A program made the position numbers and the translations under genes. This document shows, one piece after another, positions 1 to 64,000 of a DNA stretch of 64,000 nt; position 1 is the stretch's first letter; each line of letters begins with the position of its first letter. The notes below the pieces were generated by a model. It was not told the DNA's origin, searched no databases, and saw only the letters and a list, made by a program, of their open reading frames with translations. Source of the stretch: Branchiostoma floridae (lineage: Eukaryota; Chordata; Leptocardii; Amphioxiformes; Branchiostomatidae); NCBI RefSeq assembly GCF_000003815.2, contig NC_049991.1, positions 19,213,307 through 19,277,306 on the forward strand, given 5' to 3'.

Positions 1-373
1 CTATAAGAAGAGTGAAAAAGCGATGGAAATCCGTCCGCTTTTAAACGCGCGCGCCGAGTTGTCTTTTGCACCCTGTGATGCAACGCCTCGGAGCTCCTAC
101 GTCATCAGGCTATTAATAAAATCTAGGTCGGGTGACGTCACCTGCTACGAAATAATGTACATAGTGCGGCCTAGAAAATGTGCCAAGCCTTGTGTAACGT
201 CGTTCTAGATATCTTGAGCTTAACCCTAAATCACTGGGACATTGTTTCTTGGTGGTTGTGAAAAGATCACTTCATGAAACGCAATAACGTTAGAGAAAAT
301 GCTTGTGAAGGCGGGTGCACCTGCTACGGCTATTGTATAAGTACGGTTGTTGTCGACGTAGAACCTATCGGCA

Positions 374-445
374 TCCCATGTGGTCTAGTGGTTAGGATTT
401 GTGGCTTTCACCCACACGGCCCGGGTTCGATTCCCGGCATGGGAA
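374..445 (+). tRNA. tRNA-Glu (anticodon UUC)
   Basis: A 72-nt cloverleaf is readable by eye. The acceptor strand TCCCATG pairs with CATGGGA and is followed by discriminator A. The anticodon stem TGTGG/CCACA encloses the loop CTTTCAC, giving anticodon TTC. The T-arm contains the perfect B box GGTTCGATTCC. The D-arm GTGGTCTAGTGG is typical of metazoan tRNA-Glu. All stems are intact, so this looks like a functional gene rather than a SINE head. No run of four or more T directly follows the gene; the first is about 10 nt downstream (CTTTTATTTTT). Confidence 0.93.
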
Positions 446-1261
446 ACCATACTTTTATTTTTACCACCTCGAAAGTAGACAATAGGTACGGGAATAATCT
501 GCATTTTCTCTCCGTTTGTTATTTGACAATAACGTTACATCTTTGCTTGCACTTTGCGTCTCTTTTCGGCATCCAGCTTTCTTACCTTCGTTTCGGCAAG
601 ATTGGTTGGCGTCGACTAGCAAAGGAAGATGCGGACAAATCAATAAAATGTTGAGTAGGAAAGATCGCATTCCCTTTCCCGTCCTGAGGTGTGTAGATTA
701 ATTCCAGATGGGCGACAAGCAGAGGGTGTTACCGACCGATGTCACTTCCGCGTTCACAAGCACGGGACAGAAAGTAGCAGCAGGTTCACAGCCACACGTT
801 CAGATCCAAAGTTCGCGCGAGTGGTGACCCAAGACGATGCCATCTTCGCGCGGCATTTTAAGAATCATCTAGGTAGGCTAACTCCGGTCACAGAATTCGC
901 CATAGGAAGAGTCCTGTAGTCGCAAATATCCCAAAGACAAGCCTCTGCTAGGAAAAAGTCCAATAGGTAACCATGGCAACGGTTATTACAGGCCAGTGAC
1001 CTTTGCCTGATACGGTGATACATTATTGATAACTGATGACGTGTGTCATTGGGTGTGACGGAGCAGTACAAAAACACGTAACAGCTCGTGCTAGGCACAT
1101 TCTTGAAGTAGACACAGAACCGACGACAACGTCTTTTCGCCTCCGTGACGTTTCAGGAGATTGCCAGAACAAAAAGTAGGTAGTATATAACACAATCTCC
1201 TCTTTTTGATTTTTTCTCGATAATGTCAAAACTCCTCTAGTTGCTTTTAGTACCAAAACTG
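446..1261. other. 5' flanking region without recognised gene
   Basis: Only short open frames without family resemblance or splice context are seen here. One candidate regulatory palindrome (967-980) is listed separately. Positions 1-373 also hold nothing recognisable. Confidence 0.5.
967..980. promoter_or_regulatory. Candidate RFX X-box
   Basis: The sequence GTAACCATGGCAAC matches the RFX X-box consensus GTNRCC-N2-RGYAAC at every constrained position. X-boxes commonly mark promoters of ciliary genes, but no adjacent gene start was recognised, so a role is unproven. Confidence 0.35.
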
Positions 1262-1570
1262 TAAAGTGTGTATGTGTCTGTGTATGTGTCACAGTGTTTG
1301 TGTGTGTGTGTCATTGTGTGTTTATGTATGTGTGTTGCCCTTTAATAGTTTGTGTTGAGACTGTTTAATATGTGTACTGTGACACAGTGTGCGTGTGTCA
1401 GTGTGCGTGTCAGTTTGTGTGTGTGTGTCAGTGTGCGTGTCAGTTTGTGTGCGTTTGTGTATGTGAGTGTACGTGTCTGTGTGTGTGTAATCAAGTAGGT
1501 TACAAAGGGAGTGATTGTGTATGTGTGTGTATAGCATCTTACAGTGTGTGTGTGTGTGACACTGTGTTTG
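1262..1570. repeat. TG-rich low-complexity tract
   Basis: Interrupted (TG)n with recurring TGTGTCAGTGTGCG units. Open frames on both strands here arise from the low complexity and are not genes. Confidence 0.85.
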
Positions 1571-1693
1571 AATGACATCTCCCTATCCTTCAACACCTCT
1601 CCTGCCATTGTATATCGCATAAATCCACTCATTAAACCTGACACAGTTTACGCCAAAAATAGTTACTCAAGCAACTGGATATGATTTTGAAAC

Positions 1694-1732
1694 GGCCAGA
1701 CGTTTCGGAAAGAATCCACTTTCCTTCGTCAG
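1694..1732 (-). ncRNA. Hammerhead-ribozyme-like motif, opposite arm
   Basis: Mirror copy of the motif at 1996-2034. On the minus strand CTGACGA (1732-1726) precedes the same stem II and GAAAC (1706-1702). Confidence 0.38.
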
Positions 1733-1995
1733 TGACACTGAAGTGATCTGCAAGAAACAGGTCTTTTACGTTAACTATGAATGAAGACAATTTCAGATGT
1801 CCAATAGGAAAGGTTGTAAGACAATTCAGATTGAAGACAATTTGGATTCCAAAGAAAACAAAGCTAAGCCAAAGTCAAGCTGAAGACAATTTGGATTTCA
1901 AAGGATATCAAGGCTGTCCTATTGGACATCTGAAATTGTCTTCATTCATAGTTAGAGTATAAAAGACCTGTTTCTTGCAGATCACTTCAGTGTCA

Positions 1996-2034
1996 CTGAC
2001 GAAGGAAAGTGGATTCTTTCCGAAACGTCTGGCC
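1996..2034 (+). ncRNA. Hammerhead-ribozyme-like motif
   Basis: CTGACGA (1996-2002) is followed by a 6-bp stem (GGAAAG/CTTTCC, loop TGGATT) and then GAAAC (2022-2026), which fits the conserved CUGANGA / stem II / GAAA layout. A very short stem III (CG/CG with loop TCTGGC) and a following U fit a minimal type I hammerhead. One extra A lies between CTGACGA and stem II, and stem I pairing upstream and downstream is weak, so activity is uncertain. Confidence 0.4.
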
Positions 2035-2144
2035 GTTTCAAAATCATATCCAGTTGCTTGAGTAACTATTTTTGGCGTATCTTATTACCTGGATGTCTAA
2101 CCTACATCGGCTGACACAGTTTAATTCTTGCCCTTCAGTTGAGG

Positions 2145-2316
2145 ATGGCGCTACCGTCCCCAATTACCTTAACTCTGGGCGTGGCCGTCGTCCTGACGTC
2201 ACTCCCGGCCCCAACCCAGTCCTGTAGCGTCGTCAACTGGCAGGCCATGTCCTTCCCAGAGCAGGTAGTGGCAGCACAGATTGCAGTACATGCCAGGGTC
2301 ATGGACAAACTCAATG
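2145..2316 (+). CDS. Alternative first coding exon (signal peptide version a)
   Basis: Encodes a signal peptide followed by a segment closely matching that of 2805-2967 (shared SFPEQV-x-AAQI and HARV motifs). Both exons have a plausible 3' splice site just upstream (CTTCAG before 2139; CTACAG before 2805) and both end in phase 1 before a GT donor (GTTAGT and GTGGGT). Joining 2145-2316 directly to 2805 would break the frame, so the two are expected to be mutually exclusive. Alternatively the first is a relic of a tandem gene duplication. Confidence 0.65.
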
Positions 2317-5300
2317 GTTAGTTTGTAGAAATCCAGAGGGGCGAGTAAGAACAGAAAGAAACAAACATGCCGACACCCAGGATCAAACCCGGGTCGGCGG
2401 ATTACAAATCAGGACCACTATTGCTGTCGCCACAAAAGCTCAGAGCTCCTTGGCAAGGACGGTAGACGGTACTTGAACCACTGTTACAAGTTGTCAATCA
2501 ATATTAGATTTAGATACTTTTGCTCGCTGCCACTACCTGCACTGGGAACATCATGAGCCATTAGACTGGTTTTCAAACCAGAGATTATGGCTGCCATGTA
2601 TATTCTTTCCTCTCTCTCCAAGTAGCTTGGTATCCCGTATAGCTGCGAGTCTTTTTTGTCCTCGAGGATGAAAGAGACTGGGCAGCCATAATTGATGGAG
2701 AGGACACAAGAGACTTGGCAGCTTTTATACCAGGCTATAATACAAGTGAGGTGCCTGTAAAACAAAGTTTTAACATTTTCAATGCTCTGGCATTTGGCCT
2801 ACAGATGGCTTGGTCCCAGATTGTCCTAGCTGTGGGCGTAGCCCTGACCTCACTCCCTGCCCTCGTCCTGTCCTGTAAAGTGGTGGACTGGCAGCCCATG
2901 TCGTTCCCAGAGCAGGTAGCGGCAGCACAGATCGTGGTTCATGCCAGGGTGTTGGATAAAGTCAATGGTGGGTACTTATGTTCATATAGGCAGTAGTACT
3001 AAGTACTTGTACTCAGATTATTTAGAACTAAGATTTTCTGGGAAATCTGAAGATTGTTAAAAAAAATCTCCAGATTTTTCGATTTTCAATGACACTTGAC
3101 GCTCCCACTGAGGGTCATTATGATCCGTACTATGGCATGAAAGCTTTTCACAAAGTATCAAATTTGTAAGTATTACTTGTTAAAGGGTTAGAAGTTTGTC
3201 CAAAGTGCAATATTTGCCCAAAATTAAGTTCTTAGAAAGTCTCAAATATTTTTTTCTGGCAAGATTTTTCAGGACCTCCAACTCTCAATGCATTTGATGG
3301 CCTTTGGAACCTAGAATTGAATGTTATTTTTCCAATGACAGGTACTTATGGCCACTGGCCGTATGCCTACCGAGGAGTGCTGAGGGTGTACTGTGTGTTT
3401 AAGGGCGGCCCACTGCCAGCCAGCATCACTGTGGATGAGATGGGACGACTGACGTCATGTCACCACACAAAAGGTGTGTATAGGTGCAGTCTCACATGAA
3501 TGTGCAACGCTAGTTTACCTTTATTCGTGGGATAACCTTTATCCGTTGCATTCAAGACTACCAGGTATTTAGGGATATTAAGTCAGCGGACGATGATTCA
3601 AAACTGCAATACATAACAAAAATGCAGTTTGAAACCACTGTCCATCAACATGATATCCCTAAATTCCCTGTTCGTAAGTAGATCGGACATACTAGTAGGT
3701 TACTTCGTGGATAATGGTGAACTAGCGTTATATCTCCATAATGACATATTGTTTCATACTTTTGTAGTCTCATGCACAGTATGCAGTCCTCATGCACATC
3801 TTGATCGTTTTGTGTCAATTTTGAGTGCGCAATTACTGGGTTGCACTGTGCTTTTGCCTGCATACCTGAAACTGTAGTAGTACTAAAACTGATACGAAAC
3901 AACTGAAATGTACAAAATGTATAATTATATGATGTGGGTATGAAAAAATGCCAATACTTGATATACACACTCGTGTGACCTTATTATAAAAATCCTTCTT
4001 CAAAGGCATAGAATAACGCCCTTCTTGATGACTTAATATGGACACGTAAGCTGAACATGCGAATAACATTTAGCCAGATTTTGTGGTCAGACATGTTAGT
4101 CGATTGAGTCTGACTTGTCCTGAAAGTGTTACTGCAGGGTTGGACAAGTTTTCTAAAATTCACTTGTCCTATCGGGCAAGCACATAAAAAATTTACTTGC
4201 CCCAACCAACTTTTCACTTGCCCAGAATTCAAATGATGGTCACTTTTATATGCATTGTCACTTCCAGCAATGGAATTCTGATTATTGCCTCTACTTTTCA
4301 ATGACAATGTTGATCATTGCTTGATGTCATGACTGTAAAAGGTAACAAGACGTATAAAATCTCACTCAATGAAAAAACCTTACTTGCCCGATCGGGCAAG
4401 TGGGCTATGTCATGCACTTGCCCGAACAGCACTTTCACTTGCCTTGGACAATAGGGCTAGTGGACTTGTGCAACCCTGTACTGTACACGATATTTGCTTA
4501 TCAAAGCTTAGTAACACTGGGCTAACAAATCAATCTTGTATCTTCTTCCTGCCCTAGTTGACATCGGTGAAGACTACATCCTCCTGTTGAAGCGCGACGG
4601 CGGCATGTTCCTACCCGACGAGGTGAACTACCTCTCCGTGGCCTTCCCGGCCGACCAGGACCACTTCGACCAGGTTTGTTCGTTAGTTTGTTTGTTTGTT
4701 TTGTCAATGGACGTTAGACAAATATAGGCAACCAGCGGATGAAGGTCAACTAGCATTACATCTTCCTCAGAGCTTCTAACTGGAATTCTGCTTCTCGCCG
4801 CTACATGTAGCTGATGTAGCAAATTTAAAGTAATAATGATTAATATCAGTTCAGTTCATCCATCCGGTGACACTGTGAAGTTCTTCCATACGACTCTGTT
4901 GCGCATGACAGACAGGAGGTCTCCGTCTTGGAGACCAACATCCTCCTCAATCACCCTCCTAAGAGTCAGGGATGGTCGGCCGCGTCTTGTCTTGTTGTTG
5001 GGCTGCCAGAGAAGAACCCTTCCGGCCATCTCGTCATGACGCATCACATGACCAGCAAGGGCCAGGCGTCGGTCACGGATGACTCTAGTAATCCGTGGCA
5101 GACCATTATAGAGCTATGATTGATATACATGTACAAATTGTTATTCCACCAGGTGAGTCGGACGTGCAGCCTCTCCAACTTTACCTCACTGGCATCAACC
5201 GACCCTGCCTCCCAGCCCGGGTGTGTTGTGAACAGGACAGAGACCGGGTCATCTGCATGTTTGGGAAGTTCCAGTGCTTCTCATCGGCAGTCCTACAGTC

Positions 5301-5353
5301 TCTTAGCAGTGGTTTTTGCAGTGTTCACTTTTGTTCAAGCCCTGTTGGTATGA
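2145..5353 (+). CDS. Small secreted, probably GPI-anchored protein (CCDC3-like?)
   Basis: Assembled from four coding exons with matching phases: first exon 2805-2967 (or alternative 2145-2316), then 3342-3473, 4558-4673 and 5153-5353 (stop). The main form is 203 residues. It begins with a hydrophobic signal peptide of about 23 residues, has six cysteines in the mature part, N-x-T glycosylation sites near residues 146 and 164, and ends in a 19-residue hydrophobic tail after a Ser-rich stretch, the layout of a GPI-anchor signal. All introns have GT-AG borders. The pattern of an A-x-IVxARVL motif, a central cysteine pair, then DY-x-LLL and LPxxVN-x-FP resembles the extracellular domain of CCDC3 (favine) from memory; this is tentative. 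Introns contain a hAT-like MITE (4135-4478), another MITE (3506-3730) and a LINE stub (4880-5100). An AATAAA lies 189 bp after the stop. Confidence 0.72.
2331..2487 (-). mobile_element. tRNA-related short repeat (family shared with 24246-24715)
   Basis: Minus-strand copy of the repeat found twice near 24.3-24.7 kb. It carries a B-box-like GGGTTTGATCC, the same 3' part (AAGAACAGAAAGAAAC on plus) and the same outer end TGTAACAGTGGTTC. The A box is degraded. It lies between the two alternative first exons. Confidence 0.6.
3506..3730. mobile_element. MITE, CTAGTTTACC family (copy 1)
   Basis: Ends are inverted (AACGCTAGTTTACCTTTAT / ATGGTGAACTAGCGTT), with a shared interior GGATAACC and CGACTTGAT-like segment. 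Related copies are at 16418-16620 and 61857-62173. Inferred non-autonomous DNA element; superfamily not assigned. Confidence 0.6.
4135..4478. mobile_element. hAT-like MITE, CTTGCC family (copy 1)
   Basis: Starts CAGGGTTGGACAAG and ends with its inverted form CAACCCTG. The 5-bp flanks TACTG (4130-4134 and 4479-4483) match. The interior carries repeated CTTGCCC / GGGCAAG hexamers near both ends. Other copies: 32490-32817, 33324-33657, 53871-54974. Confidence 0.75.
4880..5100 (-). mobile_element. LINE reverse-transcriptase C-terminal stub
   Basis: The minus strand encodes a frame with LALAGHVMRHDEMAGRVL and RRGRPSLTLRR followed by a W-x-N end, the signature C-terminal tail of non-LTR reverse transcriptases. 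It is only about 70 codons, so a 5'-truncated dead copy inside an intron. Confidence 0.7.
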
Positions 5354-5541
5354 GACTGTGTGAATTTCAAGAAACAGTTTTGAAAGAAAGTGGAACTAGA
5401 CTTACTATCGTATACCCATAGATAGGAAGTTATGTAATCATTGTTGTTCTGTTTTGTAATAATGATATGTTTGTCTGGTTGTGTGGTTTGATGTACTCAG
5501 GGTCTCCTGAAAAACAGGGCTTTTGTCCTGAGCGTGTATAT

Positions 5542-5547
5542 AATAAA
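5542..5547 (+). terminator. Candidate polyadenylation signal
   Basis: AATAAA 189 bp downstream of the stop codon at 5353, in T/A-rich sequence. Confidence 0.5.
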
Positions 5548-6201
5548 TAAGAATGAATTAAATGAAACTTAGGAATTTCAAGAAACAAGTTCGAAAGAAA
5601 GTGGTACTGGACTGTCAGAACAGTCTTTGACCAGATGTCTGAAACAGGCAGAGTCATATATGGCCCTGATCAATCAAGACCATTGTAGACCCGTATCAAA
5701 TTCAGCCCTATACGCCATAAGCTGTGACTCTGTCACATAGGGCACATCTTTTAGCTGATTACGGTCTGTTGCAAGGGAATTAAGAATTGTACAAGTATCT
5801 CTGTCACTGTTTTTTCTTTCTTTCTTTCAATCATCCAAATCCTGTCAGAGATACAACATAAAATTTCTCTGTGCCAGACCAACTGCTGTATATCTCAGCC
5901 ACATCAAAGAAAAATAGAATCACCAACTCCTGTGTTTTCTCCAGTCTGTTACTTTATTTTGGCTTCACCGATGGAGGAAAAATATATTATGTATAATCGT
6001 GATATTACCTCTCGTCAAAGATGGCAGCATTAGGAAGAAAGATAACTATGCAAAACGATGATTTAATCATTATATTTTCATGTTGTTTATACTTTTATAT
6101 GTACAAAGAATGCATACATGTACATGTATGTACCATTTAAGCGTAGACACTTCTTCTGGAACCCGGAAGACAAGCGAAAATTTTCAACACCATATAGTAG
6201 A

Positions 6202-6376
6202 CAGTAGAAGCCGGTTAATTGCACAACGGATTAACACACACTTCTGTTGACTGCACAGAATCCCCAAATCCCAAACCGGTGCGGTCCAGCTGGATACCTT
6301 CGCATTATTGCACCAGCCGAATAATTGCACAAAATATGCTGGCAAATAGGCTGTGCAATTAAACGGCTTCTACTGT
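6202..6376. mobile_element. Tigger/mariner-like MITE
   Basis: About 175 bp with inverted ends CAGTAGAAGCCGGTTAATT and its reverse form before CTTCTACTGTA. The CAGTAGAA-type terminus resembles pogo/Tigger elements. The interior contains repeated TAATTGCAC. Confidence 0.6.
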
Positions 6377-6639
6377 AACATGTACACTATACACAGACAA
6401 GTGCGGGCTATAGGCGTATCTGAAATACAACTCCAATTTTACCCGTACTACTTATGCAAGTGGTATTGCAACCCATGTACATGTACATTTTATGTACAGG
6501 GAAGAGCATAAGGCAAGCTTATCATGACTAATAAAAGCTTCACAATCATTTGGTTTTCTTTTTCACTATCACCTGTAATATCTACAAGCATGGCAAAGAA
6601 ATTGCTAGTGCTACATGTTATTTAGTGTCTATCAGACAA

Positions 6640-7060
6640 ATTTTACAATCCAACCAGTCCATTATAAACGACCACTCAAGGGACACTAGTACAGGTGGTC
6701 CTTATATAGAGGTTGCTCTATATACAAATGGCCAGGTGGCCCTTATGTACGGGTGGTCACTAGTACAGGTTTGACTGTATATCAATTTCCAGGTGGCATG
6801 GTCCTTATGTAGAGGTGGTCACTTGTACAGGTTGGACTGTATTATATCAATGGCCAGGTGGCCCTTATGTAGAGGTCGCTAGTAGAGGTTGCACAATATA
6901 TTATAAAAAGTCAGGTGGTCCTTATGTAGAGGTTACTGGTACAGGTTGCACTATACATTAATGGCCAGGTGGTCACTAGTACAGGTTGGATTGTATTATA
7001 TCAATGTCCAGGTGGTCATTATGTAGAGGTCGCTGTTACAGGTTGCACCACACATTAATA
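6640..7060. repeat. Decayed tandem repeat
   Basis: Roughly 85-100-bp units, each with CCAGGTGG, CCTTATGTAGAGGT, CACTAGTACAGGTT and ACTGTAT segments. Four to six imperfect units. Confidence 0.7.
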
Positions 7061-7129
7061 TATATTATATATAACCAATGGTCCTTAATGTACAGGTGGC
7101 CACTGCACATGCTTCCACTATGCGAGATG

Positions 7130-10100
7130 CTACAACACAGGTTTTAAGGGTAGAGTGCAGTAGTCATCAAACATCCCGGCCAGTTCCAGTCTCTCCAGCT
7201 CGATCAGAACTCTCTGTACCTCCTGACGTGTGTAGGGGAGGGGCCCATGTCTCTGCCAGTACCTAACAACGTAGAAATAAGAGAACTATGACTATTATGT
7301 TACAATCTTAAGACTTTAGATCCGTGCACAAAATAAAGCGCTTACCAACAAGCTTTCAATCAGTCCTCTGATCCTTCTCAAGTTGAAATGACCCAAAACC
7401 TAAGTCACAATTGCTATGACTGTGAAAGGCAACAAGTATAATTTTTATAAAAATCTCAATTATGGAAAAATTTTACTTCTCTGCCAGTACCTAACAACGT
7501 AAACACTCAGATAAACTATTGAGCTACATGTAGTTCAACTGTAATATCCAACACAAAAATTGGACTCACCCAAATTTCGACTGAACAGCACCAGTCTTTG
7601 TCAAGGACAGTTGAACTAGCTCAATAATGACTTCTACCAACACAGATGAACTTTCAAGTTATTACTCAGATAAACTGAGGTACAGAATAAAGAGACTCTT
7701 TTTTACACAACCCCTGCTTTATTTCCAGGCGATTCTGACTGACTGGTTCACATAATGTACAGCATACAGTTGACAGAATATGATGCAGTCACAAATGCGA
7801 AGTACACAAATGTCATGTATTTACTAAATTATAATTTAGTACATATACATAAAAATCAAAAAGTACCTGAAGACGTATCTGGCAGGCAACTGCTTGTAGT
7901 TCTCCCTCACACTCTCCAGCAACATCACATCCACATTGTTAAGATCTGAGGAAAAAAAGATAAAAAAACTATCAGAAAAAAAAAAAAAACTTGCTTCTGG
8001 AGTCTGTGGTAACCATTACAGTAGCTAAAGTTGACATGTGATGGAGATGAGGGCAAAGTTTAGATAGTCCAATAAGACACAAAAGAATCTCACGTATATG
8101 TTACAACTTAAAACCCTATATCCGTACACAACATAAGGCGCTTACCAACAAGCTTTTGATCAGTAAAGTTGAAATGACCCAAAGCCTAAGTCACACATCC
8201 AGACCAGAAGTGTGACATTAGTAAAGGGTCACAGGTGCTTGGCAGTTGGTATCGGCCCCCGTCTCGGATGCTTGTTGGTAAGCGCTTTATTTTGTGTACG
8301 GATATAGGGTTTTAGATTGTAACATGATGTTGACTACCGTCACAGATGAACTTGCATTCAAGTATAAGGATCTCACCTAGCCTGGATGCCAACACTCTCC
8401 AGTCGTTTTGCAGTGGGCTGGGGTAACACAGTAGCAGCAGCAGTTTCTCCCACTTCTCCTTGGGTAGGCCGAGGGTGTCCTCCTCCAGACTAGTGTCCAT
8501 TAGTACACTCATGATCTGGGCAAGACAACAACATGCTTCTTTTTTAATCTAATCAAAAAGAAATATTTTCTAATATGTACAGATTATATGAATAAACCTG
8601 AGGTTGTAGCTTTCATCATTATGCACATGAAAAAAATAGCTTAATTGTAGTGGGATGTATCCCTGCATCAGGGATTCCTGCAGCAGTATAATCAGCTTTC
8701 ATCATTATGTAACGAAAAACAAAGTTTCATTACAGTGGTATGTACCAAAGTGCTGTATTTTCTCATAGAAAAAATTAATATTACGGGCTATAAAACCTGA
8801 TTACGTCATCCACACAGCCCCCCAAAAAATAGGATTTAGAATTCTTTTATGCCCATCTATCAATATTCGTTACAGCTCCATTCTTTCTTAATTCAAAAAT
8901 GAGAAAATAATGAAAGGTCAGAATGCCAATTTAGCCAACCTAAATACCATAAAAACGAGTATTACAGTAAAACAAAAACTCCCAATTTACTCACATCTTT
9001 CTTGGTGCTGTCTTGATGCTGCTGTTCCTTGCACAAAGTGGTGGTGGGATGCCCGTCATGATATTCAATGGAATTCAACTCTTGCCTATAAACAAGTCAC
9101 AGTCGACACACAAAATTAGACAATTACATATCTGTTAACTGTTACAAAATATGTCTATATGTTACTAATCATTATACTGAATACTGCCATGTTACAAATT
9201 CTTAACATTCTGCCATGAACTTGCAATTAATTACACTTGTTTACAAGTGTAACGAAACAATATGCATGGGAGATCATCTGACTAGTATAAGCCATTTACT
9301 TGTCTGCCATTTTGATTTTGAAGAAGAAATGTTTAGAAAATCGATCAGCCAACAAGTCTGCAAGCTCTAGATAAATGTTTTGCAGTAATTTGCTTGCCAA
9401 TGGTGTCCTCTTGATCATTGGGCAGAAAAAAGAAAAGGACCAGGACACAGCCCTGCATCTGCTACACTTTTTGACACCAGTACACAATCAACATTTAATC
9501 CTGTCATAACGGTCAATGAGCTTCGGCCTCCTTAAAATTTTTGGAGATCACTAAAAGGTTGATATAAATACTTGTGTATACTACCTGAAAATCTACCCCC
9601 ATCACATTGGATCAAGCAAAATTACTTGACTGTGAACAAATTGGAACAGCTCTGTGGAGACACAGTTGTCAATAAGAAGAAGTTAATCTACAACACAACT
9701 CAAACAATAAACGAAAGTTGTGATAATGACTTACCTGCTCGTTGCTCGTCTTGGTGCAGGTACAGGTTTCTTCTGTCCGTCTCCTGGAGCCTCTGATGGG
9801 GGAGGGGGGCATCTGGTGGCCTTTCTACCTCTCAGGCTGGGGTTCTGGTAAAGGGGTTCTGCCTTCAAATCTGGAACCATGTCAGCAAAGTCTTGAGCAA
9901 AGAATATCAGCTGGAAAGAACATGCATCTACCAAGACCATCTACGGTAATCTTCCCAGAGTGTCCCATAGTCTCAGGCAGAAGCGTGTCCACTTCAGAGG
10001 TCATTGCAACTGCGCAAGTTTGTTTGTTTGTTTGTTTGTTTGTGCAAGTGAAGAAGTGAAGAAGTGACCTCTTCACTCATCCTCTGGAGGGCAAGAGGAA

Positions 10101-13100
10101 AGACCTACTCAAGAAAGCTTACCTACCCAGCAACCAGTTCCAGAGACACCAGAAGTGAGGACTTGGGAACAGCTGTGAAAGACCAAGTGCTATGGAGAGA
10201 TGTTGTGTATTGCCTTACTCCGCCCGCCAGGGACGAAAGATGATAATGATGATGAAAGTCTTGTCAAAACTTATGATAGCATTTAACTACTGGGTGAGGT
10301 ATGCAATACCAAACAAAGGCAGTCTGGTAGTGCCTACAAGGGTCTGAATGGACCAAAGAGATAGAATGATAATGTTAATACATCAGAAGAATACTACTCT
10401 ACACTAACACAATAACTCTATTAAGGATGTGATGCTTTTACCAGCATATTCAAATGTTTCGCTGAAAAAGTGGCAGACTACCAGACAAATGTACTAAGTA
10501 TCTGTCAAGGAAAGTGAACTGAAGCTACATGTAGAATATGATAGTTTCCAGGCTACTAAAAAAGACTGTCTCCAGCTTTCATTTCTTTTCTGTCCTACTC
10601 ATTGTTTGGGAACCCATGGTCTTTATTCTTTCTGTAAGATCTGTCATTTTAAGCTCAGTAAAATATGTTTTCATCAAATTATCATGAAGTTAAGATTTTT
10701 TGGACAAATGGATTGAAATTTTTGTCAATTCCAACAAGCAAATCTCCATAAAGGGACAGACAAATAGGTCCAGGCAGGCTCTTAGCCAGGCATACATCTT
10801 TTGGACACGATGCCCTAAGAATGATAAGAAATCAGGTGCACAAGTTGCCCTTACACAGAGGAGCAGATCCTCTGACAAACATAACATTCTGATTGACCAG
10901 GGATGTTATTAATAGTAGGTCACTTGCAATTGTGGTCACAGACAGTAATTCTGCCCCTCAGGATACCTTTAATGCACCATTTTAACTTAGGCCACACCAA
11001 TTTAATTTCTTGGTTCACGGATTCGCTCGCTCCTATTTTTTGGGAAAAAAAATAAAAATAAAAATTACCACTCAGCAAATTTTCACCATTAATGAAACCA
11101 TTCACCAACTTTCTGGTGTAGCAAATTGGCCTTTATATTATAAGCTCCTTAGAGTGTGGGTACAGGTGCTGTTACTGTACAAAAATAGTGTTTTTGTACT
11201 TTTTTCAAGCTGAAAACTTTTTTCTTTATGTTTTGGATTAGCCGTTACCTTTACCCCAACCATTTTACAATTTTTATTTTTATTTTTATTTCGCCCTCTC
11301 GCTCCATATTTTTTATGAAAAAATTCGTGAACCAAGAAATTAAATTGGTGTGGCCTTAGAATTCTCTAAAACTCTGCACCATGGAAGGTGGATGCCACCA
11401 GACCCCCCTACAATACTCACGCCTATCAACTGCCGCGACTCACCAAGAAATTTGGTCCCCCCATAATTCAATCCTAGCTAAGAGCCTGTCCTGTAGACAG
11501 CCCTGATATTACTGGCAAAAAAAACGAAGGCTGTACCTGGAATGTTGTAGTATGCCATTGACGAAGGATCGGGAAGATCAGTCAGAAGTGGCATGGACCC
11601 CGACCTTTTCACGTTCGCAGCTACCTTAAGTCTCTGGGCGTCTTCCCTGTGGTGATCTTCATTTGACATACACTTCATATAGACTCTACTTCTCTCACTA
11701 ACATGTGACGTTGGTGCGTTCATGTAGACGTGTCTGTCACTAGGCCGTTGCACGCTTGTTGCATGTGAGTTTTCGGTAGCTCCATTGTCTTTTTCCATAG
11801 GTACTATGCTGTAATACGGCATGTCGTGCTCCGTTGGTTTTCTGTCTATTGTTCTGTCTGGAACATTCTTGTATCTACGCTCTTCCTTTTGACGCTGCGC
11901 TCTCTTTTTGGGGAGGAGTGGCTTCTCTTGTGTCGCCAACCCGTTACATTTGTTACTGTTGGCGTCTCTTTGTGCAGCAGCAGCAGCATCTTTAAACTCA
12001 TCTGAGCAGGAGAGGAATCAAAACAAGGTCCAAATTTGTAACTACGAGGGGTGATCAGACCTCAACCTAACCAAGAAATAATCACAACTCAGATTTTCAA
12101 GCATAGATGGCAAGTATTAACTATTCAAAGTCTTTTATGAATGTGTACCAAAATTCAACTCATTGTGATTATTACTTTGCAGGCGACACCCAGTAATGGT
12201 AGGTACAGTGTAAGAGTTCAGTTCAGTGAGAGAAGGAAAGAGAGTAAGAGAGTGTAAGAGAGAACGAAGGAATAAAAACATGGACAATTGAGCTGCAACC
12301 TGAGGTGCGCAGGTATGACTATGAACTTGTGCTTCAGAATTTGAATTTTGGCTCCATATCACAAAAAACTACACATTGCATATCTTAAACACATTTCAGT
12401 AATGTGTTAAAAACTTAAACCTAAAACTTAAATCAGATCACCCTGAGTATATACCCCCACACAAGAGGTTATCAAACTGACAACATCTGATCCTGATCCA
12501 TCATGGAAACGTCCTAGAGGCCGCCCAAGAGGGAGATGGGAAGATCGGGTCTTCAACACACTCCAGGAGCTGGGGGTCCCCAGATCCGACTGGACTGTCC
12601 ACGCCCAGTGTAGAACAACGTGGCGAGAACTGTCCGAACTGTCTGTAGCCGCCACGCATCAACATATGATGCATGCAAACGATTGATTGATTGAGTATAT
12701 CAGCCTGGGTACCATCCAGATAGTAGTTCTCTCCAACATTTATTATACACTATATACAGTCACTTCTCTGCTGTTCTCTAATGTCTGGAACTGTGTAAAT
12801 TTTGGACAAGGGCGCTGATTGGTCCCTACACATCAGGGAATAAAGGAATGGGGTCAAGCACTCGCTCAAACAGGCCTTCCAACGCCGGACAAGCCCTCCG
12901 TCCGCTTGTGGGAGGGCCTGTTGTCACCGAACGAGCACTCTAGTCTAGAACTATTCCTTAAATTTAATTCGCTCATTAACTGACGTTACCACCAAAAGGT
13001 TTCAATGTGGAGGTCTCCAGGGTAGCAGAAATGAACATAGGAGCAAACTACTATCCGGATGGTACCCAGGCTATGAGCATAGCCAATTAAATGAGAAACA

Positions 13101-16100
13101 TACCAACAACAATGTTGGGTGGACAGGATGCTTTCAATGTGGAAGGAAGCCCCGGATCTGTACTTCTTGGCTTCATCGACTTGTCTTCTTGTGTGGGGGA
13201 GGGAGTCGTTGGCAATACTCGGCGCCCGTCACTCGTTTGGGACTCTGACCGGCGGTACGGAACAGGAGGGGGGCACCCTGTACTGGAAAGCCGCGAACTC
13301 GTCGTGTGCTCGTTGGCGGAAGACGCTACGTTGGGAGTAGAAGGCAGGGGTCTTTTTTCTGCTCGTACAGGCTTGTGGAAGCGTTTCGAATGAGGCCCGG
13401 AAGTGGGAAGACGCTGTGTTTGAGCCTGCTTCTGTGCTAACGGTGGGGAGGGGCATTTTCCCAAGGATGTTGGTGGGTTGGATCCGAGGCCTGCTTTTCT
13501 GAAGGGAGGGGAGAGCGCTCGATGCGTTGGGGACGGAGACCGGGAGGTTTTGGGGTGTGGGGAGAGTCTTGGTGATGGCTGAGTGGGGGTAGGTTGCAAT
13601 TGGGTGGGTGGGGATGCACCATGTGATGGTTGGGTGGGGGTAGGTTGGGTGCGTGGGGACACACCATGTGATAAGTGGGTGGGTGGACGTGGGTCGGTAG
13701 GAGGAGGAGGTATTGGCAGAGGCCGGGACTGGACACCATCGGACGACCCAGGCCTGGGACGCGTGGGAGGACCGAGACGAGACTGGAACATTCTCAACTT
13801 CGTCACCAACTCCAACCTGGCTCGCGGAGGCAGCTTCACGATATACACACCTGGACACAAACCAAAAAAAAGAGTTTTTTTTAAAGATTGTACATTAGTC
13901 TGACTGTCATTCAATTAAACTAGTAAGCACAAACAAAAACTGGCTCCTGATCATGATTTATATGATTACTATTTCCATTTACAATGTATGTCCTGATAGA
14001 TAACACAAGACAGTAACCAGCTGTTGTGTGTTGGTTCGAATAAAGCTCCTAAACGGGGAACATGCGGCTCCAGCGTCTTTTCTGAAGATGTGGCGTAAGT
14101 GTGAACGGTTGGCTTGAGGTCTCCTTCTCCACATATATCTACAAGACAGTAACCAATGCAGTCTAGGAAACCAGAGCCTAACATCTGCTTGGAATCTGAG
14201 TGAAGGCAAATTTTAGATAGTGCAAACAGGAATTAAAAGGAAGACAAATGTAAGACAAGGTTGCTGTTTGAGACAGTTGTATCTATATCTGTATCTATAT
14301 AGCCAATATAACCGCTCTTCGGCGTAACACACCAGCTTCTGCATCTGTATCTATATATTAGCTGGTATAACCAAGCTTCGGCATAACACACCAGCTTCTG
14401 TATCTGTATACGCCGGCATAACTGCCCTTCGGTGTTAAACACCAGCTTCTGTATCTGTATCTGAATAGCCGGTATAACCGTGCTTCGGCGTAACACACCA
14501 GCTTATATCTGTATCTATATATATAGCATAACACACCAGCTTCGCAGGCATGCAGCGCAGCAGCAGCTGGTTATATTACACCGAACAACCCGTCACACCT
14601 AACTTTTGCATCTATCTGCAAGCATTCTTTGGAACTATCCATTTTGTAGCTACAAAATTGCCTACAAACTTTCGAAAATCAACACAAGGACGAGCTTGAT
14701 AACTGTAATTAATTTTGCACGTTTATCTGCAAGCGTTCTTTAAATCTATCCATTTTGTAGCTACAAAATTGCCTTCAAACTTGAGAAAATCAACACTACC
14801 TCTCCTTTTTCCTGGCTATCAAAAAATCAACCCCACCTCTCCTTTTTCCCGGCTGTCCGATGATGAGCTTCAGGAAGAACTGTCCGTCCTCCTGGCTGAC
14901 GTTCTGGTATTCAGGGTCATCGACCTCTACCTGCGCGATGTCCCACAGCCCGTGGCTCTGGGCAGACTGCATGTTGGTCATGAGGGAGGTGAAGCTCAGT
15001 GAAGCCTCCGTCAGGTTGATGACGAACTCGTCTGGGAGGGACGGGTCGGGACTCTGCACGGACTGACACATCCAGCGTCCTCCTGTGATTAAAGTGGACA
15101 GAGTTATACCCTGGATAACTGTAATAAAGTTAGGTTGGATGTTGAAGCTCAGCGAAACCTACGTCAGGTTGATGTCGAACTCGTCTGGGAGGGACGGGTT
15201 GGGACTCTGCACGGACTGACACATCCACCGTCCTCCTGTGGTTAAAGGGACAGAGTTATACCCTGGATAACTGTAATAAATTTAGGTTGGATGTTGAAGC
15301 TCAGCGAAACCTACGTCAGGTTGATGTCGAACTCGTCTGGGAGGGACGGGTCGGGACTCTGCACGGACTGACACATCCACCGTCCCCCTGTGGTTAAAGG
15401 GACAGAGTTATACCCTGGATAACTGTAATAAATTTAGGTTGGATGTTGAAGCTCAGCGAAACCTACGTCAGGTTGATGTCGAACTCGTCTGGGAGGGACG
15501 GGTTGGGACTCTGCACGGACTGACACATCCACCGTCCTCCTGTGGTTAAAGGGACAGAGTTATACCCTGGATAACTGTAATAAATTTAGGTTGGATGTTG
15601 AAGCTCAGCGAAACCTACGTCAGGTTGATGTCGAACTCGTCTGGGAGGGACGGGTCGGGACTCTGCACGGACTGACACATCCACCGTCCCCCTGTGGTTA
15701 AAGGGACAGAGTTATACCCTGGATAACTGTAATAAATTTAGGTTGGATGTTGAAGCTCAGCGAAACCTACGTCAGGTTGATGTCGAACTCGTCTGGGAGG
15801 GACGGGTTGGGACTCTGCACGGCCTGACACATCCAGCGTCCCCCTGTGGTTAAAGGGGACAGAGTTATACCCTGGATAACTGTAATAAATTTAGGTTGGA
15901 TGTTGAAGCTCAGCGAAACCTACGTCAGGTTGATGTCGAACTCGTCTGGGAGGGACGGGTCGGGACTCTGCACGGACTGACACATCCAGCGTCCTCCTGT
16001 GGTTAAAGGGGACAGAGTTATACCCTGGATAACTGTAATAAATTTAGGTTGGATGTTGAAGCTCAGCGAAACCTACGTCAGGTTGATGACGAACTCGTCT

Positions 16101-19100
16101 GGGAGGGACGGGTCGGGACTCTGCACAGACTGACACATCCAGCGTCCTCCTGCGGTTAAAAGGGACAGAGTTATACCCTGGATAACTGTAATATATTTAG
16201 GATGGATGTTAGCCATCAAGGAGGTCAAGCTCAGCGAAACCTCCGTCAGGTTGATGACGAACTTGTCTGGGAGGGACGTCTGCAAACACTGACACATCCA
16301 CCGTCCCCCTGTGGTTAAAGGGGAGCAAATTGTACACAAGATAACTGTCATGAATTAAAGGCACAAGCGAAACAAAATTACATTTTTCAACCCTAGCTAC
16401 CATTCTATATACCTAAAGCTAGTTTACCTTTAGCCGTCGGATAACCTATATCGGTTGTTTACTGAATCAGAGCACTGTTCCAGGAATATCAAAGTCTTTC
16501 ACACTGTAATAGAATTTAAGGTATTGCATTTTAAAACCTTCGTCTGTCGACTTGATGTACCCTGTTTGTAAGAACAAAACGAATATAAGCTACGCACCGA
16601 TAAAAAAAGGTAAACTAGCGTTACATCTAAAGATGGTTTTACTAATCATATTGGTTGGCCTTTTAGATACGGCCTTGCCATCAATAGATCTGCAGTGGAT
16701 TACTTATTCCTGGACTTGAGCTGACCAGTCAAAAATTTGGGGAAGTCCAATTTTTGTGTTGGAAATTACAGATCAACTTGTTCCACTTCCAGAATAACTT
16801 CTAACACAGGTGAATTTTCAAGTTAACTGAGAGATCTGCCGATAGAAGTAAGGGATTTCCTTCTACATGTGTGTCAGGGCTCTAGCCAGCATCCGTTTTT
16901 CCGTCAATTGACGGAATTTGCTGCGTGTGACGGAAAATTTTTTAAACCAATCCGTCAACCTTGACGGACAAAAAATTCTTGGTGGAAACTACAGGTGGCT
17001 TGGGGACGCTGTCCACGGTCGGAAAGCCACACACTGTTTGTTTTGCTATTGTTATGATTGTTGACTTAGTGCGTCGGTGCCCTTTCGCATACGATAATCT
17101 CATTAAAAACACGTTTTTCAAGGTCTCAGTTCCGTCTTTCTAACTTGATTTTCGCGGTTTTCGCGACAATGGGAATTGGCTGACGGAAAAAAATTTCGAG
17201 CTGGCTAGAGCCCTGATTTATGTACACCAGAAAGGTACTCACGATCTCTCATGCGCCTCCTGACTTCTTTGTCCCATACCTCCACTCCGTTGTCCGGTCC
17301 CGACTTCCTGCCCCGCACTTCCTGGAACAGCAGGGTACAGCTGTCCAGCACCAGCGCCCAGTACCTGGACGATGAAACCAACTCAGGTGAAAATAGAATA
17401 CAACACGGTGTATTCCGTATCGCCCAAGGTATCAGCCCGACCGCTTTGGCCGTCGGGCGATCCGACCCGCGGGAGAAAACCCATGTTTTGATGCGAAATG
17501 CGACAGAAGTTGAACAAATTTGGTGCCCTCAAACAAAAAGTATGACAACAGCAATGTTCCAACGTCCGAATCAGGTATTCGAATTGCCAATTTGGTCAGC
17601 TAGAAACAGTTTGATTTAATCGAATGGAGCCTGTGTGATACGCCTTTCGAACCTGTGCGATATGGAAACGTACGGCCCAGAACACCCGTATCGAACGTTT
17701 TTGCGTCACAGGTAATTATTGACATAAAAATGAGTACCTACCAGGGCTAGAAATTCATTTTTGGGATGAGGTGCGCTGGTGCACCCAGCTTAAGAAATTG
17801 GGTGCACCAAAATTTTATTGGGTGCACCACTTAAAAGTAATAACCTAGTGATAAAACTTAGATACAAGGTATCAAATTCTTAAACAAGTACCATGATAGA
17901 CATTTTTATTATCTTTCTAACACATATATGAGAATATGATGTATACTAGACTAGTATACTTTGATATCTTTACATACACAACCTAAAAAAATATTTGGGT
18001 GCACCCTGTGCACCCTCAGAAAATAATTGGGTGCACAATTGTGGGTGCACCTAGGTGCACATGCACCCAGTATTTCGAGCCCTGCTAAGCTTCGGCTAGG
18101 GCCGTCCCTCGGATAGGACATTAAATGGAGGTCCCGTGTATGAGGAGAGCCACACCCCACACACGTTAAAGAACCTGCCACACTTATCAAAAAGAGTAGG
18201 GGACCTTCCCGGTGTGAGTGGATCAAACCATTCTGGCCAAATTGGGGTAGGGAATTTCCCAAGCAGCCCTCGTAACCCCTGCTTTACCTGCATCACACAT
18301 ATTTTACCTGCACCCTCTTAATTTAGGAACCACTGCTATTTTTTCTTTTATACTTGATAGGTGGCAACATTCAATGCAGCTAATAAAATCCACATATACC
18401 TACATCATATGTAATTTAGACATAAAACCCAGTACATGAACCAGTGCAGGTTAGGTACAGGTTACACCAGAAATTCCTGCACAGCTCCAATTTTACCTGC
18501 ACTAATTACCTGCATATGCAGGTGGTATTTCGAGCCTTGGTTCAATAAAACAAACGTCGGTACCGGGTACAGACCTCCAATGGCTGCCAGGCACCTGTTG
18601 CATGCATAAGATGTAGGAAAAAGGATGTCAAATGTCACCTACCTAAGGTTTAGTTGGTGAAAATCTCACATTGGCAGGCAAGTCTGACTTCTAAAGAGTG
18701 CATATGGCGATTTTGAAAACATTCGGTTCGGCGCAATGCGCCCCCACAAACAGAATAAGAAACGCTGGTGACCTTTGACCACCCTGATAACACCCAAACT
18801 ATACATACTCTAGACTGTCTAAAACACTCCAAACATGGTAGAAAGCCTATTTTTCTCACGAAATAAAATAGCCAGATCCCCTACCTATAATTTCCGACCC
18901 CAAAATGCCAACATTTCCCAACAAAAAGGCTTCTTACACTTACTTTTGCAAGCCATCTTCAATGGCATCAAAATGCTAATTCTGCGCATGTCTGTAATGG
19001 TGACCTTTCACTTACCTCTCTTCGGCGTCGTTCACCCGCTTGTTCAGCACTCCGCACTCCGAGCCGCAGAACGTGTCACGCTCCAGACAGAACAACCGCC

Positions 19101-22100
19101 AGGGCACCCGCGGGACCTTGTCGTAATACAGGCACAACCGGTAGACTGGCCAGGGAGGGAAAACGGAATATTAGTTCATGCAGCTCTCTACTGTTTCCTC
19201 CCTCTCCGTTTAATGAATGAAGAAGATCTTAAATTTGTTGTACGTTTCAGCTCTCACAAGCTAAGTATAGGTCAGAACGATAAAGTTCTGAGTGCAATGT
19301 AGTTCCGAATAGTCTGAGTACAAGTACGAGTTCTCGTTACGTAAGAGCAAGTTATCTTACTACATGCAACTACAAAGTGTAATGTACAAATGTATGTTAG
19401 TATGTGACTTTGTACAGATTCGACTTCTTCTTATTCCTGTGTCGTAGTACAGGCACAACCGGTAGACTGGCCAGGGAGGGAAAGGGAATTTTAGTTGATC
19501 ATGATGAAGAGGTAAACTCTAAAGTCACACATAAGGGTTCTAGGAAGGATTTATCTATCTATTTATTCATTCAAAATGCAATGGTATTTTAATGTAATGT
19601 TAATTTAAGGCCACACCAATTTAATTTCTTGGTTCACGGATTTTTTCATAAAAAATATGGAGCGAGAGGGCGAAATAAAAATGGTAAAATGGTCGGGATA
19701 AAGGTAACGGCTAATCCAAAACATAAAGAAAAAAAGTTTTCAGCTTGAAAAAAGTACAAAAACACTATTTTTGTACAGTAACAGCACATGTACCCACGCT
19801 TTAAGGAGCTTATAATATAAAGGCCAATTTGCTACACCAGAAAATTGGTGAATGGTTTCATTAATGGTGAAAATTTGCTGAGTGGTAATTTTTATTTTTA
19901 TTTTTTTTCTCAAAAAATAGGAGCGAGCGAATCCGTGAACCAAGAAATTAAATCGGTGTGGCCTAATGGCAAGGAAACAAACAACCAATTAGGGAAAATT
20001 GTGAGGAAGGGGGGTACTGGCCCTTCCAAGGTTAGATTTTGAAAATGTAGAGTAAAAGATGGCATGATAAGGGTTGACAGGATAAGGGGACTTACTGTTA
20101 GTAACTCTTATTAACATCACGTGTAATTTGAAGGACTTTTTGTCAGTTTTGAGCGGCATATCATCATTTATTCAGTGTACAAAATACTTTTCTGGGCTGG
20201 GTTGCACGGCGTGCAACCTGGGGCAAAAACTAGGTTGCACAACTGAATTTCAAGTTGCACAATTCACTAATTTCTGGGGAAAAAGGTACAATACATAACC
20301 TTTTACTATCATGTTACTTATAAGCATCTTTGTTTCAAACTAAAAATCAAGTACATTGACAACAAAATCAAGTTCTGAGGCTCAAAATCTAAGTTGCACC
20401 CTGTGCAACCTGAGTTTAGAAGTAAGTTGCACCAAGCAAAAAGTGGTTGCAATGTGCAAGTGTGCAAGTGGGTATTTTGCACGCTGTTATTATACTTGAT
20501 TAGACATTTTTCAACAAGTAAATGATAGCAAAGTACCATGTACTAGTAAAAAGTTCTTAAACTACAGAACTCTGGTAGCTTTCTATATGAACATGACTGC
20601 TAAAGAAGTAACTGAATACTGTCGCTTTACCGTGCTCCTGTGGAGTGGTGGACAGCTCAACCCAGTACTGAAAAGTACAAAAAAATTAGTTAGGACAGTT
20701 TAAGATAAATGTTAGAAAAAGCACAAACCTCTGATCCTCTTCTTCTTTGATCAAACTTAAACTCAAAGCACAATGCTAGGCCCTGCTAATTAGTATTTTG
20801 GCTGTTGGAATTTAAAATCAAAAGAAAAAAGGCTGAATTGGAACATCAAGCTAAAAACAGATTCTGATAGGGAAGTGTTGAAAAAATTTCTTTAAGATCT
20901 GATAATTTGAGAAACTTTTATCATTTTATGAATCTTTAGAGTTTACGTTGTCCCTTCAAGTTAACTGATTACCAAGGGAGCCCTTATAATCAAGATATTA
21001 ACGAAATATACATTTTAGGTAAACATCATAGGAGTAAATAAAACAGAAATCAAAACAATAACAAATGAATCCAAAATCAATAAACGTTCAACGGTCTTTT
21101 AGGGTCAACACTGCTAATTTAAGTTATTCTGTTTAGTCTGTAAATAGATACAACTGTTACTACTAGTACGTATACCGGTGTACTCGACAAGTCAAAAGCC
21201 ATGTTACAAAGGAATGTCTTAATCTACTGTTCGTTTCAACTGCTCGTCCCGCATCAGTGAAAGATAAAGGTCATATTTACATAGGAGTATAAACAGACAA
21301 ACCGGATGGTGAGGAGAATGCAAAGAATGTACCCCCAGGGTGCTCAATTTAGCTGTACTGTTTGATACACAAGTTTATAACTGCATGTGTGTAACAATAA
21401 AAGTCTCTTTTCTATTAAAAAAAGGTACTCTCACTGGTCAGACTTTGAACCAGGATGTTTTTCCTGGCTCTAATTGTGTCTAAGTGAACCAGCAAGGCAA
21501 ACATACAGTACATGTACATGTATGTTAACAGATGTGTGACGCTGAATCTTTCTTTTACAATGATCGTAAAAGGGAAGCACATCTAGTTTTCTAAATTCTA
21601 CTGGCTCACTGCAGTCAGCCTTGTCAGAAACTTTTAAAGTAGTAGGCTAATATCTGAAAGTAGCAGGCAAGCCGCTTTGCGGCTTGCAGCGAGCCACAAA
21701 GTGGCGAGCGGGGGGTAGGTACGGGAGGGGGGTTGCCCCCCTCCTGTTGGGGGGGTTTGGGGGGCCTCCCCCAGGAAAAATTTGTAAATTTAGACCCCTA
21801 AACATGGTTTTTGGTGTATTCTGGGCAACTTTTCTTGTCAGCTTATATCTTGGAATTAACCTCTACCATTTTGTGAAAGAATCCATCCACAATCAGGCAT
21901 GTTGTGTTTCTAGTTATAGTCCAGAAAATAGTCACAGGCACACAGAGCTAGGCCCATGCACTCAAAGGTCCAGATATTAGAACTCCGCCTCCTTGGAGGT
22001 GTGGTGGCAGTGTCTGCTGCAAGCTCAGATAATGTAAACAACAGAGAAAACCTAATACACATGTGGGACATTCGTCAAAATGACAGTTTTCAGATCCCCG

Positions 22101-23245
22101 AAGACCCAGTAAGTTATCAGAAAACTGACAGAGATTTATCAAGACAAATTGCTGGGGGATTTTGTAACAAAAGTAGGCGGCTGAAAAATGTAAAGTAGGC
22201 GGGGAAAATAGCCGGCTGCCGGCTGGATTTGACAAGGCTGACTGCAGACTGAGTTCACACAACCAATCAACTTACTCATGATACCTTGGGAAAGTGTGAT
22301 GTCAGAGATTGATTGAATGATTGATTGATTGATTGATTGATTGGGGGACAATCTCACCCCCAATCCATGGCTTGAAATACTGGGTGCACTTTTGTACAAT
22401 ATTTTTTACATGCACACCTTAAATATTTGTCAGTAATGTCCATTTATTTTCCATTGTACTCAGCATATTCCTGACATGTAACTTGTCATTCGACATTTTT
22501 TAAATGGTGCACCTCATGTTTTAGACAAGCTGTACCAAGGCCCCAAAATGAATTGAGCCCTACTAGTTACCTCACACGGTTACACCACATACATACAAAT
22601 AACGCTATCATTTTTTACTGCAATTAATGATATTCTAAACATGTGTATATACAGTATATCTGTTCAGCAATTGATACTAATGAATATCACATCAACATAT
22701 AGATTGATGGATTACTATCAATTCAGCTTGGGCACAGACGCTTATTTTGCCAAGGAAGCAATTTGCCCCACCACAAAACACAGCACGAGGGCCCTAAATG
22801 CCACAATCCCATGAATGTGATGTTTTCATCTTTGGTCAGCACAAATTTCAAGAATTTTGGAAGGTTTAAGATGGTCTAAAACAAAAAGGATATATGCGAG
22901 TGCTAGTTTCTTTACGAGTCCAGTACCAAATCACTTGGGTTTCATTTGGGGGGGGTTGCAAGTCCAGAACCGGTCCGGAGTACCAGTATGCATCCCTACG
23001 AGATACACATGTAGATATTAGGGATTTAATGTCAACTCTATGCTGGGCTTATGACCTTTCAGGGCAAAAGGGCTATAGTTTGGCGTGAAAGATTCATACT
23101 TGGCTTTTGACTTCTAAAGCAAAGGTTTACATTTTAACATGAGGGGTCTGGTATCCTGGCTATAATTAGTTACCTTAGTCTTCTTGAATCCTTGACCCTT
23201 TACACCCAGTAGACACAGCGGTCCTTCCTTGATGACTGTAGCCAT
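7130..23245 (-). CDS. PH/PTB-like, proline-rich, YxN-motif, death-domain adaptor
   Basis: Twelve minus-strand exons join in frame: 23245-23174, 20667-20631, 19145-19016, 17364-17243, 15082-14837, 13850-13104, 12001-11537, 9891-9735, 9085-8995, 8515-8377, 7945-7867, 7262-7130 (TAG). Total 2418 nt, 805 residues. Residues 1-120 look like a PH domain (EGPLCLL start, alternating strands, late EVWDKEV helix). Residues 121-230 are a second PH/PTB-like domain with an LVTKLRMF helix. Residues 235-450 are proline/serine-rich. Residues 495-623 carry tyrosine motifs YKNV 495, YMNA 544, YNIP 603 and YQNP 621, plus YSIV 515; pYxN is the Grb2 SH2 consensus. PVPAPR at 649-654 fits the CD2AP/CIN85 SH3 pattern PxxxPR. 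Residues 710-800 form a death domain (DWRVLASRL at 727-735, a later RYWQRH, and a final LIELERLELAGMF helix). The layout recalls DOK-type docking proteins with a death domain added. Exons and splice phases are seen directly; domain names are inferred. An in-frame TAG just upstream supports the start at 23245. Confidence 0.8.
7290..8340. repeat. Degenerate foldback repeats in last introns
   Basis: A segment with CGCTTACCAACAAGCTTT and AAGTTGAAATGACCCAAA occurs at 7340-7400 and 8139-8190, and inverted at 8265-8320, so 8089-8330 is an inverted repeat. A related plus-strand copy is at 43610-43740. Also a second short repeat at 7475-7500 copies the intron border of exon 12. A poly-A/T run lies at 7950-7990. 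Confidence 0.55.
10066..10240 (+). mobile_element. LINE C-terminal stub
   Basis: The plus frame ends in KDQVLWRDVVYCLTPPARDER followed by stop and a GATGATAATGATGATGA tail, the same class of LINE 3' end as 62190-62380. Strongly truncated; sits in the intron between adaptor exons 7 and 8. Confidence 0.6.
10775..11488. mobile_element. hAT-like MITE (CAGGCTTTTAGC family) split by a Harbinger MITE
   Basis: Termini CAGGCTCTTAGCCAGG and CTAGCTAAGAGCCTG. Internal sequence matches the intact copies at 23512-23856 and 35677-36037. A Harbinger element at 10990-11355 interrupts it. The outer flanks do not show a clear TSD in this copy. Confidence 0.7.
10990..11355. mobile_element. PIF/Harbinger MITE (copy 1)
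   Basis: Begins GGCCACACCAATTTAATTTC and ends with the exact inverse GGTGTGGCC. Flanked by TTA on both sides (10987-10989 and 11356-11358), the TSD typical of PIF/Harbinger. Termini of about 35 bp are near-perfect inverted repeats. Confidence 0.85.
12450..12690 (+). mobile_element. LINE C-terminal stub with (ATTG)n tail
   Basis: The plus frame has SWKRPRGRPRGRWEDRVF and a later W-x-E-LSELSVAA end, followed by a GATTGATTGATTG tail. This is a non-LTR retroelement 3' end; the tail suggests an RTE/CR1-like microsatellite end. Confidence 0.65.
12708..13070. mobile_element. MITE with GCCTGGGTACCATCC ends
   Basis: GCCTGGGTACCATCCAGATA near 12708 is inverted at 13046-13070 (CCGGATGGTACCCAGGC). Interior is nearly 300 bp with no coding capacity. 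A related element begins at about 43893. Confidence 0.6.
14280..14545. repeat. Minisatellite, about 62-bp unit
   Basis: Four to five units of TTCGGCGTAACACACCAGC followed by TTCTGTATCTGTATCTATAT-type sequence. Next to it, 14605-14800 holds a roughly 120-bp tandem duplication sharing CCATTTTGTAGCTACAAAA. Confidence 0.8.
15083..16330 (-). repeat. Exon-5-derived tandem array (8 units of about 152 bp)
   Basis: Eight extra copies of the 3' splice site plus first ~75 nt of adaptor exon 5 (real exon 15082-14837) lie head to tail upstream of it. The anchor GTTGATG occurs at 15015 (real exon), 15168, 15320, 15472, 15624, 15776, 15929, 16082 and 16250. Units lack the second half of the exon. Seven units carry TAG within the copied exon part (ACGTAG in place of ACGGAG); the most distal, at 16250, keeps the sense codon. 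The copies keep an AG acceptor and polypyrimidine-like context but no clear donor. Confidence 0.9.
16418..16620. mobile_element. MITE, CTAGTTTACC family (copy 2)
   Basis: Inverted termini GCTAGTTTACCTTTA and AAAGGTAAACTAGC, interior GGATAACCTATAT and CGTCTGTCGACTTGAT as in the 61857 copy. Confidence 0.6.
16875..17215. mobile_element. hAT-like MITE, TGACGG family (copy 1)
   Basis: Termini CAGGGCTCTAGCCAGC and GCTGGCTAGAGCCCTG are perfect inverses. Interior has several TCCGTCA/TGACGGA hexamers near both ends. Flanking 8-mers ATGTGTGT and ATTTATGT agree at 6 of 8, a probable decayed TSD. Copy 2 at 42447-42786 has a perfect TSD. Confidence 0.75.
17380..17720. mobile_element. Interspersed repeat, AATACAACACGGTG family (copy 1)
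   Basis: Shares long stretches with 63060-63425: AATACAACACGGTGTATTCC, GATCCGACCCGCGGGAG, TTTTGATGCGAAATGCG and AACACCCGTATCGAACGTTTT. Ends are not defined; no coding capacity. Confidence 0.6.
17742..18084. mobile_element. hAT-like MITE, TGCACC family (copy 1)
   Basis: Starts CAGGGCTAGAAATTC and ends ATTTCGAGCCCTG. Subterminal sequence is dominated by GGTGCACC/TGCACCCA repeats. Other copies: 53092-53436 and a truncated one at about 22367-22560. Confidence 0.7.
18092..18290. mobile_element. tRNA-derived SINE fragment
   Basis: Matches the middle and 3' part of the SINE at 44931-45416 (GTCCCTCGGATAGGACAT, GTTAAAGAACC, GGATCAAACCATTC). The tRNA-like head is missing. Confidence 0.65.
18291..18540. 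mobile_element. hAT-like MITE, CCTGCA family (truncated copy)
   Basis: Contains repeated ACCTGCA and ends in GGTATTTCGAGCC. It abuts the SINE fragment, so its left end is lost. Full copies: 30254-30594 and 35058-35377. Confidence 0.6.
19609..19963. mobile_element. PIF/Harbinger MITE (copy 2, inverted)
   Basis: Inverted relative to 10990-11355 and highly similar. Flanked by TAA on both sides (19606-19608 and 19964-19966). GGCCACACC inverted termini. Confidence 0.85.
20190..20490. mobile_element. Probable MITE with GGTTGCAC repeats
   Basis: Many GGTTGCAC/GTGCAACC hexamers near both ends, the same architecture as the TGCACC and CTTGCC families. Termini are eroded and no TSD was found. Confidence 0.45.
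21615..22243. mobile_element. DNA element with TCAGCCTTGTCA ends
   Basis: TCAGCCTTGTCA at the left is inverted as TGACAAGGCTGA at the right. CTGCAG is present immediately outside both ends and may be the TSD. Interior includes a C/G-homopolymer-rich patch (21700-21775) and no credible coding frame. Confidence 0.6.
22244..23173. other. First-intron sequence of the adaptor
   Basis: Contains an ATTG microsatellite at 22310-22345, a truncated TGCACC-family MITE (about 22367-22560) and otherwise unrecognised A/T-rich sequence. Confidence 0.5.
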
Positions 23246-23511
23246 GTTACTGGACGTCTGGGGCCAGGGTGGTTGGTCGTCGTTGGCAACGGTTACCTAG
23301 ACGAAACCAAACACAAATCCTGTTTGTTTAACCCTCAAACTTAAGGGTCAAAAAACATCGCCTGCACCAAAGATTGGCTGTGCCTTAATAGAGTTTACAA
23401 TTTTAGGTAGCCAAAACTTGAACAAGGTCAAAGTGCAACTGCGCCTAACCATCATCATCAACTGCACCGACAGAATGTCTCAGAGTCAGACAATCAAAAG
23501 TCTGTTCCAAA

Positions 23512-23856
23512 CAGGCTTTTAGCTAGGATTTTATAATAGGGAGTCCAAACTTATTGGTGAGTCGCTATTGTAGGGGGGTCCGGGGGCATCCACCTTCCAT
23601 GGTGTAGAGTTTTTGATGATTTTAAGTTTAAAAAGTGCATTCTAAGGTATCCCAATAGGCAAAAATACTATTCCAGAGGTCACAGTAGAAGACTGTGACC
23701 ACAGATGACCTGGTAGCATCCCTGGTCAATCAGAATTTCATGCTTGTCAGACGATTTTCTACCCAGTGTAAGGGCGTTCAGGGGCATCAAATTTCTTGTT
23801 ATTCTAAGAAAAGTGCGTCCAGATGACGCATTGACGCATGCCTGGCTAAAAGCCTG
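23512..23856. mobile_element. hAT-like MITE, CAGGCTTTTAGC family (copy 2)
   Basis: Termini CAGGCTTTTAGCTAGG and CCTGGCTAAAAGCCTG. Flanking 8-mers GTTCCAAA (23504-23511) and GTTGCAAA (23857-23864) agree at 7 of 8, an hAT-type TSD. Confidence 0.8.
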
Positions 23857-24165
23857 GTTGCAAAGTTAGGGGGTGTCTGAAGGTACAGCACCCTCCATAA
23901 CTTATAAGTGCCAGTAACCCATATTATTATGAGCTATCACTGGTATATCTACTAGTATCTTCTTCTTTCCTTACTGCTGAGCCCCTGTAATACCTGGGAA
24001 TACTAGCAGAGCGCATGGTGTTAGGAACAAGTGATGATGACAAATTAACATAGGGAAACTAAAGGTAAACATTAAGGAACATAGACAACTGATTTATGGG
24101 TGCAAAGGACAAGACAACTGACAAGTGAATAGAGTGGGTTAGTGTTATTTACATATACACAGCAC

Positions 24166-25061
24166 TAGGGTTTGGGTACCGGTACAGAAAATTCAGGTCC
24201 AGGCCCGGTTCAGGTCCAAAGGATCAGGTCCAGGTCCAGACTTGAACCTGGATCTGATGTAACAGTGGTGTTCAAGGACTGCTAAACGGAAGACGCCTAA
24301 CGGCTTAAGCCCTTTGGCCGAACGGTTTGCACGTTCGATTTGTGATCTGGCTGCCCGGGTTCGGCGCGGGTTCGAATCCCGGGAGTCGGGGTGTTGTTTC
24401 TTTCTGTTCTTACTCGCCCCTCTGGTTGTTTCACTGGTTCCCACGCCGGCCCTGTGAGTAACAGGCTAGTATGTGCCACACAGGGATGTCGATCTCGGAG
24501 ATTCGAGGACGAATCTTGAAAAGAAAAGGGGAGTAGTGTAACAGTGGTGTTCAAGGACTGCTAAACCGAAGACGCCTAACGGCTTAAGCCCTTTGGCCGA
24601 ACGGTTTGCACGTTCGATTTGTGATCCGGCTGCCCGGGTTCGGCGCGGGTTCGAATCCCGGGAGTCGGGGTGTTGTTTCTTTCTGTTCTTACTCGCCCCT
24701 CTGGTTGTTTCACTGATGCAGTATATGACTCATACCAATGCTCCATTTCACTACAAAAAAAATCTGTTTGTTGGAGTAATAGACTTACACTGGCATTTTA
24801 AAATCCTACAACGCTAACTGCACCAGTACGATTGGCTGTAAAACTTGGTAGAAATTACTATAAACTCTACTCTACTTCACTCTTGTTATTTTCTTCCACA
24901 TGCAAGCACCAAAACGTGTGAATGCCTGATAAAATAATCTGTTAATTTTCTAATCCGTCCAACATCCGGTCCACCTAATTTTTTCAGGTCTGTTTTTTCT
25001 GGACCGGTCCAATGAGAAAAAACGGTTTTGTACTGGTACGCTGCACTGATACCCAGCCCTA
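24166..25061. mobile_element. hAT-like element (TAGGGCTGGGTA family) with nested repeats
   Basis: Termini TAGGGTTTGGGTACCGGTAC and GATACCCAGCCCTA. Interior matches 46255-47819 in reverse, including GGTCCAGGTCC-type repeats. It is interrupted by a tandem pair of tRNA-related repeats at 24246-24715 flanked by CTGATG on both sides. Confidence 0.65.
24246..24715 (+). mobile_element. tRNA-related repeat, tandem pair
   Basis: Two direct copies (about 24246-24537 and 24538-24715, the second truncated). Each has a perfect A box TGGCCGAACGG and B box GGTTCGAATCC, so an intact internal Pol III promoter. The sequence upstream of the A box is about 65 bp, longer than a normal tRNA head, so this is a composite SINE-like unit rather than a tRNA. 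Confidence 0.65.
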
Positions 25062-25074
25062 ACGAGCACGTGTG

Positions 25075-25260
25075 GGGACGACTCAATGCAACAGGGTCCT
25101 CCCCAGTTCTGAGTTTTGAACTGGGAGAGAGACCCCGCCTCCGCCACACCAGGCTCAAGTTCATTCCACTCCTGGATGGTGCGAGAGAAGAACAAGAGCC
25201 TGTAGAAGTTCGATTTACTCGCGATGTTCTGCAGCTTGAAGGCGTGGTTAGTGAAGTATG
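25075..25260 (-). mobile_element. LINE C-terminal stub
   Basis: The minus frame contains FFSRTIQEWNELEPGVAEA and SLSQFKTQ, the C-terminal end typical of non-LTR reverse transcriptases. Short and without the catalytic domain. Confidence 0.7.
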
Positions 25261-25261
25261 T

Positions 25262-26388
25262 ACATAGATAACGTATATATCAACGAGAACAATTGTATGT
25301 ATACACTTGATACTATTGATTAAAAGTTGAAGGCATATAACGTTGCTGGGTAACTCTGTGCAGTGTTGAAGTTACACACCCACTCAGAAACAATTACTGA
25401 GCAAATGTTTAACTTATGATAAATTCAAGCCGCAATCTTATTTACATAGGTGGAGTTAGTGTAGTGGACAATTAATAAAAAAAAACAATTAAGAAATAAC
25501 CAAGAAATGAGAAATTACTTCAAGTCATGCAACGTTATGTCTTTCTTAAATTTTCTCATATGTAGTTTAAATAGACAATTTTTTAAGGTGGATGGCTGCT
25601 CAGTAATAATACTGCAGTATTATAAATAGGATCATTTGGGCGCACATGATGTGAAGATTTTAGGTCTATTTCCAAAGCCAATGACGACAGAACCTGAACT
25701 CGAATAGCATATTTTGCTAAGCAAAATCTGATATCACTTCTTAGGCTAGCATAAAGTTTTTAATGTTGACCCCAACTAAATTATAGTATAAACTAACCTT
25801 TTACACCACTTCCTGGTCTTTCCACCAACACTGATTTTCATCTTCTTGACCACGACCGCTGCATACTAATAAAGCGTAGCAGAGACTGGTTTAGTTTGAC
25901 AACTCAGCTTTTATAACTGATGTGACGCCTCAACTTTCTTCTTTTCGATGTCGTGACCAGGTGAACGTCGTCTCAAAACATGGAAGGAAACTTGAGTCAC
26001 GTCTTCTCAAGTTTTCTTAGTCAGTCATCAGGGTCTTTCAAGAAGATTGCAGAAAAACGTAACTATATAATCAGAATCAACGGATGATATATAAAAAATA
26101 TACTTAACCAAAAACTCACTGTGTTTTTAAGAGATACCCTTAGACACTGGTATTTTGATAAAAGGCCTACTATTGATAATAAATTTCGGGGGAAACTATA
26201 TGAGTATGATTAGATTACGTTTGTATGTTATCGAAAGGTCAAGAGTTGAACATCCGGGCACTGCCAGGTGTTGTGTGACCGCCGCCATCTTGCGTAGGAG
26301 CCGGAAAGGTTTTGTTCCGCCGAAGTCCTCGCATATCGCGGACGTTTTTACCTGCATTCTTCAGAGAAACTATTACTCACGTACAGAC
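25262..26388. other. Head-to-head region upstream of ZNF207
   Basis: Apart from the candidate exon at 25799-25870, this is A/T-rich sequence without a recognised repeat. G/C content rises over 26240-26388, which should contain the ZNF207 promoter and 5' UTR. No TATA box is evident. Confidence 0.4.
25799..25870 (-). other. Candidate upstream exon
   Basis: Minus-strand segment with a good GTTAGT donor. Its one open frame starts at an ATG and gives SVGGKTRKWCKR, but the phase (2) does not fit the exon at 23245 (it would meet TAA). It could be a 5' UTR exon of the adaptor, which would place that promoter about 0.5 kb from the ZNF207 start, or it could be chance. Confidence 0.2.
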
Positions 26389-29300
26389 ATGGGACGGAAG
26401 AAGAAGAAGCAGATGAAGCCTTGGTGCTGGTATCCTTTTCAAACCCTACATAACGCCCACGTCGTAGTGTACATACGTAAGCTGGGGGTGGGAGGTGGGC
26501 GATTTTTCCTAACAAAGGGTTTTCCTTTCCTCAAACCTTGTAGTTGAAGATACCTTGAAGATTCCTCAAGCGACTGGTGTTTTGAACAAAGGGTCAGTGC
26601 CCGGTCATTGCCCGTTTTCAAAATCTTTGTTGTTGTTTTTATCTATCCAGTTTCTTGAGTTTCTTTTATAGTGCTCCAAAGTTCAAGGAGGCAGTTCTCC
26701 GACGCCTCAGGGGACATTAAGGCGCAGCACTCCCCCTGGACGCTTTGCCCCAACTGAGGGGCGTTGTCCAGTACCCAATCAAGATCAAGATCAAGAAGAT
26801 AGTGCTTATAACACTTATAATACTTATAGTTTGTGTGTTCAGTGGGACGCACAACCAGGTTACACAATGATTCAAGGACGAAACGTTGTGCAAAGCAAGT
26901 TCTATTTTCATTGTCTTACTTCAGACGGCCTAGAAATAGTCGCAGGAGCCATCTTGGGCAACGACTGTCTAAAATGGGCCTTAAAATGCCCCATTTTAAG
27001 TTACAATTTTCAAAAACCCATGGAAGGGGCAAAGGTTGAACCCCAACTTGAACCCCATCACCTCCTCTTGATTGCTCCTTTGCAGTGCTCCCCTTGCAGT
27101 TTTTTTTTTCTAAAAAAAAACGCTGTGGCTATTGACACACTGAGTGTGCCCATAGCCAAACAGGCTATTGACACACCGAGATGCCAACCAGCCAATCAGA
27201 GCTTGTAACATGACTTTCCCGACATTATTTTACACAAGCAACAGTTGATTAGACATTGTTCAAAGGATTAGACATTGGAATCTTTGAATCTTCGAATGAA
27301 CAGACGTATTCAAGTTATGCCCTACATTTGGATACCTGTAAATGCCGCTTTTTCTTGTCTATGTTGGCCGTAGCGTAGTGGGGAGAGCGTTGAACTGCGA
27401 ACCCATGTTATCAGTTCCGACCTCAGTTCGAGTCCGCCCTGGAAATTTTTTTTTTCAATTATCCTTTTACCTTTTTAAAAAATCCATTTGATATAAGAAT
27501 ATTTTCGTCTTGCGACCAGAACCATCAAAACCCACCTTTGGGACTTTTTGGTCTGCATTTTCAAGAGTGCATGTTTAGGTACGTTTATTTTTTTTCAGCC
27601 GCAGATCGGCAGAATCTACCCGCTACGTTCTTATTTTGGACGGTACACTTATTTTTTTTTAAACAGGACCAGGGACCCCTGAAATAATAAAATGTGGGTT
27701 TTTCTAACCATATTTCTGCGGTATTTTTGCTCAACATTCACGTTTTTTTCGGTCGAAGCGGCGCGGATTTCCCCGCCGCTATGTCATCCAAACATCCTAG
27801 CGGTTACGCGTAACATATCGGTCGATCTCGCTATGACGCTACAAAGTTCTTTCACATTAAAATGATGGAAGTAAAACAACAACTATAACTTCGCTTCACT
27901 TGTGATATAAGTTTTGAGACCGCAAATTCTCCCAAACGGCAGGAATTCGTCGGTAAACACAGCTGAAAACGACTGTTCCAAAACCGAGCCAACATGATTA
28001 CATGCGGTGTTTGCATGGTACTAAATATAGTTAGCTCATTTGCATACTTGTGACTTGCTTGATGCGGCCTTTACCGTAAACGCGTGAAAAAGATCGTATT
28101 TTGGGTTGATGATGGACACAGAATGCCATTTGTATTTTCAGAGCGTTGACTGTCAAATATAATCGTAAGATTTTCTCATTTTAGTGGTTCCTAGTGTCAA
28201 AATTAAGACAAATAGTGCACTGAGTGTGTCAATAGCCTGACAGGCTATTGGCACACTGAGTGTGGCAATAGCCTGTTTAGGCCCAGACTCCTGATATTGA
28301 GTCTTATTTTGAGACTACACCTTGTTTTGAACTTTCCTTGACCAGACGTTTCCCCAGGTACTGTAACAGGGAGTTCGAAGATGAAAAGATTCTTATGCAG
28401 CACCAGAGAGCGAAGCACTTCAAGTGTCATATATGTCACAAAAAGTTGTACTCGGGGCCGGGGTTAGCAATTCACTGTGTACAGGTGCGTAACTGCCTTT
28501 TTATGTTTGCTCAGTGTAACTTGCGTGTCTCTTCCACTTCAGGAACATTGTGATATTTGAGACAAGCTCAGCTTCTTTGAGCTTCATTTAGGGAGTCAGC
28601 TTGGAGAAATGTTGTCATCTGTTTTGTCTTTCCCACCATTTGTATGTTTCTTAATGGTGAAGTAAGTTATAAATGAAATAAATGCACAGAATTCTAGCTA
28701 GTGCATTTTAGCATAGTGGGCCACTATGCTATAATTTGTGACCACTACACTAAAATAAGGGCCACTACGCTAATTTTTAACTAGTGAAGTGGTGTTATTA
28801 TGCTATCATTTGTTTGTTCAACAATGTCTAATCAATGTCTGAAGTCTCTCTGAACAATTTGAAAAATGATGATATGCCACTTAGTGACTTAGAACTGACT
28901 AAAATCCTTCAAATTACATGTGATGTTAACAGAGAGCCAACAGAGAGAAAACTCACTGTGGAAGGGCCAAGACCCGCCTTCCAGACGCTACCATGCCATT
29001 CCCACTGAAAATGAAATCCTGGCTAGAACCCTGACGCACTCTTAAGAGTGAGAACTAACTGACACAGAAGCAAGGGTTACAAAAGATATTAAGAAAATTC
29101 TCTCTAACTATATTCAATCAAAGTACATGTACATTAAGAATTATATAAATGGTCTAGAATAGCATCTACAATTATAATGGTACTATCTACATGACTAAAT
29201 ATAATATTGTACTTCTTTCACTGTCAGGTACATAAAGAAACAGTAGATGCAGTACCAAACTCGTTACCAGGGAGAGCGGACATTGAGCTGGAAATCTATG

Positions 29301-32300
29301 GCATGGAGGGGATCCCAGAAAAGGACCTTAAGGAACATGAACGACAGAAAATAGGTTTGTAATGGAAAAAAAAGGAGACTCCTGTTACAAGACCATTGCT
29401 TTATTCTCATCAGGGTTTCGGCAATCGTCTGTCACCTTCTTCAGGGCAATTCTGACTGTTTCACATTGTACTGCAGCACAAGTTTGTGACTGCATCTAAA
29501 CTGTGAACAGTGACACCTGTGCTGCAGTACAATGTGGACCAGTCAGAATTGCTGGTTGGTCTCATGTGTTGTTGATTATATAGAAACCACACTGGTACAC
29601 CACGGTTTCCGGTATTTGGGGCCTGTACCTAATAAGTAACTGATTGTACTGGTACTGTATCGGTACACTGTATCGGTACATTGTATCGGTACACTGTATC
29701 GGTACACTGTATCGGTACACTGTATCGGTACACTGTATCGGTACACTGTATCGGTACACTGTATCGGTACACTGTATCGGTACACTGTATCAGTACACTA
29801 TCGGTACACTGTATCGGTACACTGTATCGGTACACTGTATCCGTACACTGTATCAGTACACTGTATCGGTACACAGCTCTTCTTAGCAGACATTAATGAT
29901 GGTCCATTGTGCCCTTACTAGCGGATGAAGCGGCGGAGGCGGGAGGAGGAGCGGCAGGGCCGGTACCGAAGAAGCCAAAGACAGATGCGGGTGAGGGCAC
30001 ATCAGCGCAGCCGCAGGGCCAGATGCCCTCGCCAGCCGCGTCCATGGCACCTGGACCTGTGCCAGGTGTTCCACCTGCCATGCAGCACATGCCAGGTGAG
30101 GTTCACTCTCACTTTCAGTCACTCTCACTTTCAGTCACTCTCACTTTCAGTCACTCTCACTTTCAGTGAAAGTTTCAGTCTCACTTTCAGTCACTTTCAA
30201 TTTCACTTTTGGTCGCTTTTACTTTCCGGTCACTCTTACTTTCGGTCACTCTTCAGGGCTCGAAATACCACCTGCATATGCACGTTAGTGCAGGTAAAAA
30301 TGGAGCTGTGCAGGTATTTCTGGTGTCTACCTGCACCTAACCTGCACTGGTCCATGTACTGAGTTTATACATAAATGTCCAATAATGTAGCCGTATATAG
30401 ATTGTCATTAGCAGCATTGACTGTTACTGCCTATAAAGTATAAAAGAAAAAAATAGCAATGGTTCCTGAACTATTGTAGTATGATCTAAAATTCCTAAAT
30501 TCGGAGTGGTGCAGGAAAAATTTGTCTGGTGCTGGTAATTTTCAATGTTACCTGCACCAGTGCAGGTATGCTGAAAAAAGTATTTCGAGCTCTGCTCTTA
30601 CTTTCGGTCACTCTTTTGATCACTCTTACTTTCGGTCACTCTCATTTTTGTCACTCCCATTTCTTCACTCCTACTTTCAGTCACTGTCACCTTCAGATAT
30701 TCTCACTTTCAGGCACTCTTACTTTCAATCACTTACTTTTGGTCACACCTTCAGATATTCTCACTTTCAGACTTCCTAAATACCTTTTACCTAATTTAAT
30801 CATTTTTTTTCTATGTACTTCCACAGGGCAATGTAGATTGGAGCTGCTTTTTTCAGTTGTGTACAAGGAACCTTGTGATTTGTGTAGATTTGCCAAACCG
30901 AGGAAAGTGGAAATTTTCGAATGTCTAACACCATCTCTCTCCGTATCCTGTACCTAATGCAATGCCATAACTGATATAGGTTTTTTTTGCTACCAATGTT
31001 GATTAAGAAATGTACTTTCATGTTGTTGCCAGGTATGCCAATGATGCCCCCTCCCATGCCGGGTATGATGCCGGGACAGCACGGAGCCCCAGGCATGCCG
31101 ACCCACATGGGCATGCCCCCCATGGTGCCCGGCATGCCTCCTATGATGATGGGCATGCCGCCAAGACCAGGGTACGTTTCATCTCTTCTTCTTTCCTATA
31201 GTATAAGATTATTAGCATGTAAATAAAGGAAAGAAAATAAAGGAGAGATGATAAGGAACATAAACAACTGATGCCCGCTCATGTGGGCATGCCCCCCATG
31301 GTACCTGGCATGCCTCCTATGATGATGGGCATGCCGCCAAGACCAAGGTACGTTTCAGGTCTTCTTTCCTACCGCCTATAGGACTGAATATGTGAATTTT
31401 GCAATTATGATTATGTAGAAAATGAAGTACATTTTGTTTTAGAATGTTCTCTGTCCACAGACATTTGCAAATCTCTTGTAAGTTCCCTTAGAGTTAGATT
31501 AGACTGGAGCTCATACATATGCACATTTAATGACATCTAACGAGTACCATGACATCTAACGACTATCATTCTATGGAAAAACTATGTAAACTTGTTTTCA
31601 CATGTTTCAAGAAGTGGGAAGAGACTCTTTAGTTTTAGACAGAATATAACATTTCTTATCTGAGTGCATTTAGCCCATGTTGGGTACTGTAATTCCTGAT
31701 TTTTTCAATGTTCACGGTTTTCACGGTGACGACTGTAACGTGAACTTATCATTACTGATAACAAATAATTCACAGCCTTTTTTTATGTGCACTTGCCGCG
31801 ACAGTGAACGTTTAGTTACGAGAACAAGTTAAATTTTCTCCGACCGTGAAAGTTTGGTACTGTGAAGACAAAGTGAATTACAGTATGGATATGCAATAAA
31901 AATCATTGTCATTCTAATGTCCGCAGGATGCCGATGGGGCCAATGGGACCGATGGGCATGGGAGTCCCCCCAGGCATGGTGCCTCCTATGCACGGTCACG
32001 GCATGCACGGGCCAGGGGGGCCAGGTGGCATGCCCCCCTCCTCCCAGCCCCACAGCGCACCCCCCACGTCACAACCCCCCTCCACATCAGCACAACAGAT
32101 GCAGCAACCCCCCGCAAAACCGCTCTTCCCAGCTGCTGCGCCGGTGAGTACTGAAAATGTTTAAACTTTTGCGATGGTTTTATTTTCACAGTTTTGGGGT
32201 TCAAAACCCTTGAACAAAACCCCTTATACAAGAATTGGAAAATGGAGCATAAGTCATTTTACATGTAACGAAGAAAGGTATTCCGAACCCTGGCTGTACT

Positions 32301-35300
32301 ACAAACCTCATGATCAGCAGGTCAAGGCTAGAAACCTCACTCAAAATATCCTAAAAGAAATTAACAAACTCCTTACAGATGTGAGACCCCCTACTCTAGT
32401 CATTGTCTTTGACACTCTGTGTGCAGATTTTGCTGTGCAAAGTTGGCCTTCTGTGCCTGATCCCTATGCTATGAACAAACCCAGGGTGACAGGGTTGGAC
32501 AAGTTTTCAAAAATTCATGTGTCCCATTGGACAACTACATTAAGAATTTACCTGCCCGAATCAACTTTTCGCTTGCCCAAAATCAAATTACTTTTTCCTA
32601 TGTAGATTTAACTTCCAGCAATGGAATTCTTTTATCATCGGCTCTATTTTTCTGCGTAAACCAATGCTTGATGTCAATGCTGTGAACAGTTACAAGTATA
32701 TAAAAGTCTCACTCCTGGAAAAATCTTACTTGCCCGATTGGGATAGTGGGGTAGGACATGTGCTTGCCTGATTTCACTTGCCCGAGAAAATCTGGCTAGT
32801 GGACTTGTCCAACCTTGGGTGAGAACCCTGTATGTTTTAATCCACGTTGTTTCTCCTCTATCTTCAGACCACCACCAGTACCACAGGGCCTGTCGGCGCA
32901 GACTTCAAGCCCCTGAACGCCCCCTCTAACATCGGACCCCAGAAGCTTCCCCCGACGACGACGGCCGCGCCCCTCTCCACGAGCGCCCCGCCCAACCCCA
33001 CTCAGACGAGACAGGCGACAGTTTCCGCGGCCCCAAGCATCTCCAAGCCTTCCACGTCCGGAGGGTCCACCGGCGGATCCACCAAACTCATGCACCCTGA
33101 ACCAGAGGATGTGTCACTGGTAAGGAGTCACTTGTACTGAACATGTGTACACCACAGTTTAGCAACCCTGCAGGGCAATGATCACTAATCCACGCAGCCT
33201 CAGAATGTCAAATTTGAGTGTATACAGTAATTTTGCTTTTATGCTATACGTGTCTAGCACCAAACTCATGCATCCTGAACCTGAGGATGTGTCACTGGTG
33301 AGGAGTCACTCATAAGTAGCATGCAGGGTTGGACAAGTTTTCTAAAATTGACTTGTCCTATCGGGCAAGTACTTAAAAAATTAACTTGCCCGAACCAACT
33401 TTTCACTTGCCCGAAATCTAAATGACATTTTTCTATGTACATTCATGGCCTTCAATGGAATTTTTGTTATTGGCTCTATTTTCTGTGTCAATCAATGCTT
33501 GATGTCATGACTTTGAAAAGTAGCAAGTACATCAAAATCTCACTCAATGGAGAAAAGCTAACTTGTCCGATCGGGCAAGTGGGGAAGGACATGCACTTGC
33601 CCGATTGGCATTTTCACTTGCCCGGGACTATAGGGCTAGTGGACTTGTTTATCCCTTGCATGTATACACCAGTGGTTAGCACCCTGAACCAGAGGATGTG
33701 TCACTGGTAAGGAGTCACTCATATATGGCATGTATACACCAGTGGTTAGCAAGCCTCTGGACCAAGAGGTAGTGAGTTCAAATCCCAATAGTGGGATTGT
33801 GTCACATAATTGGCAGGGTGTTCGACCCATAACCCAGAGGTTCTGGTTTTGAATCCTTTCATAAGCCACCGATCTTGTTCCCTTGGGAAAGGCACTTTTC
33901 ACAACTTTCCCCACTTCACTCAGGTGAAAATGAATACCTAGCGTTGGTTAAACTGTTTGGGTTAGATGAGATGTTAAATGGAGGTCCCATGTTTGAGGAG
34001 AGCCAAACTTCAAGCATGTTTAAGAACCCACCACACTTATGGAAAAGATTAGGACTCCTTCCGGTTCAAAACCTACATTCCCATGGCAGTTGCTCCAGAC
34101 CCTTTCGATCTAGTTCTGCCTATCCTGGTTGAGATTAGAGAGTAATCAGCCAACCCAATAACAATAACATATGGCTGGTCAGTCGGTCGCCTGGTTGGTT
34201 GATTGATTGATTGGACTAATGATTGATTGATTGATTGATCAACAGGAGGAGAGAAGAGCCCAGATGCCGAAGTACAACCGACAGATGCCGCCTGTGTCCG
34301 TGCACGCGCCAGCCTCCACATAGGCCCCGCGCACATTCGGACCAATAGTTGATTGATTGATTTGTTGATTGATTGATTAATTGATTGATCAATAGGAGGA
34401 GAGAAGAGCCCAGATGCCGTAGTACAACCGACAGATGCCCCCAGCGTTGTTCTCTTCGAAAAGAGCTAGGGTTGTTCGTTCTAGGGATGAGTATAAGATT
34501 GATTGGGTAATGAATTGATTGGACCAATGGTTGATTGATTGATTTATTGATTGGTCGGTTGATCAATAGGAGGAGAGAAGAGCCCAGATGCCAAAGTACA
34601 ACCGACAGATGCCGCCTGTGTCCGTGCACGCGCCAGCCTCCACATCTGCCCCCGCTCCGATGGGCCAACCGCATGCCGCGCCGCCTGTGTCCGCCCACGC
34701 CATGGGTCCGCCAGGCCACGGCATGGCCCCACCAGGGCACGCGCCGCCTTTCGGAGGTAATATGATGCCGCCAGGCAATATGCCGCCGAACATGCGGCCT
34801 CCGATGCCGCCGCCCATGGGCCATCCAGGTAAGCGTCCGTCGGCTAGCTCTCTCACACACGTTGTTCGCACACACAAAGGTAGGTCTGCAGGTAGGGTTT
34901 CTCACGCCACCTGTATACCGTGTACTCCCTGTAGACTTAAGGGACCACCTGTATACCGTGTACTCCCTGTAGACTTAAGGGATGGCCTGTATACCGTGTA
35001 CTCCTTGTAGACTTAAGGGACCACCTGTATACCGTGTACTCCCTGTAGACTTAAGGCCAGGGCTCGAAGTACTATTTTCTGCATACCTGCACTGGTGCAG
35101 GTGACATTGCAAATTACCTGCACCTGATAAATTTTACCTGCACCACTCTGAAATTAGGAAGTATGGATCATACTAAAATTGTTCAGGAACCATTGCTATT
35201 TTTTTCTTTTGTACTTTAATGGTAGTAACATTCAATGCAGCTAATAACAATCCACATACACTTACATCATATGACATTTATGTTTAAAACCCAGTACATG

Positions 35301-37147
35301 GACCAGTGCAGGTTAGGTGCAGATAGACCAATTTTACCTGCACTTACCTGCATATGCAGGTGGTATTTCGAGCCCTGCTTAAGGGCTGCGTACTGGTAAA
35401 GTTGCCCAGAAATCACCGGTACCGGTCCATAGGCCTGCCCTGCATGGTGCAAACTTGTATGGCTTTAGGGCTTGACTAAACACTTCTTGTTCAGAATCTG
35501 TGTTATATTACACAAGGGTGACATCCTTTGAAAAAATCCAAATGCATTACATGTACAACCAATATCATAACGTATAACCAAATGATAAAAAAAGCCAAAA
35601 GAATCCCACAAGTATGAGTTCTTTTGAAACAGCTTACTGAACATACATGTCACTGTCATTGGACATCTCATGAAAGCAGGCTTTTAGCTAGGATTTTATA
35701 ATAGGGCGTCCAAACTTACCGGTGAGTCGTGGTAAGTGACTATTGTAGGGGGTCTGGGGGCATCCACCTTCCATGGTGCAGAGTTTTTGATGATTTTAAG
35801 TTTAAAAAGTGCATTCTAAGGTATCCCAAGAGGCAAAATACACAATGTACTGTTACAGATATCACAGTAGAAGACTGTGACCACAGATGACCTGGTTGCA
35901 TCCCTGGTCAATCAGAATTTCATGCTTGTCAGAGGATTTTCTCCCCAGTATAGGGTGTCCAGGAGCATCAAATTTCTTGTTATTCTAAGAAAAGGGCGTC
36001 CAGATGACGCGTTGACGCATGCCTGGCTAAAAGCCTGCATGAAAGACTGATTTAAAACAGTTTTTGTTTGTTTGAATCATTTTCAAAGTCTTATCCCAGA
36101 AAAGTTTTAGTGGCACAGTCCCTATTTTTTATACTTTGCCGGCTTGTAGTATTGTAGAGCAGACTTTAATTACTAATAACTGTCCTTAATAAAAGTGGAT
36201 GCTTGGAGATTATGATTTGGCGAAGGTAGGTCAGACGGTAGGATTTCCAGTAGAGTTCTCTCACAACTCACAAAGCAGTACACGTTTGTCAAAACAAATA
36301 GCAGGTACAAAAAGCATGTCACACGGGCAGTAACAAATGCATGTAATGCTAAACACTGGTCACAGTAGATGTGGGCACACGCTACAAATTTATGAAATCA
36401 TTATCTTTTGGCTTGTATTTCATACGTATACATATGTGCAGCCAACACAAGAAAAAGCGTTTTGTGTCTAGTTACCTCACTGACCCAAATAAGTATCTAT
36501 AAAAAGTATGTTTCAGTTCTATCATTCCCAGGGCTGTCGCCAACTATAGATTTTTTTTGTCCCTTTTTTTGGGAGCCCTTGTTGATTTTCCTTGTGAAAC
36601 CTGTAATTTGGCCTTTAAATGAAAACATACCGAAGTTCAGATTTTTGGTGTGAAATTTTTTCCCATCACAACCAGTAAATTTCTATCCCAGGAAGGAGGG
36701 ATTGGTCCTGGAGACAGCCCTATTCACACCTTATGACTATATTACAAAAGGTTGTGTACTTTTCCAAAGTTCCAGTGTTAACCATGTCTAGAGTGATCAT
36801 TGTTAGATTGTATACACATACACTTTCACATTGTTGCTTATTGGGTGGTCTGCAGTCCTCGGCACTGCTTTGAAAGGTAAGAAATGGCCACGCAGTGTGT
36901 CTTTACTTTGTTACGTCACGTTGATCGTTTCCTAACCCCCGTTTCTCTCTCTGTTTCTTTGTGTTCTTCTTCTCTGTGTTCTACAGGAGGGATGGGCGGG
37001 CCTCCACCGCAGGGGATGGGGATGGGGCCAGGGGGGATGCCGTTTGGCGGCCCCCCTAGAGGGCCCCCCAACATGCCCTTCCAGGGGGGTCCAGGCATGC
37101 CGCCGGGAATGAGGCCTCCGATGATGGCGCCGCAGGGGCGGTACTAG
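26389..37147 (+). CDS. ZNF207: BUB3-interacting zinc-finger protein ZNF207 (BuGZ)
   Basis: Nine exons join in frame: 26389-26429, 28358-28484, 29228-29354, 29922-30095, 31033-31171, 31927-32143, 32868-33119, 34570-34828, 36987-37147 (TAG). This gives 1497 nt and 498 residues, about the length of vertebrate ZNF207. The start MGRKKKKQ is diagnostic. Two C2H2 fingers follow: C13-C16-H29-H34 and C37-C40-H53-H58, the last His supplied by exon 3. Residues near 60-98 hold the conserved [16 protein letters not shown] long Met/Pro/Gly-rich low-complexity region is followed by [15 protein letters not shown] and the GLEBS motif [12 protein letters not shown] at the start of exon 8, which in known orthologues binds BUB3. 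The C-terminus ends GRY as in vertebrates. The protein acts at kinetochores and on microtubules and is linked to splicing in known orthologues. Introns hold many MITEs and exon-edge duplications. Confidence 0.95.
27110..28275. mobile_element. DNA element with GGCTATTGACACAC ends in intron 1
   Basis: GGCTATTGACACACTGAGTG at 27126 recurs inverted at 28215-28275 (CACTGAGTGTGTCAATAGCC and a second copy). Between them lie a tRNA-like unit and otherwise non-coding sequence. Confidence 0.5.
27369..27441 (+). pseudogene. tRNA-like Pol III unit
   Basis: Perfect A box TAGCGTAGTGG, near-perfect B box AGTTCGAGTCC and a T9 terminator immediately downstream. The acceptor arms do not pair, so it is not a functional tRNA. 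Confidence 0.5.
29395..29560 (-). repeat. Short repeat with degenerate hammerhead-like core
   Basis: Minus strand has CTGAAGA followed by a weak stem and CCGAAACC at about 29460-29425, and inverted flanks (CACATTGTACTGCAGCAC at 29462 and GTGCTGCAGTACAATGTG at 29517). Confidence 0.35.
29652..29873. repeat. 13-bp minisatellite in ZNF207 intron 3
   Basis: About 17 units of GGTACACTGTATC, with a few single-base variants and one shortened unit. Open frames through it on both strands are a by-product of the repeat. Confidence 0.95.
30107..30770. repeat. CTCACTTTCAGTCA minisatellite split by a MITE
   Basis: Units of TCACTCTCACTTTCAG or CTTACTTTCGG run from 30107 to 30253 and resume at 30595-30770. 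A CCTGCA-family MITE (30254-30594) sits between the two halves, flanked by CTCTT on both sides. Confidence 0.85.
30254..30594. mobile_element. hAT-like MITE, CCTGCA family (copy 1)
   Basis: Starts CAGGGCTCGAAATACC and ends GTATTTCGAGCTCTG. Repeated ACCTGCA/TGCAGGT near both ends. Confidence 0.75.
31268..31352 (+). repeat. Partial copy of ZNF207 exon 5
   Basis: Repeats the 3' half of exon 5 (31033-31171) and its donor, about 180 bp downstream. It begins without an acceptor and has a small change in the last codons (CCAAGACCAAGG). Confidence 0.85.
31684..31883. mobile_element. MITE with TACTGTAATTC ends
   Basis: Left TACTGTAATTCCTG and right GTGAATTACAGTA are inverted, about 200 bp apart, interior rich in CACGGT/ACCGTG. 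Mariner-like ends beginning with TA. Confidence 0.55.
32180..32475 (+). other. Exon-like fragment related to the ZNF207 3' UTR
   Basis: The stretch GAAACCTCACTCAAAA... to CTCCTTACAGATG resembles the duplicated block at 37230-37460 by eye. It is open in one frame for over 100 codons but has no clear splice borders. Confidence 0.35.
32490..32817. mobile_element. hAT-like MITE, CTTGCC family (copy 2)
   Basis: CAGGGTTGGACAAG start, CAACCTTG end, GGTGA on both flanks (32485-32489, 32818-32822). Confidence 0.75.
33255..33310 (+). repeat. Partial copy of ZNF207 exon 7 end (first)
   Basis: Repeats the last ~45 nt of exon 7 (ACCAAACTCATGCA to GTGTCACTG) and its donor. A second, shorter copy is at 33678-33722. 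Confidence 0.85.
33324..33657. mobile_element. hAT-like MITE, CTTGCC family (copy 3)
   Basis: GCATG on both flanks (33319-33323, 33658-33662). It separates the two copied exon-7 ends, so it inserted after that duplication. Confidence 0.75.
33678..33722 (+). repeat. Partial copy of ZNF207 exon 7 end (second)
   Basis: CCCTGAACCAGAGGATGTG with the same donor and intron start as exon 7. Confidence 0.8.
33745..34130 (+). mobile_element. tRNA-derived SINE (diverged copy)
   Basis: Contains CCCTTGGGAAAGGCACTTTT, CACTTCACTCAGGTGAAAA and the GTTAAATGGAGGTCCC block seen in 44931-45416. The tRNA-like head is only partly recognisable. Confidence 0.55.
34242..34445 (+). repeat. Two truncated copies of ZNF207 exon 8 start
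   Basis: 34245-34325 and 34396-34445 copy the acceptor region and 5' part of exon 8 (34570-34828), each preceded by the same GATTGATTGATT tract. Both contain in-frame TAG: CACATAGG in the first and CCGTAGTAC in the second. The copied part encodes the GLEBS motif. Confidence 0.88.
34905..35057. repeat. Short tandem repeat
   Basis: Four units of CCTGTATACCGTGTACTCC followed by CTGTAGACTTAAGG; a CCTGCA-family MITE inserted at the last unit. Confidence 0.85.
35058..35377. mobile_element. hAT-like MITE, CCTGCA family (copy 2)
   Basis: CAGGGCTCGAAGTAC to GTATTTCGAGCCCTG. Flanking 8-mers CTTAAGGC and CTTAAGGG differ at one base. They lie within a local tandem repeat, but an 8-bp TSD fits the hAT class. 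Confidence 0.75.
35677..36037. mobile_element. hAT-like MITE, CAGGCTTTTAGC family (copy 3)
   Basis: Perfect 8-bp TSD CATGAAAG (35669-35676 and 36038-36045). Termini CAGGCTTTTAGCTAGG and CCTGGCTAAAAGCCTG. Confidence 0.88.
36532..36722. mobile_element. Small MITE with AGGGCTGTC ends
   Basis: AGGGCTGTCGCCA at the left and TGGAGACAGCCCT at the right; about 190 bp. Confidence 0.45.
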
Positions 37148-39730
37148 CGGTGGTGGCGGCACTGCGGCGCTTCCGTGCACAGTTAAGTGCCTGTCCTGCT
37201 ATCCCGTGGATGGACAGTACAGCAGAATCACAGCGCAAGGGGCAAAGCTAAAAACCTCGCTCAGAAACTTCCTGTAAAAGAAACGAAAAAGCTCCTTATA
37301 GATTGTAAGAAACCCTTCCATGCAAACAGTATGCGATACAAAATCACAGTGGAAGGGGCAAAGCTTAAAAACCTTGTTCAGAAACATCACTTAAAGGAAA
37401 CAAAAAAGCGTCTTAGAAATTGCAAGAAACCCTTCCATGCAAACAGTATGCGATACAAACGAACTTTTAGGAAAATGAAGTCATTTTTAAGACAGCCCGT
37501 TTTCATTACTTCGTGAATTCAGCTTTTCTGGTTATTTTTCTTTGTCTCTTTACTGATTTTCTGCTGTGTAGGCCTGTCATGTACAGTACCTGCTTCTGGG
37601 ATCTGACTCCAAATAAGGCTATAATTACCTAATAAAGTAATGGTTACCTTAGATACTACAATGGATGCTGTTGTTCCACACTGTTGTCCTTACTTACATG
37701 TAGGTCCACAGAAGATTGACGTACCTGAACTAATCTAAGGTTTGTAGATACTACGTGTTGCTACCTTGTGCATTTCTGATGTTTCAACAGCCTAAGTTCT
37801 GAGTAGCCAAAATACTTTAATTCTTCACTCTCTGAGAATTAAAGCACTTGTGTTCAATGATCAGAAATGGCTAGGGCTGTCATAAGTTCTAACCAGAACT
37901 GTTAAGGTCAAATTTGGTATTTTTCTTCTTGTTTAAACTTGTTCCCAAGAGAGAAGTGAAACAGCACTTCAGAACATCCCAAAAGTGCGTCTAGAGCACT
38001 GAATGCTTTTTTTCTTCCTTTGGAGTATTTTGGAAACGTATCCTGCTTGCTGAAGTTGAAGAAATCCGTATATCCCACTAGCACAGCCACACACGTAACG
38101 ATGGTAAAGAACTTAAGAAGTAACAAGTCTGAGTAAACCTGCTCATGGTTTCAAGTGCACATGGTGCATTGTGGTGCATTGTGGGTCATGTGTCAAAGGT
38201 CAAGGCCCCTGCAACATGTCATGTAGGACATGTATCAAGCACAGTCTATTTACAAGTTAGGTTTCTTGACCATTGACAAATCACCTGAAATGTATTGTAT
38301 GGCGCATGCACTGTTCATATGACAGCCCTGGCCATATCAAACTATGTAGAGTACATGTAGGTTTTGCTTTGCAGGCAGGCAAGGAGAAACAAAGGTGGGA
38401 AACAAAGAGCAGTACAATAAACACTTGTTTCCACTATGGTGTTGCTTGTTTCTTGGTCATGCTAGGTTGATTTTTTATGGGTTCTCAGATTTTGTATGCT
38501 GCTATGCAAGAAATGAGCTAAGGATGTTAACAAGAAGTGGCTCCAATCTCATGTAACCAAAAGATTGATTGGTGTTGGATTGAAACCTATTCAAGACAGA
38601 CACATCAAAATCACCAAGGATTTACAGTAATGTAACGATTGTGGTTAACTTCTATTTTGGCTGTGGGCTCATTTTTTTTTTTTAAATCTAGTGGAGTTAG
38701 CATCAAGAGCAATGAAATGAGAGAACCATAGAATCAAGACTAGCATGACCATGATGATAAGATTTATTACGGTAGCTCATTTGACGGAAGGTCTGTTGAA
38801 GTTTTGCTTGCAAATCTAAACTACTGATTACAACTCCATCTTTAGATGGATTTGTTTTATTAAGAAAGGTCTCTCCATTTGTCTGTACAGATAAAAACAT
38901 GATTGAATACAAAGGAAGCAAAAACTCAATAGACTAATAACTGCAGTTACTGTTACGATTTGTCTATCATGAAGTTTTAACTTGGTAAGTACCCGCCACA
39001 ATTCGTAGTTTTGTTTATTCGTGTTGTGACAGTTTGACCTGTTGTAGGGAAATGATTTTGATGGGAAAACGGGACGTTTCGAGATGATCCCATCCCGGTA
39101 AGTCCATGCAGGTTGGTGATACGATGACATTTTTGAAAGATTCACATATCAGTGTCGACCCCCAGTAGACGATGTATGATTATGTAGACACTTATGACTT
39201 GCCAAAAAGTCTTCACTATTTTGCACATTTCTAAGGGACCATTCCATGTAGAAAGTTGGATTCAAAGCACTTCTTTTTGATTGTTAAAAAGATACGAAGA
39301 AAAACTGTAAAAAGAAGTTTCAAAGAAAATGGTTTTAAAAAGACACACCCCACCCTGGAAATTTCTAAATGGAATGGCCCCTTGCTAAGTCAAATACATG
39401 GAAAAGTATATTTTGGCTACCCTTATAACCTGAAAACAAGTCTAGCATGAACATAGTTTCATTGTAACTGAAAACAAAATTGTCAGAACTATAGTTGTAG
39501 GGAAAAGGTTAACCCCCTAATTAAGAAAGTTCCAAGCATGATGTGATCATTTTGTCATTACTTTTACCTGTAACACTTATAATAAGTTCATGAAGTTGTA
39601 GGATTGAATTGTGCAGAATGTACGGTAGGAGGTTGACATTATTCGATGCATTGTTCTTTCGTTTCACTTTTCAGCCAATCCTTTGTCTCGTCTTGTCTTG
39701 TATTGTACTTAATAAAAATCTGACACAAGG
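37148..39730 (+). other. ZNF207 3' UTR and downstream region
   Basis: The first 370 bp include an approximately 117-bp tandem duplication (37226-37460; shared CCCTTCCATGCAAACAG). AATAAA-type signals occur at 37631, 38417 and 39709; the true end is unknown. A possible open frame of 109 codons spans the duplication. No repeat family was recognised from 37.6 to 39.7 kb. Confidence 0.45.
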
Positions 39731-40129
39731 AAACAGTGCTGGAAGATGCATTTCTTCTTGAATGTGAGGTTGGTGTGAAAAACTTGTCTCGAGTTGGTTG
39801 TGCATTCAATTTGTTTTATTGGGGGTTTCTGCTATCTAGATGTGTATCAGAACTTACATTAAATTTAGAGCAGTGAATAAAGTAGTCACCTCCAAATTTA
39901 ACAATATGACATTGTCATGGAAGGGTGATATTGAAATAAGAACATAGTTACTAACTTAAAGATACTTTATTTCCTAATACAGGGCTTGAAGCAGAGTGGT
40001 TTCATGCACTATTGTGATAACATGTTGCTCTGTCTTCAAAGAAATTCCTGGCTGCGTTTTTCAGAAATTCTTACTGTATTTACCCCATCATCATTACAAA
40101 ACAAAAATAAACTGATCTTCAAGCCCTGT

Positions 40130-43045
40130 AGCGGAAAAAAAATCACCCTCACAACAAGGCAAGTGGTTCTTTCCTTGCTACGTTGCTGTTTCTGAAGGGT
40201 GGAATTTTCACAGCGCTCTCTGTGCTGTTGGACCTCAGAGTCCCCAACCCTTGGGGTTCGGCGAAAATCTTCCACAGACTATATATAGTGTATAACTAGA
40301 TATATGCGGTGTGGGTTGAGAAAAATGCCTATTGCTTAGAAATGAGGGTTATATTGCCCCCCCAGCTACAAGGCAAGTCCCCCCCCCCCCTTGATTGCAC
40401 AAATATATCAGAACCATTGAAGAGTTCTGCTCAAGGAACATCTGTGTTTAACTCAAGGTAGGGAATCAAAGGTAGGAGAATGCTTCAGTATCTTGGGTTT
40501 TGAAAAAGAAGATGCGAGTTCCTTTCCCACTGAATACCTGGAAGTTTCACAACGTTCTAGAAATGCAAACAACAGACTGCACAATACAATAAGAAAGCAA
40601 TGTAGACAATGTATACTTCGATTCACCGCAAGCACACTCTTATATTTTGAAAATACACGGTGACAGCAATTTCTTTTTAAGTCCGAAGAGGCAAAGAATG
40701 TTAAGGAGTCGCAAGTACAACTTTTAAAGAGAAAAGTCCATTCTCCCACCTCTTCCTAGTTGGAGAACTAAGTCCTAAAATAGTTTGGTTTTCTTTCCCC
40801 TCCTCACAGCTCTGCTGCTGCAGAACGTTACCATGGTTATGGTTACTAGGGTAGGGTTGACACCCTAGCAACAAGGCAAGTGGTTCTTTCCTTGCTACGT
40901 TGCTGTTTCTGAAGGGTGGAATTTTCACAGCACTCTCTGTGCTGTTGGACCTCAGCGTCCCCAACCCTTGGGGTTCGGCGAAAATCTTCCACTGTGTTGT
41001 AGTGACTGTGTAACTAGATTAATGCAGTGTGGGTTGAGAAAAATGCCTGTTGATTAGAAACGAGGGGTATATTGACCCCCCAAGCTACAAGGCAAGTCCC
41101 CCCCCCCTTCATTGCACAAATATATCAGAACCGCAAGTCAGAGTTCTGCTCAAGGAACATCTGTGTTTAACTCAAGGTAGGGAAACAAAGGTAGGAGAAT
41201 GCTTCAATATCTTTAATTTAGAAAAAAAAAGATGTGAGTTCTTTTCCCACTGAATACCTGGAAGTTTCACAACGTTCTAGAAATACAAACAACAGACTGC
41301 ACAATACAATAAGAAAGTAATGTAGACTATGAATACTTCGATTTACCTCAAGCACACTCTTATATTAAATTTTGAAAATACACAGTGACAACAATTGTTT
41401 TTACGTCCGAAAACTTAAGGCAAAAAATGTTGAGGAGTTGCAAATACAACTTTTGAATAGAAAACTCCTTTCCTCCACCCCTTGTAGGAGAACTTAGTTT
41501 TAAATAGTTTGGTTTTCTTTCCCCCTCCTCACAGCTCTGCTGCTGCAGAACGTTACCATGGTTACGGTTACTAGGGTAGGGTTGACACCCTAGCAACAAG
41601 GCAAGTGGTTCTTTCCTTGCTACGTTGCTGTTTCTGAAGGGTGGAATTTTCACAGCGCTCTCTGTGCTGTTGGACCTCAGCGTCCCCAACCCTTGGGGTT
41701 CGGCGAAAATCTTCCACTGTTTGTAATGAATGCCGCACATGTGATTTTCCAAGTATAAGATACTCGAAGACAAACTGTAAAAGCCAAGGGAAACGTTCAA
41801 CCTTTGTGGAAAGTGCTGTGGGAAGAACTACATTCAATTTGTTTAAGTTGGGCAAAACCCTTTTGGATGTTTGGATAGTAGAATTTTCTTTTACCAGTTT
41901 GTATTACCCGCTGGATACTTCTTCGATAACATTGTAAATACAAGAAATTGTGGGAAGTTTCTGTGTTGTGAGAATGGGAGGGAATGTTTTATTTTTCAAG
42001 GTCTCTGCGTGGGACAGAGAAGTTGTGGTCGTGTCTGTTAAAGTATAAGGTAGGAAAATAAAGGTAGGAAAAATGTTCAAAGATCTCACCTTTACGAGAA
42101 ATATTTCCGGTGTCATACACTGCACATATTGCTCAAAATGTTATAGACTCTTCATAGTAAAACTGCTGTTACAGTAGTGGTGGCAAATATATCATAGTAA
42201 AGATGGGACACACTTCTGCCAAATGTTAGTGCTGCATTCTCGCCAAAATACATACTTTCAAGTTAGTCATGACTGTTTTCTGTGCAACAGTCTTTTCTAG
42301 CAGTATGAAGATGGACAGAATTGTTTTGAAGGCATACAAGTTCAAAGTTACTTAATTCCAATAAAGAATACCAAGTGCAGTGAGCAATAGCATTCAAATG
42401 CAATGCTTGCTGTGAAAAAATTGAACAACTTAAAAAGAATCAGACGCAGGGCTCTAGCCAGCGTCCGTTTTTCCGTCAATTGACGGAAATGTGCTGCGTC
42501 TGACGGAAAAAATTTAAAACCAATCCGTCAACCTTGACGGACAAAAATCCTTGGTGGATGCTACAGGCGGCTTGGGGACGCCGTTCACAGCCGTAAAAGC
42601 CACATACTGTTTGTTTTGCTATTGTTATGATTGTTGACAATGTGTGTCGGCGCCCTTTCGCGTACGATAATCTCATTAAAACCCGTTTTGCAAGGTCTCA
42701 GTTCAGTCCTTCTAATTAATTTTCGCGGTTTTCGCGACGATTGTAATTGGCTGACGGAAAAAAATTTCGAGCTGGCTAAAGCCCTGATCAGACGTAAACA
42801 TCATAATTGTAGGTCAAGGTGCTAAATAGTTTGGTCTTTGTCTCCCCCCTCCACACAGCTCTGCTTCTGCGGAACGTTACCATGGTTACGGTTACTAGGG
42901 TAGGGTTGATGCCCTAGCAACAAGGCAAGTGTCTCTTTCCTTGCTACGTTGCTGTTTCTGAAGGGTGGAATTTTCACAGCGCTCTCTGTGCTGTTGGACC
43001 TCAGCGTCCCCAACCCTTGGGGTTCGGCGAAAATCTTCCACTGTT
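40130..43045. repeat. Large direct repeat with a conserved 150-bp block in four copies
   Basis: A unit of about 730 bp is present twice in tandem (about 40130-40860 and 40860-41580). A shared block with CTTTCCTTGCTACGTTGCTG, TTTTCACAGCGCTCTCTGTG and CCAACCCTTGGGGTTCGG recurs at 40155-40275, 40875-40995, 41595-41720 and 42920-43040. Three copies are preceded by GTTACCATGGTTA, an X-box-like palindrome. Minus-strand open frames through the block stop at different places in different copies. Confidence 0.8.
42447..42786. mobile_element. hAT-like MITE, TGACGG family (copy 2)
   Basis: Perfect 8-bp TSD ATCAGACG (42439-42446 and 42787-42794). Termini CAGGGCTCTAGCCAGC and GCTGGCTAAAGCCCTG. It lies within the repeat block at 40130-43045. 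Confidence 0.9.
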
Positions 43046-43892
43046 TGCAATGGATGCAGTACACTTTCATATGACTTGCGTATGTTGTTTTAAGGTAATA
43101 AACTGTTTTACCAATCACCAATAGAACTGTAGGACTTCTTCATACATAGGCAAAAATTCCTCATGCAGGATTAAACTTTTCTTAGAAGAATTTTATGGAA
43201 TTACCTGCCATTTCAGGATGAGTACATATATTCGTGTAAGATTGTAAAATAATTGCAGTATTACTTGCTTGTTTACTTGCTTAAGGCAAGTCCATCCGGT
43301 CTCGAATGGAATTAATGTACTATTGCTTAGCAAATAATTCTTCCTTCATGACAAATTATATGAAATAAATTCATGAAAGTTGGGGTTTATCAGAACTCTC
43401 AACTCAGGTATTCTTGTACATAGGATCATTTTCTTGCTTGTGGAAGGAAACTAAGAAAGGGTTTGATTGGTAGTGTACTTTGGGGGATTGGGAAAATGCT
43501 TCATTTTTTCAAGATCTCTCTAAGGGACAGGAAGAAGATGAACTCACCAGGATGGCAAGGAGACCTTCATTTTGACACATTGCTGACATCACAGTTCTGT
43601 TCAGGTCATGTGACATAAGCTTTGGGTCATTTCAACTTGAGAAAGGTCAGAAAACCGACCAAAAGCTAGTTGATGAGTGCCTTGTATCGTATCCAGAAAT
43701 AATATGTAAAATCTTTACTATGCTGTTAACCATCACAGATGAACCTTCATACAAATCATAGCATCAATATGGAAATGTAAGAATTGGATCAATCACCCCA
43801 GCCAAAGTTTGTGTATATTTACCTCTGGATATAATCGAGTTGAAAAAATGAAGCTTTGAAGTGTTTGTCCTACGATATTTACCATAAAGAGA

Positions 43893-44215
43893 TTACTAGT
43901 ATCCTGGGTACCATCCTAGTTAATGTCTGCTCCAATAGTCACTTATGAAGTGGACCCTTAAGGTGGTATCTCACTGCTTGCGTCACTGCGGGGTTCGTTC
44001 ACTGCATCACTGTTTTGTTATTTTCTCCGATTTTTTATAAGATATTGCATAATATGTAAAAGTATGACTTAGAAGACGACAAAATACACAAAAGGTAAGA
44101 AAATTTGTTCTTTATCTCTAAAATTTGTTGAGTATCTTTTGAACCCCGCAGTGACGCAAGCGTGACACAAGTGCAGTGAGATACCACCTTTACTAACAGG
44201 ATTTTACCCAGGCCA
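43893..44215. mobile_element. MITE with a nested palindromic MITE
   Basis: Outer ends CCTGGGTACCATCCTAG and GATTTTACCCAGGCC resemble 12708-13070. Inside, 43958-44195 is a palindrome with ends AAGGTGGTATCTCACTGC and GCAGTGAGATACCACCTT. Confidence 0.6.
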
Positions 44216-44930
44216 TCAGCATAGTATTACATACTTTGTCGAACTAGTTCTTGATACATGAAATCGTACAAGTAGAATAAAAGGATTTCTCAGTCATATA
44301 CGTTTTGTGGCTGTCTTCATTTTGGCGAGAAAGCAAATGGTCCTCCCTTGAATTGATATGAAAAACATTGCAAAACTCTCTAGCAACATGTACATAATAC
44401 AGGTCATATAGTTGCGAGATCAAAAAGGTAAAATCATTAGGCTGCACATGTTGCCATAAAGTTGCCAACTGTACTTTTCGTGTTGTCTATTTGCCAAATT
44501 TCTACGTGTCTATTTTTCTAGCAACATGTGGAGCCTGGTAGAGCTATAAAGTCTTAACTGAGGTGCTTGTAATTGAAAATATCCGGCCAAGATGATCAAC
44601 TTTTTTTATCGTCCTCAATAATGACAAATAAGGTCTTTATGAGGAAATGGATATGAAGCTGCAGTAAAGATGAGAGACTTTAAAGGTTTAAGTGTTATTG
44701 GTTCCAGGCTTTGATATTATCTCTGACATCAAATGCAACGACTATGAAATTTAGTGGGTAATTTAACCTTTTCTGCTCATGATCTGAGGGGTATTGGACG
44801 ATAAAGACTTAATGCGTGTGCAAGGTTCATTTTTCCTTAATACCACATAACATGTACTACATGTAAGTAAGACTGCTTTATGTGCCAACAGGTGGCACGT
44901 TGTAACCTGACATTCAGGATTGCCATAACT

Positions 44931-45416
44931 GGGGCCGCGTAGCACAGTGGTAGTGTATTCGGCCCGTGACCGAGAGGTCGCCGGTTCGAATCCGCCTGCC
45001 GTGTTGCCGGTCTTGTGCCCTTGGGAAAGGCACTTTACACGACTTTCCTCACTTTACTCAAGTGAAAAATGAGTCGTCCCTCGGATAGGACGTTAAATGG
45101 AAGTCCCGTGTGTGGGGAGAGCCATACCCTATGCACGTTAAAGAACCCGCCACATGTGCGAACATCCACCCGAGCGGATCAAACCATTCCGGCCGAAATA
45201 GGGGTAGGGAATCTCGCGAGCAGCCCTCGTAACCCCTGCTTTGCCTATTGGGTCAGTTAGTCCTCACCCATAGTGAGCAATTGGGCTGGTCTCAATCATG
45301 ATGTTTCTGACCTAGGGCGAAGAGTTGCTGTTACAGTTCCAATCATGTAACCCGTAGCCTTGGGTGGCCTTCAGGCCTTGTTACGTGGTGACCATTGAGT
45401 AAAAAAAAAAAAAAAA
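44931..45416 (+). mobile_element. Full-length tRNA-derived SINE
   Basis: The head (44933-45005) has perfect A box TAGCACAGTGG and B box GGTTCGAATCC. A long conserved body includes CCCTTGGGAAAGGCACTTTA, GTTAAAGAACC and GGATCAAACCATTCC. It ends in a run of A at 45401-45416. Fragments of the same family lie at 18092-18290, 33745-34130, 49505-49600 and 53628-53720. Confidence 0.8.
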
Positions 45417-45502
45417 CTTAGAGGATGAATGAGACTCGGCGGCCAAAATTGGAAACCAGGCTAGCCTTGCTCAGCCTTGGTTGACTTGTAGATGGTCTAT
45501 AC

Positions 45503-45868
45503 CAGGGTTGTAGCCAGCACCTGTCCTTCAGTCCTTTGAAGGAATTTTGCAGCTGGGGACTGAAAAAAGTTTTCCCCATTCCGTCCCCTGGGACAGACAA
45601 AAATTGATATGTTAAGATATAAAAAAAAACTGAAACCCATGTGTTTTTCTTCACCAAAACAGATGCCATTGAACAGCTTAGTCTACAAGCAAAATTTGCA
45701 CCTCAAAATGCAGGAAATAGTGTTTCAGAGGGTCTTGATTTAAAAATTTTCTGGGATCCAGACCCCCTAGAAATGACGCGCAATGTTACGCCATGCCTTC
45801 GGTGCTCGATAGGATTCCCATTCAAAATCAAGGGGACTGAAAATGATTTCAGGCTGGCTACAACCCTG
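45503..45868. mobile_element. hAT-like MITE related to the TGACGG family
   Basis: Termini CAGGGTTGTAGCCAGC and GCTGGCTACAACCCTG are inverse. Subterminal motif here is TCAGTCC/GGACTGA-like rather than TCCGTCA. Confidence 0.65.
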
Positions 45869-46254
45869 GTCCAACCCAGGAGGACTCTAATAACACCTCT
45901 TCATTGATATGGATTTCACAAATGTGTGAGATGGATTTCACAAATGGATACCAGTCTACGGCCACGCAATCCTGGTTTTATGGATGACATCTCAACACAT
46001 TGATTTTGACTGGTCCCCCATCCACCGTATAAAAGACTTCTAAGTCCTGTTAGTAGGTGGATAACAGTGTGACTGTGCTAGTAACTTTTACGATCATGAC
46101 ACTTTGAAAAGATGATCACGCTGTGAAACATACCCCAAAGTGAGCTTAACTTTTATCAGTACTTGCAATAGATTTTTGGAGTCCGAAGAATTTCGTCCAT
46201 AAACTTTGTGTAGCATAAAGACATAATGTAACACATGAAACGAATGGTGTACGT

Positions 46255-47819
46255 TAGGGCTGGGTATCGGTACAGCGTACCGGTACAAAACCGGTTTTTC
46301 GTATTGGACCGGTCCAGAAAAACCGGACCTGAAAAAATTAGGTGGACCGAATGCTGGACCGATTACAAAATTAACAAATTATTTTATCAGGCATTCACAC
46401 GTTTTAGCGCTTGTAGATGGAAGAAAATAACAAGAGTGAAGTATACTAAGAGTAGAGTTTATGATAATTTCTACCAAGTTTTACAGCCAATCGTACCGGC
46501 GCAGTTAGCGTTGTATAATTTTAAAGCGCCAGTGTGAGTCTAATACTCCACCAAACAGATTTCTTTGTAGTAAAATGGACCATTGGTATGAGTCATACTG
46601 CATCAGGTCCGGACCTGGACCTAATCCTTTGGACCTGAACCGGACCTGGACCTGAATTTTCTGTACCGGTGTGACAGCGATCTCGCCCCCCCGGGGGGCG
46701 AGATCACTAGCGTTTTTGCCCCCCTTTAGCGTTTTCGCCCCCCCCCCCCCCCCCCAGAGCAGCTGGCTACTACATATTACAGGTGCGCTACCTGGTACTT
46801 TACTGCACCTGGGGAGTAACGTATATGGTGTGTTACCTGGTACCTATATGACACCTTATTACCGTACCGTAAGATGTCATACCTCGAAATTCGATATTAT
46901 ATTGTTCGGTGCAAACATGACATTGAAATGAAAAAAGACAATTTTTGCAGCTGAGGTGGCATAAAACAGTGCTACTGCGAACGTATAAATCAACACCGTC
47001 TATGGTACGGAATACGTCAGCTATATGTTTTCATTTTGTCACAGTGTTTTCTTTCTTGTGCTGGAAACATTTCCAAAGCACTAACAAAAACACACGTGAA
47101 TAATAGTTTCTCATTATAAACACTATCTACGCGCAAGTTGATATAGCTGTTGCTAAATGCTACACAAACACTAGTAAAGTACCTGTCTTAAGAAACACGG
47201 GTAAATGCATCAGTTCCTAAATACTAGAAAAGACAGTCATGTTGGAGGTGAAGATATCCCTTGGCCAGGTGCATATACCAAAATGTGCGTTATTCTAATT
47301 AATACCTAATATTTGCATAATTAATAAAGACATTACATAGTTCTTTTGTGGTCACTTCATTGTAGAGACTTCATATTGGAGATATATAGGTTGCTTGAGG
47401 ACAGGTGAATACAATGAAATACATCTTATGTCAAGACTCAGGTATATGCAATAATGGGAATACAAGGGACCAAACCCTCCTTGTCTGAAACAAGTTCAAC
47501 TATCTTATTACCATGTAATTACGTTAATATTGATACTATGAATGGAGATATGTATCAAAGTCGTGTACTTATATCATTCTGAAACTACATTTTGTGATTT
47601 ATACCAATCAACTTCTAAAATGCCATGTAAACCCGTTTTTTTTGGGGGGGGGGGCGAAATCGCTAAAGGGGGGCGAGGTAGGGGGGCGAGATCACTAGCC
47701 GGGGAGGGCGAGATCGCTAGTGATTTCGCCCCGGGGGGGCGAGATCGCTAGTGATTTCGCCCCCGGGGGGGCGAGATCACGGGGGGGCGAGAACGCTGTC
47801 ACACCGGTACCCACCCCTA
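46255..47819. mobile_element. hAT-like element (TAGGGCTGGGTA family) with nested insertion
   Basis: Perfect 8-bp TSD GTGTACGT (46247-46254 and 47820-47827). Termini TAGGGCTGGGTATCGGTAC and GTACCCACCCCTA. Interior holds many GGTCC/GGACC motifs. A separate element is nested at 46670-47803. Confidence 0.8.
46670..47803. mobile_element. C/G-homopolymer-rich element with TGTGACAGCG ends
   Basis: Inverted termini TGTGACAGCG and CGCTGTCACA. CCGG flanks both ends and may be a short TSD. Within both ends are repeats of GGGGGGCGAGATC and CGCTAGTGATTTCGCCCC with long G and C runs. The central ~900 bp is A/T-rich without coding capacity. Confidence 0.65.
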
Positions 47820-48355
47820 GTGTACGTGTATGTTTTAATTATTGATCAAGCCATCGGAAAGACAATAAGCAAATGTCGATGCAGATTTGTTGGACCTAAA
47901 AGTTGTACTGATATTGCAGCAGCTGCTGAATATGGCTCATTGAGATGCTCACACTAACATTTCAAAATTATATTAGAATCGATGAAAACATGATGTATAG
48001 AAATGGAGTGTAAGGCAAGAGGACAAGTTTAACAATCCTTCAAAGTTGTTCAACAACTGTTTACAAATAAACCTTAACATGTACAATACACATCTGTTAC
48101 GCTTTTATAAGTACATTGAAAATAATCTGTGACCGCCTATCCTCATCCGGAGATAGTACAAGTCTATCCAAGGAGGGCAAGGACATGATCCGAACGGAGG
48201 TCCAGGAATTAAGGTAGAATGGTCCGCAGAAGAAGCATTTAGTGGTACTGGTACCGGTAGTCCTTGGCTTGTCCATGTAAGTTCAGTTCCTTTGGAACAC
48301 CATGCATGATAGCTACTGCTACAAGTCTACAACAACAACAACGACGTTGTCTTCA

Positions 48356-51300
48356 TCATTGGCCCTCCATCACCATGGTAATCATCCTTAGAGCTGTCTC
48401 CCCTGCATCTGCTGGTACCTACAGTAGGAGAGCACCAAAAAAGTTAACAATATAGAATCAAGGTAACAGTTATCTACTCTCCAGGCAGAGATTAGGCGCC
48501 GGCAGTTTTTTAACGTTTTTTTAGTCGTTTTTATCAGGAAGAAAGTAAAAAGAAAATGGCCAGAGCCTAACCTCTGCTTTGAGAGTCACAGTTATACAAG
48601 TGCACCATAGCAATTACTCAAGCAAGTCTGTATATGATTTTGGAAACAGTCGTTTCTTACGTGTTACATATTTCTGAAACACCTGACCATTTCCAAATCA
48701 CATACATTTGCTTGCTGTGAGTAATTGCTATTTGGTGTTGTATCTTATTATTTCTACTCGGATGTCTAACCATCATTGACATAGTTACCCTAGTGTCATT
48801 ATAAGGCCATGTTGATTTGATTATATGGATGACATCCATTTGGAACCCCAAATTGATGCAAGGGTACAATTGAAAAAAGTTTTTAGCAAAAATTAAAGCT
48901 GTCTTCGGTATGAAATTTACATTGTCAGAAAGGTTGAACATATGACTAAACACAGTATGGTGTACGGACAATTAGGTAATTCTTCAATTTTGTTGTTTGA
49001 CATGTTGAATTCTTTGACTTTGGAATTGACATTAGCATTCTATGTCATTAGTCTATGTTTCAATGTAATGTACATGTACACCATAGTGCATTTTAATGAC
49101 TAATGAAATAAACCTACCATATGCCCAGCATCTAAGATCCAGTAGAATGAGAAGTTTTTCACAGTTTTGACAAAGCCAACAGTTATCTCCTTGGAAGTAA
49201 TCGGCGTCCACTTTTTGGTGTCAAACTGTGACAGGCCCGGCCATTGCAGCTTGTGCACCCAAGCCTCAGTTCCTGTGGAGGTCAACGAATAAAGGTTTTA
49301 TAATAGTTGTTATCACGTTTATGAAGGTTAGACATCCAAGTAAACATTATATTCAATACAATTCAGGAGATTCAAGATTCAGTTAAAATTTCTTGAGTAT
49401 AAGAACAATCAATTTTTCTCATTACACACAATTAGCAACCAATATAAATTCAGTGCCCAGAAGTTGTCCATGCGGCCAAGTGCACTGAGAATACTCATTA
49501 AAACATATCTGCTACCCCCGACATTGTGCCCTTGGGAAAGGCACCCTACACGACCCCCCACTCTTAACCTAAGTGTAAAAATGGGTACCTGACTTCAGGA
49601 ATGTGTATGAGGCACTGTTAAAAGTAGTCACTTGAGTGCAGTGCCACATTGTCCTGTCTGTCCAAGAGCAAATAGAAAAAAAAAGATATCTGCTGGGCGT
49701 GCTCACCAATTGTGTTGCAGATGAGGTCCAACTGTCCGTTGTACACCACAACAGACAGATCTGTGTTCTGGATCAGGTCATCAACTGGAGAGAAACAGAA
49801 CAAAAGTTAGAAATTAAAAGGGGACACCAGCTGAGTAACAGGATTTTCCCTTATTATTTGCATACCACATGATCAACCATCTACAAAATGAAAAGTCATC
49901 AGACAGTAGAATAAATATACTGTAAATGCAGAAATGCTTGCGGTGGATTAATGTTCGCGGTTTTTGCGGCGGCCACTTCACGGCGAATTTAAAACCACCG
50001 CGAACATTTTTCCATAACAGTACGAGACTACAGTGCATGGTGCTACCGTGAAATTAAAACCACCGCGAAAAGTCCATTTTTCCTGCTACCGCGAAATTAA
50101 ATCCCCGCGAACTTAAATGCATATACAGTACCTACATTTATAACATTTTATCAAAAAATTCTTACCGATGTCTATAACTGGTTTCATGAAGTCCCCTGCC
50201 ATCATTGCAAACACTTCTCCTGACTGAGCTGTGAAGGAGAAATATAAAACATCAGGAGGATGCTGTTTGGGCCACGCAAACCTTACTGCATGGATGGTAT
50301 CTTCCAAAAATCATAACATATGACATTGTGCAATAAAGCAAGGAAGGGGACTGGTGAATAGCACTTTTCCTCAATCTGCTGTAATTTCTGAATTCTTAAT
50401 ATTCACATTCAATACTAGTATTGTATCATGCACATGAACACAATGCATGCAAGTATCTGATATTGTGGCCCAAATATATCATATAGCATCAATTATTTCT
50501 TACTGTGCATTAACTGCTTGTACTTACTCAAGTTATAGCCTTTCTTGCGGAGGTGAAAGTTAGGTAAATCTTTTATGTAATTCTTTTAATTTTGTTTCCA
50601 AGCCTCAAAATACCCATTTTTCTTAATTTGCATTAAAAAATGAGATTGCAAAATGAAACAAACAGCTGGCTATTTTGCTACTTGAAATAATCCTGGCTCT
50701 ACAGTAAATTAATCAAAGATAATGAAACCAAAGTTATAAACCCAGTAAGCAGTGACCTACCTCCCCATGTCACATCGTCAGGTATGACTCCCAGGTATTT
50801 CTTGATGGGTCCGTTCATGAGTTCAGCCAGGCTGGGCGCATGTAGGGGGGAGACATGCCTCCTGTACAGCTTCTCTGCAACAGGACAAGACACATCAGCT
50901 GTAGTTCATGTGCATTTTATTTCAAGACTGTAGCACACAACCATCGGGTTGGTAGATCATACCAGGATAACCAGAAATTTTCTCTAACCTGCTTACATTT
51001 AGATAGTCAGGGACAGGGAAACAATGTCAGCACCAGGGACAGGGAAACACCGTCAGCACCAAGGACAGGGAAACACAGTCAGGGACAGGGAAACACCGTC
51101 AGCACCAAGGACAGGGAAACACAGTCAGGGACAGGGAAACACAGTCAGCACCAGGGAAACACAGTCAGCACCAGGGAAAGGGAAACACAGTCAGGGACAG
51201 GGAAACAGTCAGGGACAGGGAAACACAGTCAGGGACAGGGAAACACAGTCAGCACCAGGGAAACACAGTCAGCACCAGGGAAAGGGAAACACAGTCAGGG

Positions 51301-54300
51301 ACAGGGAAACAGTCAGGGACAGGGAAACAAAGTCAGCACCAAAGACAGGGAAACACAGTCAGCACCAGGGAAACACAGTCAGCACCAGGGAAAGGGAAAC
51401 ACAGTCAGCACCAGGGAAAGGGAAACACAGTCAGGGACAGGGAAACAGTCAGGGACAGGGAAACATAGTTAGGGACAGGGAAACATAGTCAGGGACAGGG
51501 AAACATAGGGACAGGGAAACATAGTCAGGGACAGGGAAACATAGTTAGGGACAGGGAAACATAGTCAGGGACAGGGAAACATAGTTAGGGACAGGGAAAC
51601 ATAGTTAGGGACAGGGAAACATAGTTAGGGACAGGGAAACATAGTCAGGGACAGGGAAACATAGTCAGGGACAGGGAACATAGTCAGGGACAGGGAACAT
51701 AGTCAGCACCAAGGAAAGGGAAACATAGTCAGCACCAAGGACAGGGAAATACAGACATCACCAGGGAAAGGGAAAAAATTCAGGGACAGGGAAACATCAT
51801 CAGCACCAGGGAAAGGGGAACACAGTCAGCACCAGGGAAAGGGAAACACAGTCAGGGACAGGGAAACACAGTCAGCACCAGGGAAAGGGGAACACAGTCA
51901 GCACCAGGGAAAGGGAAACACAGTCAGGGACAGGGAAACATAGTCAGCACCAGGGAAAGGGGAACACAGTCAGCACCAGGGAAAGGGAAACACAGTCAGG
52001 GACAGGGAAACACAGTCAGCACCAGGGACAGGGAAACATAGTCAGCACCAGGGAAAGGGGAACACAGTCAGCACCAGGGAAAGGGAAACACAGTCAGGGA
52101 CAGGGAAACATAGTTAGGGACAGGGAAACATAGTCAGCACCAGGGACAGGGAAACACAGTCAGCACCAGGGGCAGGGAAACACAGTCAGGGGCAGGGAAA
52201 CACAGTCAGCACCAGGGACAGGGAAACAAAGTAAGCACCAGGGACAGGGAAACACAGTCAGCACCAGGGACAGGGAAACAAAGTCAGCACCAAGGACAGG
52301 GAAACATAGTCAGCACCAAGGACAGGGAAACAGTCAGGGCCAGGGAAACATAGTCATCACCAGGGACAGGGAAACACAGTCAGCACCAGGGGCAGGGAAA
52401 CACAGTCAGCACCAGGGACAGGGAAACAAAGTCAGCACCAAGGACAGGGAAACATAGTCAGCACCAAGGACAGGGAAACAGTCAGGGACAGGGAAACATA
52501 GTCGTCACCAAGGACAGGGAAACACAGTCAGGGCCAGGGAAACATAGTCATCACCAGGGACAGGGAAACACATTCAGGGACAGGGAAACACAGTGATATA
52601 ACCTTAATCTCTGTTGTAACAGACTTGTATTTAACAGGATAGCCAACCCAACAAAAGTTTTAAACATTTAGATATAGGGTACAATCTCAAATTTGAGATG
52701 ACAGAGGAAAAATCATACATAGGTACATAGCATAGGTACATAATATAGACATATTCTAAGCTTTTAAAGTATGCGGACTGAAGAGTGACTCACCAATGGA
52801 TGGATTACTGAAGGCAGGTGCTCGACCGTCAGACACCGCAAACTTGACTTTGTCTCCAAGAATGTTGTAGAAGCTCACTCCATTGCTGAACTGAAACAAG
52901 ATGGAAGTTTTTGGTAGAATACTAATTAATTCACAGAACTTGAGAGTCACCCAGTACCTCTCAATCTGATCATTCAACATCTTGCTTGAACTTCAGTACA
53001 TCAACAAAGAAGAAGTCACCAAGCAAATACTGCATGATAGATTTGCTTGGCAATGATCAAATGTAGATCAAATGTTGGTTTATAAAAGTATCAGGGCTCG
53101 AAATTCATTTTTGGGATTAGGTGCACTGGTGCACCCAGCTTAACAAATTGGGTGCACCACACCACTTAAATTTAAGTAGAATGTCAAGGAAACCTAATAA
53201 CAAAACTTAGTTAAAAGCTATCAAACTCTTATACAAGTAACATGACAGACATTTTGAATATCTTTCTAACACTTAGTAAGTTAGATGTCAAGAATATAAT
53301 GCATACTAGCATACTTGATATTTTTCCATACATAAACCTAAGAAAATATTTGGGTGCACCCACTGAAAAAAATTGGGTGCACAGTTCCAATTTTGGGTGC
53401 ACCTGGGTGCACATGCACCCAGTATTTTGAGCCCTGAGTATACTTAGTATTAACTGCCACAAAGGGTCTGCAGTCAAAATATCAGACAACCCTCATATAT
53501 CTTCACCCACAAATAAAAGTCAAGAGAGTGACCCGACTTAACCAGGATTTTCCCTGTCTGAGTTTCACTAAGAGTTTCATCTAAGTAAGTGGCATCAAAG
53601 ACTGCGATGTCATGATGATAGACATTGTATTCTTGGAAAAGACACTTAACGCTACTTTCCTCACGCCACCCATTGCAGATGTAAAATGGGTACTAGAGCC
53701 TGACTTTAGCTGGATACTTGCCGTGGGTACTTTATCAAGTCCATTTGCTAACATTCAAGATTTGTAAACTGCAGCTAATCTTCCTCAGGGCATACAAAAA
53801 TAGAAAGTTTAGACATACAATCTACATAAAAGTCAACGTTAGAGAGATAAAATGACATTGAAAGGAGAGTCAGGGTTGGACAAGTCCACTAGCCCGATTG
53901 TCCAGGGCAAGTGAAAGTGCTGTCCAGGAAAGTGCATGTCCTACCCCACTTGTCCAATAAGGCAAGTAAGATTATTCCATGAGAGAGATTTTGATATACT
54001 TGTTACCTTGTCACAGTCATAGCATCAAGCATTGGTCAACAAAGACAAATACAGCCAACAATAAAAGAATTTCATTAACTTAATGGAATTGAAAATACTT
54101 ACTAACAGACAAATGTCACTTAAATCTCCGGAAAAGTGAAAAGTAAGTTCAGACAAGTGTTTTTTAACCTCCTTGGTTCAGACAAGTAAATTTTCTAATA
54201 AGTAGAGTCAATTCCAAGTCACCGAGATGGTTTTGAAATAATTTTTGTAATAAGTTTGAACTATTTTGAGTATAAGAACATTTCAGTCACTAAAGTTCGA

Positions 54301-57300
54301 AATTGTTCAAACATTTCAAAATGAAAGTTTAAACATGTTTGAACCTTTTTTATATTTGTTGGAACATTTGTGAAAGTAATGATATAATTATCTCTTTATT
54401 TAGAACAATTTTCAAACGTCTGTGTTTTTGTTATTGTTCCAACATGTTCCAACATTTTGTGTCATTTTTTCCCTCCATAAAAACTGTTATTGACCCCATA
54501 AACAAAGGTGCTAAGCTGGGTCCTTTGTGTGGCCTTGTATTTTTAGATTTTCTTCAGAAGACACTGGTGAGTCTTTTGTGAGAAGGTGGCAGACAGACGT
54601 AATTTCCTGCACTTGGCAGAGATGTGTGAATTGCCCTCTTTCCAGCCCACTGACCCAGTTTCATCATATTGTTTCCATGTTCGAACATGTGATCACAAAT
54701 GATGCATCTATGTTGGAACAGTTTAGAAACTAACAGAAATAATGTATTTGATGTTAGAAATGTTTCTAACATGTTTGAATACTATAGAAATATTTAGAAC
54801 GTCACATAGATGTTATAAATAGTTCTAAACAGTTACTTATCACAGATTAGATTGTTACAAAGATTTCCAAAATGTTAGAACAAAAGGCAAGAAACACCCT
54901 CTCGGTAATATGGAATCGACTCTATGTACTTACCTGATAGGACAAGTGAATTTTAGAAAACTTGTCCGACCCTGGTTAACCCATGCTAATCAATTACCCG
55001 CCAACATGGTCGTCGGAGAATTCAAATTATAATTAGTATGACGTCAATGATAAGCCTGTATACCGTACCCTAGACAGTTGGCATACAAACATTTGTCTCA
55101 GAAGACAATGGTAGACAGACGGTGGGTTAGGCGACCCGTCTGCCTGGCCTGCACATGATTTTTTAAGGTAAAGGAGGGTTGTGCACGTCCTTCTCCACCC
55201 TCTCGTCTACTGGCACACTAAGTCCCACAGGGACAACACTAGTACTGCATGCCACGTGTAAGACAGCCCCAGCAGATGCAGCTTTCTTGTTTGGAGTTTC
55301 CGTCTCCTAGGAGGATGTAAGGGGTTCCTCCTACCCCTGACTTGTGTATAGCAAGTGTGTCATGCCCTTGACAGTAGACACTCACTGATTTTTGATGATT
55401 AATAATCCACTGACCCTGCGACCTCAAAAAGGCAATGGGACTGCCTTTACCTTCTTACCTGGATAAGAAAGTGACTGTGATAAATGAAAGTGAAAGTCTC
55501 TCACCTCCTCCAAGACGTCTTCCGTCCTGCTCCAGAGTTCCGTGGCGTTCTTCCAGCGACCTTGGTCCACCGCCTGCTGAGTCATCTGTGCCGACTTCTG
55601 CACCGCCTGGAGACCAACATGGTCCAGTAGGGACTGTATGGGAAAGGAAAAATACATTAAACATTCACAAAAACTTTTTGTATCACTTAAGGTTCTTTTT
55701 TTTTCATTTCTATCCTTTATGAACTTAGAAAATTGTTATTGATAAGTCTGTGCCAACTTCTGCACTGCTTGGAGACCAACATGGTCCAGTAGGGACTGCA
55801 TAGGACATGGGAAATACATCAACATTTACAGAAACTTTTTGTAACACTTAAAGTTTTTTTGTTGTCTTCATTTCTATCCTTTATGAACTTAGAAACTTGT
55901 TATTGATAAGTCTGTGCCGACTTCTGCACTGCTTGGAGACCAACATGGTCCAGTAGGGACTGCACAGGACATGGGAAATACATCAACATTCACAAAAACG
56001 TTTTGCAACACGGTCTTTTTTTTTTGTCTTCATTTCTATCTATGTTATTGATAAGTATCCTGTCCAAATCCATATGTATTACAGTCTCTGTGTTTGGCAG
56101 CAGGGCAGGCCTTTAGCCAGGCATGCGTCAACGCGTCATCTGGACGCACTTTTCTTAGAATAACAAGAAATTTGATGCCCCTGGACGCCCTCACACTGGG
56201 AGAAAATCATCTGACAAGCATGAAATTCTGATTGACCAGGGATGCTGCCAGGTCATCTGTGGTCACAGTCTTCTACTGTGACCTCTGTAACAGTATTTTT
56301 ACCTCTAAGGATACCTTAGAATGCACATTTTAAACTTAAAATCATCAAAAACTCCCCCCAGACCCCCCTACAATAGCGCATGGTCTTTTTAGCGAATGCC
56401 CACAAACGCCCACTCTAGACAAGTCCGCGCTGCACGAATCTCATTTTTTTTACTTGGAATATGTCCACGTTGTGCTCCCATGTATTAATCCTGAGTTTCA
56501 AGTCAATCCATCGACCCGAAGTGACATAAATCAAAGTTTTCGATTCTCGATGGTCTTTTTAGCGAACGCCCAGCAAAATGTCTTTTTAGCGAATGGCAAT
56601 GCCCACTATATCCACAAAAATATCAGCCGTCGCGCAACGACACCTAAACCTACCGCCACAAACATGTTCAAAATGGTGTCCCATTGATGTGTACGGAGTT
56701 TCCGTGCTTTACAAGCATTTTAAGTCCCTGTTTTTGGTCAAAACGTACGCCGCCGATACTGCCATACATTAACAATGGCAATTCAAAATGGCGGGCACTA
56801 GTCATGTGACCTCCTTGCGGGACTGTTCTATAAGTATCGCGGGAGGGACTGTTGTAGCATAGCTTATCATACAACCATTTTAGAGTGAATTCTGAACAAG
56901 ATTTTCAATTCATAGTGCTATCATCTGACTGATATTTACAATGTGGTCCTTTTTTCTGTGCTATAATTACCCAGGTTTGAGGAACTTAGTGCAAATATGG
57001 ATATTGATTCTCCTCAGTGCCCAATTAATGTACAAAAGGCTCAGACACATTAGTGTTATAAACCTGACTAGGGGCAGGTAACCAATACTAGAAAAACATA
57101 GCTATTCATTATTAACAATACTATTTACATTATAATAATAACTCTTCACCAAACTGGACTTTTCTTATCTTTATTTATCACAGAAACATTGCTAAAATGA
57201 GGATTTGATTAGATGAGTATCTGTTACAGTGTGTACAAACTTATTTCAAATACAAAAATGTATTTCATTTCACTTCCTAAATATTTTTAAAGTATTGGAA

Positions 57301-60300
57301 GGGGTTGAGACATAAACAATATTAATTGCATTATTTGTGAGCAGAAAAATGGAACCACATGCTATTAATAGTCTAATAAAATGTTGGAACATGGCATGAG
57401 CGGGCTCCTCTTCTGAGTACAGAAAGGAAATGTTTTATAACATTTAGTTATGACGTAGAAAATTTCAATTGTAAAATGTACCTTTATTAACATTGACAAA
57501 CAAATTGTTTTTCTATTCTTAATAAATGACAACAATACAGGTAAGTAAGGTGTGTTTCTTTTATAACAGGCCAGGTAAGACGCCGTACAGGTAAGTAAGG
57601 TGTGTTTCCTTTTATAGCAGACCAGGTAAGACACCGTACAGGTGAGTAAGGTGTGTTTCCTTTTATAGCAGACCAGGTAAGACACCGTACAGGTAAGTAA
57701 GGTGTGTTTTCTTTTATAGCAGACCAGGTAAGACACCGTACAGGTGAGTAACATGTGTTTCCTTTTATAGCAGACCAGGTAAGACACCGTACAGGTAAGT
57801 AAGGTGTATTTCCTTTTATAGCAGACCAGGTAAGACACCGTACAGGTGAGTAAAGTGTATATCCTTTGATTACAGAGCAGGTTAGACACCATACAGGTGA
57901 GTAACGTGTATTTCCTTTTATAACAGGCCAGGTAATACACCATACAGGTAAGTAAGGTGTGTTTCCTTTTATAGCAGACCAGGTAAGACACCGTACAGGT
58001 AAGTAAGGTGTGTTTTCTTTTATAGAAGACCAGGTAAGACACCGTACATGTGAGTAAGGTGTGTTTCCTTTTATAACAGGCCAGGTAAGACACCATACAG
58101 GTAAGTAAGGTGTGTTTCCTTTTATAGCAGACCAGGTAAGACACCGTACAGGTGAGTAACATGTATTTCCTTTGATTACAGACCATGTAAGACACCATAC
58201 AGGTGAGTAACGTGTATTTCCTTTGATTACAGACCAGGTAAGACACCGCACAGGTGAGTAAGGTGTATTTCCTTTGCATATAGACCAGATAGGGTGAGTA
58301 AAGCAACTTTACTTTGCCTATAGACCAGATAGGCCATTATACAGGTAAGTTAGGTGTCTTTCCTTCGCCTATATACCAGATAGGGCATTATACAGATAAG
58401 TAAGGTGTCTTTCCTTTGCCTATAGACCAGATAGGGCATTATACGGGTGAGTAAGGCGTCTTTCCTTTGCCTATAGACCAGATAGGGCATTATACGGGTG
58501 AGTAAGGCGTCTTTCCTTTGCCTATAGACCAGATAGGGCATGATACAGGTAAGTAAGGTGTCTTTCCTTTGCCTATAGACCAGTTATGGTATTATACAGG
58601 TGAGTAAAGCAACTTTCCTTTGCCTATATACCATATAGGCCATTATACAGGTGAGTAAGGTGTCTTTCCTTTGCCTATAGACCAGATAGGGCATTATACA
58701 GGTAAGTAAGGTGTCTTTCCTTTGCCTACAGACCAGATAGGTATTATACAGGTGAGTAAAGCAACTTTCCTTTGCCTATAGACCATATAGGCCATTATAC
58801 AGGTGAGTAATGCGTCTTTCCTTTGCCTATAGACAAGATAGGTATTATACAGGTGAGTAAAGCAACTTTCCTTTGCCTATAGACCAGATAGGGTATTATA
58901 CAGGTGAATAAGGTGTCTTTCCTTTGCCTATAGACCAGATAGGGCATTATACAGGTAAGTTAGGTGTCTTTCCTTTGCCTATAGACCAGATAGGGCATTA
59001 TACAGGTAAGTAAGGTGTCTCTCCTTTGCCTATAGACCAGATAGGGTATTTTACAGGTGAGTAAAGCAACTTTCCTTTGCCTATAGACCAGATAGGCCAT
59101 TAAACAGGTGAGTAATGCGTCTTTCCTTTGCCTATAGACCAGATAGGTATTATACAGGTGAGTAAAGCAACTTTCCTTTGCCTATAGACCAGATAGGGCA
59201 TTATACAGGCAAGTAAAGCGTCTTTCCTTTGCCTATAGACCAGATAGGGCATTGTACAGGTAAGTTAGGTGTCTTTCCTTTGCCTATAGACCAGATAGGG
59301 GATTATACGGGTGACTAAGCTGTCTTTCCTTTGCCTATAGACCAGATCGGGCTTTAAACCGGTTCATAAGGAGCCTTTCCTTCCCTTATGGCCCGGACAG
59401 GAGATAATCCACTCAACTAAGGGGAATTTACCTTCTGCCCGAGCACCAAACCACCGGAAAACGACCTCAAAAAACGGTGATACTCCGCCGCATCGGGCCC
59501 AAACCAAAAANNNNNNNNNNNNNNNNNNNNNNNNNNNNNNNNNNNNNNNNNNNNNNNNNNNNNNNNNNNNNNNNNNNNNNNNNNNNNNNNNNNNNNNNNN
59601 NNNNNNNNNNACCTGTATAATGCCCTATCTGGTATATAGGCGAAGGAAAGACACCTTACTTACCTGTATAATGGCCTATCTGGTATATAGGCAAAACAAA
59701 GTTGCTTTACTCACCCTATCTGGTCTAAATGCAAAGGAAACACACCTTACTCACCTGTGCGGTGTCTTACCTGGTCTGTAATCAAAGGAAATACACGTTA
59801 CTCACCTGTATGGTGTCTTACATGGTCTGTAATCAAAGGAAATACATGTTACTCACCTGTACGGTGTCTTACCTGGTCTGCTATAAAAGGAAACACACCT
59901 TACTTACCTGTACGGTGTCTTACCTGGCCTGTTATAAAAGGAAACACACCTTACTCACCTGTACGGTGTCTTAGCTGGTCTGCTATAAAAGGAAACACAC
60001 CTTACTTACCTGTACGGTGTCTTACCTGGTCTGCTATAAAAGGAAACACACCTTACTCACCTGTACGGTGTCTTACCTGGTCTGCTATAAAAGGAAACAC
60101 ACCTTACTTACCTGTACGGCGTCTTACCTGGCCTGTTATAAAAGAAACACACCTTACTTACCTGTATTGTTGTCATTTAGTAAGAAGAGAAAAACAATTT
60201 GTTTGTCAATGTTAATAAAGGTACATTTTACAATTGAAATTTTCTACGTCATAACTAAATGTTATAAAACATTTCCTTTCTGTACTCAGAAGAGGAGCCC

Positions 60301-62478
60301 GCTCATGCCATGTTCCAACATTTTATTAGACTATTAATAGCATGTGGTTACATTTTTCTGCACACAAATAATGCAATTAATATTGTTTATGTCTTAACCC
60401 CTTCCAGTACTTTAAAAATATTTAGGAAGTGAAATGAAATACATTTTGTATTTGAAATAAGTTTGTACACACTGTAACAGATACTCATCTAATCAAATCC
60501 TCATTTTAGCAATGTTTCTGTGATAAATAAAGATAAGAAAAGTCCAGTTTGGTGAAGAGTTATTATTATAATGTAAATAGTATTGTTAATAATGAATAGC
60601 TATGTTTTTCTAGTATTGGTTACCTGCCCCTAGTCAGGTTTATAACACTAATGTGTCTGAGCCTTTTGTACATTATTGGGCACTGAGGAGAATCAATATC
60701 CATATTTGCACTAAGTTCCTCAAACCTGGGTAATTATAGCACAGAAATAAGGACCACATTGTAAATATCAGTCAGATGATAGCACTATGAATTGAAAATC
60801 TTGTTCAGAATTCACTCTAAAATGGTTGTATGATAAGCTATGCTACAACAGTCCCTTCCGCGATACTTATAGAACAGTCCCGCAAGGAGGTCACATGACT
60901 AGTGCCCGCCATTTTGAATTGCCATTGTTAATGTATGGCAGTATCGGCGGCGTACGTTTTGACCAAAAACAGGGACTTAAAATGCTTGTAAAGCACGGAA
61001 ACTCCGTACACATCAATGGGACACCATCTTGAACATGTTTGTGGCGGTAGGTTTAGGTGTCGTTGCGCGACGGCTGATATTTTTGTGGATATAGTGGGCA
61101 TTCGCTAAAAAGACATTTTGCTGGGCGTTCGCTAAAAAGACCATCAAGAATCGAAAACTTTGATTTATGTCACTTCGGGTCGATGGATTGACTTGAAACT
61201 CAGGATTGATACATGGGAGCACAACGTGAACATATTCCAAGCAAAAAAAATGAGATTCGTGCAGCGCGGACTTCTCTAGAGTGGGCGTTTGTGGGCATTC
61301 GCTAAAAAGACCCTCCCCTACAATAGTCACTTACTGCGACTCACCAATACGTTTGGACTCCCTATTTTAAAATCCTAGCTAAAAGTCTGCAGCAGGGCTA
61401 GCCCTTTGTAATAGCCATAGGCTAGTTGGGCAGCCCTGGCTGTGCGTGCTGAACAGCCAAACCAATAAATAAACACTTAATGTCTTTTATCTTCCACTTC
61501 CAAATTGTATGTTAGTCTACAACAAATGTGACAGCCCTAAATTGTGGGGAATTATTCTTCCAGTTTTAACTTAAGTGCACACTGACTGTTTGACACTCTA
61601 AGTTAAAGAAGAGAAACAGTTGAAAAGTAATCAAGTACTCACTGTTGCTCTCAAGTAAGGTCCCCAGGTATTCACATAGTCTGAAACAACCAAGTGACAA
61701 CAGATCATTGCTTTTAACAGTCTTTTGTTTGTTCAAGTTTTTGTCATCATCAAAGACCACAAGTCACCTTGTCAAGTAGTTCAGGTTCTATACTGGAGCA
61801 GTAAATAAAGCTCTATCTGTACCTGTACCTTTACCTGATGTTACGTTTTAGGTATAATGCTAGTTCACCTTTATCCGCAGGATAACCTATATATATCTGT
61901 TGCTTTCAGAAATGAGTACATGTATTTAGGGATATCAGATCGACGGACAGTCGATAGTCTCAAACTACAATAGTTTGAACATATTACAACTTGAAACCAC
62001 CGTCTGTCGACTTGATATCCCTTAACACCATGTGGGTAAACACAACGAATATAGGTTACTTACTTACTTGTTACTTGGGCCCTTTGTTCCGGGCGGAACA
62101 TAGGCCACCGATGATTGCCCTCCACAGTACACGTCTCTGGGCCTTACCCTGCAGATAAAGTTGAACTAGCATTTTCTAGCCCTATAAACAAGTAGACTAT
62201 TGTTGTGGTCCCCCGACACTAAGAGAAGAGTCGGCCGTCCAAGCTCAACTCTCAAGAAGCTCATTGAGGACGAAACAGGACTGGAGGGGAAAGGTCTTCT
62301 TTCCGCGATGAAGGACAGGCAGTTTTGGAGGGCCAACTTCGTTTGCTCCACCTCTCAAGAGGATGAAAGATGATGATGATGATAAACAAGTAACGGCCCA
62401 CTCACCCATGGCTGATATCCAGGAGTCCCCCAGAGCCACACCCTTCAGGTTACACTTTACATCCCCCTGCTTCACTGC
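48356..62478 (-). CDS. SCPEP1: Retinoid-inducible serine carboxypeptidase, C-terminal 60% (5' partial)
   Basis: Nine minus-strand exons join in frame: 62478-62406, 61680-61643, 55633-55505, 52890-52794, 50874-50761, 50228-50166, 49784-49707, 49272-49118, 48418-48356 (TGA). This yields 269 residues, compared with about 450 for vertebrate SCPEP1, so the N-terminus and catalytic-Ser exon lie beyond the window. Family-defining stretches: GVALGDSWIS, WGPYL, NGVSFYNIL, LMNGPIKKYL, GDFMKPVI, VYNGQLDLI with the catalytic Asp, FYWILDAGHMVPAD with the catalytic His. S10 peptidases of this type act in lysosomes or the secretory route and trim C-terminal residues. Introns hold a 1.6-kb minisatellite, a near-5-kb foldback element and several MITEs. 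Conserved splice phases argue for an active gene. Confidence 0.93.
48605..48780. repeat. Diverged relative of the 1650-2078 foldback
   Basis: AGCAATTACTCAAGCAAG at the left is partly inverted at the right (CTTGCTGTGAGTAATTGCT), followed by GTATCTTATTATTTCTACTC and GGATGTCTAACC as in 2078-2102. Hammerhead core is not preserved. Confidence 0.5.
49918..50129. mobile_element. MITE with TACTGTAAATGCA ends
   Basis: TACTGTAAATGCA at the left and TGCATATACAGTA at the right, about 210 bp; interior has repeated CCACCGCGAA/TTCGCGGTGG. TA at both ends fits a mariner-like element. Confidence 0.65.
51005..52600. repeat. G-rich minisatellite in SCPEP1 intron
   Basis: About 1.6 kb of units of 20 to 30 bp built from CAGGGACAGGGAAACAYAGT and CAGCACCAGGGAAAGGG. 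Variant units occur in higher-order blocks; the middle (51460-51690) is dominated by the ATAGTYAGGGACAGGGAAAC type. Plus-strand open frames of up to 205 codons follow from absence of stops in the unit. Confidence 0.95.
53092..53436. mobile_element. hAT-like MITE, TGCACC family (copy 2)
   Basis: CAGGGCTCGAAATTC start and ATTTTGAGCCCTG end. 5-bp flanks AGTAT match on both sides. Repeated GGTGCACC near both ends. Confidence 0.75.
53871..54974. mobile_element. hAT-like MITE, CTTGCC family (copy 4), interrupted
   Basis: Left end CAGGGTTGGACAAG and right end CTTGTCCGACCCTG. A different element (54203-54924) splits it. Outer flanks do not match. Confidence 0.65.
54203..54924. mobile_element. Nested element with TAGAGTC ends
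   Basis: About 24-bp inverted termini: TAGAGTCAATTCC plus CACCGAG at the left, CTCGGTAATATGG plus GACTCTA at the right. Interior is rich in GTTTGAAC and TGTTGGAACA palindromic pieces; no coding capacity seen. Confidence 0.65.
55743..55970 (-). repeat. Two partial copies of an SCPEP1 exon edge
   Basis: 55743-55800 and 55907-55970 copy the acceptor and first ~55 nt of exon 55633-55505 (minus strand CAG then TCCCTACTGGACCATG). Spacing from the real exon and each other is about 165 bp. Neither contains the exon's second half or donor. Confidence 0.88.
57541..59350 (+). repeat. 51-bp tandem repeat with splice-like motifs (left block)
   Basis: About 35 units. In 57541-58260 units read CAG-GTAAGTAAGGTGTG, then TTTCCTTTTATAG, CAGACCAG and GTAAGACACC. 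From 58260 units read CAG-GTRAGTAARG, TTTCCTTTGCCTATAG and ACCAGATAGGGCATTATA. Each unit thus has a consensus-like donor and a pyrimidine-rich acceptor. Because 51 is a multiple of 3, minus-strand frames stay open for up to 313 codons. Confidence 0.93.
59351..59510. other. Degraded sequence before assembly gap
   Basis: Repeat units become progressively unlike the consensus toward the gap, with loss of periodicity, as expected from poor base quality or a mis-assembled contig end. Confidence 0.6.
59511..59610. other. Assembly gap (100 N)
   Basis: Exactly 100 N, a conventional size for a gap of unknown length. It sits at the centre of the inverted repeat. Confidence 1.
59611..60165 (-). repeat. 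51-bp tandem repeat with splice-like motifs (right block, inverted)
   Basis: About 11 units, inverse of the left block, with both unit types present next to the gap and toward the arm. On the minus strand, the sense strand of SCPEP1, these read as donor/acceptor motifs. Confidence 0.92.
61857..62173. mobile_element. MITE, CTAGTTTACC family (copy 3)
   Basis: TGCTAGTTCACCTTTATCCG start and GTTGAACTAGCA end, interior CGTCTGTCGACTTGAT and GGATAACCTATAT. An insertion of LINE-like sequence (62060-62155) lies near its right end. Confidence 0.6.
62190..62385 (+). mobile_element. LINE C-terminal stub
   Basis: The plus frame shows RRVGRPSSTLKKLIEDETGL, AMKDRQFWRANFVCS and QEDER before a stop and a GATGATGATGATGATA tail. 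Clear match to the C-terminal tail of non-LTR reverse transcriptases. Confidence 0.72.
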
Positions 62479-62639
62479 CTGCAACAACACAATTTCTTTT
62501 GTTTATTGTTCTCTTAGTCCCTTGTTCTTTCAGTCATAGTTGCTAAAAAATGTCCCTAACATGAACTGGACAGCCATAAATATGACGAAAAAGCAGTGTT
62601 GGTTCGTTTCTCAAATTTGCTCATAGATGGCTCTAAAAT

Positions 62640-62800
62640 GCAACAGAGAGCCTCTAAATCTTAAAAAATTGTTGGGGGAGGCCCCCCAAACCCCCCAAAG
62701 AGAGGGGGGCAACCGTGCGAGAGTTTGGCCGCGTCTTGGTGCGCCCCCTGACCCAACCCCCCCCCCCCCCCCCCTTAGCAAATTTCTGGATCCGCCAGTG
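62640..62800. mobile_element. C/G-rich MITE end
   Basis: GGGGGAGGCCCCCCAAACC and a C16 run followed by AAATTTCTGGATCCGCCA, a terminus seen in many animal DNA elements. The left end is not defined. A similar patch occurs at 21700-21775. Confidence 0.4.
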
Positions 62801-63059
62801 AGTAGTGTCCAGACTATTTGATTTTACTGCTGCTGGGGTCCCTGACAAAGGTGGGCAGCACTCGGCTTGTCCTCACACACCACGCTTCCATGGGGCCTGT
62901 CCAGCAGGTTATGATTTAGGAAAAAGGCAAATTTTTAAAGAGGACCCTTTTTAACCAAAAATGATTTCACCAGGTTCAAATATAGGATATAGAACTGTTT
63001 TCTTTTACACAACACGATGCTTTGTTGCCTACCAGACATCTTCCTTGCTAGTAGGCATA

Positions 63060-63425
63060 TATAGAATACAACACGGTGTATTCCATATCACCCGAGGTAC
63101 CAGCCCGACCGTGGGTCGGATCGCCCGAGGGCAGAGGGTGATCCGACCCGCGGGAGGGCTGGGACCGCTACTTATCTCATACCCACTGTTTTGATGCGAA
63201 ATGCGCCAGAAGTTGAACAAATTTGTTGCCCTCGAAAAAAAAGCGTTGCAACAGTAATGTTCCAACATCCGAATCAGGTATTCGAACTTTCGATGCCGCC
63301 GTACTCGGCCCACTCGAAACAGTTCGATTCATTCGAATGGAGCCCGTGTGATAAGCCCGGGCCGTACGGAAAGTTATCAGCCGGTCCGGAACACCCGTAT
63401 CGAACGTTTTCGCGTCACGGGTATG
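63060..63425. mobile_element. Interspersed repeat, AATACAACACGGTG family (copy 2)
   Basis: Matches 17380-17720 along most of its length, with an extra GGTCGGATCGCCCGAGG-type segment. Contains the short palindrome GAATACAACACGGTGTATTC. Confidence 0.6.
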
Positions 63426-64000
63426 ACATAAACCATCTTATACACCACTGTGACCATTTACGCACGCACGGACGCCTATAAGTTTTCGTTTTTTCCTCGA
63501 ACCAATCTGGAGTGGAATTATTGCCTGCCACGGTGGTAATTGCTCCCACCATTAAGTCCTTCCGTGCCAGGCAGGCGGCCTATTAACCCTAACCCGCCCT
63601 AACACGGGACCTCAACTCTCCTCCTACATTGCCCCATGTGAGGCTATTTGGGGGGTAACCTCAAAGTAGAACTTAAAGAAGTAAATCGATGACAGAAGTA
63701 GAAGGCCAATATCAATTTTCCCATAACACATTACAGAAAAAGACAAGCCAAGGCAAGAAAGGGAATAATAATACATCAACCCAAGACAAAATAAGCTGCC
63801 CAATACATCATCNNNNNNNNNNNNNNNNNNNNNNNNNNNNNNNNNNNNNNNNNNNNNNNNNNNNNNNNNNNNNNNNNNNNNNNNNNNNNNNNNNNNNNNN
63901 NNNNNNNNNNNNTGATTTTCCTTACTTCTACAGGGGGTCAGGAAGTGGAAGTTAAGTTATATTGATCCAGTTCAGCTCACGGAAGACAGGGATGGACAAG
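63426..64000. other. Window end with second assembly gap
   Basis: No gene or repeat recognised. 100 N at 63813-63912. The window ends in GACAGGGATGGACAAG, which may begin another CTTGCC-family MITE. Confidence 0.5.

Follow-up and report, generated by a model that had tools for sequence, protein, structure and literature searches.

A gene on the minus strand in Branchiostoma floridae is predicted to encode a scaffold protein that carries docking motifs and a very diverged death domain. We lean, by little more than an even chance, to the view that this protein is an adaptor between kinase-linked adaptors and a death-domain complex. The gene lies in a stretch of 64,000 nucleotides (C13:19213307-19277306), referred to below as the window; the genome searched comprised 513.4 Mb in 431 contigs. 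The original prediction had described a docking-protein-like adaptor of the DOK/IRS kind fused to a death domain. The death domain, proline-rich region, YxN motifs and SH3-type motif of that interpretation held up, whereas the DOK/IRS-like N-terminus passed none of the sequence tests applied.

Gene model and splice junctions

The exon chain was rebuilt on the minus strand from the exon places proposed in the original prediction. It consists of 12 exons (23245..7130) encoding 805 amino acids, with the stop codon ending at 7130. The exons and a tandem array that overlaps one of them are as follows.

23174..23245, minus strand: exon 1, start codon and residues 1-24 (gene model)
20631..20667, minus strand: exon 2 (gene model; GC3 0.75)
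19016..19145, minus strand: exon 3 (gene model; GC3 0.88)
17243..17364, minus strand: exon 4, in which the first presumed folded region ends at about residue 120 (gene model; GC3 0.78)
14990..16210 (to 16308 at the widest), no strand assigned: 152-bp tandem array, 8.0 copies according to TRF, that extends over the 5' part of exon 5
14837..15082, minus strand: exon 5, bulk of the second presumed folded region (GC3 0.79; no IRS/PTB profile match)
13104..13850, minus strand: exon 6, end of the second presumed folded region followed by a proline-rich stretch (gene model, composition)
11537..12001, minus strand: exon 7, tyrosine motifs YKN, YMN and YYN (gene model; donor uncertain)
9735..9891, minus strand: exon 8, YQN and a PVPAPR motif (gene model; acceptor uncertain)
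8995..9085, minus strand: exon 9, linker (gene model)
8377..8515, minus strand: exon 10, first part of the death domain (gene model, Pfam, own-genome profile)
7867..7945, minus strand: exon 11, middle of the death domain (gene model, Pfam, own-genome profile)
7130..7262, minus strand: exon 12, end of the death domain and stop codon (gene model, Pfam, own-genome profile)

With the chosen splice sites, all 11 introns had GT-AG ends and the phases matched at every junction. The chosen frame was open in 12/12 exons, and its sole stop, in exon 12, was the end of the protein. Both non-chosen frames contained stops in 10 exons, and just one of the two did so in exons 2 and 4. GC3 was 0.50 for exon 1 and high for exons 2-5 (0.75-0.88) and exons 10-12 (0.64-0.73), with values of 0.46-0.58 for exons 6-9; the GC content of the flanks was 0.32-0.46. 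The 12-exon chain looks like a real coding gene, and a single transcript is predicted. It had been proposed that 12 exons join into 805 residues without a phase conflict. Coordinates, strand, length and phases were all recovered, but the phase agreement hinges on the choice made at junction 7-8.

Junction 7-8 was the weakest of the 11, and several donor/acceptor pairs preserved the frame there. Nine acceptors were paired with donor 11537, and four of them kept the frame (9891, 9870, 9858 and 9828), giving proteins of 805, 798, 794 and 784 aa, respectively. The best pyrimidine tract belonged to acceptor 9910, which is out of phase with donor 11537 and in phase only with the poor donor 11526, giving 815 aa. 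An alternative donor-like site was also present in exon 5 (14800); its use would shift the frame.

The ambiguity at junction 7-8 bears on the possibility that two adjacent genes, a docking-like N-terminal gene and a death-domain gene, were read as one, the break falling somewhere from exon 6 to exon 10. More than one combination of splice sites closes this junction in frame, and the acceptor that looks best there does not match the chosen donor. Intron 7 spans 1.6 kb and contains a repeat element, AATAAA/ATTAAA-type signals are present within introns, in-frame ATGs occur near the start of exon 10, and GC3 in exons 6-9 is low. However, all exons lie on a single strand, GT-AG ends and matching phase are possible at 11/11 junctions, exon 8 is closed by a canonical GTAAGT donor, and the low GC3 would be compatible with a disordered linker. 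We regard a pair of genes as improbable.

The array units upstream of exon 5 repeat the exon 5 acceptor and its first ~25 codons, and seven of the eight carry an in-frame TAG; because of these stops, the units look like decoy or pseudo-exon copies. Their use as alternative mini-exons was considered and rejected, since in addition to the stops either of two candidate donors within a unit would yield 73 or 77 bases and shift the frame. Duplication of the 5' part of exon 5 in a stop-bearing array would fit an artefact of the model or a decaying gene that makes no working protein. Exon 5 itself is nevertheless intact, the array lying upstream of it, every exon is open, and exons 2-5 and 10-12 show third-position bias; we consider such an artefact or decay very improbable.

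Several other elements were found in the window. Two copies (10987-11363 and 19602-19966) of a ~375-bp element with inverted ends of ~35-38 bp were 93.7% alike and in opposite orientation. At least about 40 further copies with 94-99% identity were present in the genome among the matches listed, and the element probably represents a young MITE-like family. Exons at 26389 and 28359-28487 belong to a presumably ZNF207/BuGZ-like gene (C2H2 fingers in Pfam, below cut-off), which lies head-to-head with the death-domain gene, the two start codons being ~3.1 kb apart. A possible serine carboxypeptidase exon was found at 62248-62502 on the minus strand (Pfam Peptidase_S10 below cut-off, E 0.18). A region of 51-bp minisatellites is bordered by two inverted copies of a duplicated stretch, at least 927 bp long and 97.8% identical (56374-57300 and 60402-61320).

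Death domain and docking motifs

A Pfam search of the full-length protein matched Death (PF00531) at residues 720-790 (E = 0.038, 14.6 bits). When the domain was scanned alone, against 24,736 models, the match rose to 19.1 bits (E = 0.0014), and other cuts of the domain gave 19.5 bits (E = 0.0011, with a query one letter off) and 18.4 bits (E = 0.0024). The best of these scores, 19.5 bits, did not reach the curated Death cut-off of 22.6 bits. A match of the same region to Polycomb BMI-1 (E 0.094) was taken as chance.

We also scored residues 685-805 on an own-genome death-domain profile, made from 20 domains hand-picked across contigs out of 150 scored in the genome. The region obtained 17.2 bits, a score reached by none of 5000 shuffles (best 10.8). 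On the same profile, three amphioxus death domains left out in turn scored 61-65 bits, while one of these runs produced a shuffle of another death domain that obtained 14.9 bits; the 17.2 bits are modest for both reasons. The first N-terminal region gave no score on this profile and the second gave -1.1 bits. Because the C-terminal score exceeds those of all its shuffles yet falls far below those of the left-out amphioxus death domains, the domain must be described as diverged. These findings support the assignment of the C-terminal region as a death domain, very diverged, by sequence similarity beyond chance, and the C-terminal death domain of the original prediction was thereby retained on a below-cut-off Pfam match and a shuffle-controlled profile. 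It is spread over three exons. The genome contained at least 150 death-domain matches above cut-off (150 of 588 candidates were scored), in a search that matches one exon at a time and so favours single-exon domains.

The middle of the protein bore out the compositional features that had been proposed for it. Proline made up 22% of residues 237-452, confirming the proline-rich region. Motif YxN, the motif of the Grb2 SH2 domain, occurred five times in the whole protein, four of these among the nine tyrosines of residues 453-690, so that a tail with several tyrosine docking motifs is present. In 20,000 shuffles the mean number of YxN was 0.45 and the fraction reaching four was 0.00035, a value that supports the predicted cluster but, because the motif was chosen after the sequence was read, is not a pure prediction. 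The SH3-type motif PxxxPR, of the CIN85/CD2AP kind, was found in three copies, at residues 230, 252 and 649. Short linear motifs are weak predictors of function.

N-terminal region and proposed function

Residues 1-235, in which a PH-like domain and a second PH/PTB-like domain had been placed, had no relative in Pfam (including Pfam PH and PF02174) or in PDB, and a scan of NCBIfam, a prokaryote library, gave no match. The second region scored -1.2 bits on an IRS/DOK-PTB profile, and 486 of 2000 shuffles were equally good; three members left out of this profile scored 22.9-53.2 bits. Membership of the IRS/DOK family was not supported by a six-sequence profile either (0.3 bits; of 2000 shuffles made, 1522 scored and 100 of these were as good). 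A two-sequence DOK PH profile, which had no positive control, gave 0.2 bits, with 187/2000 shuffles equal or better. Neither N-terminal domain was confirmed: a Pfam PH or PDB relative was lacking for the first, and the second had no Pfam or PDB relative and an IRS/DOK-PTB score at shuffle level. It had been stated in advance that profiles rejecting one of the two ends, be it the N-terminal or the death-domain end, would speak against the fusion. The outcome was divided, with the N-terminal domains missed and the death domain supported.

A single-sequence structure model of residues 1-233 was weak, and its structural matches were mixed and mostly unrelated, DOK and IRS proteins being absent among the 50 matches listed, an absence that carries no weight. 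The succession of strand-like and helix-like stretches gives a visual impression of PH/PTB folds. When the genome was searched with residues 1-233, 16 matches were obtained: 13 at the gene's own locus, and three at other places with E values of 0.57, 0.57 and 6.5. No N-terminal paralog was detected in this search, so that no deeper alignment could be built.

Profiles can miss a PH/PTB fold that has diverged. The protein could be a true member of the DOK/IRS family, with a PH and an IRS-type PTB domain, to which a death domain was added at the C-terminus and whose sequence is no longer recognisably similar. We consider this origin unlikely. Ordinary DOK/IRS relatives are present elsewhere in the genome, where the IRS family search listed 15 matches, none of which fell inside the window. 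One of them, on C4 (L036), appears by eye to be DOK-like, with a PH domain, a PTB domain and several YxxP motifs; since this gene sits elsewhere, the window gene is not the ordinary amphioxus DOK. A comparison of intron positions with the C4 gene, made by eye, lent no support: the first PH intron was near but not identical, and the PTB intron differed. In the same search, two IRS-type PTB matches (L009 and L011) lay in tandem at C6:23863493-23864035, within one open frame of 253 aa. A related and distinctly improbable reading is that of a lancelet adaptor in which a highly diverged PH-PTB module, together with YxN sites and the death domain, would couple a receptor tyrosine kinase to a death-domain complex.

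The reading that we prefer, a docking-motif scaffold with a death domain, is plausible on the sequence data, which do not support DOK/IRS membership. The 805-residue protein would presumably be a cytoplasmic scaffold. Its N-terminal 235 residues may form one or two folded domains, possibly PH-like, for membrane or partner binding. The observed YxN sites, if phosphorylated, could recruit Grb2-type SH2 adaptors, the observed PxxxPR/PxxP sites could bind SH3 domains, and the C-terminal death domain could join a death-domain assembly. Within immune or cell-fate signalling, the most likely role would be that of an adaptor that unites a death-domain complex with adaptors linked to tyrosine kinases. 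Because no PTB domain was recognised, the proposed link between receptor tyrosine kinase and death domain rests on the motifs of the tail.

Comparison with known systems

Growth-factor and death signalling are usually linked via separate proteins. If one transcript holds all the parts described here, the gene would provide a natural link between tyrosine-phosphorylation adaptors and a death-domain assembly in an animal near the vertebrate root. No description of a PH/PTB/death-domain protein was found in the literature covered, which consisted of open-licence papers.

Death domains are numerous in this species. An early count, given in PMC2246300, was 139 in B. floridae vs 31 in human, and death-domain expansion with novel domain combinations in B. 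floridae is described in PMC2246300, PMC12373286 and PMC2575513. Another combination is for this reason expected in kind, and the docking-type partner is the point of interest. The hybrids of death domain with caspase or NACHT reported in PMC2575513 share with our protein the species and the placing of a death domain in a new combination; their partner is an enzyme or NACHT domain, whereas here it is of docking type. If the preferred reading is true, a docking-type partner would be added to the known lancelet death-domain combinations.

Like the DOK/IRS docking proteins (DOK1-3, IRS1, FRS2), the protein has a presumed folded N-terminus, a proline-rich tail with tyrosine motifs, and YxN sites. 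In contrast to them, its IRS-type PTB and PH are undetectable by sequence, and it has a death domain.

Engineered adaptors offer a further parallel. Howard et al. (2003), as cited in PMC2575513, built chimeric adaptors in which a death effector domain was combined with a PTB or an SH2 domain, and thereby redirected tyrosine kinase signalling to apoptosis. A coupling between tyrosine-kinase signalling and a death-fold complex is the notion common to both, and if the reading with a diverged PH-PTB module were true, the amphioxus protein would be a natural counterpart of the engineered kinase-to-apoptosis adaptor. The engineered adaptors are artificial and use a death effector domain and an established phosphotyrosine-binding domain, whereas in the amphioxus protein no phosphotyrosine-binding domain was recognised.
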